Below are positions 1 to 64,000 of a DNA stretch of 64,000 nucleotides, piece after piece. Position 1 is the first letter of the stretch. Each line of letters starts with the position of its first letter. The notes beneath the pieces were generated by a model. That model ran no database searches, was not told the origin of the DNA, and worked only from the letters and a program-made list of their open reading frames with translations. The translations under genes and the position numbers were made by a program. This DNA comes from Pseudomonadota bacterium (GTDB taxonomy: Bacteria; Desulfobacterota; Binatia; Binatales; Binataceae), in contig JAJPIG010000018.1 in the NCBI GenBank assembly GCA_021324855.1, forward strand, positions 124,001 through 188,000, given 5' to 3'.

Positions 1-1
1 G

Positions 2-286
2 CCGATGACGCGGCAGGGGTTTTTCAAGGCGCTCAAGCAGTGGGCGCGCAATGATCGGCGCCTGGCATGGCTCAGTCCGCACACGCTGCGCCATTGCTTC
101 GCGACGCATCTGGTGGAAGGCGGCGCCGATCTGCGCGCGGTGCAGGAGATGCTCGGCCACAGCAACATCGCGACCACCCAGATCTATACGCATCTATCGA
201 AAAGTCATCTGCGCAAGGTGCATCGCACGTTTCATCCGCGCGCCACCCTCGCCAAAACTCGGCCGCAAATGGACCGGGAAATTTGA
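2..286 (+). CDS. Tyrosine recombinase XerC/XerD family, C-terminal part (5' end outside window)
   Basis: This is the catalytic end of a site-specific tyrosine recombinase of the type that resolves chromosome dimers. Numbering from the Met at base 5, the visible active-site residues are H26 and R29 in HTLRH, H52 in the [10 protein letters not shown] segment and the nucleophile Y61 in QIYTH. The N-terminal DNA-binding domain and the first catalytic Arg lie before base 1, so this is a partial gene rather than a broken one. Its TGA overlaps the start of the site-2 protease. Xer next to scpA/scpB suggests the housekeeping XerD-type enzyme, but phage or integron integrases share these motifs, so XerC versus XerD is not decided here. 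Confidence 0.88.
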
Positions 287-930
287 ACACCGCCGTCGAG
301 TTCATCCGCGATGTGTCGATCTGGGCGGTTCCGACCGTCTTTGCGATCATCGCCCACGAAGTGATGCATGGCGTGGTCGCGCGCTGGCTCGGCGATGACA
401 CCGCGGAGCGCGCCGGCCGCCTGACGCTCAACCCGGTCTCCCACATCGATCCTTTCGGCACCATCATCCTGCCCGCGTTTCTACTGTTCCTGCGCCTGCC
501 GGTCTTCGGCTACGCCCGTCCGGTGCCGGTCAACTTTTCGCGCTTGCGCAACGGCCGCACCGGGATGATCGAGGTCGCCGCCGCCGGGCCGCTCACCAAC
601 TTCGCGCTTGCGATCGCCAGCGCGCTCGCGCTGCGTTTCGCGATGCCGATGCTGGCGGGGCCGGGCAACCATTCGATCTCGCTGCCGCTCGCCTACATGC
701 TGCACGCCTCGGTAATCATCAACGTGGTGCTGGCGGTGTTTAATCTCTTTCCGCTGCTGCCGCTCGACGGCGGCCGTGTAGTCGCGGGCCTGCTGCCGCT
801 GCCGGCAGCGCGGGTGTTTGCGCGTCTGGAGCCCTATGGATTTCTGATATTGTTGCTGCTGTTGTATACGAATTCGATCGACGTGGTGATTAATCCGGTG
901 ATCAGGGCCATCGCGCGGATGCTGTTGTGA
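283..930 (+). CDS. Site-2 protease family (M50) membrane metalloprotease
   Basis: An intramembrane zinc metalloprotease of about 215 residues, the usual size of the minimal bacterial S2P-like family. HEVMH at residues 25-29 is the zinc-binding HExxH motif inside the first membrane helix. LDGGR near residue 165 is the conserved second motif that supplies the third ligand. At least four hydrophobic segments are visible. I chose the TTG at 283, which overlaps the TGA of the recombinase and has GGGA just upstream. The frame stays open further 5', but that stretch is only a shadow of the recombinase gene. It is translationally coupled to its upstream neighbour, and scpA overlaps its own stop codon. 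The substrate is unknown. Confidence 0.88.
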
Positions 931-1721
931 GCGCGGGGACGAGCGTGCCGATGGACAAGCCCGAAGCGAGCGCGCCGCCGCGCTTTCATCTGCCGGTCTA
1001 CGAAGGGCCGCTCGATCTGCTGCTGCATCTAATCAAGCGCGCCGAGCTTGCGCCGGGCGACGTCACCGCCAGCATCATTACCGAGCAGTACCTGGAATAC
1101 CTCGAAGTGCTCGAAGCGTTGAATCTCGACATCGCCGGCGAGTACCTCGTGATGGCCTCGACGCTGCTGCTGATCAAGTCCTTTTCGATGCTCCCGCATC
1201 CGGCAGCCGACGACGCGGACGAGGCCGAAGAACTCAAGCGCGATCTGGTCGAACGCCTGCTCGAATATCAGCGCTATCGGGAAGCGGCGGCCAAGCTCGG
1301 CGAGCGGCCGCTGCTCGGCCGCGACGTCTTTGCCGGAGGCGGCGAGGCCATTGCGGAATCCGATCGCGTCGAGGCGCCGCTTAAGGTCTCGGTGTTCGAT
1401 CTCGTGCAGGCGATGGGCGCGGTGCTCAGGAAGATCGCCGACCGCCTTCCGCGCGATCTCGAACTGCGCGACATCCCGATCGCGCAATGTATCCCGCGTG
1501 TGCTCGAAGCGATCAGGCGGGGCGGGCGAATCGAGTTTGTTTCGTTGTTTGACGAACTTGCCGATCGGCCGCTGGTGATCGCGACCTTCATCGCCCTGCT
1601 CGAGCTGGTCCGGCAGCGCCGCGTGCGGGCCTTCCAGGAGGTGCGCTTCGGACCGATCTGGCTGGAGCGCGGCGAAATCGATTCAGAACCGGTTCAGATC
1701 GAGCAGCCGGCCGACGACTAG
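927..1721 (+). CDS. scpA: Segregation and condensation protein A
   Basis: This is the kleisin subunit of the bacterial SMC-ScpAB condensin, which compacts and segregates the chromosome. The N-terminal segment after about residue 20 (VYEGPLDLLLHLI) is the ScpA signature that contacts the SMC neck. The C-terminal winged helix (around EFVSLFDELADRPLVIATF) binds the SMC head. The length of about 264 residues is normal. The GTG start at 927 overlaps the TGA of the protease gene (GTGA); an in-frame ATG at 951 is a plausible alternative. scpB follows after 19 nt, so the two form an operon. SMC itself is not in the window. Confidence 0.95.
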   Translation: MSAGTSVPMDKPEASAPPRFHLPVYEGPLDLLLHLIKRAELAPGDVTASIITEQYLEYLEVLEALNLDIAGEYLVMASTLLLIKSFSMLPHPAADDADEAEELKRDLVERLLEYQRYREAAAKLGERPLLGRDVFAGGGEAIAESDRVEAPLKVSVFDLVQAMGAVLRKIADRLPRDLELRDIPIAQCIPRVLEAIRRGGRIEFVSLFDELADRPLVIATFIALLELVRQRRVRAFQEVRFGPIWLERGEIDSEPVQIEQPADD

Positions 1722-1740
1722 GATCGAGCAGACCGACGAG

Positions 1741-2421
1741 ATGGAAGAGGAACGGCTCAAGGCGATTCTCGAGAGCCTGCTGTTCGCGGCCGGCGAGACG
1801 CTGCCGGTCGCGCGGATGCAGGCGGTGCTCGAAAACGTGCCGCGCGACGAGATCAAGCAGGCGCTCGCGGACCTGACGCTCAGCTATGTCAACGGTTCGC
1901 GCGGGATCGTGCTCGAAGAAGTCGCCGGCGGCTACCAGCTTCGCACGCCGCGCGAACATTCGTACTACGTGCGCAAGCTGCTGGCGGCCAAGCCGCCGCG
2001 GCTCAGCCGTCCGTTGCTCGAGACGCTCGCAATCGTCGCCTATCGCCAGCCGATCACACGCCCCGAGATCGAGCAGTTGCGCGGCGTTGACAGCGGCGGC
2101 GTGATCGACACATTGCTCGAGCGCCGGCTGATTCGCGTCGCGGGCCGCAAGGACGCGCCCGGCCGCCCGATGGTCTACTCGACCACGCCCGAGTTCCTCG
2201 AAGTTTTCAGCCTGAAGGATCTTTCGAGCCTGCCCGACCTCGAGGAATTCCGCGCGCTCCAGCCGGCGGAAGAGGTCGCGGTGATTGAAGCCGTCGAAGG
2301 CGAAGCGGCCGAATCGCAGCCGGAGCCATCGGCGGAGCCACTAGATTCCGCACCAGCCGAGCCGGATGCGCCTGGCGCATCGGACCCCGCTCGCTCGGAC
2401 GACAGCTCCTCGCACGATTAA
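1741..2421 (+). CDS. scpB: Segregation and condensation protein B
   Basis: This is the dimeric winged-helix partner of ScpA in the SMC condensin complex. Two winged-helix domains are recognisable over roughly residues 1-165, including LLFAAGE near the N-terminus and the conserved TLAIVAYRQPITRPEIEQLRG segment. The region after about residue 178 is a low-complexity tail rich in Glu, Pro, Ala and Ser, probably disordered and variable between species. It directly follows scpA. No convincing intrinsic terminator follows: bases 2422-2516 are A-rich with only a weak 5-bp inverted repeat. Confidence 0.95.
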   Translation: MEEERLKAILESLLFAAGETLPVARMQAVLENVPRDEIKQALADLTLSYVNGSRGIVLEEVAGGYQLRTPREHSYYVRKLLAAKPPRLSRPLLETLAIVAYRQPITRPEIEQLRGVDSGGVIDTLLERRLIRVAGRKDAPGRPMVYSTTPEFLEVFSLKDLSSLPDLEEFRALQPAEEVAVIEAVEGEAAESQPEPSAEPLDSAPAEPDAPGASDPARSDDSSSHD

Positions 2422-2516
2422 CGTAATTGCAACGCCTTTGAGGGTGAAAAACCCGAAAAAAGTGAAAAAGGCGCGGCTGGTTTCCTGCCGCATCTGCTGG
2501 TATAAAGCAAATCAGG

Positions 2517-2729
2517 ATGGCCGCACTGCCAAATCGAGCAGCCAAGTGGGATTCTGATTGTTTGGTGCTTTCCGACACCGAGCTGCGGGAACTGCTTGAC
2601 TTGAACGCCCGTCAGTTGCTGGGAATCAGCGGCGCGGAATTTCTCCGTCTTCGGCGTTTGAAGCAGCCCTTGAAAAATCCCGCCTGGTCAGCCGTCGAAC
2701 CGATTGCCTGCTTGATCCATAACGACTGA
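2517..2729 (+). CDS. Small hypothetical protein, possible antitoxin-like partner of the next gene
   Basis: A 70-residue protein of unrecognised family. The stretch ARQLLGISGAEFLRLRRLKQP resembles the small HTH/AbrB-like segment of antitoxins and excisionases (LLGIS followed by a recognition-like helix), but the match is weak. It ends 3 nt before the next gene, the tight spacing typical of two-gene toxin-antitoxin cassettes. A TATAAA at 2501-2506 lies only 11 nt before the ATG, so the transcript may have almost no leader. The gene is more A/T-rich upstream than its neighbours. The function is not known; the antitoxin idea rests on size, order and spacing only. Confidence 0.5.
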   Translation: MAALPNRAAKWDSDCLVLSDTELRELLDLNARQLLGISGAEFLRLRRLKQPLKNPAWSAVEPIACLIHND

Positions 2730-2732
2730 ACG

Positions 2733-3308
2733 GTGCCCCTTCGGGCAGAATCTCCCGTCCTCGCGTTCCGGCAATTTCGGGACCCTCTCAATGGCCTGCT
2801 GCATCGAACAGTTACGCAGCGCCCGCTGGTCCTGATCGTTTCAAAATCTGAAGGTCACGAAGCCGCGCTCCATTTTCGCGATCCAAAGCTACCGATTCCA
2901 ACCGCCGTACCGGTCGGTCCTTGGTATCTAGCGCTCTCGCAGGTGGTCCGCGTAGACGAAGCCAAAAGCAATGATTTCGTGCTCTGGACGGTATCGTACC
3001 GGTACGCTATTCAGCACGACTCCTCCGCGACAACGGAGCCAATAATCCGGTACGAATTCGTTTCGACACATGTTGACCCTGAATTGAGTTATTGCCGAAA
3101 TCACGTCCATCTCCACCCGAAGTTCAACGGCGTGGTCGATGGAATAGCGCCCTCAGATCTGCATTTGCCGACCGGTTGGATCACGATCGAGAGCGTCCTT
3201 CGATTCCTCATAACGGAGATGCAAGTGCCGCCTCTTTCCGAAAACTGGCAGGATGTTTTGCGCGAAAGCGAAGAGCAGTTCGAAACGTGGACGGCGCGCG
3301 AAGTCTGA
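2733..3308 (+). CDS. Hypothetical protein, possible toxin-like partner
   Basis: A 191-residue soluble protein without signal peptide or membrane segment. The GTG start is 3 nt after the stop of the 70-residue gene, so co-translation is likely. The middle and C-terminal part show a pattern I associate with uncharacterised proteins encoded beside small antitoxin-like ORFs: RYEF, then a CRNHVHLHP stretch with paired His, then LHLPTGWITIESVLRFLI. The conserved-looking His cluster (HVHLH) could be catalytic or structural. No experimentally described family can be named with confidence. Codon use looks native but less GC-biased than the flanking genes, compatible with transfer. Confidence 0.55.
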   Translation: MPLRAESPVLAFRQFRDPLNGLLHRTVTQRPLVLIVSKSEGHEAALHFRDPKLPIPTAVPVGPWYLALSQVVRVDEAKSNDFVLWTVSYRYAIQHDSSATTEPIIRYEFVSTHVDPELSYCRNHVHLHPKFNGVVDGIAPSDLHLPTGWITIESVLRFLITEMQVPPLSENWQDVLRESEEQFETWTAREV

Positions 3309-3309
3309 C

Positions 3310-3789
3310 CTAGTACCGCGTGCCGTCCTTGTGCGTGAAGGCGCGTGACCATCGCATCGCGAGGTCCGCATCGGGATAGGTGACTTCGTCACCCGGCCTG
3401 CGATCGCCGACTTCGAGATAGACGGCCGGCGTGGTGCCGCGATTATGGAGATGATGCGCGTTCGGCTTCCCGGCCGGGAACCCCGCCGCCATCCCGGAGG
3501 TCAGCGTCTGCTCGCCATCGTCGGTAACCAGCGTCAACTCGCCCTCGAGCACGTAGATGAATTCATCTTCGAGCGAATGCCAGTGACGCAGCGCCGAGTA
3601 AGCACCGGGATCGAGCCGCGTCAGGTTGACGCCGAAATGTGTCAGTCCGAGCGCATCGCCGAGCACGCGGCGCGCCCGGCCGGCGACCATCGCCCTGAAC
3701 GGTTCGGGATATTGGGTAACGCCTTTTCGCTCCGGAACTGAAGCGGGATCGATCGCCGGGATAACCAACGGCTTGCGCACAGTCGCCAT
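3310..3789 (-). CDS. Cupin domain-containing protein
   Basis: A single-domain cupin of 159 residues. Cupin motif 1 is visible as H69-x-H71-x4-E76 followed by G83, and motif 2 as P105-x-G107 ending in H112; together these would bind one divalent metal. Proteins with this architecture are sugar isomerases, dioxygenases or sensory proteins, and the sequence alone does not say which. The ATG at 3789 has GAGGTG about 6 nt upstream. It is a single gene converging with the cassette on the plus strand; the two stop codons are almost adjacent. Confidence 0.85.
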   Translation of the reverse strand: MATVRKPLVIPAIDPASVPERKGVTQYPEPFRAMVAGRARRVLGDALGLTHFGVNLTRLDPGAYSALRHWHSLEDEFIYVLEGELTLVTDDGEQTLTSGMAAGFPAGKPNAHHLHNRGTTPAVYLEVGDRRPGDEVTYPDADLAMRWSRAFTHKDGTRY

Positions 3790-3900
3790 CTGGACACCTC
3801 GCGGGAATTTTTCCGGATCTTACGATTCAGCGGCGCATGCCGAAACCCGAGCCGCCAAGGTGCTGTCCGGTGGATAACTTTCCACATCGTACCCAGGCAA

Positions 3901-4052
3901 ATCGCTTCGCCCTTCGAGGCTCAGGGTAAACTCCGATCCCTTGTCGCCTCGCTGGCGCTCGGCCAACTCGGGATGACAAAAAAAGTCTGCTGATTGTCAT
4001 CCTGAACCGGCGAGCGAATGCGAGCCGTGCCGAAGGATCGCCGCGAAGCGAT
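3901..4052. repeat. Imperfect inverted repeat of about 150 bp with GTCATCC/GGATGAC core
   Basis: The element begins ATCGCTTCGC (3901-3910) and ends GCGAAGCGAT (4043-4052), exact reverse complements. Near the centre, GGATGACAA (3971-3979) and TTGTCATCC (3994-4002) form a perfect 9-bp inverted repeat around a 14-nt A-rich loop. Both arms read outward from GTCATCC through CGA/GAA-rich sequence containing GGATCG. It lies just downstream of dnaB and could act as its terminator. The GTCATCC...GAAGGATC vocabulary resembles intergenic repeats seen in many soil-bacterial genomes, but only one copy is present in this window. Confidence 0.6.
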
Positions 4053-4082
4053 TGATCTGAAATCTTTTACTGGGGCAGCGCG

Positions 4083-5462
4083 CTAGCCTTCGGCGCCTTC
4101 GAAGTAGTCGGCCTCGGGGGCGTAGTTCTCGAAGCGCGTGAACTGGCTCAGATAAGTGAGCCGCGCAGTATCGGTCGGGCCATTGCGTTGCTTGGCCACG
4201 ATCACCTCCGCGACGCCGGGCTCCTTGCTGTCGCGATGGTACATCTCGTCGCGATAAATAAACGCGATCACGTCCGCGTCCTGCTCGATCGCGCCCGACT
4301 CGCGGAGGTCGGCGAGCAGCGGGCGGCGATCGGGCCGCGTCTCGACCTGCCGGTTGAGCTGCGAGAGCGCGACCACGGGCACCTTCAGCTCCTTGGCGAG
4401 CGCCTTCAGCGAGCGCGAGATCTCGGCGATCTCCTTCTCGCGCGACTCGCCCGGGCGCGATGAGCGCATCAGCTGCATGTAATCGACGATAATCAGGCCG
4501 AGATTGTTGGCCCGCTCGCGCTTGAGGCGCCGGCACTTGGCCTTGAGCGTGATCGGCGTGAGGTCGGACGAGTCGTCGATAAAGATGTTCGCCTCGGCGA
4601 GCCGCGCCGCGGATTGCGCGAGCTTCGGAAAATCCTCGGCGCGGAGAAAGCCGGTGCGGGCGCGCGAGCTGTCGACCCGCGCCTCCGAGCATAGCATCCG
4701 GAGCACGAGCTGCTCCTTCGACATTTCGAGCGAGAAGAACGCGACGCCGACGCGCGGCCGCGCATCGAGCGCGGCGTGCGCCGCGATGTTCAGCGCCAGC
4801 GCCGTTTTGCCCATCGAGGGCCGCGCCGCGATGATGATCAGGTCGGAGGGCTGGAAGCCCGCCGTGATGCGATCGAGATCGAGGAAGCCGGTCGGCACGC
4901 CGGTCACTGCTTCGCGATTCTCGTAGAGCCGCTCGATGATCTTGAGCGACTCGCGCGTCAGCTCGTTCATCGAATGGAACGAGGGCCGGATGCGGCGTTC
5001 GGAAATTTCGAAGATGCGATGCTCGGCCGTGTCGAGAAACTCGTCGACGTTCGCGGGCGCATCGTAGGCGCTGCCCGCGATATCGGTCGCGATCGAGGCG
5101 AGGCTCCTGAGCACCGCCTTTTCGCGCACGATCCGTGCGTAGTGAGCGATGTTGGCGGCGGTCGGAACGCAGGCCGCAAGCTCAGCGATGTAGGCGGCGC
5201 CGCCAATGGTTTCGAGCACGCCTTTGCCGCGCAGCGCGTCGGTCAGGGTGATGGCGTCGACCGGCTGGTTGCGATCCGCCAGCTCGGCCATCGCGCGGAA
5301 GATCTCGCGGTGCGTTTCGCGGTAGAAATCGTCGCCGCTCAGGATTTCGAGCGCCTGGTTGATCGCCTCGTTGTCGAGCAGAATCGCGCCGAGCACCGAC
5401 TGCTCGGCTTCGAGGTTTTGCGGCGGAACCCGCCTTAGAATGTCCTGTGCCGCCGCCCCCAC
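4083..5462 (-). CDS. dnaB: Replicative DNA helicase DnaB
   Basis: The hexameric 5'-3' helicase that opens the replication fork and recruits primase. The N-terminal DnaB domain covers about residues 10-115. The RecA-like ATPase domain has Walker A ARPSMGKT (213-220), the catalytic FFSLEMS segment near 242-248 and Walker B IIVDYMQL with D327. The C-terminal part contains SQLNRQ and the arginine-finger region. At 459 residues it has normal length and no intein. The start is GTG at 5462, with GGAGGCGG upstream at suitable distance. It stands alone on the minus strand, with the rhomboid gene upstream in the same direction. Confidence 0.96.
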   Translation of the reverse strand: MGAAAQDILRRVPPQNLEAEQSVLGAILLDNEAINQALEILSGDDFYRETHREIFRAMAELADRNQPVDAITLTDALRGKGVLETIGGAAYIAELAACVPTAANIAHYARIVREKAVLRSLASIATDIAGSAYDAPANVDEFLDTAEHRIFEISERRIRPSFHSMNELTRESLKIIERLYENREAVTGVPTGFLDLDRITAGFQPSDLIIIAARPSMGKTALALNIAAHAALDARPRVGVAFFSLEMSKEQLVLRMLCSEARVDSSRARTGFLRAEDFPKLAQSAARLAEANIFIDDSSDLTPITLKAKCRRLKRERANNLGLIIVDYMQLMRSSRPGESREKEIAEISRSLKALAKELKVPVVALSQLNRQVETRPDRRPLLADLRESGAIEQDADVIAFIYRDEMYHRDSKEPGVAEVIVAKQRNGPTDTARLTYLSQFTRFENYAPEADYFEGAEG

Positions 5463-5584
5463 AACCAGACCGCCTCCACACCCAAGCTCGATGATGAGAC
5501 TTTCAAGTATCCGCGCCGCCGCGCATCCGGCAAGTGGCCGCGCTCACGCGAATCCCCAAAATCATCCAGAGATTCATCCACACG

Positions 5585-6280
5585 CTAGCGGGCCCGCGCG
5601 CGCGCCGGCGCATAGACGCGCGCCATCAGCGGACCCGTCATGATGCCGAACATGAAACCGCCGACATGCGGCGCCCACGCCAGACCCGCCGGTCCGCCGG
5701 CGAGCAGCCCGCCGTTCATCGCCATCATGGCCATCTGCTGCGCGAACCAGAGAATCAGGTAGACCACCGAGGGCACGTCGAAAAACTTGATCGTTACCAG
5801 CAGCGGCAGCATGGTTCTGAGCCGCGCGCGCGGAAACAGAATCAAGTGCGCGCCCAGCACGCCCGCGATTGCCCCGCTCGCGCCGACGATCGGCATGGTC
5901 GAGGCGGGCGAGACGTAGACTGCGATAAGCGCCGCGAAAACTCCCGAGAGCAGATAGAACAGCAGATAGCGCGCATGCCCGAGATAGTCTTCCAGCGCCG
6001 GTCCGAAGATCATCAGCACGTACATGTTGAGCAGCACGTGGAAGTAGCTGACGTGCAGGAACATCGAGGTGAAGATGGTGCCGAAAATCAGCAGGCCGGG
6101 GCCATTGGCGTCCGACAGCGGATGCAGAATCAGGTACGGAACCAGTCCGAGGTGATTCAAAAGCGCGACAAAATGGTTCGAGCAGACCTCGAGCGGAAAG
6201 ATCAGGAGATTCGAGACGACCAGAACGGTGTTGACGTCGGTGACGCGATTACGCGCGGCGTGGTCGTAGAGCGGGATCAT
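5585..6280 (-). CDS. Rhomboid family intramembrane serine protease
   Basis: A polytopic membrane serine protease of 231 residues with about six hydrophobic helices. The catalytic serine is S135 in GASGAIAG and the paired histidine is H205 in WAPHVGGFMFG. The rhomboid-typical HVSYFHVLLNM segment (residues 76-86) is the HxxxHxxxN motif. The substrate is not predictable. The N-terminus (MIPLYDHAARNR) is typical of this bacterial subfamily. It ends 122 nt upstream of dnaB and starts head-to-head with the hydrolase gene. Confidence 0.92.
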   Translation of the reverse strand: MIPLYDHAARNRVTDVNTVLVVSNLLIFPLEVCSNHFVALLNHLGLVPYLILHPLSDANGPGLLIFGTIFTSMFLHVSYFHVLLNMYVLMIFGPALEDYLGHARYLLFYLLSGVFAALIAVYVSPASTMPIVGASGAIAGVLGAHLILFPRARLRTMLPLLVTIKFFDVPSVVYLILWFAQQMAMMAMNGGLLAGGPAGLAWAPHVGGFMFGIMTGPLMARVYAPARARAR

Positions 6281-6378
6281 CGGACCGCCTCCATCGGGGG
6301 CCGGGCGCTTGAGACTCGGAAGGCGGTGTGCGAAAGGATCGGAAAGGTCCCAATCCTGCGCACAGGAGGCATCCGCGT

Positions 6379-7104
6379 ATGGAGATCATCAAGCAGGAGA
6401 TCGCGATCCCGACCGGCATCGAACAGATGCCGTGCCATCTCGCGCGGCCTGCGTCCGGCGGTCCCTACCCGGGGCTGGTGGTCGTAATGGAAGCGTTCGG
6501 CCTGAATGACAACATTAAACAACTTACCGATCGCTTTGCGGCCGAAGGCTTCGTCGCCATCGCGCCCAACCTGTTTTTCCGCTTCCCCGACAATGTGGTT
6601 CCCTACAGCGAGCTGCCGCGCGCGATCACCTTGGTTGGCAAGCTCAACGATGACCAGGTCGTGGCCGATATGAACGCCGCGGTCGCTTACCTGAAGACGC
6701 TCAAGGAGACCAAGCCGAACATCGGGACGACGGGCTTCTGCATGGGAGGCCGGATCGCGTTCCTCGCTGCCGCGCGCAACAACGAAATCCAAGCGACCGC
6801 GCCGTTTTACGGCGGCGGGATGACCTCGCCGCGCCCGGGCGGCGGTAAGGCACCCATCGAGTATGCCGGCAATTTGAGAGCGAAGGTGATGGCGTTTTTC
6901 GGCGGCAGGGATAGTTTCATCCCGCTTGCCGATGTCGACAAGTTCCGCGATGCGCTCAAGGGCGCGGGCAAGGATCCTGAAATCGTGCTCTACGCCGACG
7001 CCGAGCACGGGTTTATGTGCGACGAGCGTCCCTCGTACCATCCCGCGGCGGCCAAGGACGCGTGGGGCAAAGTAATCGCGTTCTTCAAGCGGCAACTCGG
7101 CTAG
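6379..7104 (+). CDS. Dienelactone hydrolase family protein
   Basis: An alpha/beta hydrolase of 241 residues in the dienelactone hydrolase family, whose characterised members hydrolyse dienelactone in chlorocatechol breakdown. The triad is visible as C121 in GFCMGGR, D178 in GGRDSFIP and H210 in DAEHGF. The start at 6379 is supported by a strong AGGAGG at 6364-6369; the open frame further upstream is not needed. No other chlorocatechol-pathway gene is next to it, so a different ester or lactone substrate is possible. Divergent from the rhomboid gene. Confidence 0.9.
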   Translation: MEIIKQEIAIPTGIEQMPCHLARPASGGPYPGLVVVMEAFGLNDNIKQLTDRFAAEGFVAIAPNLFFRFPDNVVPYSELPRAITLVGKLNDDQVVADMNAAVAYLKTLKETKPNIGTTGFCMGGRIAFLAAARNNEIQATAPFYGGGMTSPRPGGGKAPIEYAGNLRAKVMAFFGGRDSFIPLADVDKFRDALKGAGKDPEIVLYADAEHGFMCDERPSYHPAAAKDAWGKVIAFFKRQLG

Positions 7105-7185
7105 CTCCACCACACCACCTCATCCAGCGCAGGCGGATGTTCGATAATGCCCGCCTGCGCGATGGCCCTTGAGAGGGCCGCAACT

Positions 7186-7875
7186 CTAACCGGCCCAGGA
7201 ATTTCCCCAGCGATCGCGGAACGCCACTTCGCCGAGCGGTCGGCGCTTTATCGGCCCGAACTTGTCCAGCGGCCAGCCGACCGGCATCAGGGCGTATGTA
7301 TAAGCATCGGCGGGCAAACCGAGCGCCGCCTTCATCGCACCTTCATGATAGGTGTGAATCGTCGTCAGCACCGTGCCCAGCCCGAGCGCGCGGCAAGCGA
7401 GGATCAGATTCTGGATGGCCGGGTAGATACTGGCGCCCGACGTTCGCCAGAAGCGCGCGATTTCATCCTCGCGCGAGAGCGGCGAATGGCGCGAGCCAGG
7501 CGCGCCGAGTTTGAGCGCCGCAACAATCAAAACCGGTGCGTCCGCCATGTGCTCGAACAAATAGCTCGACGACTTCTTCATTAGCTCGTACTGGCGATCG
7601 CCGAGATGGGCGGGCTTGGCGCGCTCGGCGTACTCGGCCTGAACCACGCGCGATGATTCGCGATAGATCTCACCGATCCGCGCGCGCACCGCTGGATCCT
7701 TGACTACGACGAAAATCCAGTTTTGTCCGCCACTCGCCGACGGCCCTCGCACGGCCGTATCGAGCACGCGTGTGATCAACTCATCGGGGACCGGATCGGG
7801 CCGAAAACGCCTGAGCGCCCGCGCCGAATGAGTCGCCTCGAAAAGCCCGATTTGCACGGATGCCACGTCATCCAT
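7186..7875 (-). CDS. Nitroreductase family protein
   Basis: An FMN-dependent oxidoreductase of 229 residues. The N-terminal RALRRFRPDPVP segment and RGPSASGGQNWIFVVV (residues about 43-58) bind the FMN phosphate and ring. The GTVLTTIH...GLPADAYTYALMPVGWP region is the C-terminal part of the fold. Members reduce nitro groups, quinones or enones with NAD(P)H; the true substrate is not clear. It is followed by the VOC gene, which starts 574 nt further upstream in the same direction, so the two could be co-transcribed (VOC first). Confidence 0.88.
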   Translation of the reverse strand: MDDVASVQIGLFEATHSARALRRFRPDPVPDELITRVLDTAVRGPSASGGQNWIFVVVKDPAVRARIGEIYRESSRVVQAEYAERAKPAHLGDRQYELMKKSSSYLFEHMADAPVLIVAALKLGAPGSRHSPLSREDEIARFWRTSGASIYPAIQNLILACRALGLGTVLTTIHTYHEGAMKAALGLPADAYTYALMPVGWPLDKFGPIKRRPLGEVAFRDRWGNSWAG

Positions 7876-7914
7876 CCCGCTGGTCGTGCTGATGACGCCG
7901 GACGGCCGCAGCCG

Positions 7915-8460
7915 CTACTTGCCTGCCGTCCCGTCGAGAATCTTGAACCACTCTCCCTGCTGCGGATTATCGCCGAACATGACGTTGGTAGCCGACCGGT
8001 CGCGCATCACCTTGTCTTCCTCGCCGAGCTCGCGCATCGTAACGCAATACTCGAGCAGCATACCGTTGGGATCGCGAAAATAGATCGACTTGGCCCACTC
8101 GTGATCGGCAACCCCGGTCACGGCGACGCCCTTTTCCAGAAGCTGCGCGCGTTTGCGCTCGAGCTCCTCGACGGAATCGACCCAAAACGCGAAATGATAG
8201 AAGTAGTTCGGCAGATGCTGCGCGCTGTTCATGTCGGTCGAAAACTCCGCCGGCACGCCCGGCACCTTCTGCGGACACATGAATGAGATATAGCTGCCGT
8301 CGCCGGTGTCGAAGAAGACGTGCTTAATGAGGCCGCCCTGGCGCGGCGTCATCAGGTCGCACCAGGCGATCTTCCATCCCATCTTGTTGGTGTAGAAGTC
8401 GATCGTCCGATCGATGTCGAGCGAAACCAGCCCGAGATGATGAACGCCTGTCCGCTTCAT
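7915..8460 (-). CDS. VOC family protein (glyoxalase / extradiol dioxygenase fold)
   Basis: A vicinal-oxygen-chelate protein of 181 residues with two beta-alpha-beta-beta-beta modules. A metal triad can be read as H8 (HHLGL), H89 (YFYHFAF) and E137 (GMLLEYC), the arrangement used by extradiol ring-cleavage dioxygenases and glyoxalases. The sequence IYFRDPNGMLLEY is the standard VOC C-terminal signature. It could cleave an aromatic diol, which would suit the dioxygenase genes elsewhere in the window, but it is not next to them. It ends 39 nt before the nitroreductase start. Confidence 0.88.
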   Translation of the reverse strand: MKRTGVHHLGLVSLDIDRTIDFYTNKMGWKIAWCDLMTPRQGGLIKHVFFDTGDGSYISFMCPQKVPGVPAEFSTDMNSAQHLPNYFYHFAFWVDSVEELERKRAQLLEKGVAVTGVADHEWAKSIYFRDPNGMLLEYCVTMRELGEEDKVMRDRSATNVMFGDNPQQGEWFKILDGTAGK

Positions 8461-8543
8461 AGGAGTAACCTCCGTGCCTGACGATCAGATGACGCGATCT
8501 CTAGCACGATTCTGATCCGGTCCAAAGCAGATGCGCGCGCGGG

Positions 8544-9191
8544 CTAATCGTCGCGGACGAGCTTGTGCCGGATCGCCCAACGCACCATCGCAGCGGTCGA
8601 ACGCACGTCGAGCTTGCGTTTCAGATTTTCGCGATGAGCCTCGGCGGTTTTCGGACTGATCCCGAGCCGCCGCGCGATCTCCTTGGCGCCCGCGCCTTCG
8701 CAGATCAGTTTCAGCACCTCGCGCTCGCGCCGCGTAAGCGCGGTGGAATCGTCCGCGGCGGGGCGGTTCATCCGGCTGAGCACGATTGGCGCGACCGAGG
8801 GACTGAGATAACGCTTGCCGCCGGCGACGCTCCGCACCGCGTTCAGAAGCTCCGCCGCGGCATCAGTCTTCACCAGGTATCCGGCGACGCCGGCCTCCGA
8901 CAGCGCCTCGACGACGTACTCTTCGTCCGCGTACTGGCTCAGGACGAGCACCTTGGTTGCCGATGTACCGCCGACGAGGCGATGGGCTGCGGCGAGGCCG
9001 CCGATCCCCGGCATTTGGATGTCGAGCACGATCACCTGCGGGCGGGTCTTCGCCGCGATCGCGAGCGTTTCCTCGCCGGTTGACGCCTCGCCGACGATTT
9101 CGCAGTCCTTTTCGAGCAGGGCGCGCAACCCCTCGCGGACAAGGCGATGGTCGTCGGCCAACAGAACCTTGATTCGCGACCCGCTCTCCAT
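8544..9191 (-). CDS. NarL/FixJ-type response regulator
   Basis: A two-domain response regulator of 215 residues. The receiver domain has the acidic pair in LADDH, the phosphorylated D57 in VIVLDIQMPG, S85 and K108. The C-terminal LuxR-type helix-turn-helix (about 150-210) contains LTRREREVLKLI, ARRLGISPKTAEAHR and the dimer helix. No histidine kinase is next to it, so it is an orphan in this window and its target is unknown. The UPF0182 gene lies 20 nt upstream in the same orientation, so it may be read from the same transcript. Confidence 0.93.
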   Translation of the reverse strand: MESGSRIKVLLADDHRLVREGLRALLEKDCEIVGEASTGEETLAIAAKTRPQVIVLDIQMPGIGGLAAAHRLVGGTSATKVLVLSQYADEEYVVEALSEAGVAGYLVKTDAAAELLNAVRSVAGGKRYLSPSVAPIVLSRMNRPAADDSTALTRREREVLKLICEGAGAKEIARRLGISPKTAEAHRENLKRKLDVRSTAAMVRWAIRHKLVRDD

Positions 9192-9211
9192 CAGATGGGG
9201 TCTCGTGCGGC

Positions 9212-11968
9212 TCAGCGAGGAGCAGACGGTTGGTTCAGATCGTGCCCGAGCGCTTCCATCTCCGAGCCGAACTCGCTCCAGTTGCCGGACTTCAAAGCCG
9301 CGAGCGCGCGATTGTAATGATCGGAGGCGGCGCGCAGGTTATCCGGCTGCCCGAGGCCGTTGATGACCGGCGGCGCTGCCCCGCCCGGCGGCGCGGCTTT
9401 CGTAACGATCGGGACTGCAGCGGTCGGCGCCGCGGCCTGGCCCTGGAACAGCGCGTTGAGGGTCTGCTCGAGTGTCTCACCCATCACGATCCGATCGCTG
9501 TACGCGGCTATAACGCGCTGCAGTTCGGGAAGCTGTCCGTTCTCGGCGCGGATGTAGAGCGGCTCGACGTAAAGTAGCGACTCCTGGATTGGAATCACGA
9601 TCAGGTTTCCGAGGATCACTTTCGAGCCCATCTGGTTCCACAGCGAGTACTGGCGTGAGATGTCAGGATTCTGGTTGATGCGCGCCTGGATCTGATAGGG
9701 ACCGTAAAACAGCCGCTCCTTGGAGAAGGCGTACTCGAACAGATGACCGTAATCGGCGCCGTCGCAGCGCGCGGCAAGCCATGCGATCATGTTGTCGCGT
9801 CCGCGCGGCACCATCGGAATCATCAGCATGTACTCGGCGCGCGGCTCGCTGGGCAAGCGCATGATCACGTAATAGGGCTGCATCTGGATCGTTTCGCCGG
9901 CGTAGTTCTCGCGCGGGAACTCCCACAAATCTTCGCGATTGTAAAAAACCTCGGGGTCAGTCATGTGATAGGTCCGATAGATGTCGGACTGGATGAGAAA
10001 GAGATCTTCGGGATAGCGAATGTGCGCGCGCAGATCGGCGGGCATCGCGCTGAGCGGCTTGAACATGCCGGGAAAAATTCGCGCCCAGGTCTTGATGATC
10101 GGATCATCGGGATCGGCGACATAGAAATCGGTCTTGCCGCTGTAGGCGTCAACCACGACTTTGACCGAATTGCGCACGTAGTTGATCTGATCGCCGTTGC
10201 GCTGGGAGTAGGGATAGTGATCGCTCGCCGTATAGGCGTCGCAGATCCAGACCAGGCCGCCGTTGTGAACCACGAGGTAGGGGTCGTGATCCTGGCTCAG
10301 GAACGGCGCGAGATTGCCGATGCGGTCGACGATATTGCGGCGAAGCATCAGCCGGGTCCGGTTCACGATGTTTTCGGTGACCAGCAGGTTTATGTCCCGG
10401 AAGTAGTAGGCGAATAGCAGCCGCCGCCATAGACCGGCAACCGGAACCCCGCCATCGCCGGCATAGAAGCCGAAGACGTTCCCGGCGCCGCGCGGATAAT
10501 CGAACTCGGAAGTGGCCGCATCGACCACCGCGTAGTCGGTGTTCTCTTCGCCGAAGTAGATCTGCGGATGATCGATCCTGAACCCGACTTTGGAGACCGG
10601 CGGGATGTCGTTGATGTAGAAGAGCGGCAGTCCCTCGGAATCCTTTTGGTTGACGGGACTCATCACGAGGCCGACGCCGTGCGTGAATTTCAGATGGCGG
10701 TTGACCCAGGTTTGGGCGTTGGCCGGAAGCAGATCGACGTTCAGTTCGCGCGCCGAGAGCATCACCTGCGTGTACTTGCCGTCGATCCAGTAGCGATCGA
10801 TATCGACATCGCGGAAGTTGTAATAGAGGCGAATCTCCTGCAATTGACGGAAGGTCGCGATCAGCGGGCGCGGATCCCAAAGCCGGATGTTCTTGATTGT
10901 CGGTTCGTCACTGTCGATAGATTCCAACGTCAGCTTGCCGGAGCCGAGGAACGGCTTCACGTCGAAAGCGTCGAGGCCGAACGCCTGACGGGTCATCACG
11001 ATGTTCCGCTTGAGATATGGCGTCTCGATCCTGAGCTCGTCGGGTTTGACCCACAGACTTTCGATTACCGGCTGGATAAGGCTCAGCACAATCGAGGGCC
11101 CGAACACGATGATCGCCGCGATCACGGGCGTCCGGAGCGTGCCTTCGCGCAGATTGGCGACGCAGATCGCTGCCGCGATCAGCGACAGGACCACCAGCAG
11201 CCACAGTCCCGGCTTCCACAGCAGATGGTCGACATAGCGGAGGCCGAACACGACGCCGTTGCCATGCAGCAGAAGTCCAAACCGGGCGAGCCAGTAATTG
11301 AAGGCGCGCTGAAGAAAAAATACTCCGAGCAGGACTGAGAGATGCCCAGCGGCGGGGTTCGAAATTCGCGGCGGCGATTCGCGGAAATCGAGTCCGCCGC
11401 GCACCCAATAGATCGCGCCGGTGAGCGCCGCCGTCAGGATGAGGATCAACATGAACAGGTCGCGCCAATCCTCGAGCAGCGGCAGGGTGAAAACGTAAAA
11501 ACCGACGTCGTGTCCGAAGGCCGGCTCGATGCGCCCGAAGGGGACCGCGTGGTAAGCTTTGAGATAGACGTCCCAGGCGATCGATTCGCCCTGCGCGACA
11601 AACAGCGCGAGCAACGCCGATGCGCCCGCGGCGATCAGCCGCCATGGTACGCGCTCGCCGAGCGTGCGAATCAACTCGGGCAGATTGACTTCGACCATGT
11701 CGTCGGGCCGCCGCACCACGCGGAGCCGCTCGCGTTCGTGACTCAAGCGCACTGCGATCAGCGCGCTCACGACGATCGGGATGAACGCGACGAGCCATAC
11801 GATGCCGAAGATCGCGTACTGCGCCTCGATCATCGTGACGTAGACACTTCGATAACCGAGCTCGCCGAACCAGAGCAGGTTGACAAAGAAATTGTCGAGC
11901 AGACTGAGAATGATCACCGCGACGATGACGATCGCCGCGAGTCCAGCCAGAATTATCCGCGGACGCAT
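9212..11968 (-). CDS. UPF0182 family large membrane protein
   Basis: A 918-residue protein matching the widespread but uncharacterised UPF0182 family. About seven hydrophobic segments fill the first 300 residues; the first is a typical LAAIVIVAVIILSLLDNFF helix. The remainder is a large domain, probably exported, with recognisable family features such as LWDPRPL...YYNFRDVDIDRYW and the SRQYSLWNQMGSKVILGNLIVIP stretch. The C-terminal 60 residues are a helical segment after an Ala/Pro-rich linker. The biochemical role of the family is not known. Neighbours are a response regulator downstream and a small DUF1232 membrane protein upstream. Confidence 0.9.
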   Translation of the reverse strand: MRPRIILAGLAAIVIVAVIILSLLDNFFVNLLWFGELGYRSVYVTMIEAQYAIFGIVWLVAFIPIVVSALIAVRLSHERERLRVVRRPDDMVEVNLPELIRTLGERVPWRLIAAGASALLALFVAQGESIAWDVYLKAYHAVPFGRIEPAFGHDVGFYVFTLPLLEDWRDLFMLILILTAALTGAIYWVRGGLDFRESPPRISNPAAGHLSVLLGVFFLQRAFNYWLARFGLLLHGNGVVFGLRYVDHLLWKPGLWLLVVLSLIAAAICVANLREGTLRTPVIAAIIVFGPSIVLSLIQPVIESLWVKPDELRIETPYLKRNIVMTRQAFGLDAFDVKPFLGSGKLTLESIDSDEPTIKNIRLWDPRPLIATFRQLQEIRLYYNFRDVDIDRYWIDGKYTQVMLSARELNVDLLPANAQTWVNRHLKFTHGVGLVMSPVNQKDSEGLPLFYINDIPPVSKVGFRIDHPQIYFGEENTDYAVVDAATSEFDYPRGAGNVFGFYAGDGGVPVAGLWRRLLFAYYFRDINLLVTENIVNRTRLMLRRNIVDRIGNLAPFLSQDHDPYLVVHNGGLVWICDAYTASDHYPYSQRNGDQINYVRNSVKVVVDAYSGKTDFYVADPDDPIIKTWARIFPGMFKPLSAMPADLRAHIRYPEDLFLIQSDIYRTYHMTDPEVFYNREDLWEFPRENYAGETIQMQPYYVIMRLPSEPRAEYMLMIPMVPRGRDNMIAWLAARCDGADYGHLFEYAFSKERLFYGPYQIQARINQNPDISRQYSLWNQMGSKVILGNLIVIPIQESLLYVEPLYIRAENGQLPELQRVIAAYSDRIVMGETLEQTLNALFQGQAAAPTAAVPIVTKAAPPGGAAPPVINGLGQPDNLRAASDHYNRALAALKSGNWSEFGSEMEALGHDLNQPSAPR

Positions 11969-11983
11969 CAGGCAGCCGCGGAA

Positions 11984-12298
11984 TCAGGCGCCGTGCGCGA
12001 TGCGGCCGACATGTTCACGCACCACCTCGGGCGGGCACAGCCACAAGAAGATCTTGAGCGTGACGTAACCGACCAGCAGCCAATCCAGTTCGCCGATGAA
12101 CGGGATGAAGTCGAGCTCCACCGCGGGCGGGGTGAGCAACAGAAGCACGCCGAGCACCGGCACGAGCTTGGCCATCACCGGGACTCGTGCGTCGGTCATA
12201 AGCCGATAGAAGAGCCGCACGAAATGTGGGAAAAACAGGATGAACCCGCGTAGTTTGAGCGGATTCAGCATCTGCATCCTTAGCAATCGACCAAACAT
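11984..12298 (-). CDS. DUF1232 (YkvA-like) small membrane protein
   Basis: A 104-residue protein with the DUF1232 core: YRLMTDARVPVMAKL followed by a hydrophobic segment and the LDFIPFIGELDWLLVG motif, which corresponds to the family's usual IDLIPDFIPFIGELDD pattern. Two membrane segments are likely. The ATG at 12298 gives the normal family length; longer starts only add shadow sequence. The function is unknown. It ends 16 nt before the UPF0182 start, so the pair probably forms an operon. Confidence 0.75.
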   Translation of the reverse strand: MFGRLLRMQMLNPLKLRGFILFFPHFVRLFYRLMTDARVPVMAKLVPVLGVLLLLTPPAVELDFIPFIGELDWLLVGYVTLKIFLWLCPPEVVREHVGRIAHGA

Positions 12299-12395
12299 AG
12301 CGCCATCGAAATTGTATACCCATCGATCCGGAAAATCCAAAGCCGGTCGCCGCCGAATCGAATCTGCTACAATGAGAGTTGACAGAGGTGTCGCG

Positions 12396-14102
12396 TTGAA
12401 AAGGCACATGACGCTCGGCGACTTTCTTGTCGCGTATCTGCGCAAAATCGGCTGCACGCACATTTTCGGCATTCCCGGCGACCTGGCGCTCAAATTGTTT
12501 TTCGCGCTCAGCCGTCGCCATGCGTTCGAGGTCGTGACCTTCTCGCACGAGCCCGGGGTCGGCTTTGCGGCCGATGGCTATGCGCGCGCCACCGGTCGTA
12601 TTGGTGTGGTCTGCGTCACCTACGGCGCCGGCGGTCACAATATGGTGAACCCGGTCGCCGGTTCCTTTTCGGAACGCGTGCCAATCCTGATTCTCTCAGG
12701 TGGGCCGGGCGACGAGGAACGCAAGCTCGGCACGCTGATCCATCACCAGGCGCGCGAAATCGAATCGCAGCATCGGATCTACGAAGAGGTCACTTGCGCA
12801 TCGCGCGTGCTCACCGATCCGCATACCGCGGCGCGCGGCCTGCACGACGTGGTGCGCGCGATCTGGGCCGAGCAGCGTCCCGGCTATATCGAAATTCATC
12901 GCGACATGGTTGATCGCGAGATCGAGGTGCCTGACGAGCTGATCGAATGGGACGGACGGCTCGCGTTCCATGAATCGGACTCGCGTAAGGTCGAAGAGGC
13001 AGCGCGCGAAACCGCCGCGATGTTCAACGCGAGCAAGCGCCCGGTGGTGATCGTTGGGATTGAGATCCATCGCTACAAGGCGGCGCACGAGGTCATCCAG
13101 CTTGCCGAGCGGATGGGCGCGCCGGTGCTGGCGACGGTGCTCGGCAAGGGCGCCTTCCCGATGCATCATCCGCTCTACATGGGCGTGCATATCGGTCCAC
13201 TCAGCCCGCCGCCGATCGTTGCCAGGATGGATGAGGCCGATCTCGTCCTGAACATCGGCTGCCTCAAGACCGACATGAATTTCGGCAACCGGCCCCCGGC
13301 GATCATCCAGGACAAGACGGTGTGGGCGGTCGATCGCCGGGTCGACATCAAGTACCACACTTACACTGATGTCGGCGTACGTGATTTCGTGCGCGCGCTG
13401 TTGCGCCAGGACCTGCGGCGGCATCGTGAGACTGTCCACTATGCTGACAATCTTCCGCCCGCGGCACCCGTTAACGGACGGGGGACGGCGGCGCTGCGAG
13501 TCACCGAACTCCTGCGCGCGGTAAACGAGTTCCTCGACGCGAATCGCCGCTACATAGTGGTTGCGGAGTCGGGTGATATGCTTTTTGCGGGGCTCGACCT
13601 GCGCGTGCCGCGGGCCTCCGGCTATTTCGCGCAGGGCTTTTACGCCTCGATGGGATTTGGCGTGCCGGCCGCGATGGGGGCACAGATCGGGATGGGAATT
13701 CGGCCGCTGGTTCTGTGCGGCGACGGCGCTTTTCAGATGACCGGGCCGGAGATCTCTCATGCCCCCGCGCTCGGGCTGAATCCGATCGTGATCGTGGTCA
13801 ACAACGGCGGCTGGGGAATCTTCCGGCCCATCGCAGAGCGGCACGACTTGCTCGAGGTTCCCTCATGGCCGTACGCGCGGCTGGCTGAGGACTGGGGCGG
13901 GCGAGGTTTCGAGGTGCACACCGCGGCCGAGCTGAAGGCGGCGCTCGCCGAGGCCCATGAATCGCCGGGCTTCGCGATCATTGATGCGCGCATCGAGCGC
14001 GAGGATCTCTCGCCGATGAGCGTCAAGTACATCAAGGCGGCTGCCCGCCGGTCGCAGCCGCCGACAACCGAACGGCGCAATCCGCACGGCGCCGTCCGAT
14101 AG
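12396..14102 (+). CDS. Thiamine diphosphate-dependent 2-oxo acid decarboxylase (acetolactate synthase-like fold)
   Basis: A three-domain ThDP enzyme of about 568 residues. The N-terminal PYR domain has the FGIPGD start and the conserved Glu in SHEPGVGFAADGYAR that activates the cofactor. The C-terminal PP domain carries the ThDP/Mg motif, GDGAF followed about 25 residues later by NNGGWG. The GIPGDLALKLF sequence places it closer to phenylpyruvate/indolepyruvate-type decarboxylases than to true acetolactate synthase; the substrate is inferred only. The TTG at 12396 has AGAGGTG six nt upstream; ATG at 12372 or 12408 are alternatives. An acyl-CoA ligase gene follows after 9 nt. Confidence 0.85.
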   Translation: MKRHMTLGDFLVAYLRKIGCTHIFGIPGDLALKLFFALSRRHAFEVVTFSHEPGVGFAADGYARATGRIGVVCVTYGAGGHNMVNPVAGSFSERVPILILSGGPGDEERKLGTLIHHQAREIESQHRIYEEVTCASRVLTDPHTAARGLHDVVRAIWAEQRPGYIEIHRDMVDREIEVPDELIEWDGRLAFHESDSRKVEEAARETAAMFNASKRPVVIVGIEIHRYKAAHEVIQLAERMGAPVLATVLGKGAFPMHHPLYMGVHIGPLSPPPIVARMDEADLVLNIGCLKTDMNFGNRPPAIIQDKTVWAVDRRVDIKYHTYTDVGVRDFVRALLRQDLRRHRETVHYADNLPPAAPVNGRGTAALRVTELLRAVNEFLDANRRYIVVAESGDMLFAGLDLRVPRASGYFAQGFYASMGFGVPAAMGAQIGMGIRPLVLCGDGAFQMTGPEISHAPALGLNPIVIVVNNGGWGIFRPIAERHDLLEVPSWPYARLAEDWGGRGFEVHTAAELKAALAEAHESPGFAIIDARIEREDLSPMSVKYIKAAARRSQPPTTERRNPHGAVR

Positions 14103-14111
14103 CCTGAGCAT

Positions 14112-15743
14112 ATGGACGAAAAGCGGGATTACGAATCGCGCTTGCGAAGATTTCGCTGGGAGACGCCCGAGTATTTCAATTTCGGCGCAGTGATCGATGA
14201 ATTCGCCGAGGATCCGCATCGTCTCGCACTCCTATGGGAGGATCAGGACGGCAATCGCGCGCGGCTCACGTTTGCCGACTTGCGCCGACAATCAAATCGC
14301 GTTGCGAATGTGCTCGCCGGCCTCGGCGTGCGGCGCGGAGATCCGATCCTGCTGGTATTGCCGCGCATCACGATGTGGCAGGCGGCGTACATCGGGGCGC
14401 TCAAGCTCGGCGCGATCGTGGTGCCGTGCACCGCGATGCTTCGCGAGCAGGACTTGGTTTATCGCGCCAATCATGCCGAGGCCCGCTCGATAATCGCCGG
14501 ACCCGACAGCGCCGAGATGGCTGCCGACCTGCGCAAACAATGTCCGTCCCTGAAACATTTCATTCTGGCGGGTTCGAACCGCACTGGATGGGCCAGCCTG
14601 CAGGAGATGATGCAGGAAGCGGACGACAAGTTCCCGGTCGCGCGTACTCGCGCCGCGGACCCCGCCATCTGCTACTACACCTCCGGCACCACGCGGCATC
14701 CGAAGGCGGTCCTGCACAGCCATGGCTACGCGTACAGCCATCGCTTCACCGGCCTTAATTGGCTCGACGTGAGACCCGGTGAACTTCACTGGACGACATC
14801 GGACACCGGCTGGGCGAAGGCGGCTTATGGAGTGCTCTTCGGTCCCTGGATGAACGGCGTCGCAACCCTGATGTACAACGGCCGCTTCGACCCGAAAAAA
14901 CAGCTCGAGCTGCTGGCACGCTACGGAGTCAGCACCTTCTGTGCGCCGCCGACCGAATTCAGGATGCTGGTGAAGGAGAACCTCGCGAGCTACCGCTTCC
15001 CGAAGCTGCGCCATTGCACCAGTGCCGGCGAGCCGCTCAATCCCGAAGCCATCGCGCTATGGAAGGCGCACACCGGCCTCACGATCCACGACGGCTACGG
15101 ACAGACCGAGACCATCATCGTGGTTGCGAACATGCCCGGGATGCCGATTCGGCCGGGTTCGATGGGCCGCCCGTTTCCGGGCCACGACGTGCGCGTGGTC
15201 GACGAGAATTTAAATGAATGCGCGACTGACGAGGTCGGCGAAATCGCGCTGCGCGTCAAGCCCGAACGCCCGCCCTCGCTGTTCCTCGAGTACTGGAAAA
15301 GCCCTGAGGAGACGGCCAAAGTCTTTCGCGGCGAGTATTACCTTACCGGCGATCACGCGTCGCGCGATGCCGACGGCTATCTGTGGTTCGTCGGGCGCGC
15401 CGACGACGTGATCATCTCGGCGGGCTACCGGATCGGACCGTTCGAGGTCGAGAGCGCGCTGCTCGAGCATCCGGCGGTGATGGAATCCGCGGTGGTCGCC
15501 AGTCCCGATCCTGACCGGGGCGCGATCGTGAAGGCGTTCATCAAGCTCAAGGCTGGAGTCGACGGCGACGAAGCGCTGGTTCGCGAGCTGCAGGAGCATT
15601 GCAAACGCGTGACTGCCCCCTACAAATATCCGCGCGAAATCGAATTTGTCGACGAATTGCCGAAGACGGTCAGCGGCAAGATTCGCCGCGTCGAACTGCG
15701 CAAGGCCGAAGAAGCGCGCAAGCGCGGCCACGCGCCGTCCTGA
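14112..15743 (+). CDS. AMP-dependent acyl-CoA synthetase (medium-chain/aromatic acid type)
   Basis: An adenylate-forming ligase of 543 residues that activates a carboxylic acid to its CoA thioester. The phosphate-binding loop YYTSGTTRHPKAV is at about 188-200, the adenine motif DGYGQTE near residue 330, and the hinge/catalytic elements TGDHASRDADGYLWFVGRADD and the C-terminal KTVSGKIRR lysine are all present. The sequence pattern (WTTSDTGWAKAAYG) is that of the medium-chain and benzoate-type acyl-CoA synthetase group. Together with the upstream ThDP enzyme it may process aromatic or medium-chain oxo acids. No aldehyde dehydrogenase is present to link the two steps. Confidence 0.92.
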   Translation: MDEKRDYESRLRRFRWETPEYFNFGAVIDEFAEDPHRLALLWEDQDGNRARLTFADLRRQSNRVANVLAGLGVRRGDPILLVLPRITMWQAAYIGALKLGAIVVPCTAMLREQDLVYRANHAEARSIIAGPDSAEMAADLRKQCPSLKHFILAGSNRTGWASLQEMMQEADDKFPVARTRAADPAICYYTSGTTRHPKAVLHSHGYAYSHRFTGLNWLDVRPGELHWTTSDTGWAKAAYGVLFGPWMNGVATLMYNGRFDPKKQLELLARYGVSTFCAPPTEFRMLVKENLASYRFPKLRHCTSAGEPLNPEAIALWKAHTGLTIHDGYGQTETIIVVANMPGMPIRPGSMGRPFPGHDVRVVDENLNECATDEVGEIALRVKPERPPSLFLEYWKSPEETAKVFRGEYYLTGDHASRDADGYLWFVGRADDVIISAGYRIGPFEVESALLEHPAVMESAVVASPDPDRGAIVKAFIKLKAGVDGDEALVRELQEHCKRVTAPYKYPREIEFVDELPKTVSGKIRRVELRKAEEARKRGHAPS

Positions 15744-15759
15744 TCCAAACCTAACGCGG

Positions 15760-16602
15760 TTAATGGTGAGCGGCCGACGGCATCGGAGCGGCCGCTTTTG
15801 CGCCCGGCGTCGCCGCCGGCGAAGGATTGTTGGTTGAGGTCGGGTTCGGGCCTGTGGATGTCGAAGACGGCGTCGCCGACGGGCTGGCGCTCGACGCGAT
15901 CGCCGGAAGCTCGGAAGTCGCAATTTTTGCCGGCAGCACGCGGCGGAAATCGGGATGGCTGGTGAAATCGTCGACCGCTTCTGAGATCGCCGCGGAGAGC
16001 GCTTCGCCCGGGTCATTGATGAGCCGTCGATGGTGCTGCGCGGCCTCACCGAGCGGCGGTTCGTCCCGCGTGCTGGAAAAGGAATCGCTCAGAATTACGT
16101 TGCCGTCGCGATCGGCGAGCGTGCATCTAAGCCGCGCTTTGGCCTTCATCAGAAATGAATTCGCGCCGGGTCCGTTCGCCTGATCGATCCGCTTGACGAC
16201 GCTCAACGCTTCGGGCTCGCAGCTTGCGATATGATCGTAGCCGTCCGGCACCTCTGCGGGACTTGAAAACACTTTCGCCCTAAGACCTTGATGATCGAGA
16301 TCTTCCGCGACCAGCCGACTCACGGCCTGAAGAGGATCTTCCAATATCAGCGTTACCTCGTTGCCATCCGGATCGAACAACGTACCGACCGCGAGTTGAG
16401 TAACAGAGGTGTTTCCGGCCGGCGTGACCGCTACGCGACTGGGCTCGAATACGTTGCCGTTGCTCTCGCCGGGATAATATTTGAGTGTCAGACGATTCTG
16501 CAGCTGACATCCGGTCATGAGCGCAAGCGCGGCGCCCACGATCAGAATGTAGAACGCGGACTGCCTAGCGCTTGACCGTGGACGCTGTATCACGATCTTC
16601 AC
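15760..16602 (-). CDS. Hypothetical lipoprotein
   Basis: A 280-residue protein with a type II signal peptide: positively charged N-terminus, hydrophobic core, and a lipobox ending in LMTGC at about residues 28-32. The body has no family I recognise; it contains two short predicted alpha/beta stretches with conserved-looking Cys pairs (SCEPEAL, RLRCTLADRDGN). The last 60 residues are a low-complexity Ser/Pro/Thr/Ala tail. Its first 38 nt overlap the end of the DedA gene, so the two are translationally coupled. Probably anchored in the outer membrane; role unknown. Confidence 0.7.
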   Translation of the reverse strand: MKIVIQRPRSSARQSAFYILIVGAALALMTGCQLQNRLTLKYYPGESNGNVFEPSRVAVTPAGNTSVTQLAVGTLFDPDGNEVTLILEDPLQAVSRLVAEDLDHQGLRAKVFSSPAEVPDGYDHIASCEPEALSVVKRIDQANGPGANSFLMKAKARLRCTLADRDGNVILSDSFSSTRDEPPLGEAAQHHRRLINDPGEALSAAISEAVDDFTSHPDFRRVLPAKIATSELPAIASSASPSATPSSTSTGPNPTSTNNPSPAATPGAKAAAPMPSAAHH

Positions 16603-17191
16603 GTCGCCAGAGAAGGTAAATCGCTAGCGCCACCACTACAATCACAACGGCGGCGATTTGGCCCGCGCGATGGGTCACATGAATCGCGGGCCAGAGCTCG
16701 TCCCCGACGAGGTACCCGATTGCGACCATCAGGGCGCACCAGACCAGCGCGCCGAGCAGATTCCAACCAAGAAACCGCCAGAAGCTCATTCCCGCCGCGC
16801 CCGCCATCGGGCCGGCGAGAAAACGCGCGCCGGTGATAAAGCGCGCCATAAACACTGCCTTCGGCCCGTGCATCTCGAAGAAACTCCGGATGCGCGCGTA
16901 GCGGCTACGGACGAACTCCCATTGTCCCGCCATGCTTTCGATCAGCTTCTGCCCGCCGGTCCGGCCCAGGAAATAGCCGCATGTGTCGCCGGTGACGGCG
17001 CTCAGCACCACGACCACGTAAACGGTCCGGAGTTCAAGAATTTCCTGGCCGGCGAGAAAGCCCGCAGCGAGCACGACGGTCTCTTCGGGCACCGGGATAC
17101 CCAGATTGCCGATGAAAACGCAGGCGAAGATCCCCAGATACCCCCAGTTAGCGATCAGATCGGTAATGAATGCCGGATCCAGGAAATGCAT
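16565..17191 (-). CDS. DedA family membrane protein
   Basis: A 208-residue DedA/SNARE-associated membrane protein. The family motif IPVPEETVVLAAGFLAG is near the N-terminus, and the F-x-G-R-F-x(2)-G-x-R-type motif appears as FMARFITGARFLAGPMAGAAGM. Five or so hydrophobic helices are visible. Characterised DedA proteins are flippases or transporters for undecaprenyl phosphate or phospholipids and affect envelope homeostasis. It overlaps the downstream lipoprotein gene by 38 nt, suggesting a shared envelope role. Confidence 0.92.
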   Translation of the reverse strand: MHFLDPAFITDLIANWGYLGIFACVFIGNLGIPVPEETVVLAAGFLAGQEILELRTVYVVVVLSAVTGDTCGYFLGRTGGQKLIESMAGQWEFVRSRYARIRSFFEMHGPKAVFMARFITGARFLAGPMAGAAGMSFWRFLGWNLLGALVWCALMVAIGYLVGDELWPAIHVTHRAGQIAAVVIVVVALAIYLLWRREDRDTASTVKR

Positions 17192-17260
17192 TGACGCGGT
17201 CTGCCGAGCTGGAAATCCGCTATAGGATGCTGCGGTCGTCGGGCACAGTCACCCCCGCGC

Positions 17261-17734
17261 TCACGGCTCGCGCAGCGCATCGAGCACCTTGCGCCACTGT
17301 CCGAGCATTTCAACGCGGACTTCCGGGGTGGAGGTGAAGGCGATCCCGTGTGCGACCGGGAGTCCCTCATGAGCGTCGGAATCGACCGCCTCGACCGTCA
17401 CTTCGAAGCGTTCGATGTCAGGATCGCGCCCGGGCGTCAGTTCGCGCGGGCGGCCGCGGACGTAGAGAACCAAGCCAGGGCCGACGTAACAGATCACGAC
17501 CCGTCCGCCGCGTCTTAGGTTCGCACCCGTGCGGCCGTTGGGCCACAGCGCCATCCGGATGGTCCGCTCGTCGAGCGCGAGCAGCTCGCCGGCGCTCAGC
17601 ATGCACGGACGCGGCGAGCCGTCTGCATCTGAAGTCATCACGATGTAGGTCTCGCCGTACTTGCGCTCGAGTTCACGCCCGTCGAGTGCGGCAATAAATT
17701 CGGCGGGCAGCTTGTCACCCAGATGTTTTGCCAT
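17261..17734 (-). CDS. Pyridoxamine 5'-phosphate oxidase-like FMN-binding split-barrel protein
   Basis: A 157-residue protein with the split-barrel pattern YGETYIVMTSDADGSPRPCMLSAG followed by a beta strand with NGRTGANLRRGGRVVICYV. Proteins like this bind FMN, haem or F420 and reduce small organic molecules or oxygen; which one applies here is not clear. It ends 69 nt before the DedA start, with ubiX directly upstream, all on the minus strand, so the order ubiX, split-barrel protein, dedA, lipoprotein may be one transcript. A flavin role beside ubiX, which makes prenylated FMN, is suggestive only. Confidence 0.75.
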   Translation of the reverse strand: MAKHLGDKLPAEFIAALDGRELERKYGETYIVMTSDADGSPRPCMLSAGELLALDERTIRMALWPNGRTGANLRRGGRVVICYVGPGLVLYVRGRPRELTPGRDPDIERFEVTVEAVDSDAHEGLPVAHGIAFTSTPEVRVEMLGQWRKVLDALREP

Positions 17735-17751
17735 CGCAGTTCGTCTTCGGT

Positions 17752-18354
17752 TCAGCCGCGCGATGGCTTGTCCCGCCGCTCTTCTGAACCGTCCGCCTCG
17801 CCCCAGCGCTGGAACAGCGAATGGCCGAAGCCGAGCTGATCGAAAATTTTGCCGATTGTGTGATCAATCAAATCGTCGATCGATTTCGGGCCGAAATAGA
17901 AGGCTGGTACCGGCGGCAGGATGATCGCGCCCATCTCGGCCGCCGCGACCATCGCGCGAAGATGGCCCAGGTGCAGCGGCGTTTCGCGTGGCAGCAGGAT
18001 GAGCGGACGGCGCTCCTTAAGGCAGACATCGGCGGCGCGCGTCAGCAGGCTGTTCGATTGACAGTAGGCGATCGCCGCCAACGTATTCATCGAGCACGGC
18101 ACAACCACCATCCCGGCCGTCACGAACGAGCCGCTCGCAATCGATGCCGCGATGTTGCGCAGGTTGTGCATCACAGCGACCTTAGTCGCCAACTCCGACT
18201 GGCTCATCCCGAGTTCCTGAGAAAGTGTGATCCGGGCGGCGTCGGTCATGACCAGATGGATTTCCACCTCCTTGAGATCGCTCAGACGCTCAATGAAGCG
18301 AACGCCGTAAACGATACCGCTGGCCCCCGTAAGGCCGACGATTAGTCTTCGCAT
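17752..18354 (-). CDS. ubiX: Flavin prenyltransferase UbiX
   Basis: This enzyme joins dimethylallyl phosphate to FMN, producing the prenylated FMN cofactor that UbiD decarboxylases need. The N-terminal IVGLTGASGIVYG is the FMN-binding signature, and VVPCSMNTLAAIAY followed by RRPLILLPRETPLHLGHL are the family's conserved segments. It has 200 residues and a normal length. The Met at 18354 begins the family match; an upstream open frame to 19077 is a shadow of ubiD. It is divergent from the ubiD-type gene across a 159-bp gap, the expected functional pairing. Confidence 0.95.
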   Translation of the reverse strand: MRRLIVGLTGASGIVYGVRFIERLSDLKEVEIHLVMTDAARITLSQELGMSQSELATKVAVMHNLRNIAASIASGSFVTAGMVVVPCSMNTLAAIAYCQSNSLLTRAADVCLKERRPLILLPRETPLHLGHLRAMVAAAEMGAIILPPVPAFYFGPKSIDDLIDHTIGKIFDQLGFGHSLFQRWGEADGSEERRDKPSRG

Positions 18355-18417
18355 CCCAGCAATCATACGCTGCCGCGTTCCTCCTTGAAACGTTCGCGTT
18401 GGGCGCTGTCGTATCGG

Positions 18418-18447
18418 TTGAATATCCGGCGACCCCGGGCCTAGTAT
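18418..18447 (+). promoter_or_regulatory. Candidate sigma70-type promoter for the ubiD/dioxygenase cluster
   Basis: TTGAAT (18418-18423) and TAGTAT (18442-18447) are separated by 18 nt in the ubiX-ubiD divergent gap. A transcript would start near 18454 and leave a leader of about 60 nt before the ubiD-like ATG. Assigned by eye from consensus similarity only. Confidence 0.4.
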
Positions 18448-18513
18448 TCGATTCAGAAAGGCCGGTGCAGCCGGGGCCGGTGTTAACCCTGCGTTTTTCG
18501 ATCCGGGAGCGGG

Positions 18514-20025
18514 ATGAAAGAGGGCTTTTACGACCTGAGGAGCGCGCTTGATTATCTCGAGCGCAAGGGCGAGCTGGCGCGGGTCGAGGGCGAGGTCAAC
18601 TGGGAGCTCGAACTCGGCACGCTTACGCGCGAGGTCCAACGGCGCAAAGGTCCGGCGCTGCGGTTCGGAAACATCAAGGATTACAACGGCGAAGGCGCGC
18701 GATGCCGCGAGCTTGCAACCGGCATCTATGGCTCGATGCGCCGCGTTGCGCTGATGCTCGGCTTCGACGACCTTCAACCGAACCGCGCGATGATCGAGCA
18801 CGTGCTGGAACGCAATCGCACGCTCATCAAACCGATGATCGCAAAGGACGGTCCGGTCAAGCAAAACGTGCTGACCGGCCGCGACATCAACCTGTACGAT
18901 TTCCCGGTGCCGAAATGGCACCATCTCGATGGCGGCCGGTACATCGGTACGATGGCCTGCACGGTCACCAAGGACCCTGAAACCAACCTCACCAACGTCG
19001 GGCTCTACCGCAGTATGATCGTCGATCAGAACCGCATGTCGAGTCTGATCGTCAGCTCGCAAGGATGGGGCGCACATTGGGCGAAGTACCGGGCCAAAGG
19101 CGAGCCCATGCCTGTGGCGTGGGTAATCGGATGGGACCCGGTGATGGAATGGGTGGGCGGCAGCCCGGTGCCGGCAAATGTCTGCGAATACGAAGTGATG
19201 GGTGGGTATCGCAACGCGCCGGTTGAGTTGGTCCGCTGCGAGACCGTCGATCTCGAGGTGCCGGCGTCAGCAGAAATGGTCATCGAAGGGTCCATCTCGC
19301 CCGATCCCGCCACCTTCGCGCCCGAGGGTCCGTTCGGCGAATTTACCGGCTACACGGCCGAGATTCCAACCCCGCGCCCGGTTTGCAAGGTGAGCGCGAT
19401 CATGCATCGCGATCGCCCGATTTTCCGCGGCACCCTCGAAGGCTCACTGCCCGGCGCCTCGGGCGAGAACAGCCACATGTCGGCAATTCAGCGCGCCGCG
19501 ATCGCATGGAACATTCTCCGCACTGCCGGCATTTCCGGCATTCTCGACGTTTACGTCCATCCAGTGAACAACGGCACGACGGTCATCGTGCAGATTAAAA
19601 AGCTCTACGAGGGACAGCCCAAGCAGATCGCAGCCGCGTTGTGGGGTTCCAATGCTTCGACCTTCCGCTATAAGATCGTGATCGTGGTCGATGAGGACAT
19701 CGACCCGTCCGACTACGAGGCAGTTGATTGGGCGATCAACTATCGCGTCGATCCCGGTTCGGATGACCTTGTGATCTTTCGCGGCACGCTCGGTTCGGCG
19801 CTCGATCCGAGCACGCCGCTGGAGAACCGACGTATCTCGGAACTAGGCGCCGGCTTGTGGAACCGCCTGCTCATCGATGCGACCAAAACCTGGCGTTTTC
19901 CACGCCGTCCCGAATGGAACAACGAGAAATTCCCGCCGGTTGGCCGCAATCGTCCTGAGGACATCGAGCAGGTGCGCAGACGATGGACCGACTATGGCTT
20001 TACGAAGTGGAAAGTGCCTTTTTAG
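18514..20025 (+). CDS. UbiD family prenyl-FMN-dependent decarboxylase
   Basis: A 503-residue (de)carboxylase of the UbiD family, using prenylated FMN to remove or add a carboxyl group on an aromatic or unsaturated acid. Visible family segments are the N-terminal LRSALDYLERKGELARVEGEV, the FPVPKWHHLDGGRYIGT stretch that leads to the cofactor pocket, and the catalytic Glu-containing EGPFGEFTGY. The GEFTGY loop and EGSLPGASGENSHM are also conserved. Start at 18514 has GGGAG upstream. Its context, with a ring dioxygenase directly downstream, points to catabolism rather than ubiquinone synthesis; the substrate is not predictable. Confidence 0.93.
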   Translation: MKEGFYDLRSALDYLERKGELARVEGEVNWELELGTLTREVQRRKGPALRFGNIKDYNGEGARCRELATGIYGSMRRVALMLGFDDLQPNRAMIEHVLERNRTLIKPMIAKDGPVKQNVLTGRDINLYDFPVPKWHHLDGGRYIGTMACTVTKDPETNLTNVGLYRSMIVDQNRMSSLIVSSQGWGAHWAKYRAKGEPMPVAWVIGWDPVMEWVGGSPVPANVCEYEVMGGYRNAPVELVRCETVDLEVPASAEMVIEGSISPDPATFAPEGPFGEFTGYTAEIPTPRPVCKVSAIMHRDRPIFRGTLEGSLPGASGENSHMSAIQRAAIAWNILRTAGISGILDVYVHPVNNGTTVIVQIKKLYEGQPKQIAAALWGSNASTFRYKIVIVVDEDIDPSDYEAVDWAINYRVDPGSDDLVIFRGTLGSALDPSTPLENRRISELGAGLWNRLLIDATKTWRFPRRPEWNNEKFPPVGRNRPEDIEQVRRRWTDYGFTKWKVPF

Positions 20026-20059
20026 TTACAGGCGAGATATGGCGCCGCGGAGGAACTAG

Positions 20060-21418
20060 ATGAACGGACGAGCGAAAATCGATTACAACACCCTGGTAAA
20101 GACCGACCGCGTCAATTCGCGAGTCTACACCGACCCGCAGATTTTCGAGGACGAGCTGGAACGCATTTTCCATCGCGGCTGGGTCTTCGTCGGGCATCGC
20201 GGTGAAGTTCCGAACCCCGGCGATTTCCGCCTCAAGCGCATCGGATTGCAGCCTGTGATCATGGTTCGCGACCACGCCGGCAAGGTGAATCTGCTGCTCA
20301 ATCGATGCCGCCATCGGGGCGCTGTCGTATGCCACGAGACGCGCGGCAACGCGCGGAACTTCCGCTGCGCTTACCATGGTTGGACGTACAAGCTGGACGG
20401 TTCGTTGGCCGGCGTGCCATATCCGGAAGCCTACGACGATAGCTTCCGTCGCGAAGAGTACGGGCTGACCCGTGTGCCGCGAGTCGCCGAGTATCGTGGA
20501 TTCGTGTTCGGCAGCCTGAGCCCGGCCGGCATCACTCTGGAAGAGCATCTCGGGCGCGCGGCGCGCGAAATCGACATGTTCGTCGGCCTGTCCGATGCCG
20601 AAGAGATCGAAGTCAGCTCCGGAATCAACAAGTACGATTTCAAGGCCAACTGGAAGCTCGCCGTCGAGAACTCGATGGATGGGTACCATCCGAATGTTAC
20701 CCACGAGTCGTTCGTCTCAGCCGTGATGGAACGGATCAAGAACAACCCATCGCCTGAACACGGCGCGGTGTTCGATCCGAACTCTTTTGCTGCCGGCAGC
20801 TACGGCTTTGCCAAGGACCTGGGCGGCGGACATGTGATGCTTGACTACGGCTTCCGCATCTACGATCCCCTGAACCGCGACCCCCTGCCGCCGGTGCGTG
20901 CGATCAATGCGAGTGGCGAGATGCATTTGTCCGACCTGCGCCGCCGTACCAGTCCCGAGCGCGCGGCCGACATGCTCCGGGAGGGCGGCACGCACACGCT
21001 GGTATTCCCGAATTTGATCCTGATCGGGCTCCATATGCGTGTTGTGCAGCCGCTCAGCGTCGATTACACCGAGGTCTGCCTTTATCCGACCACGCTCAAG
21101 TGGCTCACGCCCGAGGTCAACCAGATTCGGCTGCGATCGCACGAGGCGTTCTTTGGCTCGGCGAGCTTGGGCGGTCCGGATGACTCCGAGATCTTCGAGC
21201 GCATCCAGACCGCGGCGGCCGCCGATCTCGAACCGTGGAACATCATCTCGCGCGGGCTGGGCAAGGAGCGTCCGGATGACGAAGGCTATTTGTATGGCGA
21301 TATGACCAGCGAGATCACCCAGCGCGCCATCTGGCGTCAGTGGAAGAAGATGATGACCCAGGACGCGGGGACGGCCGCAACCCGCAAGCGCGGTTCGCGC
21401 ACCTCGACAAGGAGCTGA
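20060..21418 (+). CDS. Ring-hydroxylating dioxygenase large subunit, copy alpha-1
   Basis: The catalytic subunit of a Rieske non-haem iron oxygenase, which adds O2 to an aromatic ring to give a cis-dihydrodiol. The Rieske [2Fe-2S] ligands are C83, H85, C103 and H106 (CRHRG and CAYHGW). The mononuclear iron site follows with D207, H210 and H215 in NSMDGYH and THESF. It has 452 residues, normal for the family. GAGGA lies before the ATG. A small subunit follows after 4 nt, and a second large subunit after that. No ferredoxin or reductase gene is next to it. Confidence 0.93.
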   Translation: MNGRAKIDYNTLVKTDRVNSRVYTDPQIFEDELERIFHRGWVFVGHRGEVPNPGDFRLKRIGLQPVIMVRDHAGKVNLLLNRCRHRGAVVCHETRGNARNFRCAYHGWTYKLDGSLAGVPYPEAYDDSFRREEYGLTRVPRVAEYRGFVFGSLSPAGITLEEHLGRAAREIDMFVGLSDAEEIEVSSGINKYDFKANWKLAVENSMDGYHPNVTHESFVSAVMERIKNNPSPEHGAVFDPNSFAAGSYGFAKDLGGGHVMLDYGFRIYDPLNRDPLPPVRAINASGEMHLSDLRRRTSPERAADMLREGGTHTLVFPNLILIGLHMRVVQPLSVDYTEVCLYPTTLKWLTPEVNQIRLRSHEAFFGSASLGGPDDSEIFERIQTAAAADLEPWNIISRGLGKERPDDEGYLYGDMTSEITQRAIWRQWKKMMTQDAGTAATRKRGSRTSTRS

Positions 21419-21422
21419 TGCG

Positions 21423-21896
21423 ATGGCGGTGGATCGGGAAAAGGTCGAACAGTTCATCTACCATGAGGCGCGCCTGACGGACGAAAACCGTTACGATGAA
21501 TGGCTCGCGCTGTGGACCGATGACGCGCTCTATTGGGTGCCGTGCGGACGCGACGATATCGATCCGAAGCGCGAGATCTCGCTGATTTACGACGATCGCA
21601 CGCGGCTCGAGACCCGGATCACGCGGCTCAAGAGCGGGGTCGCGCACGCGCAGGAGCCGAAATCGCGGATGCGACGGATCGTTTCGAACATTGAGATCGA
21701 GGAGGGCGCCAACGGCGAGATAACTGCGTTCGCCAATTTCATGCTGGCCGAGCTCAGGCGCGGAGTGCAGGACATCTTCGCCGGCCGCACGATTTATCGC
21801 CTGCGGCTTGTCGACGGCGCCTTTAAGCTCGCATACAAAAAGGTCCTGCTGGTCAACAATGACGAGTACATCGACAATCTGACCTTCCTTATCTGA
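21423..21896 (+). CDS. Ring-hydroxylating dioxygenase small (beta) subunit
   Basis: A 157-residue subunit of the SnoaL/NTF2-like fold that packs against the catalytic subunit in alpha3-beta3 dioxygenases. Typical features are the N-terminal QFIYHEARLTDENRYDEWLALWTDDALYWVP and the RRIVSNIEI segment in mid-protein. It follows alpha-1 by 4 nt with AAGGAG at good spacing and is itself followed 25 nt later by a second large subunit. It probably serves both, unless alpha-2 finds its partner elsewhere. The beta subunit at 49577 is a separate, more distant paralogue. Confidence 0.92.
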   Translation: MAVDREKVEQFIYHEARLTDENRYDEWLALWTDDALYWVPCGRDDIDPKREISLIYDDRTRLETRITRLKSGVAHAQEPKSRMRRIVSNIEIEEGANGEITAFANFMLAELRRGVQDIFAGRTIYRLRLVDGAFKLAYKKVLLVNNDEYIDNLTFLI

Positions 21897-21921
21897 TCGC
21901 AAGCGCGGAGGCGCCCGAGCG

Positions 21922-23289
21922 ATGGCGCGGACGAAAATCAATTATCGCGCGCTGGTGAAGTCCGACCGGGTGCATTCGCGGCTCTACACCGACCCGCAGA
22001 TTTTCGACGAGGAGCTCGAGCGCATCTTTCATCGCGGCTGGGTCTTCGTCGGCCATCGCGGCGAGGTTCCGAACCCGGGCGATTTCCGCCTCAAGCGCAT
22101 CGGGCTGTGTCCGGTGATCATGGTGCGCGACGGCGCCGGCAAGGTGAACCTGCTGCTCAATCGATGCCGCCATCGCGGAGCAACGGTTTGCAATGACGAA
22201 CGCGGCAACACGCGAGCGTTCCGATGCGCCTATCACGGATGGACCTACAAGCTCGACGGCTCGCTCGCGGGGGTGCCGTATCCGGAAGCCTACGACGAGG
22301 GTTTCCGACGCGAAGAGTTCGGGCTCACGCACGTGCCGCGCGTCGCCGAGTATCGCGGATTCGTGTTCGGCAGCCTGAGCCCGGCCGGCATCACGCTCGA
22401 ACAGCATTTGGGCCGCGCGCGCGAACAGATCGATCTTTTTGTCGGCTTATCGGATGCCGACGAGGTCATGGTCGATTGCGGGGCGCATAAGTACGACTAT
22501 CGCGCGAACTGGAAGCTCCAGGTCGAGAACGCGATGGACGGCTATCACGCCGTCACGCTTCATGAATCGTTTCTCGGCGTGCTGGCCGAGCGCGCCAGGG
22601 CGCAGCATGCGGCTGACGACTACAAGGGCCAGTTCGAGGGCAGCCGCTTTGCCGTGACGCGCGATCTCGGCGGTGGCCACGTGATGCTCGATTACTGGAA
22701 TCGGCTCTACGATGCGCTCAACGACGATCCGATTCCGGAGGTTGAGCCGACGACTGCCCGCGGCCGCATCCATTTTGACGAGCTGACGCGTCGGTTCGGC
22801 CATCTTCGCGCCGCCCACAACCTGATGCAGGGAATGACGCACACGCTCATCTTCCCGAACCTGATTCTGATCGGCGTTCAGATGCGCGTGGTGCATCCGG
22901 TGCGCGTCGATCACAGCGAGGTCGCGGTCTATCCGGTGCGACTTGACTGGCTAAGCGACGCGGTCAACGCGACGAGGCTTCGCGGCCATGAAGCGTTCTT
23001 CGGTCCGGCGGGTTTCGGCGGTCCTGACGACGTCGAGGTTTTCGAGCGTGTGCAAACGGGACTCGCAGCCGATCGGCTGGCACCGTGGCTGATGCTGTCG
23101 CGTGGGATGAGCCGCGAACGCCGCGATGCCGACGGCACGCTCATCGGCGAGCGGACCGACGAAGTGACGCAGCGTGGCATCTGGCGCCAATGGATGAAGG
23201 TGATGACGCACGAGGATCGACCGCGCCGGGCGACCCGTCAGTCGGTCCGCCTCCCCATCGGCGCACATCCATTTCACCAATCCCATTAA
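21922..23289 (+). CDS. Ring-hydroxylating dioxygenase large subunit, copy alpha-2
   Basis: A 455-residue large subunit, clearly paralogous to the gene two positions upstream. The first 180 residues are almost the same (DPQIF, FHRGWVFVGHRGEVPNPG, SLSPAGITLE), while the catalytic-domain pocket region differs. Rieske ligands are C82, H84, C102 and H105; iron ligands are D206, H209 and H214. Both sites look intact, so it should be active. GGAGG precedes the ATG. Divergence in the region after residue 215, which lines the substrate pocket in this family, suggests a different substrate range from alpha-1 rather than a redundant copy. Confidence 0.92.
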   Translation: MARTKINYRALVKSDRVHSRLYTDPQIFDEELERIFHRGWVFVGHRGEVPNPGDFRLKRIGLCPVIMVRDGAGKVNLLLNRCRHRGATVCNDERGNTRAFRCAYHGWTYKLDGSLAGVPYPEAYDEGFRREEFGLTHVPRVAEYRGFVFGSLSPAGITLEQHLGRAREQIDLFVGLSDADEVMVDCGAHKYDYRANWKLQVENAMDGYHAVTLHESFLGVLAERARAQHAADDYKGQFEGSRFAVTRDLGGGHVMLDYWNRLYDALNDDPIPEVEPTTARGRIHFDELTRRFGHLRAAHNLMQGMTHTLIFPNLILIGVQMRVVHPVRVDHSEVAVYPVRLDWLSDAVNATRLRGHEAFFGPAGFGGPDDVEVFERVQTGLAADRLAPWLMLSRGMSRERRDADGTLIGERTDEVTQRGIWRQWMKVMTHEDRPRRATRQSVRLPIGAHPFHQSH

Positions 23290-23325
23290 GTCGCGGAACC
23301 ACGGGGCGGGATTTCAATTTATCCT

Positions 23326-24426
23326 TTGTCGACCGTGGCTGTTCCCGCCGTCAAAGCCTATTTCAACTATGCCGGGCTCAACCGGCTGAGCCCGGAAATC
23401 GCTGCTGCCTGTCACGCTGCGGATGAAAGATTTCAGCGCATGCTGCTCAGCCTCGCCGGCATCGATGAGTACAATGCGCAGATGGCTCGGACGCGCAAAA
23501 GTGTTGCGCGCCTGATGCGGCTCGAAACCGATGCGCCCGATCGTATCTTCCTGGTTCCCAACGCGACCACCGGCTTGAGCTTGCTGCTGCAGGATCTGCT
23601 CGCCGAGCTGGGTACCGACCGGATCGCCGTGACCTCTGATCAGGAGCATCCCGCGGTCGAGCGCGTCCTTGCCAGAGCTGAGAGCCGCGGAGTCCGCATC
23701 GGACGGATTGGCGGCACTTCACAGGATGAATTCATCGGGCGACTTTCCGCGTTATGCGCTAACGGCGGCGTCGGGCTGGTCGTGCTCTCGCAGGTGTCAT
23801 ACAAGGATGGCCGGATCCTGCCGATTGCGAGAATCGCGGAGCAGTTGGCCCCTGCGCGCGTGCCACTGATCGTCGACGGCAACCAGGCCGTCGGGCACGT
23901 CCCCGTCGAATTTCCGGCGCACGGATGTGTCGCCTATGTTTTTTCGGGACATAAATGGCTCCGGGCACCGATGGGTACCGGCGCCGTGGTTCTCGATCCG
24001 GACTTCTGGCGCAGGCGACGCAGCGCGGCGCTCGGGATGCTGAACGATTTCCAGAACGGCACGCTCAGCTACCTGGGTATGGTCGGGCTCGAAGTCGGAT
24101 GCGAAATCGCGGCGACTTCGCTCGCCGGACGAATCGCGCAGCTCGATCAGGTAAGGCGTAAGGTCATCACGGCGCTCGGCGATTTACCGATCGTGAAGCG
24201 GCCGGATTGGAACGGTCCGATGGCCCCGGGGATCACCGCGCTGCTGCTGCCCGAAGAGCGGCCATCCCAGGAACTGACCGAGCGGATGCTTTCGCGACAC
24301 GGCGTAGCCGTAAAAGCCTTCGTTCCGCCCGAACTTCCCAACGAGGTCCGTATCTCGTGGGAAATGTCGACCACCGATGCCGAAATCGATCTGCTGCGGA
24401 AGGCGCTGCGCGCCGAACTCGGATGA
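23326..24426 (+). CDS. Aminotransferase class V-fold PLP-dependent enzyme
   Basis: A fold-type I PLP enzyme of 366 residues, in the group that includes cysteine desulfurases, kynureninase, isopenicillin-N epimerase and EgtE. The cofactor lysine is in VFSGHKWLRAPMGTGAVVL, with the pyridine-ring Asp in VPLIVDGNQAVGHVP. The start is TTG at 23326 (a GTG at 23335 is possible); no strong RBS is seen. It lies 37 nt after alpha-2 and may be cotranscribed. The exact reaction, such as C-S lyase, kynureninase or racemase, cannot be assigned. A role in aromatic amino acid breakdown would fit the neighbouring genes but is inference. Confidence 0.8.
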   Translation: MSTVAVPAVKAYFNYAGLNRLSPEIAAACHAADERFQRMLLSLAGIDEYNAQMARTRKSVARLMRLETDAPDRIFLVPNATTGLSLLLQDLLAELGTDRIAVTSDQEHPAVERVLARAESRGVRIGRIGGTSQDEFIGRLSALCANGGVGLVVLSQVSYKDGRILPIARIAEQLAPARVPLIVDGNQAVGHVPVEFPAHGCVAYVFSGHKWLRAPMGTGAVVLDPDFWRRRRSAALGMLNDFQNGTLSYLGMVGLEVGCEIAATSLAGRIAQLDQVRRKVITALGDLPIVKRPDWNGPMAPGITALLLPEERPSQELTERMLSRHGVAVKAFVPPELPNEVRISWEMSTTDAEIDLLRKALRAELG

Positions 24427-24440
24427 GTTAGCAGCCAGCT

Positions 24441-24968
24441 CTACTGAGCGGGAGCTCCCTCGACGGGCAAGGTCGGATTGTCTATCTGCGGAGGTCCGGA
24501 GACGCCCGGGGCGTCCACCCGTATGAAGACGATCAGCATGCCCTGAGCGTAGTGCGGTCCGCCGAGAATCAGGAAAGCGTGATTGGGAAGCTTGAGCTCA
24601 GTCGACATTTCCGGCCGGTCGCCCTGGAAAAGCACCAACTTCATCACGATCATATCGCCGTCGATCTCCCGCGGCGCAACGTGCAGGATGCGCCCGCCCG
24701 GCAGCGCGAACGCGATCATCGTTCCGCAGCTGGCTCGCTTGCCCTCGCTCTTCAACAGCCGATAGGTGCTATAGCTGAATGGCAGGGTGCGCAGCTGCGA
24801 AGTCATCGCGGCGAGCCGCGCGTCGATTCCCTCATTCGTATCTGCCGCCATCACGGAATCAATGCTGACGATCACCGGGTGGCTGGCCGACTTTTGGCCG
24901 GCATTGGCCTGAAAGCTAAAGACGAGAAGCCCAGCGAGAGCAACGACTCCTGACCAGCGCGCTAGCAT
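24441..24968 (-). CDS. Hypothetical secreted protein in the ECF sigma factor operon
   Basis: A 175-residue protein with an N-terminal signal peptide (ARW then a hydrophobic stretch ending FSFQANA). I do not recognise the family. The mature part has the strands MIAFALPGGRILHVAPREIDGD and MIVMKLVLFQGD, suggesting a beta-rich domain. ATG 24968 has AAGGGAAG upstream; a TTG at 24989 would only add seven residues. It starts 27 nt after the anti-sigma stop and is the last gene of the sigma/anti-sigma operon, so it may be part of that stress or envelope response. Confidence 0.65.
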   Translation of the reverse strand: MLARWSGVVALAGLLVFSFQANAGQKSASHPVIVSIDSVMAADTNEGIDARLAAMTSQLRTLPFSYSTYRLLKSEGKRASCGTMIAFALPGGRILHVAPREIDGDMIVMKLVLFQGDRPEMSTELKLPNHAFLILGGPHYAQGMLIVFIRVDAPGVSGPPQIDNPTLPVEGAPAQ

Positions 24969-24995
24969 TACTTCCCTTGCCGTCTCCAACCTGCG

Positions 24996-25613
24996 CTAGC
25001 GACCTGCCTGGTCCGGGAGCCAGATGACGGTCGTATCGGTATGCGGCTCGCTCCAGACCGCGACCGCCGGATTTTCGGACTCGAGATGCGAGATAATCGC
25101 GCGCGAGTCCTCGGCGAGAACCCGCTCCATCGGCCGGACCAAGTCGGGCATACCCGATTCATGAGGCGTGCGCGCTCCGGGCGCTGATGCCGATTGATGG
25201 ATGGAGTTGGAAGCCAACTGCGGCCTGTTTCCGCTCATCAAGGTGCGCACGTAGGGGGTTAGCAAGACCGCTGTGATGGCGGAGATCGCCAGCGCCGCCG
25301 ATGCGAAGGTAAAGGCGGGACTGATCCGATCATCGAGCGATGCGAACCATCGTTTGACTCGCACCAGCGGCGAAGGCTTAAGGTCAACGATCCGGGCCTG
25401 GACCGCCTCGCTGAAACCTGCCATCGGAATCGCGCTCAGGATCGCTTCATGAGCTTCGCGCAGTCCCTCGCCCAGCGCGCTGAAGTCGGCAGCCTCGCGT
25501 TCACAATCCGGGCATCCGGCGAGATGACGGGCGACCTTGAGCAGTTCGGGCGGCTCCAGTTCTCCGTCGCCAAATGCGCTCAGCAGTGGGCGAATCTCAC
25601 TACAATCGATCAT
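24996..25613 (-). CDS. Anti-sigma factor with zinc-binding ZAS domain
   Basis: A 205-residue membrane-anchored anti-sigma factor. The N-terminal ZAS/zf-HC2 motif is H30-x3-C34-x2-C37 (RHLAGCPDC), which holds zinc and binds the sigma factor. A single hydrophobic helix around residues 100-123 would anchor it in the inner membrane, leaving a short periplasmic or extracytoplasmic C-terminus. It starts 27 nt after the sigma gene stop. Its expected partner is the RpoE-type sigma just upstream. What releases it (proteolysis, redox) is not visible. Confidence 0.85.
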   Translation of the reverse strand: MIDCSEIRPLLSAFGDGELEPPELLKVARHLAGCPDCEREAADFSALGEGLREAHEAILSAIPMAGFSEAVQARIVDLKPSPLVRVKRWFASLDDRISPAFTFASAALAISAITAVLLTPYVRTLMSGNRPQLASNSIHQSASAPGARTPHESGMPDLVRPMERVLAEDSRAIISHLESENPAVAVWSEPHTDTTVIWLPDQAGR

Positions 25614-25640
25614 CCGAACTCAATTCCTGTCCAGATCTGC

Positions 25641-26219
25641 TCAATCCCTGTCCAAATCCTTCAGCACGCTGCGCAGCCGATTGCGTGCATAATGCAACCT
25701 GCTCATCACGGTACCGCGCGGACATTGCAAAATTTCGCTGATCTCGTCGTAGGAGAGCCCTTCCACCTCACGTAGCAGTATCACGGCGCGGTGTTCCGGG
25801 GTCAACTCCTGCAAAGCCTCCTGGATTCGATGGCTCAGCTCGCTGCGGGCAACCGACCGAAACGAATCGCCGTGCGAACTGGGCAGCCGTCCAAGCTCGA
25901 TCTCTGCCTCTTCGCCGCGCAAGATCGCCTGGCGTCCCGCGTGCCGGCGGAAGTCGATCGCGATGTTGGCCGCAATCCGGTAGAGCCAGGTAGAGAAGCT
26001 GGAGCGCGATTCGAACTTCGGCAGATTCTGAAAGGCACGGATGAAGGTTTCCTGCGCGAGTTCAAGTGCATCATCCTGATTGTGGACCACCGCCAGAGCC
26101 ACGCCCACCACACGTCGTTGATAACGCTCGACCAGCACGCCGAAAGCCTCCGCGTCCCCCTTACTGGCCCGCTCGATGAGCTCAGCTTCATTCCCGTCTG
26201 GGCGGCTCGGTTTTCTCAA
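25641..26219 (-). CDS. ECF RNA polymerase sigma factor, RpoE/SigW-like
   Basis: A 192-residue extracytoplasmic-function sigma factor. Region 2 (about 20-90) has DALELAQETFIRAF and SSFSTWLYRIAANIAIDFRR; region 4 (about 125-180) has LTPEHRAVILLREVEGLSYDEI and the recognition helix RGTVMSRLHYARNRL. It has no long N- or C-terminal extension. The start seems to be TTG at 26219, only 5 nt after the polA stop, so transcription is likely coupled to polA, an unusual pairing. The ZAS anti-sigma follows. The target regulon is not visible. Confidence 0.9.
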   Translation of the reverse strand: MRKPSRPDGNEAELIERASKGDAEAFGVLVERYQRRVVGVALAVVHNQDDALELAQETFIRAFQNLPKFESRSSFSTWLYRIAANIAIDFRRHAGRQAILRGEEAEIELGRLPSSHGDSFRSVARSELSHRIQEALQELTPEHRAVILLREVEGLSYDEISEILQCPRGTVMSRLHYARNRLRSVLKDLDRD

Positions 26220-26224
26220 TTCAG

Positions 26225-28861
26225 TTAGACGCCGATAAGCCTGGTGAAATTCAGCGGCTGGCGATCTTCGCCAGTCATTTCAGCCCAGTTCGGACCCCAC
26301 TTGAGCTCGGTTTTAAGCGGAATTTTCAGCTCGGCCGCCCCTTCCATCGCGATCCGGGTTATGGCTCGCGTTTCCTCCAGTGCTCCCTGCGCGACCTCGA
26401 CCAGCAGCTCGTCATGAACCTGGAGAACGATACGCGCATCGAGCTTCGCTTCGCCGAGCGCCCGCCGCAGCCGCAGCATCGCGACCTTTATCAAATCGGC
26501 GGCGCTTCCCTGGAGCGGCGTATTTATCGCGATCCGCTCGGCCTGCGCCCGAGCACCGCCCTGCGGGCCGTTCAGCTCGGGAAGATAGCGGCGACGTCCA
26601 TACATCGTGGTGACGTAGCCGCGTTCGCGAGCCGTCCCGAGCGTTTCATCGAGCCACGCTCGCACCCCCGGCAGGCGCTCGAAATAGCGCTTTATGTAGT
26701 CAGATGCATCGTTCAGCGCAATGCCAAGTTCGCCGGCCAATCGCTGCGGACCCATCCCGTAGATGATTCCGAAATTGATTACCTTGGCGATGCGTCGTGC
26801 CTCGGAATCGACCTGCTCGGGTTTGATCCGCAGGATTTCGCATGCCGTGCGCACGTGGATATCCTGACCGCGCGAAAAAGCTTCGATTAACGTGTTATCG
26901 CCCGAGAGGTGCGCCAAAATCCGCAGCTCGATCTGCGAATAGTCGGCGGACAACAGGACCGCGCCGGGACGCGGCACGAACGCCCGACGAATCCGGCGGC
27001 CGGCCTCGCTTCGGGTCGGGATGTTCTGCAGGTTCGGCTCGCTGGAACTCAGCCGGCCGGTTGCCGCCACCGCCTGATTGAATGACGTATGCAAGCGCCC
27101 GTCGATCGGATCGACTAGGCTTTGCAGTGCATCAGCATAGGTCGATTTCAGCTTGGCGAGCGCCCGATAGTCGAGCAGCTTTCGCGGCAGCTCATGCAAC
27201 GAAGCGAGTCGCGTCAGCGTATCGACATCGGTCGAATAGCCGCTCTTGGTTTTCGAGAGACCCTTGGTCGGCAGCTTGAGTTCCTCGAACAAAACGCGGC
27301 GCAACTGGATTGGCGAGTTCAGGTTGAAGGGATGCGCCGCGAGCTCGTAGCATTCCCTCTCCAGCCGCTCCAGCTCGGCGCCGAACTCGCGGGCGATTGC
27401 GCCAAGCGCGGCGCGATCGATCCCGATGCCGGTCGCTTCCATCTCGGCGAGCAGGACTGCGATGGGCAGTTCGATGTCGCGGAACAGATTGTCGAGGCCG
27501 TCCGCGGCGATGCGCTTGAGGAGCGGTTCGCGGAGGCCCGCGACGACCTTCGGCTCGGAGCCGACCGGGTGATCGCCGCCGAGCGGCGCGAGGTATTCAT
27601 GGTACAGGTCGCTGATTGACGGCTCGGGCTTGCCCGGATTGACGAGGAACCCGGCGAGCATCGCGTCGAAATCAACGCCGCCGAGCGTGATGCCGTAGCG
27701 ACTCAGTTGTCTTATGTGATGCTTCAGATCGTGGCAGCTTTTGGCCGGCGTATCGCCGGCCAAAAGCTGCCCGGCCTGGGCGATCGCGCTCTGCGGGAGC
27801 ACATACACCGGCCCGCCGCTCTCGGCGGCGAGCTTGAGGCGCGGCTCGCCGCCGTCATCCACCGCGAGATGCATCGCGATTCGCGGCGCTTCTTTCAGCG
27901 CCGCGAGTGCTTCCGCGAGCTCGGCGCCGTCGACCTGCCGCTCGCCGTCGGCGCCGCCGACGGCGAGCGGCAGCGCCCGCTGCGTCGGCGCCAGCTCCGC
28001 CAACAGCGATCCAAACTCGAGCTCGCGCAACAACTCGGCCGCCGCGCGCTCATCGACCCCGGGCCACGTCAGCTCCTCCGGCTCGATCGCGATCGGCGCC
28101 GCGGTATCGATCCGCACCAGCTTCCGCGCGAGCTCAATGTCGGCGCGATGTTCCGCGATCAGCGCGCCGAGTTTCTTCGCGCCGCGAATTCCGGTTTCTT
28201 CCAAATGGTCCAGGTTCTCGAACAGCTTCTCGAGCGAGCCGAAATGACGAATCAGGGCGGCCGCGGTCTTCTCGCCGACCCCCGGCACGCCCTTGACGTT
28301 GTCTATCAGGTCGCCCATCAGCGCCATCACGTCGACCAGCGCCGCCGGCTCAACGCCGAAGCGCTCGCGCACCTCGCGCACGCCCGTCCGCTTGTCACGC
28401 ATCGTGTCCCACAGTGTGATCCGCGGCGCGACGAGCTGCATGAAGTCCTTGTCGCCGGTCACGATCGTGGTGTCGAAGTGACGCTCGGCTGCACGGATCG
28501 CGAGCGTACCGATTACGTCGTCGGCTTCGTAGCCATCGATCATGATCCGCGTGATGCGGAACGCTTCGACCGCGCGATGTATGTAGGGAATCTGCACGCC
28601 AAGGTCGCCGGGCATTTCAGCCCGGTTCGCCTTGTAAGATTCGGATATATCGTCGCGGAAGGTTTTCCTGGGCGAGTCGAAGACGATCGCGATATGGCGC
28701 GGGCGCGCGTCCTTGAGCAGCTTGAAGAGCATCCGGATGAACCCGTAGACGGCGTTGGTCGGCATCCCGCGCGAGTTGCTGAGGTGAGGCAGGGCGAAGA
28801 AGGCGCGGAAGATATAACCTGACCCGTCGACGAGATAGAGATCTTTGCGCTCCACGGCCAT
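26225..28861 (-). CDS. polA: DNA polymerase I
   Basis: An 878-residue repair and Okazaki-fragment polymerase. The N-terminal 5'-nuclease domain (about 1-290) starts MAVERKDLYLVDGSGYIFRAFFALP. The polymerase domain has motif A LLSADYSQIELRILAHL, motif B RRIAKVINFGIIYGM and motif C QVHDELLVEV. The middle 3'-5' exonuclease domain is present in length, but the motif I acidic pair is missing: RIAMHLAVDDGG stands where DTET-type sequence would be. Proofreading is therefore probably lost, as in Taq polymerase. ATG 28861 matches the family start; the open frame to 28999 is not needed. The ECF sigma gene starts 5 nt after its stop. Confidence 0.95.
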   Translation of the reverse strand: MAVERKDLYLVDGSGYIFRAFFALPHLSNSRGMPTNAVYGFIRMLFKLLKDARPRHIAIVFDSPRKTFRDDISESYKANRAEMPGDLGVQIPYIHRAVEAFRITRIMIDGYEADDVIGTLAIRAAERHFDTTIVTGDKDFMQLVAPRITLWDTMRDKRTGVREVRERFGVEPAALVDVMALMGDLIDNVKGVPGVGEKTAAALIRHFGSLEKLFENLDHLEETGIRGAKKLGALIAEHRADIELARKLVRIDTAAPIAIEPEELTWPGVDERAAAELLRELEFGSLLAELAPTQRALPLAVGGADGERQVDGAELAEALAALKEAPRIAMHLAVDDGGEPRLKLAAESGGPVYVLPQSAIAQAGQLLAGDTPAKSCHDLKHHIRQLSRYGITLGGVDFDAMLAGFLVNPGKPEPSISDLYHEYLAPLGGDHPVGSEPKVVAGLREPLLKRIAADGLDNLFRDIELPIAVLLAEMEATGIGIDRAALGAIAREFGAELERLERECYELAAHPFNLNSPIQLRRVLFEELKLPTKGLSKTKSGYSTDVDTLTRLASLHELPRKLLDYRALAKLKSTYADALQSLVDPIDGRLHTSFNQAVAATGRLSSSEPNLQNIPTRSEAGRRIRRAFVPRPGAVLLSADYSQIELRILAHLSGDNTLIEAFSRGQDIHVRTACEILRIKPEQVDSEARRIAKVINFGIIYGMGPQRLAGELGIALNDASDYIKRYFERLPGVRAWLDETLGTARERGYVTTMYGRRRYLPELNGPQGGARAQAERIAINTPLQGSAADLIKVAMLRLRRALGEAKLDARIVLQVHDELLVEVAQGALEETRAITRIAMEGAAELKIPLKTELKWGPNWAEMTGEDRQPLNFTRLIGV

Positions 28862-28977
28862 TGGATCGAACCTAACCGAACGTGACGTCGCGCAAAAGCC
28901 CGTCGCGGTGACGCCTTCGTGAATGCCGAAAAAAAACGATTTCCGCGCGAGGCGGGCGTTTACATCGAGCGGTCCAC

Positions 28978-29055
28978 GTAATGCGCGGGCATTACGCAAG
29001 CTTTAGGCTGCGCTGCCGCAGCCTAAGCCGAGTTCCTCACATGCGTTCGCGCATG
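28978..29055. repeat. Three tandem perfect hairpins between polA and the beta-propeller gene
   Basis: GTAATGC (28978-28984) pairs with GCATTAC (28989-28995); TTAGGCTGCG (29003-29012) pairs with CGCAGCCTAA (29017-29026); CATGCG (29040-29045) pairs with CGCATG (29050-29055) around a TTCG tetraloop. All lie in the intergenic gap downstream of the minus-strand gene ending at 29085 and upstream of polA. No U-tract follows, so they are not classical Rho-independent terminators; transcript-end stabilisers or a small repeat cluster are possible. Confidence 0.55.
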
Positions 29056-29084
29056 GCCGAGGCTCGTGCTTTCAGACAGATTCG

Positions 29085-30077
29085 CTATTCAAGCACCCCG
29101 AAGGCCGGTCCGAACGTCATTCCCCACGAATCCGGAGCTGCGGCGCCGGTGAGGAGAATCTTGGGCGCAGGAGACCCGCTGCTCTTGATCTGGCTGGGCA
29201 AAAACTCCTGGGCGTTGCCATCATCGTAGTCCAATACCCACAAGTGACCGCCACGAAAACGAAGGCACCATGGTCCGACAAGAGTGGAGCTGCTGATCGT
29301 CACTGCCGGCGGGTCATCGTTCGAGGTCTTAACATGACCCTTCGGGAACATTACGACGGTGTCGGTGCCGTAACTGGTCACCCAGAGATTGCCATGGCCG
29401 TCGAATCCAATCTGGCCCGGATCAGACAAGCTCCCACCGGCGCCAAGCACAACAGCCGCAGTCTTGTTCCCGCCGGATTTCAACTGGGAAGCTGAGAATT
29501 TGAAAAGCTTGTCATCATCGCGGCCATCCGTCCACAGATTTCCCGCCTGGTCGAAAGTAAGAAAGGCCGGATGCGCAGATGACATCTCAGCGGTGTCCGT
29601 GATGGTGATGGCGGGAGTGATATCGCCGGTGCCGGCTTTCAGTTGCTTGGCGGAGATTTCATCCAGACTGTTGTTGTCGAGGTCCACAACCCACAGATTG
29701 CCATGGCTATCGAAGGTGCAGCCGACTATGTCGGAAAAGGTCGATGTGCTGGTGATCGTTACCGCCGGGCTGATGTTCTGGGGGAGTTTCTTGAGGTCCG
29801 AGGCTTTAAACTCGAGGATCTCTTCGTTGTCATCCGTGACCCACAGATTATGTGAGGTGTCGAAGCACACCCCCCACGGGAAAGCGCCGAGCTTGATCGT
29901 GAGCGGGATCGGCGTATGGCCGCTCTTAAGCTCGACGGGTAGATACTCATCGATCCGTAGATTACCCGCATCAGCAATCCAGAGGGCGGCAGATGCAGCG
30001 CGCGCGGCCGGCGCGGTCAGACATACGGTGATCGAACAGAGAAACGCGGCCAATCCAGCGCGAAGATAGGAACTCAT
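29085..30077 (-). CDS. Secreted beta-propeller protein with NHL-like repeats
   Basis: A 330-residue exported protein. The signal peptide runs SSYLRAGLAAFLCSITVCLTAPAARA. The rest contains six or so repeats built around GNLWV: DTSHNLWVTDDN, DSHGNLWVVDLDN, DQAGNLWTDGRDD, DGHGNLWVTSYG and a last HLWVLDYDDGNA. These correspond to NHL/SMP-30-like blades. Between them recur alternating SASQLKSG / SAKQLKAG phrases, so each blade has a conserved linker. ATG 30077 gives a clean signal peptide. It probably mediates binding, not catalysis; the partner is unknown. Confidence 0.8.
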   Translation of the reverse strand: MSSYLRAGLAAFLCSITVCLTAPAARAASAALWIADAGNLRIDEYLPVELKSGHTPIPLTIKLGAFPWGVCFDTSHNLWVTDDNEEILEFKASDLKKLPQNISPAVTITSTSTFSDIVGCTFDSHGNLWVVDLDNNSLDEISAKQLKAGTGDITPAITITDTAEMSSAHPAFLTFDQAGNLWTDGRDDDKLFKFSASQLKSGGNKTAAVVLGAGGSLSDPGQIGFDGHGNLWVTSYGTDTVVMFPKGHVKTSNDDPPAVTISSSTLVGPWCLRFRGGHLWVLDYDDGNAQEFLPSQIKSSGSPAPKILLTGAAAPDSWGMTFGPAFGVLE

Positions 30078-30110
30078 CGGCTCAGATTTTCCCTGTGATT
30101 CCAGCGACAT

Positions 30111-30572
30111 ATAGAGTTACCCATTGGACATCAAAGTCCTGCAATTTCGCTCAATCTATTAATTAATTTAAAAAAGTTGCGTCATTTGCTTTTAAGTATG
30201 CAATTGTCTCTTTATTGGTAGAGGCCGTCAAGGCGCCGAGACTCTGATTTTCTCGACTGCCTCTTGATGCTTCCTTTCCTGTCCCGCGTTTACTCGTTAG
30301 TTCAGGTCGGTTCGTTCGAGGTGCCATGGGTCTGATTGAACCAGAGGTTGGTCCCTCACAGGATGTTGCCGTCGTAGGCGTCGTCGATCGAATTGTCGCT
30401 CTGTTCGGCGCCTGAAAGTGAAGAACAGCAGCGCCGCAGGCGCGTTATTGACAGTGATGGCTGCGATGACTAAACCGTTATCGTTCGCTGATTTGGTCGA
30501 ATTAATCGGGAACGTCCATCGTCATAAAATTTCGGATTGCGTGCGAGATGGCCTGCCCCACCGGCGGCGCAA
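30111..30572. other. Intergenic region of about 460 bp without a convincing gene
   Basis: No coding potential stands out on either strand. It includes an A/T-rich block at about 30157-30215 (TTAATTAATTTAAAAAA and following), unusual for this GC-rich window, which could be a divergent promoter or a protein-binding site. A short inverted repeat, GCGCC-GCA-GGCGC, lies at 30431-30443. Confidence 0.5.
30448..30476 (+). promoter_or_regulatory. Candidate promoter for the Gld-type ABC operon
   Basis: A perfect TTGACA at 30448-30453 is followed after exactly 17 nt by TAAACC at 30471-30476, a weak -10. It lies about 100 nt before the ABC ATPase start on the same strand. Assigned by eye only. Confidence 0.35.
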
Positions 30573-31337
30573 ATGATTGAAGTCAAGAACCTGAACAAGA
30601 GCTACGGCGATTTCGTTGCGATCCGCGATGTCTCGTTCACGGCCGAGCAGGGGCAGATTCTCGGCTTTCTCGGTCCCAACGGCGCGGGCAAGACCACCAC
30701 GATGCGAATCATCACCGGCTTTATGCCGGCGACGTCGGGCAGCGTGCTGATCGATGGACTCGACTCGTTCCGCCAGTCGCTCGAGGCCCGCCGGCGCATC
30801 GGGTACCTTCCCGAAAGCCCGCCGCTGTACAACGAGATGCGCGTGCGCGGCTACTTGCGCTTCGTCGCCAAACTGCGCGGCGTCGAACGCAGCCAGGTCG
30901 AGGATGCCGTGGCGCATGTGGTCAACGCCTGCGGGCTGCAAGCGGTCGCGGATCGAATTTGCGGACAGCTCTCGAAAGGCTACCGCCAGCGTGTCGGACT
31001 CGCGCAGGCGTTGATTCATAATCCCCCGGTGTTGGTGCTCGACGAGCCGACGATCGGCCTCGACCCGCGTCAGATCCATGAGATCCGCGAGCTTATCCGT
31101 GGCTTCGCCAAGGATCGCACGGTGGTGCTGTCAACGCACATCCTGCCCGAGGTCTCGCAGATCTGTGACAAAGTGGTGATCATCAACGAAGGCCGGGTGG
31201 TGCTTGAAGAAAGCCTCGCGAAAATTCCGGCAGGCACCTCGCTCGAAGACCTGTTCCTTAGCACCATCGCGAAGGAGCATCACGAACCAATCGACGCGGA
31301 GGAGACGCTGGAAGAGGTGGGGGCCGGGCACGCCTGA
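30573..31337 (+). CDS. ABC transporter ATP-binding protein, GldA-like
   Basis: A 254-residue ABC ATPase. Walker A is GPNGAGKTTT, the signature is QLSKGYRQRVGLAQAL, Walker B is VLVLDEPTIGLDP, and the H-loop is STHIL. The C-terminal tail is acidic. In characterised gliding Bacteroidetes this subfamily pairs with GldF and GldG; here the same three genes plus a DUF4340 gene follow in order. ATG 30573 starts the family match. A bacterium without obvious gliding genes in the window may use the complex for export or envelope maintenance. Confidence 0.93.
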   Translation: MIEVKNLNKSYGDFVAIRDVSFTAEQGQILGFLGPNGAGKTTTMRIITGFMPATSGSVLIDGLDSFRQSLEARRRIGYLPESPPLYNEMRVRGYLRFVAKLRGVERSQVEDAVAHVVNACGLQAVADRICGQLSKGYRQRVGLAQALIHNPPVLVLDEPTIGLDPRQIHEIRELIRGFAKDRTVVLSTHILPEVSQICDKVVIINEGRVVLEESLAKIPAGTSLEDLFLSTIAKEHHEPIDAEETLEEVGAGHA

Positions 31338-31345
31338 TAGATGCG

Positions 31346-32119
31346 ATGAGAAACACGCTGACGATTGCTGCGAAGGAGCTGCAGAGCTACTTCGTCCAGC
31401 CGATTGCATACGTTGTGATGGCGGTATTTCTGCTGCTCGGTGGATGGTTCTTCTTCGTCCTCATCCGGCGCTTCGACCTCCTGATGCACATTTACGCGGC
31501 GATGGGCAATCAGCAGGCGTTGCAAGGGTTGAATCTGAACGAGGCGGTAATTTCGCCGCTTCTGCAGGATCTCTCGATCGTGCTGGTGATCCTCGTCCCG
31601 GCGATCACGATGCGCACCTTTGCCGAGGAAAAGCGCGTCGGCACTTACGAGTTGTTGCTGACGGCGCCGGTTCGCACCGGTGAAATTGTCGCAGGCAAAT
31701 TTCTGGCGTCGGCGACGCTGGTGCTGATTATGATCGCGCTCTCGGGCATCTACCCGTTGATCCTCGCGATCTTCGGGAACCCCGAGATGGGAGTAATCGG
31801 CGCAGCGTGGCTCGGGATGGCGTTGCTCGCTGTCGCCTTCGTCTCGATCGGGCTTTTCACCAGCTCGCTTACCCAGAATCAGATCATCGCGGCAATCAGT
31901 TGTTTCGGTGTTTTGCTGTTGCTGTATGTGATTTCATGGCCGGCGGAACTGGGCAGTGCGACGCTTGGCGACGTGCTCCGCTATCTGGCTCTGCCGGAAC
32001 ATTTCGACCAGATGATCAAGGGCGTAATCGATACCACGGACATCGTCTATTTCCTGAGCGTCATCCTGGTGGCGCTGTTCCTCACGCAGCGCTCGGTTGA
32101 GTCGGCGCGCTGGCGGTAG
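31346..32119 (+). CDS. ABC-2 type transporter permease, GldF-like
   Basis: A 257-residue inner-membrane permease with six or so hydrophobic helices. It contains the characteristic TFAEEKRVGTYELLLTAPVRTGEIVAGKF segment (a cytoplasmic loop shared by GldF and other ABC-2 permeases). The start is 8 nt after the ATPase stop. It pairs with the ATPase upstream and the GldG-like auxiliary subunit downstream. The transported substrate is unknown. Confidence 0.92.
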   Translation: MRNTLTIAAKELQSYFVQPIAYVVMAVFLLLGGWFFFVLIRRFDLLMHIYAAMGNQQALQGLNLNEAVISPLLQDLSIVLVILVPAITMRTFAEEKRVGTYELLLTAPVRTGEIVAGKFLASATLVLIMIALSGIYPLILAIFGNPEMGVIGAAWLGMALLAVAFVSIGLFTSSLTQNQIIAAISCFGVLLLLYVISWPAELGSATLGDVLRYLALPEHFDQMIKGVIDTTDIVYFLSVILVALFLTQRSVESARWR

Positions 32120-32128
32120 GGGCGGGCG

Positions 32129-33697
32129 ATGGCTGGCAGCAGTTCGGTAATGGCCGGAATTCTCGGTCTGGTCCTTCTGATCTTCGCGATCGTCGATTAC
32201 ATCGCCGCGCCCGAATTCCGCTTTTTCTTCCTGGTCAACCTCGTGGTCGGCATTTTTGCGCTGATCATCTGGGCAACATCGAGCCGCACCTCGATCACCT
32301 CGCTCGCCGGCCGCCGAAGCGCCCGCTATGGCGCGAACGCCGCGATCTACTCGATCGCCTTCGTCGCGCTGCTGGTCGCCGTCAATTTTATCTCGACGCT
32401 GCATCATCATCGCTTCGACATGACGTCGAACAAGGTCTTCAGCCTCTCGAGCCAGTCGGTGAATGTGGTCAAGCAACTCAAGAAGCCGCTCAAGTTCTAT
32501 GGCTTCTTCGCTGGAGGCCGTAATCCTCAGGCTCAACAGCTTTTCGAAAGCTACGAGTACAACTCGCCGATGGTCTCATACGAGATGGTCGATCCGGATC
32601 GCCATCCGGAACTCGCCGAGAAATACAAGGTCACGCTGATGAACACCGTGCACATCCAGTACGGTGGCGACGAAAGCGGCGACGGCACCAACGTCAGCGA
32701 GCCGACCGAGGCGGCGCTGACCAACGGGATCATCCGTGTGACCAGGAGCACGCATAAAGTCGCATGCTTCGCGCAAGGCGAGGGTGAACCGGACGTCGAT
32801 GACACGCAGGGCGCGACCGGCTTCGGCGAATTACGCCAGGCGATGGAAGGCGAGAGCTACGAGGTGCACAAGGTGCTGCTCGCGACTGTGCCTGCAGTGC
32901 CGTCGGACTGTTCGATGCTCATCGTTGCCGGGCCGACCCGGCCACTGCTCAAGAACGAACTGGACTCGATCTCGACTTATCTGAAGAAAGGCGGACGGGC
33001 GATCGTGATGCTGCGGCCGCCCAATCCGAAGGATCCCGGGGTCGAATCGGGCCTCGTCAATCTGCTCAACGACTGGGGCGTGAAGGCCGGCAACGACATC
33101 GTGGTCGACCAGGTGCTGCGGCTCTTCCAGGGCCCTGCGCTCGGCCTGAATCCGATCGTCGATACGTACGGGCCTCATCAGATTACCGCCAATTTCAGTC
33201 AGCGCACGGTGTTTCCGATGACACGCTCGGTTGAGCCGGTTGAACCGCCGAAGCCGGGGTTGGAAGTCGTATGGCTCGCGAAGACCGGTCCGACCTCGTG
33301 GGCCGAGACTGACCTGAAAGATTTGTTTGAGCATCAGACTGCCACACTCGACAAGGAAGATCGCAAGGGACCGATCACGGTTGCGGACGTGGTGACCGCC
33401 GATCTGAAGCAGCTCGGATGGGGCGCCGGCGTCGCGCGGATGATCGTGTTCGGCGATACCGAACTGGTCAACAATCAGTATCTCGACAACTTCTTCAACC
33501 GTGACTTCTTCATGAACAGTGCGGACTGGCTAGTCGGCGAAGGAAACGCGATTTCAATTCGGCCGCGCACGATGCGCGCCTCGCGCTTCGCGCTGACCGT
33601 GACCCAGTTCAGCATCGTGTTCGTGCTCTCGGTGCTGCTGTTGCCGGAACTGCTGATCATCGCCGGCATCTACGTCTGGTGGCAGCGGCGCACCTGA
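32129..33697 (+). CDS. GldG family auxiliary transport component
   Basis: A 522-residue membrane protein with two hydrophobic helices near the N-terminus (about 10-60), a second pair near 70-90, a large domain with YEMVDPDRHPELAEKY and a conserved PTRPLLKNELDSISTYLKKGGRAIVMLRPP stretch, and a C-terminal helix. This is the uncharacterised ABC-type auxiliary component named for GldG. The ThuA/beta-galactosidase trimerisation-like fold is typical of the family's soluble domain. It sits in the operon behind the ATPase and permease and 26 nt before DUF4340. Confidence 0.9.
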   Translation: MAGSSSVMAGILGLVLLIFAIVDYIAAPEFRFFFLVNLVVGIFALIIWATSSRTSITSLAGRRSARYGANAAIYSIAFVALLVAVNFISTLHHHRFDMTSNKVFSLSSQSVNVVKQLKKPLKFYGFFAGGRNPQAQQLFESYEYNSPMVSYEMVDPDRHPELAEKYKVTLMNTVHIQYGGDESGDGTNVSEPTEAALTNGIIRVTRSTHKVACFAQGEGEPDVDDTQGATGFGELRQAMEGESYEVHKVLLATVPAVPSDCSMLIVAGPTRPLLKNELDSISTYLKKGGRAIVMLRPPNPKDPGVESGLVNLLNDWGVKAGNDIVVDQVLRLFQGPALGLNPIVDTYGPHQITANFSQRTVFPMTRSVEPVEPPKPGLEVVWLAKTGPTSWAETDLKDLFEHQTATLDKEDRKGPITVADVVTADLKQLGWGAGVARMIVFGDTELVNNQYLDNFFNRDFFMNSADWLVGEGNAISIRPRTMRASRFALTVTQFSIVFVLSVLLLPELLIIAGIYVWWQRRT

Positions 33698-33723
33698 TCG
33701 CCCCGGCCGTTGCTGATTCCGTA

Positions 33724-35142
33724 ATGTCACTGCGCAACACGATAATCGTTCTGATCCTGCTGATCGTGATTGGCGGCTATGCCCTGATCATCGGGCTCTG
33801 GAGCAAGCCGATTCCGCCGCCAACGTTGGTGAAGTTCGACGCCAAGGATGTCACAGCGATTGACCTCAAGTATCCTGATCGTGAAGTGGTGCTCGAGCGC
33901 GAGGGAGCGGGCTGGCAGATCGTGAAGCCGCTGAAGGCCAAGGCCGATCCCGCCACGGTCACCGGGCTCATCAATGCGGTCAACGGCTGTCAGATCAAGG
34001 AGACATTGGAGGAGCATCCGACCGATCTTGCGCCGTTCGGCCTTAAGGAGCCGCGGGCAACGGTGATCATTACGGTCAAGGGCAAGGGCGCGCTGCCGGC
34101 GATCGAACTGGGCAAGAAAACCCCGGTCGGTTACTCGGATTACGTGCGGGTTGGCGGAAAGCCCGCCGTGATGCTGGTTGCGGACTCGTTTTCGTCGGAT
34201 GTGATCAAAACCGCGAATGATTTTCGGGATCGCGAACTGATGAACTTCAAGGTCGGTCAGGTGCAGCAGTTCACGATCGACCGCTCGGGCGGCGAGCAGA
34301 TCGAACTCGCCCGCAACGGCGACAACTGGCAGATCGTGAAGCCCGCCCATTATGACGCTGATCAGACCACGGTGCAGAGCGCGCTCAGTGCGCTCGCCGA
34401 ACTGCGAATTGCGGATTTCATCGTCGATAATCCCACGGATCTCGCCGAATACGGACTCGACAAGCCGCGCTTCACGATCACGGTGTACACCGGAAAGAAG
34501 GGCGAGGCGCATGAACTCAAGTTCGGCAAGGACCAGATCGGCGGCAAGGACGGCATCTACGTCCAGCGGGCCGGAAATCCCGCCGTCTTCACGATCTACA
34601 AGGAATCGCTCAACAGCTTCGACAAATCGGTGAACGAGTTCCGGGACAAGACCGTGTTTGCGTTCGAACCCTCTAACGTGGGACGTGTCGATGTTGAAAA
34701 TACAATGGAGCAGTTCACGCTGACGCGCGTCGACAAGGGCTGGACCATCACGTGGGACAGGAAGACCCAGCCGGCCAAGACTACCGCGGTCGAGACTTAC
34801 CTCGACGAAATCCGTTTCCTGAAGGGCACCGGGATTGCTGCCGATCCGATGATCGACGCGACGAAATTCGGGATGGATAAGCCGCGTGTGCTGATTCGGG
34901 TGTTCGACCGCAAGGGCAACAAGCTCGGTGATCTCAAGCTCTCAGAGATTATGGTCAAGGCGCCGGCGCCGAACGGCGGTCCCGAGGGAAACCAGGAGTT
35001 TCCGTACGCCGCGTCGTCGGCTAGCCGCGCCGTCTATTCGATCGACAGCTACGACTACGGCCAGCTCGACAAGACTGCATTCGATTTCGGTTTTCGCAGC
35101 GCGCAACCGCAGAACATTCCGACCGCCGCCCCGACCAAGTAA
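33724..35142 (+). CDS. DUF4340 domain-containing membrane-anchored protein
   Basis: A 472-residue protein with one N-terminal membrane helix (NTIIVLILLIVIGGYALIIGLW) and a periplasmic region of repeated beta-rich units. Repeats begin FDAKDVTAIDLKYPD, KVGQVQQFTIDRSGGEQIEL and FEPSNVGRVDVENTMEQFTL; each contains a WQIVKP- or WTITWD-like strand, so there are three tandem copies of about 140 residues. ATG 33724 is chosen because the upstream 15 codons overlap the GldG end. DUF4340 regularly follows GldG in many phyla; its function is unknown. Confidence 0.9.
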   Translation: MSLRNTIIVLILLIVIGGYALIIGLWSKPIPPPTLVKFDAKDVTAIDLKYPDREVVLEREGAGWQIVKPLKAKADPATVTGLINAVNGCQIKETLEEHPTDLAPFGLKEPRATVIITVKGKGALPAIELGKKTPVGYSDYVRVGGKPAVMLVADSFSSDVIKTANDFRDRELMNFKVGQVQQFTIDRSGGEQIELARNGDNWQIVKPAHYDADQTTVQSALSALAELRIADFIVDNPTDLAEYGLDKPRFTITVYTGKKGEAHELKFGKDQIGGKDGIYVQRAGNPAVFTIYKESLNSFDKSVNEFRDKTVFAFEPSNVGRVDVENTMEQFTLTRVDKGWTITWDRKTQPAKTTAVETYLDEIRFLKGTGIAADPMIDATKFGMDKPRVLIRVFDRKGNKLGDLKLSEIMVKAPAPNGGPEGNQEFPYAASSASRAVYSIDSYDYGQLDKTAFDFGFRSAQPQNIPTAAPTK

Positions 35143-35149
35143 ATGCTGA

Positions 35150-35542
35150 TTACGCTTCGGCGATCACGTGCGCGATTGCCGTGAGCGCGGTATGCGTGAG
35201 GCTCAGGTGGAAGCGGCTTACCTTGCGCCGCCGCGCCAGCTCAACTGCCTTGCCCGACAGCGCGATTCCGGGCGGGCGGCCGCGCTCGCGCACCACCTCG
35301 ATGTCGCGCCATCCGACATGACGGTTCCATCCGGTGCCGAGCGCCTTCATCACGGCTTCCTTGGCCGCGAACCGCGCCGCATAGCTCTGAAAGCGGCCAA
35401 TACCGCGCGATTCGCAGTAGGCAATCTCACGATCGGTAAAGACCCGCGCGCGAAAGCGCGTTCCAGTCGAGGGCCGTTCGAGCGCCGCTTTGACGCGCTC
35501 CACTTCGATCAGATCGATTCCGGTGCCGACGATTTCTGCCAT
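35150..35542 (-). CDS. acpS: Holo-[acyl-carrier-protein] synthase
   Basis: A 130-residue phosphopantetheinyl transferase that converts apo-ACP to holo-ACP with CoA. The family signature GTGIDLIEVERV is at the N-terminus with the metal-binding D9, and RFAAKEAVMKALGTG is the second signature with the catalytic Glu and Lys. The C-terminal FHLSLTHTALTAIAHVI is also typical. It converges with the DUF4340 gene. A ferredoxin gene starts 87 nt away on the other strand. Confidence 0.93.
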   Translation of the reverse strand: MAEIVGTGIDLIEVERVKAALERPSTGTRFRARVFTDREIAYCESRGIGRFQSYAARFAAKEAVMKALGTGWNRHVGWRDIEVVRERGRPPGIALSGKAVELARRRKVSRFHLSLTHTALTAIAHVIAEA

Positions 35543-35629
35543 CTCACCATACGCATCGCATCGTACTTGCGGCTGCGCGCACTGCGATTCTATTGTGCAG
35601 GTGAAGCGATTTCATCAGGAGACTCGTGT

Positions 35630-35863
35630 ATGGCGAAACTGTTAACCACGGTCAACAAGGCGCGCTGCGTGATGAGCGGCGATTGCGTCGAGAACGCTCC
35701 CGGCGTCTTCCAGTTCGACGAAGAGGGCAAGTCGGAAGTCTATAACCAGAGCGGCGCGCCCGACGACGTAATCATCGCGGCGGCGCGTTCATGTCCGGTC
35801 AAGGCGATTACCGTGGTCGATCAGGAGAGCGGAACCCAACTCGTGCCGATGCCCCGCAAGTAG
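35630..35863 (+). CDS. Small 3Fe-4S-type ferredoxin
   Basis: A 77-residue ferredoxin with three visible cluster cysteines, C13, C19 and C55, arranged C-x5-C ... C-P (RCVMSGDCV and RSCPVKAI). This is the pattern of single-cluster 3Fe-4S (or three-Cys 4Fe-4S) ferredoxins that supply electrons to cytochromes P450 or Rieske oxygenases. AGGAG at 35617-35621 decides the start at 35630. It could be the electron donor that the dioxygenase clusters lack, but it is not linked to them and no P450 is visible. Confidence 0.88.
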   Translation: MAKLLTTVNKARCVMSGDCVENAPGVFQFDEEGKSEVYNQSGAPDDVIIAAARSCPVKAITVVDQESGTQLVPMPRK

Positions 35864-35865
35864 TC

Positions 35866-36852
35866 TCAGGCCGTCGGGTAAAGCTTCGCGTACGAGCGAC
35901 GGTTGCGAAACTCTAGTGCCGAGGGCGCGGCGGGCAGGTCGGAAATCTGGCCGAGGTCGAAAATCATGCATTTGATCGAACCGCCGCCCTTGGCGAGAAA
36001 TTCGCTCGCGTCAATCAGGATCGGCTCGACGCCGCGTTCGCGAACCCGCCGAATGAGATCGTTACTGACGCCCTCGGGTAGAAAGAGATGGAGCCCGCCG
36101 CGATAGTCGGTTTGAAACGAGTTGGCCGCGTAGATCGCGCCATCGCGCTCCGAAAGTTCGATCAGGTTGCTCCCGAATTCCACGCGGAGGCGATCGCGCG
36201 AGACCGGTGCGAGCCCCGGCATATAGGCGAGAAGGAACTCGCGCTCCGGCCCGAACGACGCGAGCACGGTGTCGCCGTGATAGTGGGCCTCGAGGATCAA
36301 CTCCAGTTCGAGGATCGGCCGATCCACCGTGATTTGGCGGAGCTCATCGAGCGCGCCAAGGTCCGAGCGGAAACCGTAGATTCTTCGCCAGGGCGGAATT
36401 CCGAGACGAGGGACAAAGCGCTGCCGCTCGATCGCGCCGTGCGTGAAGATCATGAAGCGGCCGGCTGGAAAGAAATCGGCTTCGCCTTCGAAGCGATGCA
36501 TGATGTCGCGCGTCGCAAAGCCCATCGCACGAAGAAAGCGCCGGTACACCTCGCGCTCGGCGGCCCGCGTCGGGATCAAATTGGCGAGATAGACGAGACT
36601 CTCCGGGCCGCTTGCCGGATAACGGAAGCCGGCGTTGGCGGGATAGACCAGACCGGGAAGCGCCGGATCGGGATCGATCACGAAAATCGCGACGCCGTGC
36701 GCGATGAGCGCGCGCGCCAGATCGTGCCATTGCCGGCGCGCGCGTTCCGGATCGACGCGCTTGCGGATTCCGAGGAGGTTACGCGTATGCGGATTGGCGC
36801 CGCCGCGCACCGAAAAATGGCGCGGATCGCCCATCACGATCGCCTTCGGCAT
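35866..36852 (-). CDS. Amidinotransferase/dimethylarginine dimethylaminohydrolase-like enzyme
   Basis: A 328-residue enzyme of the pentein (guanidino-modifying) superfamily. The family's pattern is visible: PANAGF near 71-76, the carboxylate segment FEGEADFF (121-128), the catalytic H192 in EAHYHGDTVL, and the nucleophile C295 in GGGSIKCMIFDL. Members hydrolyse or transfer guanidino groups from arginine derivatives (DDAH, arginine deiminase, amidinotransferases). At 328 residues it fits DDAH-like or citrullinase-like enzymes better than arginine deiminase. Convergent with the ferredoxin gene; the stops are 2 nt apart. Confidence 0.85.
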   Translation of the reverse strand: MPKAIVMGDPRHFSVRGGANPHTRNLLGIRKRVDPERARRQWHDLARALIAHGVAIFVIDPDPALPGLVYPANAGFRYPASGPESLVYLANLIPTRAAEREVYRRFLRAMGFATRDIMHRFEGEADFFPAGRFMIFTHGAIERQRFVPRLGIPPWRRIYGFRSDLGALDELRQITVDRPILELELILEAHYHGDTVLASFGPEREFLLAYMPGLAPVSRDRLRVEFGSNLIELSERDGAIYAANSFQTDYRGGLHLFLPEGVSNDLIRRVRERGVEPILIDASEFLAKGGGSIKCMIFDLGQISDLPAAPSALEFRNRRSYAKLYPTA

Positions 36853-36889
36853 AATGCTTCAGCCGGGCGCGGGCACTCTGCCGGTGAGC

Positions 36890-37186
36890 CTACTTCCGCG
36901 CGAACTCGACCAGCGTCTCGACCTCGGGCGGGCCGGCGACCAGGTCCTTGAGCTTGCCGAACAACTCCGCCATGTGCGGGGTCTTGCGATGGAACTCAAA
37001 GGCCGCCGCGTCCTTGTAGACCTCGTAAACCATCACGACGGTCGGATCGGTGGTCGAGCGATGCATGATGTAGGTGAGCGTATCGGGCTCCTGGCGCACT
37101 TTCGACGCCATCTCGGCGCAAGCGGCCTCGAGCTGTTTTTCCGACCCGGGCTTCGCTTTGATCTTCGCAATCACCGTCAGCGGCAT
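36890..37186 (-). CDS. ABM-domain putative quinol monooxygenase
   Basis: A 98-residue protein with the antibiotic biosynthesis monooxygenase (ABM) dimeric alpha-beta barrel fold. It begins LTVIAKIKAKPGSEKQLEAACAEM and contains YEVYKDAAAFEFHRKTPHM with the conserved His, and FGKLKDLVAGPPEVE. These small cofactor-free proteins oxidise quinols or act as stress-related accessory proteins (YgiN-like). It lies upstream of the DDAH-like gene on the same strand, 37 nt apart. Confidence 0.87.
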   Translation of the reverse strand: MPLTVIAKIKAKPGSEKQLEAACAEMASKVRQEPDTLTYIMHRSTTDPTVVMVYEVYKDAAAFEFHRKTPHMAELFGKLKDLVAGPPEVETLVEFARK

Positions 37187-37356
37187 GATCTGGTTCCTCG
37201 CTTGCGGCGACGGAGGTCGCCGGTTGATGAAGTTTCCACCCGCCTTGTCTTAGTGACCATCCGATGGCATTGCAAGTTTGGCGCGCCGCTTTCCTTCGGT
37301 TGCTTGCTCGGCTAGCACAATAACGGCCGGCGATCCGGCGAGATGGAGCAATCACG

Positions 37357-38499
37357 ATGATCGGATTCGAACTGAATGACGAGCAACGCGCGCTAAAGGA
37401 CCTCGCGCGCCGCTTCAGCGAGCAGGAGATCATCCCGCGCGCCCGCGAGTACGATGAGAAGGAAATTTTTCCGCTGGACGTATGCGAGAAGGCGTTCGCC
37501 GCGGGCCTGATCAATTTCGGCGTGCCGGCCGAGCTTGGCGGGCCGGGTCTCAGTATCCTTGACACCTGCCTAGTGATCGAAGAGCTGAACTACGGGTGCG
37601 CCGGCATTTCCAACGCGATGGGCGCCAATGATCTCGCCGCGCTGCCGCTGCTGATCGCCGGTACCGAGGAGCAGAAGCGGACCTACCTGGGCGCGCTGAC
37701 GAAAAAACTTACCTTCTGCGCCTTCGCGATCACCGAGCCGGGCGCAGGCTCGGACGTCGCCTCGATGGCGACCGGATATCGGCGCGATGGCGACGACTAC
37801 GTCATCAACGGCGCCAAGCATTTCATCTCGAACGGCTCGCGCGCTGACTGGTATGTGACCTTCGCCACCGCCGATCGGGGCCTCAAGCACAAAGGCATCT
37901 CTTGTTTCGTCTTTCCCGCGAACTTGCCGGGGATCACGCGCTCGCGGATGCACGGCAAGCTTGGGCAGCGCGCCGCCGACACCGGCGAGATCGTGTTCGA
38001 CAACCTGCGCATCCCGGCTTCCGCGCTCGTCGGCCGCGAGGGCGAGGGTTTCAAGTACGCGATGGCGACGTTCGACAGGAGCCGTCCGACCACGGCTGCG
38101 GTTGCCGTCGGAATCGCGCAGCGCGCACTCGACGAATGCCTCCGCTATTCGCAGCAGCGCGTCGCCTTCGGCCAGCCGATCGCGAATTTCCAGGCGGTGC
38201 AATTCATGATGGCGGACATGGCCATTAACATCGAGGCGATGAAGCTCCTGACCTACAAGGCTGCGTGGCTCGTCGACCAGGGGCAGAGTCCGAACGCGAT
38301 TTCGAGCTATGCCAAGGCATTCGGCGCCGATGCGTGCATGAAGATCACCACCGACGCCGTGCAGATCTTCGGCGGCTACGGCTATATGAAGGAATATCCG
38401 GTTGAAAAGTTGATGCGCGATGCGAAGCTGGTGCAGATCTACGAAGGCACCTCGCAGATCCAGCGCGTGATCATCGCGCGCGATCTGCTTAAGCGCTAG
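37357..38499 (+). CDS. Acyl-CoA dehydrogenase
   Basis: A 380-residue FAD enzyme that introduces the alpha-beta double bond in an acyl-CoA. FAD/substrate signatures FCAFAITEPGAGSDVASM and the C-terminal QIFGGYGYMKEYPVEKLMRDAK are both present, and E363 in IYEGTSQIQR is the catalytic base. Length and order of domains are those of medium/short-chain family members. It is a single gene between minus-strand neighbours; its stop overlaps the SDR stop by a few bases. The chain length of the substrate is not determinable. Confidence 0.94.
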   Translation: MIGFELNDEQRALKDLARRFSEQEIIPRAREYDEKEIFPLDVCEKAFAAGLINFGVPAELGGPGLSILDTCLVIEELNYGCAGISNAMGANDLAALPLLIAGTEEQKRTYLGALTKKLTFCAFAITEPGAGSDVASMATGYRRDGDDYVINGAKHFISNGSRADWYVTFATADRGLKHKGISCFVFPANLPGITRSRMHGKLGQRAADTGEIVFDNLRIPASALVGREGEGFKYAMATFDRSRPTTAAVAVGIAQRALDECLRYSQQRVAFGQPIANFQAVQFMMADMAINIEAMKLLTYKAAWLVDQGQSPNAISSYAKAFGADACMKITTDAVQIFGGYGYMKEYPVEKLMRDAKLVQIYEGTSQIQRVIIARDLLKR

Positions 38500-39281
38500 C
38501 TCCGGCGCGGACGGTAAAAATTTGCGGCGACCCGCGCGACCAGATTGCGCGGCGAGACCCGCGCCACCTCGGCGAGCATCAGGTTCATCACACCGTTGAC
38601 GTGAAGCGACTTGCCGCGCCGGGCCGCATCGATTCCCTGCGCGGCGACGGTTGCGGAATCCATAAACATGAAGCGCGGCGTGCGCGCGTCCTCGATCTTC
38701 GCGACCTGTTGGAATTCCGACCAGGTCGGACCAGGGCAGAGCGCGAGAATCGTGACGCCGGTGCCGCGCAGCTCAGCCGCTATCGCAAGGCTAAAGTTGA
38801 TGATGTACGCCTTGGTGGCCGAATAGGTTGCCATGAATGGGAGCGGCTGGAAGCCGGCGGTTGACGCGACATTGATGATCGTGCCGTGCCGCCGCTCAAC
38901 CATCGCGGGGACGAACAGCCGCGTCATCGCCACCAGCGCGCCGACATTGAGATCGATTTCCTCGAGCTCCCGCTCGAGCGCCAGCTCGGCGAAACGTCCG
39001 CGCGTGCCGAAGCCGGCGTTGTTGACCAGGTAATCGATCGCGATGTTCTGTTCCGCGAGTTGGCGACAAATCGCGGCTGGCGTCTCGCGCCGCGCGAGGT
39101 CCGCCGCGATCGTCGTCACCTTGCCCGAGCCGAGAATTCGCGCCTTTTCCGCGACCTGCTTGAGCCGCTCGTCACGCCGCGCGATCAGCACCAGTTCGTA
39201 ATGCTCGCGCGCAAGCGCATAGGCGAACTCCTCGCCGATTCCCGCCGAAGAGCCGGTCACGAGCGCCGTGGCCATGGTCAT
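38496..39281 (-). CDS. Short-chain dehydrogenase/reductase
   Basis: A 261-residue classical SDR. The cofactor motif is [12 protein letters not shown], with NNAGFGTRG next and the active-site [12 protein letters not shown] (Tyr and Lys). Sequence features such as [15 protein letters not shown] and [12 protein letters not shown] are typical of the subgroup acting on lipids or on hydroxysteroid-like substrates. Its ATG overlaps the TGA of the nucleotide-sugar gene (ATGA), so it is translationally coupled to it, although an SDR of this type is not a usual part of UDP-xylose synthesis. Confidence 0.9.
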
Positions 39282-40219
39282 CCAGGCACGAGGCCGAGCT
39301 GCTTTCGAAAATGTTCGATGGTAGCGGCGAGCCCGACTTTAAGCGGCGTCTTCGGCTGCCAGTTGAGATACTTGCGGGCGAGCGTGATGTCCGGCCGCCG
39401 GCGCATCGGATCGTCCGGCCGCGTCGGGCTGAACTTGAGCTTTGAGCCCGTGCCCGCAATCTCGATCGCCATGGAGGCAAGCTCGAGGATCGTGAACTCA
39501 TCCGGATTGCCGATGTTGATCGGGCCGGTGATGCCCTCGGTCTCCATCATCCGCACCATCCCGTCAATCAGGTCGTCGACGTAAGCGAACGAGCGGGTCT
39601 GCCGGCCGTCGCCGTGGATTTCGAGGTCCTCGCCGCGCAGCGCCGCGACGCAGAAGTTGGAGACTACGCGGCCGTCGTCGATCGCCATCCGCGGTCCGTA
39701 GGTGTTGAAGATGCGCACGATGCGGATGTCGACGTTGTTCTGGCGATGGTAGTCCATCATCAGGCACTCGGCGACGCGCTTGCCTTCGTCGTAGCAGGAA
39801 CGCACGCCGATCGGGTTGACGTGGCCCCAGTAGGTTTCGCGCTGCGGATGCTCCTGCGGATCGCCGTAAACCTCGCTGGTCGAGGCGAGCAGGATGCGCG
39901 CCTTCACGCGCTTGGCGAGCCCCAGCATGTTGATCGTGCCCATCACGCTGGTCTTGATGGTCTTGACGGGATTGTACTGGTAGTGGACGGGCGAAGCGGG
40001 GCAGGCGAGCGAATAGATCCGGTCGACTTCGAGCAGTATTGGACTCACGATATCGTGGCGGATGACCTCGAAATTCGGATGGCTTCTGAGATGCGCAATG
40101 TTGGCGCGACGGCCGCTGTAGAAGTTGTCGAGGCAGATGACCTCGTGGCCGTCCTTGAGCAGCCGTTCGCACAAGTGTGATCCCAGGAACCCCGCGCCGC
40201 CGGTGACCAATGTCTGCAC
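39278..40219 (-). CDS. UDP-glucuronate decarboxylase (UDP-xylose synthase) family epimerase
   Basis: A 313-residue extended SDR that converts UDP-glucuronate to UDP-xylose. The NAD motif is [12 protein letters not shown] at the very N-terminus and the catalytic tyrosine/lysine is in [23 protein letters not shown] and [19 protein letters not shown] are signatures of the UXS group. GTG at 40219 follows GAGGA on the minus strand at good spacing and gives the normal length; a longer frame to 40288 overlaps the aminotransferase. The order aminotransferase, UXS, SDR suggests a sugar-decoration cassette. Confidence 0.92.
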
Positions 40220-40241
40220 GTTTGTTAGTCCTCGGGCTACA

Positions 40242-41426
40242 TCACCTTCGATGTTCGCGCGCCAGCGCGAGCACCGTTTCGCAGACATAACTGACGTCCT
40301 CAGGGCTCATCGCCGGGTAGATCGGCAGCGAGAGGCAGCGGCTGAAAACCTCTTCCGCAACCGGGAAATCGCCGGCCCTATAGCCGTAGCGCTCCTGGTA
40401 GACATGCATCGTATGCAGCGGGATGCAATGGACGGAGGTGCCCACGCCTTTCGCGCGGAGCAGCTCGACGAACCGGTTCCGATCGATGCGCAGATGCTCA
40501 GGCCGCAGCCTCAAGACGTAGAGATGCCAGGCGTGCTCGACGCCGGGTTCGGTCACCGGCGTCTCCAGCGCGGAATCGGCGGCAAACGCCTCGTTGTAGG
40601 TCCGCGCGATCGCCGCGCGCCGGCGCATGAATTCATCGGAACGTTTGAGCTGCGCAAGCCCGATCGCGGCGTGCACGTCCGAGAGGTTGTACTTGAAGCC
40701 GGTGTCGTGAATCTCGTAGTACCACGAGCCGCTCGAGTCGTAGCGCTTCCACGCATCGCGATCCATCCCGTGCAGGCTCGCGACCGCGATGCGCTCGGCC
40801 AGCGCATCGTCCTCGGTCGTGATCATCCCGCCCTCGGCGGTTGTGATGTTCTTGGTCGCGTAGAAGCTGAAGCAGGTGAGATCGCTCAGCGTGCCGATGC
40901 GTACCATTCCGCGCCCTTCGATTTCGCGCGCCGAGCCAACCGCATGCGCCGCATCCTCGATGATCTTCAGGCTGTGACGACGCGCGATCGCGCGCAATCG
41001 ATCCATGTCGCAGGCCTGGCCGGCGAAATGCACCGGCATCAGAGCCTTCACCTGCTTATGTCGGCCGCTCGCGAGCGCCTCCTCGATCCGAACCGGATCG
41101 ATATTGAACGTCACCGGATCGATATCGACAAACACCGGCCGCGCGCCTTGGTAGCCCATCACCTCGGCCGTCGCCGTGAAGGTGAACGGCGTGGTGATGA
41201 CCTCGTCGCCCGGACCGATATTGAGCCCGAACAGTGCAAGATGGAGCGCTCCCGTGCAATGCGCCACGGCGAGCGCGCGCCGCGCGCCGACATATTCGGC
41301 GAACTCGCGCTCGAAGCGCTTGACCTTGGGTCCGGTGGTGATCCATCCCGAGCGCAGCGTATCGATTACTTCAGCTTCTTCTTCGGGCCCGATGAACGGG
41401 CGATGGAATGGGACCTGCCGCATCAC
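40242..41426 (-). CDS. DegT/DnrJ/EryC1/StrS family sugar aminotransferase
   Basis: A 394-residue PLP enzyme that aminates a keto sugar nucleotide. The internal aldimine lysine is in [16 protein letters not shown]. The N-terminal [31 protein letters not shown] and the DAAHAVGS active-site segment are classical. It lies 22 nt upstream of the UDP-xylose synthase start on the same strand. Together with it, this suggests an amino- or deoxy-sugar, perhaps UDP-4-amino-arabinose-like (ArnB-type), for lipopolysaccharide or glycan; no further ArnBCADTEF genes are visible. Confidence 0.92.
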
Positions 41427-41466
41427 CGGATGAGATTACGATGCGCGCGGAGTGAGCGCCAGTCTA

Positions 41467-42612
41467 TCAGCTTGCCGGGGATACGCCGTCGGCGCCGGAG
41501 GTGGTCGAAGATCCCGCGGTATCGGGGTCACCGCCTGGCATCACGTAGGTCGGGATGCCGGTCTTTGCTTCAACCGCTTTCTCGAGCTTCTGCGGATCGA
41601 CATCGTCGCTGAGGCCGAGTCGTTTCACTTCGTGGATCGCGAGATTCCACAGCCCCGGGTACTTGCCGTAAAGATCATCATGGACCTCGACGTAAAGCTG
41701 ATTATCGCGCCATCCGAACTTCACCGGCTGATAGACGAAGCGTCCGGGCGTACCGACCTTGACCATGTGAAACAGATGCTCGATGTCCTCGGGGTATAAC
41801 CGGATGCATCCGTGGCTTACGGTCATCCCGACGCCCCATGGAACGTCGGTGCCGTGGATCGCATACAACGGCAGGGTCAGGCGCAGCCGATACTTGCCGA
41901 GCGGATTGTCGTCCTCGCCGCCCGGCACGACATGCTCAGCTTCGCCATCGCGCTCAAGATGCTCTTCATAAATGTCCTGCGGCACGACCCAGGTCGGATT
42001 CCTGTCCTTGCCGCTGACCTTGAAGGTAGCGACCGGGGTTTTCCAATCGAAGCGGCCGAGTCCGACCGGGAATGTGTAGACGACGCGCGAGGCGCTATAC
42101 GATGCCGGCGTCAGGCCGTGTTTGCCGCGATGCGGCATCGATGGCGGCGGATAGTAGTAGATGCGCATTTCAGGGATGTTCATCACGATCCCGACATGCG
42201 GCGCATTGGGCAGGATGTGCTCGGTCGGCAGAACGATCTCGGCGCCGACCGGCGGTCCCCACCAATCCATGTGGTTGTTAGCGTCGGAAATTTCCTTCGC
42301 TGAGAGCCCGTACCAGCGGCCCACGTCGAGCAGCGTGTCGCCCTTGCGAATCTTGTAGGTCATCAGCTCGCCGATGACCGTATCCTGGCCGGGCGGCACC
42401 GGATAGGCGTAAAGCGGACGCTTGGCGAACATCGCCTCATCCCAGGCGTGCGCCGTTGCCGCGATCGCCATCGCGAACACGAGCGCCAGGGCGATGGTCA
42501 ACGCACTACGAAACGAGCATACGCTGCTGCGTACCGGCGATGGACCAATTGGCGGGAAATGAGCTGCCAAGGCGAACCCTCGAAGCAATGGAAATGATAC
42601 GGCATGGTCCAT
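41467..42612 (-). CDS. LysM and YkuD domain L,D-transpeptidase
   Basis: A 381-residue exported peptidoglycan cross-linking enzyme. A signal peptide (RSALTIALALVFAMAIAATAHA) is followed by a LysM domain (about 87-130, YKIRKGDTLLDVGRWYGLSAKEI). The YkuD domain carries the catalytic motif HGTDVPWGVGMTVSHGCIRL, with the cysteine in SHGCIRL. The C-terminal tail is Ser/Thr/Gly/Asp-rich and may be disordered. Its ATG overlaps the TAA of the UvrD gene (TAATG), so the two are coupled. Members form 3-3 cross-links or attach lipoprotein to peptidoglycan. Confidence 0.93.
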   Translation of the reverse strand: MDHAVSFPLLRGFALAAHFPPIGPSPVRSSVCSFRSALTIALALVFAMAIAATAHAWDEAMFAKRPLYAYPVPPGQDTVIGELMTYKIRKGDTLLDVGRWYGLSAKEISDANNHMDWWGPPVGAEIVLPTEHILPNAPHVGIVMNIPEMRIYYYPPPSMPHRGKHGLTPASYSASRVVYTFPVGLGRFDWKTPVATFKVSGKDRNPTWVVPQDIYEEHLERDGEAEHVVPGGEDDNPLGKYRLRLTLPLYAIHGTDVPWGVGMTVSHGCIRLYPEDIEHLFHMVKVGTPGRFVYQPVKFGWRDNQLYVEVHDDLYGKYPGLWNLAIHEVKRLGLSDDVDPQKLEKAVEAKTGIPTYVMPGGDPDTAGSSTTSGADGVSPAS

Positions 42613-44795
42613 TACTCCGCAATCGGGCGGAGATTCGCGAACTTGAGCACCAACAGCTTCACGCCGCCGCGTTCGAAATTGATCCAGGCCTTGGCCGCAT
42701 CGCCGCGCCCTTCGCGCCGGCGAATCACGCCGCGTCCGAAGGTCGGATGAATCACTTCAGTGCCGGCCGCAAAGGCCGATGCGCCGTCGGAGTCAGGAAG
42801 CTGGCTGTCGCTGTAATCGACATAGGGCTCACGCGTCGGTGGGTGCAGCGGCTCGATGCCGCGTTGCGGCTTGGGCGCAATTTGGCGGAGCAGGGCGGGC
42901 GAGATTTCGTTCAGGAATCGCGAAGGGCGCGATTCGCTGCGCGTCCCGTAAAGTTCGCGCGAAAGCGTGTTGGTGAGGTAGAGCAGTTCGCGCGCGCGCG
43001 TCATCCCGACGTAGCAGAGCCGGCGCTCCTCCTCGATCTCGGCGCCGTCGCCCTGCGAGCGGCTATGCGGGAACAGTCCCTCTTCCATCCCGGCGATGAA
43101 GACCGCGCGATACTCGAGCCCCTTTGAAGTATGTAGCGTCATCAAGGCGGCGCGTCCGCCGGCCTCGCTCACCTGGTCGGCATCGCTGACCAGCGCGACG
43201 CGCTCCAGAAAATCGGCGAGGCGTCCTGTGCCGCCCTCGGCGTCGAAGGCACTTGCCGCGGCCAGCATCTCGGCGAGGTTTTGCCGCCGCGCGACACCGT
43301 CGGCAAGTCCCTCCAGATAGCCGGTGAAATCCGTGCGCGCGACAATCTCATCGAGGATGGCCCGCACGGTCATCGCAGCCGCGCGGCGTATCAGATCGCG
43401 GAGCCAGTCGTAGAGCGCGCCCGCCTGCTTCGCGATCCGGAACGCGACGCGTGATTCGGTTTCGAGCCGGCCGAGTGCTTCGAACTGCGTGATGCCGAAT
43501 CGCGCGGCCACCTCGCGGATCACGTCGACGGTGCGCGCGCCGATGCCGCGCGGGGGCACGCCGATCGCGCGTTCGAGGCTGAGTCCGTCGGCCGGGTTCA
43601 GGATCACGCGGAGATACGCCAACAGATCCTTGATCTCGCGCTGTTCGTAAAATCGCACGCCGCCGACCACGTAGTAAGGAATTCGCCGGCGCACGAGCGC
43701 CTCTTCGATCACTCGCGATTGCGCATTGACCCGGTAGAACACCACGATGTCCGCCGGGCGCATCCCGCCCTCGGACGTTAGCCGCGCAATCTCGCGCGCG
43801 ATGTAGTCGGCCTCGTCGCGCTCGGTGGTCGCGATGTAGTGCACGATCGGATCGCCGTCGCGATTCTCGGTCCAGAGATTTTTGACCTTGCGTTCGAGGT
43901 TGTTGCGAATCACGTCGCCGGCCGCGGCCAGAATGGTCTTGGTCGAGCGATAGTTCTGTTCGAGCTTGAAGATGCGTGCCGCGGGGAAATCGCGCTCAAA
44001 ATCCAGGATGTTGCGGATGTCGGCGCCGCGCCACCGATAGATCGACTGATCCTCGTCGCCGACCACGCACAGGTTTTGCGTGCGCGCCGAAAGCGCCCGC
44101 ACCAGCAGATACTGCACATGGTTGGTATCCTGGTATTCGTCGACCAGCAGATGCGCCGCGCGCGCCTGCCATCGCGCGAGCGCCTCCGGGTCGCGCGCGA
44201 AAAGCTCGCAGGTCAGGAACTGCAAATCATCGAAGTCGAGCGCGTTCATCGCGCGCATCCGCTCCTGGTAAAGCCGGTAAATCTCCGCGATCGCCTGGTC
44301 GCGCCCGCCGCTCGCCCCGGCCGCGAAGCGTTCGGGCGGGACCGCTTCATTTTTGGCTTGGCTGATGCGGTTTCGCGCCAGCTCCGGCGTTGGCGAATCG
44401 GGCAACGCGGCCTCTTCGATCAAGCGGCGCAGCAGCGAAATCGAATCGCCCTCATCGAAGATCGTGAAGTCGGCGGTGAAGCCGAGCCGCTTCGCTTCGT
44501 GACGCAGGATCCGCGCGCAAGCCGAATGGAAGGTGCTGATCCAGAGCCGGCTCGCCTCGCCGCCCATCAAAGCACCGACCCGCTCGCGCATCTCGCGCGC
44601 GGCCTTGTTGGTGAAAGTCACCGCGAGGATCTCGTCAGGCGCCGCATTGCGCTCGCCGAGCAGGTAAGCGACGCGATGGGTCAGCACGCGCGTCTTGCCC
44701 GAGCCGGCGCCGGCGAGAATCAGGATCGGACCGTCGGGCGCGGTGACCGCGTCGCGTTGCTCGGGATTAAGCTTGTCGAGGTCGAATGCAGGCAT
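42612..44795 (-). CDS. UvrD/PcrA/Rep-type DNA helicase
   Basis: A superfamily 1A helicase of 727 residues acting in repair and replication-fork maintenance. Motif I is AGAGSGKTRVL (residues 30-40), motif II is VDEYQDTN, motif III is GDEDQSIYRWRGADI, and motifs IV-VI are visible (NYRST, TLHTSKGLEYRAVF and YVGMTRARELLYL). The C-terminal segment IHPTFGRGVIRRREGRGDAAKAW is the Tudor-like domain typical of UvrD/PcrA. Overlapping starts and stops link it to the L,D-transpeptidase. The rRNA methyltransferase reads away from it on the other strand. Confidence 0.94.
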   Translation of the reverse strand: MPAFDLDKLNPEQRDAVTAPDGPILILAGAGSGKTRVLTHRVAYLLGERNAAPDEILAVTFTNKAAREMRERVGALMGGEASRLWISTFHSACARILRHEAKRLGFTADFTIFDEGDSISLLRRLIEEAALPDSPTPELARNRISQAKNEAVPPERFAAGASGGRDQAIAEIYRLYQERMRAMNALDFDDLQFLTCELFARDPEALARWQARAAHLLVDEYQDTNHVQYLLVRALSARTQNLCVVGDEDQSIYRWRGADIRNILDFERDFPAARIFKLEQNYRSTKTILAAAGDVIRNNLERKVKNLWTENRDGDPIVHYIATTERDEADYIAREIARLTSEGGMRPADIVVFYRVNAQSRVIEEALVRRRIPYYVVGGVRFYEQREIKDLLAYLRVILNPADGLSLERAIGVPPRGIGARTVDVIREVAARFGITQFEALGRLETESRVAFRIAKQAGALYDWLRDLIRRAAAMTVRAILDEIVARTDFTGYLEGLADGVARRQNLAEMLAAASAFDAEGGTGRLADFLERVALVSDADQVSEAGGRAALMTLHTSKGLEYRAVFIAGMEEGLFPHSRSQGDGAEIEEERRLCYVGMTRARELLYLTNTLSRELYGTRSESRPSRFLNEISPALLRQIAPKPQRGIEPLHPPTREPYVDYSDSQLPDSDGASAFAAGTEVIHPTFGRGVIRRREGRGDAAKAWINFERGGVKLLVLKFANLRPIAE

Positions 44796-44875
44796 CGGCG
44801 AACAACCAGAAGAAACAAGATACCGGCTCGCCGCGACCGCGCAAAGATGAAGCGCGATGCGCTATGCTGATCGCG

Positions 44876-45514
44876 ATGGCGACGTATCGGCCGCGCGATC
44901 GTTTTTTTCAGAAGGCCCGCGAAAAGGGGCTGCCATCGCGCGCAGCGTTCAAGATCGAAGAACTGCTCGACCGATATCACCTGGCCCGCCCCGGCGCCCG
45001 AGTGGTCGATCTGGGATGTGCGCCTGGCGGATGGCTCGCGATACTGGCGCGCGCGGTTGGGCCGCGTGGAAAAGTAGTCGGCGTTGATCTGGTTCAATGC
45101 CGCACGCCTGCCGGCGAAGTAAAAATCATCGTTGGTGACATCCGCGAACCCGCCGTACGCGCCGGGATCATCACGGCATTGGGCGGAAGCGCCGACCTCG
45201 TGACGAGCGATCTCGCGCCGAAGCTCAGCGGGATCGCGGATCGCGATCAGGCGCGGATGGAAGAGCTGGTTGATGCGGCGCTCGACTTCGCCGCCGCGAC
45301 GCTCCGGCTGGGCGGCGCAATGATCGCAAAGGTCTTCATGGGCGCGGGGTTTGAAAATTTCGTCAAACGCTTTCGGCGCGATTTCGAACTCGTCGTAATC
45401 ACGCGCACGCGTGCGAGTCGGCCGGGCTCGGCCGAGCTTTATGTGGTTGCGCGCGGCTTCCGCGCCGCCGCGGTCCATCGCAGCGGTCAGCAGCCTGCCC
45501 AAGGAACGGAGTGA
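44876..45514 (+). CDS. rlmE: 23S rRNA (uridine-2'-O)-methyltransferase RlmE/FtsJ
   Basis: A 212-residue SAM-dependent methyltransferase that modifies U2552 of 23S rRNA in the ribosomal A-loop. The SAM motif is DLGCAPGGWL; the family K-D-K-E tetrad can be followed as K in AAFKIEELL, D in VTSDLAPKLSG, K in MIAKVFMG and E in RPGSAELYVV. The length is normal for RlmE. ATG 44876 starts the family match, and 44864 is an alternative. Its stop lies 4 nt before the start of the next gene. Confidence 0.94.
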   Translation: MATYRPRDRFFQKAREKGLPSRAAFKIEELLDRYHLARPGARVVDLGCAPGGWLAILARAVGPRGKVVGVDLVQCRTPAGEVKIIVGDIREPAVRAGIITALGGSADLVTSDLAPKLSGIADRDQARMEELVDAALDFAAATLRLGGAMIAKVFMGAGFENFVKRFRRDFELVVITRTRASRPGSAELYVVARGFRAAAVHRSGQQPAQGTE

Positions 45515-45518
45515 AGCA

Positions 45519-46355
45519 ATGAAACCCGCTATCGGCATTCAACTCGGACTCTCGACGCTGGTCCTCGCCATCTGCGCATCAGGCTGCCTCGGCCGGCACG
45601 CTGCGGAGGCTTCGCCATCCGACGTAAAGGTTGAGGTCGGGCAGGTCGGCGTAGATGACCAGACCGGCATGCACTACGTGATGCTTCGCGATCGCGAAGG
45701 CCGCTCGCTGCCGATCATGATCGGTGACGAAGAGGCGCGCGCGATCCTGCTGGCGATGCACGGCATCAGGATGGAGCGTCCGCTCACCGCTCAACTGCTG
45801 AGCACGGTAATCGAAAAAACCGGCAATCACCTGGATCGCGCGGTCGTCAACGCAGTCCAAAACCAAACCTACTACGCCTATCTTGAACTCGACGACGGCC
45901 GCTATCGCATCGATTGCCGACCGAGCGACGCGATCGCGCTCGCGATGGATACCGACGCGCCCATCTATGTGAACGACCGTCTGCTCGAGAAGGCTTCCAC
46001 CGGGTCGGCTCCGTCCGGACAGATTCCGGCCGTTCGTCAAGCGCTCGGCCTGACGCTCCAGGAGCTGACGCCCGACGTCGCCGGTTATTTCGATGCCGCA
46101 CCGAACAGCGGCTTGCTCGTGGTCGATGCGGCAGGCGCGGCGGCCGCGGCCGGTATTGCGCGCGGCGATATCATCGTGCGTCTCGACGGTGCGCCGCTGA
46201 AAACGCTCGATGCGTTCGACGCGGCGGCGGCGAAACTCGACTCGAATGCCGCGGTTACAATGGTCGTGCGGCATGCAGGCGTCGAACGGAAGGTAAGCTT
46301 TACGAATTCGGCCGCGCCCGCGCTCAGCCGCGGCGAATCATCACAGCGCGGATGA
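45519..46355 (+). CDS. Lipoprotein with bifunctional nuclease (DUF151) domain and PDZ domain
   Basis: A 278-residue protein with a lipobox signal (LSTLVLAICASGC), then a BFN/DUF151 domain (about 40-150: GMHYVMLRDREGRSLPIMIGDEEARAI, and YYAYLELDDGRYRIDCRPSDAIALAM), and a PDZ-type domain near 180-265 (NSGLLVVDAAGAAAAAGIARGDIIVRLDGAPL). The BFN domain is normally found in cytoplasmic proteins of about 150-200 residues. Fused to a lipoprotein signal and a PDZ domain, it would act outside the inner membrane, so its role there may be binding rather than nuclease activity. AAGGA precedes ATG 45519, 4 nt after rlmE. Confidence 0.88.
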   Translation: MKPAIGIQLGLSTLVLAICASGCLGRHAAEASPSDVKVEVGQVGVDDQTGMHYVMLRDREGRSLPIMIGDEEARAILLAMHGIRMERPLTAQLLSTVIEKTGNHLDRAVVNAVQNQTYYAYLELDDGRYRIDCRPSDAIALAMDTDAPIYVNDRLLEKASTGSAPSGQIPAVRQALGLTLQELTPDVAGYFDAAPNSGLLVVDAAGAAAAAGIARGDIIVRLDGAPLKTLDAFDAAAAKLDSNAAVTMVVRHAGVERKVSFTNSAAPALSRGESSQRG

Positions 46356-48039
46356 ACCGCGGATCGATCGGTGCGGAAGGATCGAGCCCTGCTAGATCGT
46401 CGCGAATCAAATTGAGACATGAACCGACGAAACCGGCGGCGCGCTTGCGTACGGTCTCATCCAGCCGCTCGTCGAGCAGTTCATCGACCCGCCGTTCGAA
46501 CTCGGGACGCAGTTCGTAGGGCGGTCCGGTGCGCGTCATGATCGCGTCGCGCATCTCGCCGAGACGCTCGGGCTCGATCGGATCGATGCTCGTCTGCCGG
46601 TCCATTGCCCAGCGCGCAAGCGCCGTCAGCAGCACCTGGCTGAGACGGATCTCGTGGCCGGCGACCGCGGCGCGAAATCCGGGCGCAGCGAGATCCAGCG
46701 CCAGCAGGCTACGGAACAGCTCGGGCATCGCGGCGATCTGCTCCAGGAGCCCGTAGGCGAGATGTAAATCGCGCATCGAGCGGAAATCGCGCATCGCCAT
46801 CGAGCCGCCTCGATCCAGCGCCGCATAGAAACGCGGCTGACGCTCAAGGAATCCAGCCAGCGCTTCGCGGTAGGGCGAGTCAAGATACGCGATGTCTCGC
46901 GCGGCGCCCGCCTCGAGCCCGAGCCTTCCGACCACTTCCTCGGCGCGCTTGCGCAGATCGATCGTGAGGCTCACGCCAAGTCGGAAGAGCAACTTCAGAT
47001 GAGTGTCGCGCAGATGCTCGATCGCGGCGCGCAGCTCGCCGCCCGCCAGATGCTCCAGCGCGAGGTTCAGGTAATCGTGCGTCATCTCGACCGAGACGCG
47101 GACCGCATCGAGGTCGCCGAAATCGACGGCGCGCGCGACCAGCAACTGATTCGTGACCATCGCCATCTCGCTGCGCAATTGACGTTTGCCCTGGGCGGCG
47201 AAGCCGGCGGTGAGCGCGGTGTTGAACAGCGAATGGTCGGAGTCGGCGGTCACCGGCGCCATGTCGGGCGGCACGAGGTCGCCTTCATCGGGCAGGTCGG
47301 TGCGGCTCGGCGCCGGATAGCTGCGGCGGATTTCGAGAAAGCGCTGCGGATTCACATAAGCGAAAACGTCCTGCGCATCGAAATAGTCGGGAAAGCCGCG
47401 GTCAGCGAGCCGCGCGGAGCGGAACTGGTACGCCTGCTCCTCGAGCTCCGCTTCGACGCCCCAGTAGATCTCCTCCATCAGGCTCGTGAAATAGTTGTAA
47501 TCGCGCTCGAAGGCCTCTTCGAGAAATTCCTGGATGTGCGCGCCGAGCGTGTCATAGCGCGTAAACTCAATCAGGTAATGCTCGTCGAACTGCACAAAGC
47601 GATCGGAGGGCGCTTCAGGCAGCGTCTGCGGATCCTCGAGCCGATAGACGCGCAGGTAACGCCGCAACAGCAGCGCGACCAGCTCGAGGTCGAGCTCCAT
47701 CAGGCCCTCGGCCATCCGCTTGCGGCCCGATTCGGCGAGCGCCTCGATCCACTCGCGCATCCGCTTGAAATTCGGCCGGTCCTTGTCCCAGCAATCGAGA
47801 TCGAACAGCCATCGCACCTGCTCCGGCACCGCCATGCTCAGCAGATCGCCCGCGTCGGCGACGCCGATTTCCTTGAGCGTGTAGAAGAGCGTGTCAGGCG
47901 CGAAGGATTGGACCAGCCGCTCGGCTTCGGGCGAGGCGAGAATCAGATCGCGCTTCTGGCGCGCGGGCAGGCCGTAGAGAAATTCGAGTTTCTCCTGGAA
48001 CGGCAGATTGACGAACTCGCTTTGTCTGGCTGAAGGCAT
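46324..48039 (-). CDS. DUF6178 family protein
   Basis: A 571-residue cytoplasmic protein. It matches the uncharacterised DUF6178 family found mainly in delta-proteobacterial and related genomes: N-terminal LPARQKRDLILASPEAERLV, then the signature MELDLELVALLLRRYLRVY, ERDYNYFTSLMEEIYWGVEAELEEQAYQFRSARLADRGFPDY, and PQRFLEIRR. The length and order of these elements are normal. The Met at 48039 (PSARQSEF) is chosen. The stop overlaps the end of the BFN lipoprotein gene on the other strand by about 32 nt (convergent genes). The function is unknown; it is useful as a taxonomic hint. Confidence 0.85.
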   Translation of the reverse strand: MPSARQSEFVNLPFQEKLEFLYGLPARQKRDLILASPEAERLVQSFAPDTLFYTLKEIGVADAGDLLSMAVPEQVRWLFDLDCWDKDRPNFKRMREWIEALAESGRKRMAEGLMELDLELVALLLRRYLRVYRLEDPQTLPEAPSDRFVQFDEHYLIEFTRYDTLGAHIQEFLEEAFERDYNYFTSLMEEIYWGVEAELEEQAYQFRSARLADRGFPDYFDAQDVFAYVNPQRFLEIRRSYPAPSRTDLPDEGDLVPPDMAPVTADSDHSLFNTALTAGFAAQGKRQLRSEMAMVTNQLLVARAVDFGDLDAVRVSVEMTHDYLNLALEHLAGGELRAAIEHLRDTHLKLLFRLGVSLTIDLRKRAEEVVGRLGLEAGAARDIAYLDSPYREALAGFLERQPRFYAALDRGGSMAMRDFRSMRDLHLAYGLLEQIAAMPELFRSLLALDLAAPGFRAAVAGHEIRLSQVLLTALARWAMDRQTSIDPIEPERLGEMRDAIMTRTGPPYELRPEFERRVDELLDERLDETVRKRAAGFVGSCLNLIRDDLAGLDPSAPIDPRFIRAVMIRRG

Positions 48040-48119
48040 GATCGACGCACGGTGATCTAGCTTCGAAAAAGGTACTCCGCGCTTTTGAACCGGATCAAGC
48101 AAGCGCGTGAAATAGCGGT

Positions 48120-48147
48120 TTGATAGGCGATCATATTAGATGATAAG
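48120..48147 (+). promoter_or_regulatory. Candidate promoter for the second dioxygenase cluster
   Basis: TTGATA (48120-48125) and GATAAG (48142-48147) are separated by 16 nt, in the divergent gap between the DUF6178 gene and the dioxygenase. The region is A/T-richer than the surrounding sequence. Low confidence, by eye only. Confidence 0.3.
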
Positions 48148-48201
48148 TAGCAAGTAGGGGCGGCGGGTTTCTCTGAAAACGCGGGCACTAAGGACATGAC
48201 G

Positions 48202-49482
48202 ATGCATGCGAATGGCAGGATGAAGCTGGTGGTCGACGATCAGCGTCGTGGTCTGTTCCGGGTTCATCGCTCGGTGTTCGTGTCGCCGGAAATTCTCGAA
48301 CTCGAGCGCCGCAACGTCTTCGATCGTTCCTGGCTCTACGTCGGGCACGAATCCGAAGTGCGCAACCCCGGCGACTTCGTCGCGCGGGATGTAGGCGGCC
48401 GGCCGCTGATCATGATTCGCGGAACCGACGGTCAGCTTCGCGTGCTGATCAATTCATGCACTCATCGCGGCGCCCAGGTGTGCCGTGAGACGTCGGGCAA
48501 CGCGAAAACCTTCCAGTGCTTTTATCACGCCTGGACCTTCAACAATCAGGGTGAGCTGGCCGGCGTGCCCGATGCCGCCGGATACGGCGGCTGGTTCCGC
48601 AAGGAAGAACTCGGGCTCAAACAACCCCCGCGCATCGCGAGCTATCGCGGGCTGATTTTCACCTCGTTCGATCCAGCGATCGAGGATTTGACCGACTACC
48701 TGGCCGGCGCGAAAGAGGTCCTGGACACGATTCTCGATCAGGCCGAGGACGGGATGCAGATCGCGGCGGGGACGCAGAGCTATTCTTTCCGCGCCAACTG
48801 GAAGCTGCTGGTTGAGAACAGCATCGACGGCTACCATCTGCGCTCGACTCATCATACTTATCTCGAATACCTGAAGAGTGTCGGCGCGGACTTTGGTCGC
48901 CCGTTCCGTGGCTATGGACGCTCGCTCGGCAACGGCCATGCGGTGATCGAGCATAGCGGTCCGATGGGCCGGCCGTGCGCGTTGTGGGAGCCGCGATGGG
49001 GCGAAGAGGTCAGGCGCGAGATCGAAGCGATCAAGGCTCGCCTGGTCGCGCGCTTCGGGCCTGAGCGCGCCGAGCGCATCGCCGAATGGAACCGCAACCT
49101 GCTCATCTACCCGAACCTGGTCATCAACGACATCATGTCGCTTACCGTCCGCACCTTTTATCCCGTCGAGCCCGGATATCTCGAGGTCTCGGCGTGGGCG
49201 ATGATGCCGCGCAGCGAAGGCGCGCGATGGCATGCATTGCGGCTCGACAACTTCCTGACCTTTCTCGGGCCCGGCGGTTTCGCCACGCCCGACGATCTGT
49301 CGGCGCTCGATTCGTGCCAGCTCGGCTTTCGCGGCTGCAAGGAAACCGAGTGGTCCGACATCTCGCGCGGGATGACCCGCGATCCGGATGTCACGGACGA
49401 GGAGCAGATGCGCGCGTTTTGGCGGCGCTGGTCGGAGCAGATGGAAGGCGGCTCGACCGCACGCAAGCGGGCCGTCGCCTGA
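48202..49482 (+). CDS. Ring-hydroxylating dioxygenase large subunit, copy alpha-3
   Basis: A 426-residue catalytic subunit of another Rieske dioxygenase. Rieske ligands are in CTHRGAQVC (C, H) and CFYHAWTF, where the usual YHGW reads YHAW, a small oddity. The iron site DGYHLRSTHHTY has Asp, His and His. It is only distantly related to alpha-1 and alpha-2, so it is a separate system, not a third tandem copy. AAGGA at 48190-48194 fits the ATG at 48202 better (7 nt) than the ATG at 48196 (1 nt). A beta subunit and an SDR follow. Confidence 0.92.
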   Translation: MHANGRMKLVVDDQRRGLFRVHRSVFVSPEILELERRNVFDRSWLYVGHESEVRNPGDFVARDVGGRPLIMIRGTDGQLRVLINSCTHRGAQVCRETSGNAKTFQCFYHAWTFNNQGELAGVPDAAGYGGWFRKEELGLKQPPRIASYRGLIFTSFDPAIEDLTDYLAGAKEVLDTILDQAEDGMQIAAGTQSYSFRANWKLLVENSIDGYHLRSTHHTYLEYLKSVGADFGRPFRGYGRSLGNGHAVIEHSGPMGRPCALWEPRWGEEVRREIEAIKARLVARFGPERAERIAEWNRNLLIYPNLVINDIMSLTVRTFYPVEPGYLEVSAWAMMPRSEGARWHALRLDNFLTFLGPGGFATPDDLSALDSCQLGFRGCKETEWSDISRGMTRDPDVTDEEQMRAFWRRWSEQMEGGSTARKRAVA

Positions 49483-49576
49483 CGATCTTCGATCGCGCTT
49501 CATTGACATCGTCGAGATTGGAAAAAAGACCGCGGAGCGTTGTATCGTCCACACACCGACGCTTGAGGGGTGGGCT

Positions 49577-50053
49577 ATGCTGACACGGGCCGAAGCTGAA
49601 GATTTCCTCTACAACGAAGCCGCGATCCTCGACGAATGGCGGCTGCGCGACTGGCTCGCGCTGTTCACCGAAGAGGCGCAGTACTGGGTGCCGTCGACCG
49701 ACCGGCCGCAGGGCACCCCCGATACGACGCTCTTCCTGATCGCCGACGACATGACGCGGCTTCGCGCGCGCATCGCGCGGCTCGAAAGCCCGCACGCGCA
49801 CGCCGAATTTCCGCGCTCGCGCACGCGCCGGATGATCAACAATGTGCGGGTGTTGAAGGATGACGGAGCAGAGATCATCTTGTCGTCGAACTTCGTCGTT
49901 TATCGTTTCCGCGGCGAGATTTCGGACTATTACGTCGGTCATTATGAGCACCACCTGCGCCGCGTCGATGGCGGGCTGAAGATCAACCTGCGCAAGGCGA
50001 TACTCGATTTCGAGGCGCTGCGGCCGGCCGGCAAGGTCAGCATCATTTTGTAA
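49577..50053 (+). CDS. Ring-hydroxylating dioxygenase small (beta) subunit, second copy
   Basis: A 158-residue NTF2/SnoaL-like small subunit. It begins LTRAEAEDFLYNEAAILDEWRLRDWLALFTEEAQYWVP, exactly the family pattern, and contains RARIARLESPHAHAEFPRSRTRRMINNV. It pairs with alpha-3 although a 94-nt gap separates them, longer than in the first cluster; the gap contains no further gene. ATG 49577 is the start of the match; the open frame further upstream overlaps alpha-3. It precedes an SDR by 23 nt. Confidence 0.92.
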   Translation: MLTRAEAEDFLYNEAAILDEWRLRDWLALFTEEAQYWVPSTDRPQGTPDTTLFLIADDMTRLRARIARLESPHAHAEFPRSRTRRMINNVRVLKDDGAEIILSSNFVVYRFRGEISDYYVGHYEHHLRRVDGGLKINLRKAILDFEALRPAGKVSIIL

Positions 50054-50076
50054 TCCGGCGCTCGAGGAGAACGACC

Positions 50077-50832
50077 ATGGCGAGATTCACTGACCAGGTG
50101 GCGATCGTTACCGGCGCTGCCGGCGGCATCGGCCTCGGCATCGCACGCCGGCTGGCTTCCGAAGGCGCGGCGATCGTGATCGGCGACGTTTCCGACCACG
50201 CGCGCGCCGCAGCCGACGATATCGGCAAGCGCTACAACGTGCGCACGCTCTCCTTCGTTGGTGACCTCAGTCAGCCGGGCGTTGCTGAGAAGATGACGGC
50301 TGAGGCGGAGAAGGCTTTCGGGCGAATCGACGTGCTGGTCAACAACGCCGGCGGCGGCATCCTGCGTCATTCATTGGAACATACCGAGGAGACGCTGCAG
50401 GCGACCATCAACCGCAATCTGTGGACGATGCTGCGCTGCACGCTCGCGGTGCTGCCGCGGATGAAGCAGCGCCGCTACGGCCGGATCGTCAGCCTCGGTG
50501 CGGACTCAGTCTACACCGGCCTTGACCTGCATGCGATCTACAACGGCGCGAAGGGTGGAGTGCACGGAGCGACGGTCGGGTTTGCGCGCGAAGTCGCCCG
50601 CGACGGCATCACGGTCAACGCCGTCGCGCCATGCGGCGTCGAGACCGAAGAGGTAAAGAAGGCCGCGGCTGCGAATCATCCGCTGATTCAAGCGATGATG
50701 TCGATGATCCCGATGGGCCGCATGGCGCAGATCGAAGACGTTGCGGCGGCGGTCGCGTTCCTCGCTTCGGGCGAGGCCGGCTTCATCACCGGTCAGATCC
50801 TGAGCATCAACGGCGGCACCGCGATGGGGTGA
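50077..50832 (+). CDS. SDR-family dehydrogenase, possibly a cis-dihydrodiol dehydrogenase
   Basis: A 251-residue classical SDR with TGAAGGIGLGIARRL, NNAGGG, the catalytic IYNGAKGGVHGATVG (Tyr and Lys) and FLASGEAGFITGQILSINGGTAM. As the third gene behind the alpha-3/beta pair, it is a candidate to oxidise the cis-dihydrodiol product of the dioxygenase to a catechol; this is an inference from position, since the fold alone also fits 3-oxoacyl-ACP reductases. Its last base is 73 nt from the first prophage gene, so it marks the host side of the prophage junction. Confidence 0.88.
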   Translation: MARFTDQVAIVTGAAGGIGLGIARRLASEGAAIVIGDVSDHARAAADDIGKRYNVRTLSFVGDLSQPGVAEKMTAEAEKAFGRIDVLVNNAGGGILRHSLEHTEETLQATINRNLWTMLRCTLAVLPRMKQRRYGRIVSLGADSVYTGLDLHAIYNGAKGGVHGATVGFAREVARDGITVNAVAPCGVETEEVKKAAAANHPLIQAMMSMIPMGRMAQIEDVAAAVAFLASGEAGFITGQILSINGGTAMG

Positions 50833-50905
50833 ACTGCTTCTGATACCAGTTAATTTTGGCCCACGGGTGTAACTGCGCAAAAGCCATCGCCCCCGAGAAG
50901 CGCAT
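50833..50905. other. Candidate prophage boundary (host SDR to tail-fibre end)
   Basis: This 73-nt stretch separates the intact host SDR gene from the last prophage tail gene on the opposite strand. It contains no ORF, tRNA, or obvious hairpin. If the prophage is Mu-like it would have no site-specific attachment sequence; if it is P2-like an attL would be in or near here. The matching second end lies beyond the window, so no att duplication could be checked. Confidence 0.4.
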
Positions 50906-51475
50906 TCAGAATCCGATTGCCAGCCAGTAAAAACCGTAGACGTAGGTGCTCGACTGGCCGACCGGAATATTATTGAGTTCGATGCTCGCGTTTGCGGCCG
51001 TGAACTGAACGATCTCGGGCACCCATTCGTTTAGATCGGGCGCGGTTTTCGACGGATTGCGTGCCGGCGTCGCATTCGCCCAGAGGCAAAGGTTTGGAAA
51101 CGGGACAGGCCAGGTAAGCGTGATTTCAGTGTCACCGCCACCGATGTTCGCATTATATTGGTAGAAGCCCCACTGTATGACGGCAATGACCGAGCCGCGG
51201 TTTATGTCCGCGATCGGAATCTCGAGATAGCCGTTGGTCTGCAGCGATCCGGTGAACTTCCCCATGAACGCCAGCAGCGCGCCGATGTTGGTGATGTTGG
51301 TGTCCTGACGCTGCTTCAGAAACGCGGTGCGATTGGCGAGCTGCTGATGCGGCTGATTGGAGAGTCCGATGCCGCCGAAGCTTGCGCCGGCCGCAGCGCC
51401 CTCGACCGCGTCAGTCGCCTGAATCTCGTAAACCTCGTCGGCCGTGAAAGCGGGAGCATCAATCAAGGTTGCCAT
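50906..51475 (-). CDS. Prophage tail fibre-like protein
   Basis: A 189-residue phage protein, the most promoter-distal of the tail genes. The segment SNQPHQQLANRTAFLKQRQDTNI is the recurrent motif of short tail-fibre proteins that comes after an N-terminal attachment part. The C-terminal half is beta-rich with aromatic residues (QWGFYQYNANIGGG, SSTYVYGFYWLAIGF). It may bind the host surface. At 189 residues it is short for a fibre, and no fibre-assembly chaperone follows, so binding specificity might depend on other proteins. The Met at 51475 is the natural start; a longer frame overlaps the next gene. Confidence 0.7.
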   Translation of the reverse strand: MATLIDAPAFTADEVYEIQATDAVEGAAAGASFGGIGLSNQPHQQLANRTAFLKQRQDTNITNIGALLAFMGKFTGSLQTNGYLEIPIADINRGSVIAVIQWGFYQYNANIGGGDTEITLTWPVPFPNLCLWANATPARNPSKTAPDLNEWVPEIVQFTAANASIELNNIPVGQSSTYVYGFYWLAIGF

Positions 51476-51504
51476 CGATTTTACTCCGGGCGGCGTATGA
51501 GCCG

Positions 51505-52023
51505 TCAGAAGGTGAGTGTCCAGGTGCCCGACAAGCTCATCCCGGCGCCGAAGGTGATCGGCGCGATCGTCTTGCGCGCGAGCAGGATGGTCGGTGAGTT
51601 GGCGCCCGGCAGCGTGACGCCGGTCGGATTCGCGAACAGCCCGAGCTCCTGGATTACGAGCCCCATCGCACCGCTGTCCGATCCGGTGAGGCTCCAGTTG
51701 AACTGCACGCTGCCCGGGCCCGGCGTCGTGCCGTTCTCGGCGTGGCTGTCGAGCGCCTTGTAATAGGCCGGCGCGGTGAGTCCCGAATCGTTGACCGTCG
51801 GCGCGGTCGATCCCGATCCGAAGCCGACTGCTGAGGCATACTGCCCCGCGGTATCTCCGCCCAACAGCGAGGCAAGCGCGGGCAGGCCCGCATTGACGAA
51901 CAGGTTGCGTCCGTCGATTTCCGCGACGATCCTGTTTTCGCATCGCACGCAAATTTTGACCATCCCCGACGGGCGCGGGATTGCGCAGGCCGCCATTTCG
52001 AGGCTCGGCCGGATTCGTTTCAT
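51505..52023 (-). CDS. Prophage tail-associated hypothetical protein
   Basis: A 172-residue protein in the tail cluster, between gpI and the fibre-like gene. I do not recognise a named family. It contains GLVIQELGLFANPTGVTLPGANSPTILLARKTIAPITFG, a pattern often seen in uncharacterised tail-end phage proteins with the phrase ELGLFA and a C-terminal beta strand. It could belong to the fibre or its network. The start (MKRIRPSLEM) is 1 nt from the stop of gpI, so it is in the same operon. Confidence 0.6.
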   Translation of the reverse strand: MKRIRPSLEMAACAIPRPSGMVKICVRCENRIVAEIDGRNLFVNAGLPALASLLGGDTAGQYASAVGFGSGSTAPTVNDSGLTAPAYYKALDSHAENGTTPGPGSVQFNWSLTGSDSGAMGLVIQELGLFANPTGVTLPGANSPTILLARKTIAPITFGAGMSLSGTWTLTF

Positions 52024-52024
52024 T

Positions 52025-52882
52025 TCATCCTCCTTGAAGGACCGCAGCGCCGCCGATGGTCAGCGCCGAGTCCGCCACGTTCGGCTCATTCGCGCCGTAC
52101 GTGATGCCACTATGTCGAAAGTGAGCGTTGTAAAGCGGAGCCGCGGGCCCATACTGATCGACAAGCGGGGCCGGCGCGAAATGCAGTGCGAAGCTGTCGA
52201 CGGCCGACGGTGCGGTGTCAAGTTCGATTTGCGCGATGCCACCGGCGTTGAGTTGAACGACCGGAACCGGCGCGTCGTCGAGCAGCGGCGGAACGATAAA
52301 CCATACTGAATCGAGCCAGGCACGCGCCGGCTTGAAGAAATCGACTGCCGCGGCGATCAGGTTCGCGTCGCCGGAGTCGGCCGACTGGTTCGCTTCAAGC
52401 GCGATCAGCACGCGGAAAACCGCCCATCCCTGACTCGCCGGATACGCAGTCCCGCCCCAGCTATTCTGGCCTTCGAGTAACGTCACATCGGTCCATCCGA
52501 GCTGCGCGAGCGCGCGTTTGATCGCCGCGGGGGTGCCGCGTACGCGATGCAGCGCGATGGCGTTCTCGATCATCGTGCGCTGGACGGTTGAAGAAGGCGC
52601 GCCCGCGAGCGGTGTGCCGATCAGGTCGATCGAGGTCAGGGCGTCGATGTTGGTGATCGAATCGATATCGAGCGCGCCCGAGCTGAACGCTCCCAGCAAT
52701 TGCCAGAAAGGCGACAGGATATCGAACTGCCAGGCGAGAAAAGGCAATGCCGAGTCGGGCACGGACGCGATGCGGTAGACGAGGAGCGGCGTAAGGTCGA
52801 GCGCACCGAGCCGCTCGATCAGCACCAGCATCGCCTGGCTGCGCGCGTCGTTGATCGAAGGCTGGATCGTGAGTTGCGCCAT
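52025..52882 (-). CDS. Phage tail protein I (P2 gpI-type)
   Basis: A 285-residue baseplate protein. The N-terminal part RIASVPDSALPFLAWQFDI and the central VQRTMIENAIALHRVRGTPAAIKRALAQLGW are recognisable P2 gpI features. The C-terminal part, after about residue 200, is longer than in P2 and probably binds tail fibres. It follows gpJ by 5 nt and is in turn followed by the two distal genes. gpI and gpJ form the wedge that joins the baseplate to fibres. Confidence 0.88.
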   Translation of the reverse strand: MAQLTIQPSINDARSQAMLVLIERLGALDLTPLLVYRIASVPDSALPFLAWQFDILSPFWQLLGAFSSGALDIDSITNIDALTSIDLIGTPLAGAPSSTVQRTMIENAIALHRVRGTPAAIKRALAQLGWTDVTLLEGQNSWGGTAYPASQGWAVFRVLIALEANQSADSGDANLIAAAVDFFKPARAWLDSVWFIVPPLLDDAPVPVVQLNAGGIAQIELDTAPSAVDSFALHFAPAPLVDQYGPAAPLYNAHFRHSGITYGANEPNVADSALTIGGAAVLQGG

Positions 52883-52887
52883 CGCGG

Positions 52888-54084
52888 TCAGCTACCCTCG
52901 CTTGCCGTCGCCTGGCTGAGTGAGATCGCGGTGCAGTTGGCCCATTGCCCCGGCGCGGCGGAAATAGCGAGCACTCCCTGCCCGGCGACTGGCGACGTGA
53001 TCGCGACTTCGTACACACCTGACACCGACAGTGCGCTGATGATCTGGCTGGCGACGATATCGCGCCCGATGCGATTTGCCTGGTTCACCGCGAACTGGGC
53101 CGCCGCGGCGTTGGCGGCGGCCATCGTCGCCACCGGGTCAGCGTCGGCATAGAGCGTCACGGTCGCCGCGATTTGGTAATCGATCTCGATCGCGGGATAA
53201 ACGTTGACGGTATCGGTCAGCGGCCGCACATCGTCGGCGCTCAGGATCGATTGCACCGCATTGAGGATGGCGGTGCTCGGGATGCCGACCGAATTCGGCG
53301 CGGCGGCCGGCTGCACGGTGATCGGTCCGGTCAGCACATAGACATTCACGGTGCCCGGCGCCGGACTCACGATCTGAACATCGATAATCGAGGGATCCGC
53401 GCCGAACGCAAACGAGCGATAGGCTGCCGAGGGTCCGGCGACGGAGAACTGGTTGGGCGCAGCCTGGATGCGGGCGCGATAATGATCATCCGTTTCCGGC
53501 GCCGAGCCGCCGGCGCTGACTGTGGTGTTCGCGACGCTGGAAATCTGCGCGCTCGGCGACAGCATCACATTGATCTGTCCGGGCAGATAGCCGTTGCCCG
53601 CCGGTCCTGGGGTGGTTGCAGTCGCGTTGACTGTGCCCTGCGTTTGCCCGGCCGCGATCACCAGCTCAGCATCGGTCGCGAATACCAGTTGACCGTCTGT
53701 GGTGCCGACGGTGGTTCCTGCCGGAATCGAATAAGACACGTTGAGCGGATTGATCAGCGTGAACTGGAGGATGGTTGAAGCCGGCACGGCGCCGAGCCGC
53801 GTTACGCTGAGCAGTGCGCCCAGATAATCGAGCATCGGAAAGCTCGCGAAGGCGAGCAGGTTCTGCTGCCCCGCGTACTGGATCGCGTCGCGCACCAGCG
53901 ACTCGCGGTAGGCGTAAAGATTAATCAACAGCCGTTCGACCTGCGCCGGCTGAAGCACCCGCCCCGAAGCGCTTTCGAACTCGGCGATCATGTCGGCCAG
54001 GATCAGCTTCGGATCGAGTCCGTCGGCATCGTTGACGAACGTCGGCGGCGGAAGGCTGGTGATGCTCGCGGCCATCTGGTTCAC
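52888..54084 (-). CDS. Baseplate J/gp47 family protein
   Basis: A 398-residue wedge protein of the contractile baseplate. The N-terminal part carries LINLYAYRESLVRDAIQYAGQQNLLAFASFPMLDYLG, typical of gpJ, and the central ETDDHYRARIQAAPNQFSVAGPSAAYR matches the family. The C-terminal part holds repeated strand-like units. It is between gp25 and gpI, the usual order. Length is longer than P2 gpJ (302) but close to Mu gp47-type proteins. Confidence 0.93.
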   Translation of the reverse strand: MNQMAASITSLPPPTFVNDADGLDPKLILADMIAEFESASGRVLQPAQVERLLINLYAYRESLVRDAIQYAGQQNLLAFASFPMLDYLGALLSVTRLGAVPASTILQFTLINPLNVSYSIPAGTTVGTTDGQLVFATDAELVIAAGQTQGTVNATATTPGPAGNGYLPGQINVMLSPSAQISSVANTTVSAGGSAPETDDHYRARIQAAPNQFSVAGPSAAYRSFAFGADPSIIDVQIVSPAPGTVNVYVLTGPITVQPAAAPNSVGIPSTAILNAVQSILSADDVRPLTDTVNVYPAIEIDYQIAATVTLYADADPVATMAAANAAAAQFAVNQANRIGRDIVASQIISALSVSGVYEVAITSPVAGQGVLAISAAPGQWANCTAISLSQATASEGS

Positions 54085-54108
54085 CTCAGGGATTAAGCAG
54101 TTCGAGGT

Positions 54109-54522
54109 TCATTGCGCGCTCGTTGGTGGAATTGTCACGACCGTCGTCTGCGAAGGCGCCGGCGCCGAGCCGAGCTTGAGCCGCCATACGATCGTAACCA
54201 TCAGACGTCCGATCGTGGTCGGGTCGGGAGCGGCGTTCACCGTAATCAAAATGATGCGCGGCTCCCACAGGGTGATCGCCTCGGTTATTTCGCGAACGAT
54301 GGCGGGAATCGCGGCGTCGATCGGATAGTCGATGTACTGCCAGAGGTCGGCGCCGAAGGTCGGACGCAAGGGGTCGGAACCTTTGGGCGTGGTCAGGATG
54401 ATGCGCACGCATTGCGCGACGTCGTCGAGACCCTCAACGATCTCGCCAATCGCGCCGAGCTTCATCGACCAGTCGACCGAAGTTATTTCGCCAATCGAAA
54501 CCGTCATCTTGGTTTCCGGCAA
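54109..54522 (-). CDS. Baseplate protein, GPW/gp25 family
   Basis: A 137-residue small baseplate wedge protein with lysozyme-like gp25 fold. LRPTFGADLWQYIDYPIDAAIPAIVREITEAITLWEPRI is the characteristic core. It starts 2 nt before the gpV stop region and is followed by gpJ; the order gpV, gp25, gpJ is strictly conserved in contractile-tailed phages and related injection systems. Confidence 0.92.
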   Translation of the reverse strand: MPETKMTVSIGEITSVDWSMKLGAIGEIVEGLDDVAQCVRIILTTPKGSDPLRPTFGADLWQYIDYPIDAAIPAIVREITEAITLWEPRIILITVNAAPDPTTIGRLMVTIVWRLKLGSAPAPSQTTVVTIPPTSAQ

Positions 54523-54524
54523 AT

Positions 54525-54995
54525 TCAGGTTTGCGCGACCGTTGAGCTGGTCGGCAACGGCGGCACAATCGAAACGCCGCCTGGAGTGATACTTACCTTG
54601 GATGCGCCCGATTCGAGTTCGATTCCGGCCGGCGCATTAACCGTCGCCGATGCGCCGGCGCAAAGTGAAATCGTCAGCGCATGAGCGGCGCGATCGTACT
54701 CCATAACCGTTCCGTCTTTGAAGGTCAGATGAAATTTGTCCGCGCTCTGCACCGGCGGCTGATCGACGGTTGAATAAATCGCGCCCAGGACCGCGCCTGC
54801 CTCGTCGAACTCGTCCATCACGCAGACGACCTGCTCGCCGACATCGGGCATCCAGAAAATTTTGTCGGCCAGCGTCTTGGGCATGATTATCTGGAGCCAG
54901 TACGAGGTAAGATGATCGCGATCCGGGAAGCGCACCCGTACGCGCGCGTTGGTAAGATCCTGCTCAGTGACTATTCCGACGCGATACATAGTCAA
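54525..54995 (-). CDS. Baseplate assembly protein V (gpV, central spike)
   Basis: A 156-residue spike protein. The N-terminal MYRVGIVTEQDLTNARVRVRFPDRD and MPDVGEQVVCVMDEFDEAGAVLGAIYS are the OB-fold of gpV/gp45 spikes. The C-terminal half (residues about 100-156) is beta-helical with Ala/Gly/Val repeats, which would form the triple-stranded needle. No obvious iron-binding HxH at the tip is visible. It follows gpD and precedes gp25, as expected. Confidence 0.92.
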   Translation of the reverse strand: MTMYRVGIVTEQDLTNARVRVRFPDRDHLTSYWLQIIMPKTLADKIFWMPDVGEQVVCVMDEFDEAGAVLGAIYSTVDQPPVQSADKFHLTFKDGTVMEYDRAAHALTISLCAGASATVNAPAGIELESGASKVSITPGGVSIVPPLPTSSTVAQT

Positions 54996-55006
54996 TTCGC
55001 CAACAA

Positions 55007-56023
55007 CTATCCAATAATCGTAGAGACTCGACGCGCATCGATGCTGGTGGAATAGCCGGTGCGGCGATGCAGCGAGTGCCGGGAAACCTCAATCAGGTAA
55101 AGACCATCGAACGAACCCCATCCGAAAAGTTCAAGGGTGTTTCCCGCCGCAAGCGCGGTCATGCCCGGCAGGGTGATTTGTGATGAGGTGAACCACGAGT
55201 TGGCCTCCTGCAGCGCGGCCTGCGCCTTCAGCGTCGCCTGCTGCGCATTTTCGCACCGGGTGATGAGCTTGCGGGTGTCGCCGGTCGGGATGCCGGCAGC
55301 GTCGATCGTCTGCGTAATCAAGCTGCGCGTCGCCGCATCCTGGTACGCGACCTGCGCGGCTTTGTAGATCCTGCGCGTACGATTCTCGAAGCTGAAGCGC
55401 TCGACGTCGCCGCGCGTCAGAGTGATTACTGGCGTTTGTGTTTCGAGCGCGGCCCGTGAATAAAAGACCAAAGCCGAACCGCGCACGGTGAATTCGTAGC
55501 CATGCGCCGTGGCAAGGCGCTTCAGGAACTCGAGGTCGCTTTCGTGGTTCTGAGTGATGCGTGCGAACATGGGATTGAGCGAATCGGCAACGCCGATGAC
55601 CGCGAGTCCGTACTTGGCGGCAACCGTGGTCGCGATCTGGAGCAGCGTCTGGTTTTCGTACGCGACGCTGTTCCGCGTGCGCATCGCGGGCGTGATGTAC
55701 GCCGACAGGCACCGCATCCGAAAGACGTCCGGCGGCCCCTGGAGTTCAAGTTGATCGATTTCGAAATCCCCGCACGGCAGCATCGGTTCGCCGGCGTAGC
55801 CGATGAGCAGATTGAGCTGGTCGCCAATCGACGGATACCACGGACCCTGCCACAGATGATCGCGATCCTCGAGTTCGACCTCGATTTCGCCGGCGCGGCC
55901 GCCGAGGAAGTCGCGATAGACGATCGACGTCACCATCGAGGAGATGTCGCCCGTGATGTCGGTCCCCGCATAGCTCAACAGCCAGTGCGGCGATCGCACC
56001 TGATGCCCCAATGCGGCGCTCAT
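55007..56023 (-). CDS. Phage late control/tail protein D (gpD, hub)
   Basis: A 338-residue baseplate hub protein of the P2 gpD/Mu gpP type that joins the tube to the spike. The segments YRDFLGGRAGEIEVELEDRDHLW, LNLLIGYAGEPMLPCGDFEIDQLELQGPPD and TAHGYEFTVRGSALVFYSR are family hallmarks. It is between tail protein X and gpV, in the expected order. Confidence 0.92.
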   Translation of the reverse strand: MSAALGHQVRSPHWLLSYAGTDITGDISSMVTSIVYRDFLGGRAGEIEVELEDRDHLWQGPWYPSIGDQLNLLIGYAGEPMLPCGDFEIDQLELQGPPDVFRMRCLSAYITPAMRTRNSVAYENQTLLQIATTVAAKYGLAVIGVADSLNPMFARITQNHESDLEFLKRLATAHGYEFTVRGSALVFYSRAALETQTPVITLTRGDVERFSFENRTRRIYKAAQVAYQDAATRSLITQTIDAAGIPTGDTRKLITRCENAQQATLKAQAALQEANSWFTSSQITLPGMTALAAGNTLELFGWGSFDGLYLIEVSRHSLHRRTGYSTSIDARRVSTIIG

Positions 56024-56075
56024 CCGACGATTGCTCCGGGCGTGATGCCGCGGTTATTTCCGCGCCCGACGGTTT

Positions 56076-56303
56076 TCACGCGCTGCGTTTCCACGGCGGA
56101 AGGTTGGTCGTCATCACTACGCTCTTCTGAAGGATCGGCACGATCAGCACGATGCCCGCTTCGAACACCGGCTCGACCGCAACCGACGGATTCGCAAACA
56201 CCAGCCTGCTGTAGAGGGTCGGATCGCCGTAGTAGTTCCATGCGACAGTGTCCCAACGTTCGCCAGCGACGGTCACATGCTCGAGGTATTGCGTCTGCGC
56301 CAT
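56076..56303 (-). CDS. Tail protein X (LysM-type)
   Basis: A 75-residue small tail protein of the P2 gpX/Mu-like group. It shows the LysM-like core EHVTVAGERWDTVAWNYYGDPTLYSRLVFANPS and GIVLIVPIL. Such proteins act at the tail-hub junction. Located 16 nt after gpU and 52 nt before gpD, which are its usual neighbours. Confidence 0.88.
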   Translation of the reverse strand: MAQTQYLEHVTVAGERWDTVAWNYYGDPTLYSRLVFANPSVAVEPVFEAGIVLIVPILQKSVVMTTNLPPWKRSA

Positions 56304-56319
56304 GCTCCTTTTGCCCGCC

Positions 56320-56922
56320 TTATGCGCCTGCGCTACGCACGATTTGCGATGGGGGTATGTCGTCCGGCGTCAACTGGACGCCGGGAGCACCCGCCGACAT
56401 TGCGTTGTTGAGCACCGCGGAAAGACCCGCGAGCAGTGGTGATGCAGCCGCTGACGATGCGCCGCTTGCGGCTTGCGGAGCCGGCGAGGCGATAACAGCG
56501 AGTGGCGTGAACAGTGGAACCGGCGCGGCATTGGGATCGAGCGCGCCTGCCGGCGTCCATTCGGTGAGTCCGAGCCGCGCCTGGATCGCGATCGGGGTGC
56601 CGTCGGCGCCGAGCTGCCGCGCAGTGACGGCGAGCGACGTGATCACGAAGTAGCCGCGAAACTCACCGCTGCCGAACACTAGCGCGCGTGCCTGATGATC
56701 CGCGGCGGCCGCCTCGAACTCCGCGAGTTGCACAATGGGATTGGTGAACGATGCGTGGAGCATCATTTCGAGCGTGATGCTTTCCAGCGGATCGCCGACC
56801 CATTGCAACAGCGGCTGAGCCTCGACCACGCGATGAACCGCGTAATCGTACCGGCGCGTCGATTCCATCCGTTCCGGCGAGCCCAGAACCTGAAACACGA
56901 TAGTGCCGAAAACTGCGAACAT
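56320..56922 (-). CDS. Phage tail protein U (tail terminator-like)
   Basis: A 200-residue protein matching the P2 gpU family. The first 130 residues hold FGTIVFQVLGSPERMESTRRYDYAVHRVVEAQPLLQWVGD and LGLTEWTP, the conserved family features; these proteins cap or terminate the sheath and tube. The last 60 residues are Ala/Ser/Pro-rich and probably flexible, longer than in P2. It is between the tape-measure-like gene and gpX. Confidence 0.9.
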   Translation of the reverse strand: MFAVFGTIVFQVLGSPERMESTRRYDYAVHRVVEAQPLLQWVGDPLESITLEMMLHASFTNPIVQLAEFEAAAADHQARALVFGSGEFRGYFVITSLAVTARQLGADGTPIAIQARLGLTEWTPAGALDPNAAPVPLFTPLAVIASPAPQAASGASSAAASPLLAGLSAVLNNAMSAGAPGVQLTPDDIPPSQIVRSAGA

Positions 56923-56940
56923 GATGGCTCCGGCCGCTCG

Positions 56941-58074
56941 CTAGAACTCGGTTCGGCGGCGGCGTGCGGCTTCGCGCCGCCATTGATCGTAAAGCTCGCC
57001 CGCATGATGCCGCAGCGCTTCAAGCACGCCGGCCTCGAAATCGCCGGCGCTGTTCGCCTCGTGAATCACGATGGTCGGCGACGAGTTGATCACCAACCCT
57101 GCGCTCCGGTCGCCCGCAATTCCGAAAGCAGCGACCCCCAGGCCGTCGCTGCGAATCGGAAGGGCCGCCGCCGGAGGCGTCCAAACCGCTGCCATTCGAG
57201 TCGACGCACCAAAACCTCTATCAGATGGAGCCGGCCGGCCGTTGATACGAGCGCCCGTCATCTGCATCGATGCGATCGAATTAAGCTTTCCGATGCGGGG
57301 CAACGCGATGTTCACATTCTCAAGCGACAGCGTTGCATGATCGCGAAGCGCTTCGAGGCGCACGCCCTCGCCAGCGGGATGCGATGCATCGACCGTTTGC
57401 GGCGTCGTACGCTTTCGTGGATGCGCACCCGGAAATCGGCTGGCTATCTCCGACGCTCTGACTATTCGTGCGACGCGACGAAGAGTTTCGTCGCCGGACG
57501 CAATCGTGGCGCGCCGTTCGCCGGTTGGCCTGCGTTCAACCCGTCGATCGTTGCCGATTGCGACTGCGGATCTGCGGGCGACAGTGCTTGTCGATCGCGG
57601 CCACGACGCAAGCTGCGCGACTCGGCGCGATGAATTCGATTTAACGAGGGCCGCACCGAAGCGGCTGAACCGCGGGCGTGGTTGTGGTTCGGAAGATCCG
57701 CTCGGATGGCTCAACCGATCGGCTTTCGACCGATCGGCGGCATTTCCGATAGGCTCTGGTGAGAACGGGAGCTTCCTTGTGGCGGCGCGGTTGACTGCGG
57801 CAAATGCACCGAGCCGCCTGTGGACCAGGGCAAGGATGCGTGGGTACGCGGCGGCATTGGCAGAGTTCTCCGGCAGCTTTTCGACGCTCGATGATAAGCG
57901 CGGCGGATTCGCAGCCGAGGTCCCGATGTTCCCGCCCATGCTGCTGAGCGCGGTCGCGGTGGTCAGCCGGGCGATCCGCGCCCGCTGAATTCCGATCGAG
58001 CGAATTCCCGCGGCCCATCGGGCGAGGCGGCGAAGCCCGCCCGCTCCATCCGCGATTTTTCCGTTCTGCTCCAT
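56941..58074 (-). CDS. Short tail tape-measure-like protein
   Basis: A 377-residue protein where the tape measure of contractile phages is expected (after the frameshifted chaperone, before gpU). The C-terminal segment SPTIVIHEANSAGDFEAGVLEALRHHAGELYDQW with a basic tail is like the end of tape-measure proteins. The rest is rich in Arg, Ala, Ser and Pro, without the long coiled-coil or transmembrane segments usual for the family (P2 gpT has 815 residues). It starts 3 nt after the RRM gene. It is either a very small tape measure or a degenerate, shortened one. Confidence 0.6.
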   Translation of the reverse strand: MEQNGKIADGAGGLRRLARWAAGIRSIGIQRARIARLTTATALSSMGGNIGTSAANPPRLSSSVEKLPENSANAAAYPRILALVHRRLGAFAAVNRAATRKLPFSPEPIGNAADRSKADRLSHPSGSSEPQPRPRFSRFGAALVKSNSSRRVAQLASWPRSTSTVARRSAVAIGNDRRVERRPTGERRATIASGDETLRRVARIVRASEIASRFPGAHPRKRTTPQTVDASHPAGEGVRLEALRDHATLSLENVNIALPRIGKLNSIASMQMTGARINGRPAPSDRGFGASTRMAAVWTPPAAALPIRSDGLGVAAFGIAGDRSAGLVINSSPTIVIHEANSAGDFEAGVLEALRHHAGELYDQWRREAARRRRTEF

Positions 58075-58077
58075 TCG

Positions 58078-58368
58078 TCAGCCGGCTCGCCTGGTGCGCG
58101 TCTGCGCCTGCGGCTTCGCAAGCTGCACCCGCAGCGTTCGGCCCATCACTTCGGTGCCGTCCAGGTCGGCGATCGCGCGCTGCGCCTCCTCGGCGGTTTG
58201 AACATCAACAAAACCGAAACCGCGCGAACGTCCGGTTTCGCGATCCCGAATGATCTCCGCGCGTTCGACATGCTCAGGGCTGACGCTGGTCAGACGCCCG
58301 ACCAGTTCGTGAAGCGCCGCATCCGTCATCGCGAAACTTAGATTGCCGATATAAAGTCGCGTACTCAT
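58078..58368 (-). CDS. RRM-domain RNA-binding protein inside the prophage tail operon
   Basis: A 96-residue single RRM (RNP-1 motif) protein. RNP2 is RLYIGNLSF at the N-terminus and RNP1 is RGFGFVDV; the ADLDGTEVMGRTLRVQLA end is typical. Such small RRM proteins in bacteria are usually chromosomal (cold- or stress-associated Rbp). Here the gene lies in line with the tail genes: 22 nt after the frameshift extension stop of the tail chaperone, and 3 nt before the tape-measure start. ATG 58368 is chosen over GTG 58377 because it begins the standard STRLYIGNLSF start. The C-terminus is short and basic (RTRRAG). Confidence 0.85.
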   Translation of the reverse strand: MSTRLYIGNLSFAMTDAALHELVGRLTSVSPEHVERAEIIRDRETGRSRGFGFVDVQTAEEAQRAIADLDGTEVMGRTLRVQLAKPQAQTRTRRAG

Positions 58369-58390
58369 TTCCACCACTGCGAATGGAGAT

Positions 58391-58557
58391 TCATTCGTTA
58401 CCCGTATGGGACTGCTCGCTCCCGCGCTGATACTCGGCGGCGGCGGCCGCCCAGAAAATCAGCTCCGGCAGCTCCATTGCGGCTAACTCCGAGAAGCCGA
58501 AGCCGAACCGGATGAGGCCGGCGATTGAGGCGGCGGCGGGAACGCCGCCTCGTGAAA
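58391..58557 (-). CDS. Frameshift extension (E'-type) of the tail assembly chaperone
   Basis: This -1 frame is open from the slippery site to TGA at 58391-58393 and gives a 54-residue C-terminal extension for the upstream chaperone. It contains SELAAMELPELIFWAAAAAEYQ, the pattern of P2 gpE'-like extensions. It has no own start codon in a suitable place; it is expressed by frameshifting, giving a fusion of about 152 residues (98 from the first frame and 54 from this one). The downstream RRM gene begins 22 nt after its stop. Confidence 0.8.
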
Positions 58558-58848
58558 ATTTCCGCCGATCACTTCCTCCTGGAGCACCAGCACGTCCGCG
58601 AGGTCCATCGCCAACACGTCCTCGTACACGATGCGCCGGCCGTCGATGGTCGCGAGCTCCGCGATGAGCGCGAAGATGATCGCCGCGGGCTCGCTGCTTT
58701 GCGCCGCGCGCTGCGCCCGCATCAGATCGCGCCCGATTCCGGCGCGGAGCTCCGCCTTGCGCCCGGAGGGCAGCGCGATCGTTCGTCCGCTCCTGGAGCC
58801 GTTCCCGGTCACCGCGACGCCATTCACCGTCAGAGCTTCATCAACCAT
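58483..58848 (-). CDS. Phage tail assembly chaperone (P2 gpE / Mu gp41 type)
   Basis: A 121-residue tail assembly chaperone; proteins of this group hold the tape measure during tail assembly. Its first part has VALTVNG-like strand pattern and RKAELRAGIGRDLMRAQRAAQ, and the centre DVLAMDLADVLVLQEEVIGGNF is typical. It ends in a Pro/Ser-rich tail in the zero frame. At codons 97-98 (AAT TTT) the ribosome can slip -1 and make the longer form. It lies between the tube gene and the RRM gene. Confidence 0.85.
   Translation of the reverse strand: MVDEALTVNGVAVTGNGSRSGRTIALPSGRKAELRAGIGRDLMRAQRAAQSSEPAAIIFALIAELATIDGRRIVYEDVLAMDLADVLVLQEEVIGGNFHEAAFPPPPQSPASSGSASASRS
58527..58561 (-). promoter_or_regulatory. 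-1 programmed ribosomal frameshift site: slippery heptamer plus hairpin
   Basis: On the minus strand, AAATTTT (58561-58555) has the X XXY YYZ arrangement in the chaperone frame (A AAT TTT). After CAC, a perfect 9-bp GC-rich hairpin follows: GAGGCGGCG (58551-58543), loop of 7 nt, CGCCGCCTC (58535-58527). The -1 frame is then open for 54 codons. Each of these elements is expected for E/E'-type tail chaperone frameshifting. Confidence 0.9.
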
Positions 58849-58865
58849 CGAAGGAACCTTCCGGT

Positions 58866-59384
58866 TTACTCACCGAGATTGGCGCGGAAAGCCGCGAGCT
58901 GGTCGACGCCGCCGACCACGTAGAGATTCGCCATCACGTCGTACAGAAAAATCTGCACACCCGAGACATAAAGCTCGGTGTGATAGACCGAGATCACCGA
59001 CTGCGCGTCGGTATTCTCCTGATGCTTGAAGCTGAGCGCGCCGGCATCCTTGAACACGCCCGTCATCAGGTAGACCAGCGACAGCTCGGCAGAGCGGCCC
59101 TGGCTGGTGTATTGCTCGATGCTGCCCATCACCTGGAACGAATGGCTCTGGAAGGGGCTGCTCGCGAGCACCTGCGCCTCGGGATAGATCGACGACCACC
59201 TGATGCGCGACTCGAGCTTGTCGACGCCGGCCCAGAACTCGGCGGCGCCGGCCATCCCCAGTCCCTTGTGATCGACCATGCGATGACGCGGCTGCGCCAC
59301 TTCGATCTCTTCGGCGCGGCCGAGCAGGCCGATGCCGTCGACGTAGATGTTCGCGTTCGTGATCCGATTGATTGATAAGTCCAT
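58866..59384 (-). CDS. Phage major tail tube protein (P2 FII-type)
   Basis: A 172-residue tube protein that forms the inner tail channel. It begins with INRITNANIYVDGIGLLGRAEEIEVAQ and includes HKGLGMAGAAEFWAGVDKLESRI, both typical of P2 FII-family tubes. It follows the sheath gene by 18 nt. The length is normal. With the sheath it defines this phage as contractile (myovirus-type). Confidence 0.93.
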   Translation of the reverse strand: MDLSINRITNANIYVDGIGLLGRAEEIEVAQPRHRMVDHKGLGMAGAAEFWAGVDKLESRIRWSSIYPEAQVLASSPFQSHSFQVMGSIEQYTSQGRSAELSLVYLMTGVFKDAGALSFKHQENTDAQSVISVYHTELYVSGVQIFLYDVMANLYVVGGVDQLAAFRANLGE

Positions 59385-59402
59385 CGCGCGCTCTCCTTAG
59401 CC

Positions 59403-60920
59403 TCAGAAGCCCGCGCCCGCTGCCGCGCTGAGGCCGGCGCCGAGCGGATTGCTCTGTCCGAGTTGCTGCAACAGGTTGGTGTCGATGGTGACGTTGAAGC
59501 TGATGCGTTCGGCGGGCGGCGGCGGCATCACGTCGATGTCGAAGACCAACTGTCCCGCCGCGACCTGAGTCGGCGGATTCTGCGCGGGATCGAAGGTGGC
59601 GCTGCCGCCCACCAACGCGCCGCGCTGAATCAGGCTGCGCAGGAAGGCGTTGACGCTCGCCAGGATCGCGGTAATCAGGGCGTTCGAGATCGGCTGATCG
59701 ATGAACTGGAGCATCGCGAGCTCGACCGAGTCCTCGATCACGTCCATCGTGCGGCGGATGCTGATGAAATTGTCGGGCGCGGTACTGGTCGGGAACGCCG
59801 CCGAGCGATTACCCCACACGCGTAGCCCCGTGCCGAAACTGTTAAACACCGTGACGATGCCTTCGGAGTTAAGCGTGTTAACGTCCGAGTTCGGGTCGAT
59901 AATCGACGCGTAGAGCGGTACATCGGGTCCGAGCGTGCCCTCGAACTGGGTGTTCGACGGCGACCACCAGTAACCCTGTGCGAGGTCTTTCGCGGCCATC
60001 GCGCCCGCGACGTATTGCGAGTAGGGCGCGACCGAATTGGCGTTGACCGGCGCGCCGGTCGTTGGGTCGATGCCGTTGTCGACGAAGATCTGCTGCGGGT
60101 AGCAGAGGATCGCGCGATTCGAGCTGGTATCGAAGGCCGCGCCGGCCGTGCCGCGATTCGCGATCGCGGTGGCGCTCGCGGTGCCCGGCGCGGAATCGAT
60201 CAGCGCCATCGCGCGCAGCGTTCCGGCCATCGTTGTGAGCGCGCTCGCAACATCGGAATTCTGCGAATAGCCCGGCGCGATCAAAATCTTGGCGAAGAAA
60301 CCCATGGTGCCGTACGTCGTTTTGAGCGCCTGCAAGCCGCTGTACGCGCCGTTCGTAAACGTGCCGATGATGTCGCTGTCAGCGACCTTGGTCGGGTCGG
60401 CATAGTCGAACGAAACCAGCACCGTCGCGCCCGCGCTGATGCGGCCGCCGGCGACCAGCGTGATAATCCCGTTGACGGCGTCGAGCGTGTAATCCGATCC
60501 CGCAGTGTAGGTGGTTCCGGCGGGGTCGCTGGTGACGACCACCTGCGATACGCCCATGTGGCCGAGGTCGATCTGTCCTGCATCCGCGCCGGTCGTCGGG
60601 AAGGTATAAGGCGTCGCAGCTACGGCGCTGACATGGACTGCGGGATTGAAGACGTTGACGACGATCACCTGGCCCGCGCCCTGGGCCTGGATCGCGGCGA
60701 GCGCATAGGGAATCGTGTAGCCCTTGATCAACGGGCCGAATTGCGCAGCGTCGACCGCCGAGCTCACCAGCACCGGGGTCTGGACCGCCGGCGGATTGCT
60801 TACGTCCCAGATGGGAGCGGTGCCGATCAGTCCGATGACGGCGGATTTCACGACCGTCACCGGGGTCGGCCCGCTCGTCACTTCCATCACCTCGACTCCG
60901 TGCAAAAAACTCGCTGCCAT
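59403..60920 (-). CDS. Phage tail sheath protein with inserted beta module
   Basis: A 505-residue sheath protein that contracts during injection. The N-terminal GVEVMEVTSGPTPVTVVKSAVIGLIGTAP and the C-terminal IRRTMDVIEDSVELAMLQFIDQPISNALITAILASVNAFLRSLIQ are clear sheath signatures (subtilisin-like fold type). An extra module of about 80 residues (about 99-178) separates the early strand NVFNPAVHV from GTFTNGAYSGLQALK; the same module occurs in the cement and gp37 proteins. The module probably sits on the outer surface. It precedes the tube gene. Confidence 0.93.
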   Translation of the reverse strand: MAASFLHGVEVMEVTSGPTPVTVVKSAVIGLIGTAPIWDVSNPPAVQTPVLVSSAVDAAQFGPLIKGYTIPYALAAIQAQGAGQVIVVNVFNPAVHVSAVAATPYTFPTTGADAGQIDLGHMGVSQVVVTSDPAGTTYTAGSDYTLDAVNGIITLVAGGRISAGATVLVSFDYADPTKVADSDIIGTFTNGAYSGLQALKTTYGTMGFFAKILIAPGYSQNSDVASALTTMAGTLRAMALIDSAPGTASATAIANRGTAGAAFDTSSNRAILCYPQQIFVDNGIDPTTGAPVNANSVAPYSQYVAGAMAAKDLAQGYWWSPSNTQFEGTLGPDVPLYASIIDPNSDVNTLNSEGIVTVFNSFGTGLRVWGNRSAAFPTSTAPDNFISIRRTMDVIEDSVELAMLQFIDQPISNALITAILASVNAFLRSLIQRGALVGGSATFDPAQNPPTQVAAGQLVFDIDVMPPPPAERISFNVTIDTNLLQQLGQSNPLGAGLSAAAGAGF

Positions 60921-60964
60921 TTATGTGACTCCTGTCTGATTGATGGAGTTGAGCGCAGGCGCTC

Positions 60965-61762
60965 CTAGCCGATAACCACAGAGGGGTCGTAGCCGCACGC
61001 GACCGTCACCGATGCTCCCGGAGCGAGCGCACCGCCGGGCTTCAAACTGAGAAGTCCGATTGCGGGATCGACTGAGTAGTCAATTCCGAGTATGTACAGG
61101 CGGCCGCTCGCATCGGTCACGCTGACATTCGTGATATTGCCGTAGGGCAACTGCAGGGTGCCCTGGGTGCTGAACGATTCCTGAAAAGCGCCGACCGCGG
61201 CAACCACGTCGCCGGCTGAATCCTGCGCAATTCCATTGACGAACAACGGAAAATCGACCGGCGGAGTGACCTCGATCGCGACCGTCTCGACGGCGAAGCC
61301 GATCGCGTAAATCCAGACGCCGCCCTGCGCGTCGCGCTCGACGAAACGCTCCTTGAGCGGGTACATCTTGCGGCATCCGGGAATCTGAAACCCGGTCAGC
61401 GCCGCGCGGATCGCTTCGAGGAGCGCGTACGCGCCCGGACTGACGCCGCTCGCGCTCCCGCCGTAAGCCCAGCCGAGGTCGCGCGTTATCACGCGCACCT
61501 CGAACTCGAGGGTGCGCGCCTGCGCGACCACTGCGCTGTCGATCAACCCGCCGTAGCTCGACCCGCGATACGAAACCAGCGCCGCGCCGATTCGATGCGT
61601 CAGGCGATAGGCTTCTGGACGATCGGGGAAATGAACTATCTCAATCGCGTTGATCGAGGTTTGCAGTTGAGCGACGATCGCGGATTCGATCGTCGCGATA
61701 TCAAGCGGCGTCGGCGGAGTAAAGGTCTGACCCGTCCAGGGGGTATCGAGAACTACAGCCAT
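60965..61762 (-). CDS. Mu gp37-like protein with C-terminal beta module
   Basis: A 265-residue protein matching Mu gp37 family members in its first 165 residues (DIATIESAIVAQLQTSINAIEIVHFPDRP and LEFEVRVITRDLG...GAYALLEAIRAALTGFQIPGCRKMYPLKERFVE). These are late head-tail connection proteins. The C-terminal part (about 201-262) is the extra beta module shared with the sheath and the cement protein; normal gp37 proteins are shorter. It lies between gp36 and the sheath. Confidence 0.85.
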   Translation of the reverse strand: MAVVLDTPWTGQTFTPPTPLDIATIESAIVAQLQTSINAIEIVHFPDRPEAYRLTHRIGAALVSYRGSSYGGLIDSAVVAQARTLEFEVRVITRDLGWAYGGSASGVSPGAYALLEAIRAALTGFQIPGCRKMYPLKERFVERDAQGGVWIYAIGFAVETVAIEVTPPVDFPLFVNGIAQDSAGDVVAAVGAFQESFSTQGTLQLPYGNITNVSVTDASGRLYILGIDYSVDPAIGLLSLKPGGALAPGASVTVACGYDPSVVIG

Positions 61763-61807
61763 CGATTAGTCACTCAGTCGTCTTCTGACTAGTCAGTCAG
61801 AATGGGT

Positions 61808-62242
61808 TCAAAAGCCTTTCAGCCGGTTGCGATCGAAGACCCGTTGCGGCCCTTCGATCGCCATTGCTTCAGGGGCGGTGGGCGGCTCCTCGCTGTCCGG
61901 CGACAGTCCGAGCGTGACGGCGCCCTTGGCCGCCTCGAGCAGGAATGCAATCGCGTCCTCGTAGCGTTTGCGCGCATCGGCGAGGTCGTGCAGCGGACGC
62001 AGGGATTGCAAGCGATACATCGCGATGTCGCAGGCGAGCCGGTTGAGAACCGCCGGCGGATCGGTCAGCGGCAGCGCGAAGCGGCCTTCCAGGTAACCGT
62101 CGATCTCGGCCGCGGCGTCGTCGAGCGCCTGCTGCAGCGGCGCAATGTTTACCGTGGTTGCGGTCGGATCCTCGTTGGTGAGCTGGACGAGATCGCGGTT
62201 GGGGTAACGGGCGATCATATCGTCGGGAGTCGCGTATCCCAT
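61808..62242 (-). CDS. Mu gp36-like (DUF1320) head-completion protein
   Basis: A 144-residue protein of the DUF1320/gp36 family. It begins GYATPDDMIARYPNRDLVQLTNED and contains LQQALDDAAAEIDGYLEGRFALPL and CDIAMYRLQSLRPLHDL, which are the standard motifs; it acts as a head-tail connector in Mu-like phages. It is between the major capsid and gp37, the typical Mu order. Confidence 0.93.
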   Translation of the reverse strand: MGYATPDDMIARYPNRDLVQLTNEDPTATTVNIAPLQQALDDAAAEIDGYLEGRFALPLTDPPAVLNRLACDIAMYRLQSLRPLHDLADARKRYEDAIAFLLEAAKGAVTLGLSPDSEEPPTAPEAMAIEGPQRVFDRNRLKGF

Positions 62243-62261
62243 GGTGGTGTCGGCCGGCCGC

Positions 62262-63212
62262 CTAGGCGAGGTACTCGCTGACGATCAGGTCTGCGCTGTT
62301 GCGCCAGATGTTGCTGGTCGGCACGCCCGCGCTCGCGCCGGCGCCGACCATGAATTCCGAATTGAGCAGTTGCCGCGCGACCTCTTCGAGCGCGGGCGGC
62401 ACCACGAGGTACACGCCGTTGCGGCTCGACAATGCGCCGAAGGGTGCGCCGCCGTCGGTCTTGATCGAGCGCATCGCGGCGCGCGCCGCGCCGTAGTTGG
62501 CGGGATTGCTCAGGTCCTGGTTGCTGGCGTAGGCAAGCTGCCAGAGCCCGACGCCGGTATTGGCGCGGCCGTCGACGCCGTAACGGAACTCGCGCCGGTT
62601 GAAGACGCCCTCATCGCTGAGCGTGTTCATCCTGGTGATCGCGTATTCGCGGCGCAGTTGAAAGATGAACGGCCGAATCGCCCGCGAGGCATCGATCAAA
62701 AACCAGTAAGGTCCGCTGCCGCTCGAGTTGATGTTCGACACGGTCGTGTCGCGCGTCGCATCGCCCATCGGGCCGACCGGATGAGTGGTCGAAAAAAACG
62801 GCTGACCGTCGTAGCCGATTACCGCCGACGGCGTCGAGACCGCCTGCTTGATCATCTGGAACAGCAGCATGTCGGGATGAACCTTGGTGTCCCATCCGAG
62901 CTGCTCGATAATCGGCTCGTAGACGCCGTAGTTGTCGTCCTCGATGTCGTTGCGATCGATTGCGACGGTGTCCTCGAAATTGCGATTGACGATCGTGTAG
63001 GTGTGCGTCTCGAGCGCCTGCACCACGCGATCGCCGAGCCATTCGCGAAACGTGGTGGTCCGCCCCAGCCACGGATAGGTCGTTTGCCGGCTCGTGGAGC
63101 GCACGATGGTCGCGATCTGCTCGTAGTAGCTCGGCGGTTTTTCGAAGCCGCGCTGAAAGACGACGTCGAAGCCGGTGAAGAGTGAAACCAGGTTCGCCTG
63201 CGTGATTTCCAT
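62262..63212 (-). CDS. Mu gpT-type major capsid protein
   Basis: A 316-residue major head protein of the Mu gpT family. It shows the N-terminal ITQANLVSLFTGFDVVFQRGFE, the FEDTVAIDRNDIEDDNYGVY segment and the central GQPFFSTTHPVG, all typical. The C-terminal VVPPALEEVARQLLNSEFM is also expected. It rules out a headless tailocin: the cluster encodes capsid as well as tail. Preceded by the cement protein gene. Confidence 0.93.
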   Translation of the reverse strand: MEITQANLVSLFTGFDVVFQRGFEKPPSYYEQIATIVRSTSRQTTYPWLGRTTTFREWLGDRVVQALETHTYTIVNRNFEDTVAIDRNDIEDDNYGVYEPIIEQLGWDTKVHPDMLLFQMIKQAVSTPSAVIGYDGQPFFSTTHPVGPMGDATRDTTVSNINSSGSGPYWFLIDASRAIRPFIFQLRREYAITRMNTLSDEGVFNRREFRYGVDGRANTGVGLWQLAYASNQDLSNPANYGAARAAMRSIKTDGGAPFGALSSRNGVYLVVPPALEEVARQLLNSEFMVGAGASAGVPTSNIWRNSADLIVSEYLA

Positions 63213-63243
63213 AAGTTAGCCTCTGATCGAATTGAAGAGATGG

Positions 63244-63939
63244 TCAGACGGAGAGCGGCGACTGATGCCAGAAATCGATCCATACCTCGCCGCTTGGATC
63301 GAGATTGACTATGCGGCCGGCGACGCTGCGGGTTGGAGCGCCCCAGTTATAGGAGATCAGCACCGAGGCGCCCACGGCAAAGCTGCTCGACGGCGTGCGA
63401 ATCACCAAACCGGCCTGGTAATCAACGACGTAGTCTGTGCCTTCAACGTAGGTGGTGCCGGCCGGTGAACTGGTGACGACGACCTTGGAGACCGATTCAT
63501 GGCCGAGCACGACGATCTGCGGCGCGCCCGACGCGGGAAAGGTGAACGCCGCCGCGGTAACGACCGCCGCGCCGCTGCCATCGCTTGCCGAGACGGAATT
63601 GTCATCGACGGCGAACGCGAGCGCGCCGGCCTGCGCCTGCGCGATCGAGTTGTCGTTGTCGGCGTACATGAAAACGCCGCGCCGGCAGACGACGGAGATC
63701 GCGCCGGCGGCGCCGCCGGTATTATCGGCGTTCTGACCGGGGATGCCGTTATGGACGCGTTCGGCGCGGCCGACGATGCGCAGCCCGGGCGTCGAATTCG
63801 CCGGAATCGCATTGCCGTTCGCATTCAGCGCGACCATTGAGCCGAGGTACACGATCGTGTTCGCCTCGACCGGATAGACCTGGACCCGGCCGAAGTCAGC
63901 CATCTCCGGGGTGTTGCGAGCGCTGGTCAAAGCCGCCAT
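63244..63939 (-). CDS. Capsid cement/decoration protein with inserted beta module
   Basis: A 231-residue protein that looks like a DUF2190-type capsid cement or decoration protein: AGALAFAVDDNSVSASDGSG at residues 105-122 and VAGRIVNLDPSGEVWIDFWH at the C-terminus frame the DUF2190-like fold. Between them, residues about 128-202 form the beta module also found in sheath and gp37. It appears inserted in a loop, so it would project from the capsid. GGAG precedes the ATG. It lies directly upstream of the major capsid gene. Confidence 0.75.
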   Translation of the reverse strand: MAALTSARNTPEMADFGRVQVYPVEANTIVYLGSMVALNANGNAIPANSTPGLRIVGRAERVHNGIPGQNADNTGGAAGAISVVCRRGVFMYADNDNSIAQAQAGALAFAVDDNSVSASDGSGAAVVTAAAFTFPASGAPQIVVLGHESVSKVVVTSSPAGTTYVEGTDYVVDYQAGLVIRTPSSSFAVGASVLISYNWGAPTRSVAGRIVNLDPSGEVWIDFWHQSPLSV

Positions 63940-63952
63940 TGGTCTGCTCCTT

Positions 63953-64000
63953 CTATTCGGAAAACTTGTTGAGACGCAGGAAATCGCCGGCCGCCGTTTT
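63953..64000 (-). CDS. 3' end of upstream prophage head gene (protease/scaffold position)
   Basis: The last 15 codons of an ORF that enters the window from the right: AAGDFLRLNKFSE before TAG at 63953-63955. By position, just before the cement and gpT genes, a Mu gpI-like protease/scaffold protein is expected. The fragment is too short for direct identification. Confidence 0.4.
   Translation of the reverse strand, partial: KTAAGDFLRLNKFSE

Follow-up and report, generated by a model that had tools for sequence, protein, structure and literature searches.

The window analysed here, a stretch of 64,000 nucleotides on contig C34 of a 3.75-Mb Binataceae genome (G000), carries a set of phage tail genes on its minus strand, and an RRM protein gene lies among them. 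Read along this strand, the tail sheath gene (59403..60920; Phage_sheath_1 and _1C; phrog_23, E 1e-100) is followed by the tail tube gene (58866..59384; Phage_tube, E 4.7e-34) and by the gene of the tail assembly chaperone, whose 0-frame product (E, 58483..58848) matched phrog_21320, a family of unknown function, at E 4e-23 and Phage_TAC_7 at E 0.0014, the latter with 19.1 bits and hence under the curated cut-off of 25. A slip heptamer, A AAT TTT (58555..58561), leads by a -1 shift into the E' extension (58391..58561, with its TGA at 58391-58393); the heptamer recurs in relatives with and without the RRM and the -1 frame is kept open in relatives, which supports the view of the initial annotation that the chaperone is frameshifted. 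A leader of 22 nt (58369..58390) separates the E' stop from the ATG of the RRM gene (58078..58368), and 3 nt separate the RRM stop from the ATG of the tape measure gene (56941..58074). The next conserved gene past the RRM and the tape measure encodes a gpU-like tail protein (56320..56922; Phage_P2_GpU, E 9.8e-26). The putative tape measure is a short, Arg-rich protein of 377 amino acids with no strongly hydrophobic segment (maximal 19-residue hydropathy 1.27). It matched no family among Pfam-type profiles and PHROGs, and its single-sequence AlphaFold2 model was uninformative (pLDDT 40.6); we assign it as a tape measure because of its place and because its C-terminal motif resembles that of the 621-915 amino acid tape measures of phages outside this group.

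RRM proteins are best known from animals and plants. The product of the gene at 58078..58368 is 96 amino acids long when read from its ATG, or 99 amino acids from an alternative GTG start (58078-58377), and it matched PF00076 (RRM_1) at E 1.4e-16, with 60.5 bits against a cut-off of 20.7 and over model positions 1-70 of 70. Its AlphaFold2 model had the beta-alpha-beta-beta-alpha-beta order of the RRM fold at a mean pLDDT of 84.7, and the closest solved structure found by Foldseek was 7jly (TM 0.75 by query length, 40% identity). Both RNP2 (RLYIGNLSF) and RNP1 (RGFGFVDV) are present, and in an alignment of 24 proteins the two motifs are almost invariant. Thus, the profile match and the predicted fold agree with the earlier claim of a genuine single RRM with both motifs, and the coordinates likewise agree with the claimed position on the tail strand, at distances of 22 nt from the E' stop and 3 nt from the tape measure start. 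As had also been proposed, the gene stands in line with the late genes, and no promoter of its own could be recognised: a search with a sigma-70 pattern only found no promoter between 56900 and 59500, and the one terminator-like site in that interval (58992-58974), a number under the mean of 2.3 in shuffled sequences, falls within the tube gene. The tail RRM therefore shows no recognisable promoter or terminator of the kind that marks a moron.

These tail genes form part of a roughly 28-kb element that runs from window position 50906 to approximately 79.3 kb, past the window end (to approximately 203.3 kb of G000:C34). Its genes include Portal_Mu, a Mu-like_Pro protease, Mu-like_gpT, Mu Gp36, a Mor-type activator, a GH108 lysin and an S24 repressor, and it thus has the Mu-type head genes of a Mu-like prophage; the gpT-like major head subunit (62262..63212, minus strand; E 1e-98) is 80-90% identical to that of six other genomes. 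A Mu transposase domain (PF09299, Mu-transpos_C) was not matched anywhere in the G000, G022, G012 and G020 genomes, and G001 and G005 gave one match each, on contigs other than that of the element. In G000 and G022, a species pair of one genus, the element shares a flank of about 17 kb with PcrA/UvrD, DUF6178, a Rieske oxygenase and other genes, while G001 and G005, a species pair of another genus, share a flank that differs from it, and no locus was common to different genera among those compared. Since flanks are shared within genera and differ between them, the element appears to have kept its site by descent inside a genus, with moves or rearrangements from one genus to another. Among the element genes of L166 we also observed extra genes (at 11188-13210 and 1790-6178) for a patatin-like phospholipase, a methyltransferase and kelch-like or propeller-like proteins, the last recognised by eye. 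Its genes give the element the look of a domesticated particle and make it a candidate gene transfer agent of Binatota. With gene transfer agents, as far as they are described in the available part of PMC9662315, it would share an apparent vertical inheritance within genera, the presence of its tube in 28 of 41 genomes of the order, and, in one genome (G034), tail genes split over two contigs, a split that would suit a domesticated element; it differs from them in being known as a set of genes. The same part of that paper does not mention an RRM gene in a structural operon.

The initial annotation had set a recurrent tail component against a one-off insertion, to be told apart by searching related elements for an RRM gene at this site. 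The search was positive: the RRM is present in 58 of 77 complete tube-to-gpU junctions of the window's tube type and absent from 19, the 77 being distinct sequences, some of them nearly identical, counted irrespective of kinship. The one-off insertion thus fails and the RRM counts as a part of the tail system, which is nonetheless able to do without it, as the 19 junctions lacking it indicate. All 28 tube-bearing genomes of the order fall in one family; 19 of them have the junction RRM, seven do not (G021, G027, G028, G031, G033, G034 and G035), and in two (G004 and G038) the contigs end too soon. In a phylum-wide sample the tube was matched in 10 of 297 genomes, six from the same family and four more distant (E 3e-33 to 9e-8), and it was absent from six listed genomes of the same class belonging to other families. 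Where a source is named for related tail loci, it is Candidatus Binataceae or a MAG, these MAGs being mostly deposited under Deltaproteobacteria. Where the tube match was low-scoring, an RRM occurred in 2 of 29 junctions, and both of these (L222 and L255) are Binataceae-type tubes cut by contig ends. The spacing is tight throughout, with -4 to 79 nt from the E' stop to the RRM start in 47 of 48 loci (286 nt in the remaining one) and -8 to 42 nt from the RRM stop to the tape measure start. The IMG/VR contig 3300005524_000237 (L006) is 99.99% identical to window positions 50906-63369 over 12,464 nt; it comes from the same population as the window and is no independent case. In L021, probably a contig of G038, a 123-amino acid ORF stands between tube and chaperone.

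To place the tail RRM among the RRM proteins of its hosts we built a tree of 94 columns and 76 rows, a size at which columns are few and several branches long. In this tree 49 tail RRMs and 26 host RRMs lay on the two sides of one branch with support of 100/96, and one further row on the tail side came from a second, divergent tail locus of G020, in which a cut RRM again directly follows the chaperone. The tree excludes fragments under 80 amino acids (L101, L108, L114 and L164), three sequences missed by the motif used for picking (L122, L126 and L127), and 5 of the 32 rows of the host set, which are the tail copies themselves. Also left out were 23 of the 80 IMG/VR RRM loci kept from 101, which matched none of eight window tail proteins and whose RRMs read by eye as ordinary Rbp-type proteins. 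Distances between RRMs correlated with distances between tubes (Mantel r 0.923, reached in 0 of 2000 permutations, n=49), and the median dN/dS was 0.082 for the RRM versus 0.045 for the tube (140 of 1176 pairs, dS 0.05 to 1). Among 15 listed pairs the RRM values ranged from 0.03 to 0.49, three lying at 0.37-0.49, and in a clade without a tape measure in the junction they were 0.07-0.16 over 13 pairs; in six loci of that junction type tube, chaperone, RRM and gpU are all under purifying selection. On the tube tree the RRM label changed 15 times versus 30.4 in shuffles (14 of 93 rows carrying no assignment), and these changes would fit an old gain with repeated losses, gains and losses not being separable.

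These comparisons also bear on the view that the gene was recently captured from the host, as a one-off acquisition of an Rbp gene in the manner of a moron. The third-position GC of the RRM, 0.69 against 0.85 for the tube, would speak for it, but the 58 positive junctions, the split from the host RRMs, the correlation with the tube and the low median dN/dS refute it, and we give it practically no chance. RRM genes besides the tail copy occur in 41 of 41 genomes of the order, and the window genome has five RRM genes in all. Two host RRM genes of this genome lie side by side in divergent orientation (G000:C35:8798-9550; L003 and L005), and adjacent host pairs are also found in G022, G033, G021, G018 and G037. 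In L101 the place of the tail RRM is taken by a host-type RRM, of which 51 amino acids precede the contig end and which is 57% identical to host RRMs over 47 amino acids, possibly a second recruitment. As far as sequence relationships can tell, the tail RRM goes back to one deep origin and has belonged to the tail operon for a long time, under selection.

Having found the RRM next to both a frameshift gene and a tape measure, we asked which neighbour it is tied to. In ten RRM-bearing junctions the RRM stands directly before gpU at a distance of 15-77 nt with no tape measure between, and in the three operons mapped among them the other tail genes are open. A search with a C-terminal profile located the tape measure of G039 and G040 directly before the terminase gene, with hydropathies of 1.03 in G040 and 0.92 in G039, where it is cut by the contig end, and the RRM stays before gpU in both. 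In L304, the contig that carries L133, the chaperone and tape measure genes are placed between the major capsid protein gene and gp36, leaving the RRM as the only gene between tube and gpU; a small membrane-protein ORF lies antisense at 1807-2064 (minus strand) between the displaced chaperone and tape measure of this locus. G034 has no RRM; its chaperone and tape measure genes are found between gpJ and gpI, on a contig other than that of the tube. The order there is gpV, gpW, gpJ, chaperone, tape measure and gpI on contig C7 (L299), and sheath, tube, a 104-amino acid unknown, gpU and gpD on contig C11 (L186). The displaced tape measure genes are at 7490-8413 of L296, 5577-6686 of L297, 2118-3362 of L304 and 7167-9185 of L299. 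That the RRM had replaced the tape measure was considered and rejected, a tape measure having been found elsewhere in G039 and G040 and a tape-measure-like gene in L304. On the contigs of L092, L132 and L274, examined whole, there was neither a tape measure nor a portal or terminase gene, so that these contigs do not speak for loss. No tape measure was found on the contigs of L117, L124, L125 and L273 in a profile search that had no positive control and whose C-terminal profile also missed the tape-measure-like gene of L304. Thus, gene order is variable, and the RRM remains within the stretch from tube to gpU; because it stays where tape measure or chaperone have moved, we conclude that it is tied to this stretch and that its adjacency to the frameshift gene and to the tape measure is probably incidental.

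The tape measures themselves differ with the presence of the RRM. Those adjoining an RRM are 257-475 amino acids long and reach a 19-residue hydropathy of at least 1.6 in 1 of 52 cases, as against 11 of 14 in RRM-less Binataceae (347-498 amino acids, rows chosen by hand) and 22 of 22 in phages outside the family, counts that ignore kinship and exclude L046 and L188, where the wrong ORF had been picked. The tape measures of G027 and G034, read separately, reached 2.24 and 1.92. In L304, however, an RRM is present and the tape measure reaches 1.75, so that the link between RRM and tape measure type may be a matter of module history. The tape measure of TP901-1 sets tail length, and 30-residue deletions at either of its ends leave no tails, as stated in the available part of PMC5099701. 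One reading of these data is a structural or assembly role, in which the RRM fold, whether or not it binds RNA, would have been co-opted as a tail part or assembly factor that acts between the tube and the tail terminator. The persistence of the RRM between tube and gpU where other genes have moved away, the way its divergence tracks that of the tube, and the short, weakly hydrophobic tape measures beside it all point in this direction; on the other hand, a purely structural job would not need the conserved RNP1 and RNP2, the tail genes remain in the junctions without an RRM, and L304 weakens the link to the tape measure. We consider such a role possible but unlikely. A further reading would make RNA a part of the particle, with the RRM coating an RNA that fills or measures the tail, or one that is delivered by the particle. 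It was suggested by the adjoining tape measures being short, Arg-rich and almost always without strongly hydrophobic segments, and by the RRM taking the place of the tape measure between chaperone and gpU in two genomes, and we hold it to be very improbable.

The junction between chaperone and tape measure could also serve as an accessory slot, with the RRM as cargo acting on RNAs of the host or of rivals. In 10 of 21 RRM-less junctions of chaperone and tape measure we noted, by eye, small membrane-protein ORFs in antisense orientation (among them L009, L088, L094, L079 and L023, with three related copies in a row in L094), and the host-type RRM of L101 sits in this same slot. Against such cargo stand the common strand, the tight spacing and the lack of a detected promoter; moreover, one deep origin and co-inheritance with the tube are unlike cargo that is swapped, and all 41 genomes possess other RRM genes. 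In our judgement the cargo reading is rather improbable.

The initial annotation had suggested that the RRM might control the ratio of the programmed -1 frameshift of the chaperone, and in most loci the RRM does directly follow the frameshift gene. The heptamer reads AAATTTC in the largest clade. However, 18 of 21 RRM-less loci retain both the heptamer and the E' frame, the RRM-bearing loci L273 and L274 have an altered heptamer, and in L304 the chaperone sits away from the RRM. Given that the slip site and E' survive in loci lacking the RRM and that the chaperone can be located elsewhere, we regard frameshift control as highly unlikely.

At the level of sequence, the comparisons establish for the tail RRM a conserved place, a deep origin, co-inheritance with the tube, purifying selection and the retention of its RNA-contact motifs. 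The explanation we tentatively favour, though we would put it at somewhat less than an even chance, is that the tail RRM, inherited vertically as a dedicated part of the tail operon, regulates tail mRNA, perhaps autogenously. According to this proposal, the Binataceae element, resident and with a Mu-type head and a P2-type tail, would have the RRM as its tail-operon component; the protein, made from late mRNA, would bind this mRNA at single-stranded sites close to its ribosome-binding regions, for one clade possibly at a UGACUA box in its own leader. By feedback it would adjust the translation or stability of tail-gene mRNA and so keep the expression of the element's particle genes at the right dose. 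The candidate site is a TGACTAT box in the RRM leader of the largest clade, where the leader is 55-66 nt long in most sequences. Across the 28 sequences of this clade the box has column identities of at least 0.8, the 36 four-fold sites of the gene averaging 0.56. Upstream of the RRM ribosome-binding site the clade has a second stretch, which is ACTAA-like, and in part of the clade TGACTAA stands just upstream of the chaperone start. No such box was found at the RRM start in 23 of 25 loci of other clades, and the 22-nt leader of the window is among those without it. In the chaperone leader the box occurs in 14 of 57 junctions with an RRM versus 1 of 18 without. Codon conservation at the start of the RRM gene was not raised (2235 of 5000 permutations were as high). 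Two broader ideas were discarded: an operon-wide code of TGACTA boxes, which in the three loci mapped are non-coding only in the chaperone and RRM leaders and otherwise coding, and a stem-loop in the RRM leader, possible in some sequences and, by eye, not kept across the aligned leaders. The UGACUA box is thus a lead for a binding site and no more.

Control of phage mRNA translation by phage proteins is known from T4 RegA and Mu Com. The tail RRM would resemble these only in the proposed way of working, for they have folds other than the RRM and their genes are not known to lie in the tail operon. RRM proteins of bacteria include the cyanobacterial Rbp1-3 and an A. baumannii RRM protein, and, in the available parts of PMC9333190 and PMC9313427, Rbp1 is described as a single RRM and Rbp2 as lacking the C-terminal region. 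The tail RRM is akin to these Rbp proteins, so far as those sources describe them, in being an RRM protein of bacteria, and differs from host Rbp genes in that the tail RRMs form a group apart and sit in a tail operon. The P2-type tails of Mu-like prophages of Photorhabdus, Brenneria and Geobacter have the same order of tube, chaperone, tape measure and gpU. In such relatives, compared by their tail genes, none of the 27 other junctions with low-scoring tubes, from other bacteria and phages, had an RRM, and the 22 tape measures measured, at 621-915 amino acids, have hydrophobic segments.

RRM proteins hardly occur in described phages: at E 0.01 the tail RRM matched 3 of 50,697 phage records, of 220-274 kb, and no PHROGs family. 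In the literature searched, mostly without subscription papers, we did not find an RRM described together with a phage tail, a tape measure or a prophage, and Binatota and phage were mentioned together only incidentally in the parts of the texts available. What is new here is that an RRM gene resides in a Mu/P2-type tail operon, an arrangement of which we found no description. With an RRM retained in the tail operon by a large part of this soil-bacterial family, two ideas can be tested directly, namely that a domesticated phage particle is under post-transcriptional control, or that such a particle contains RNA. Moreover, the RRM-bearing tail operon points to a resident particle element in this uncultured lineage.
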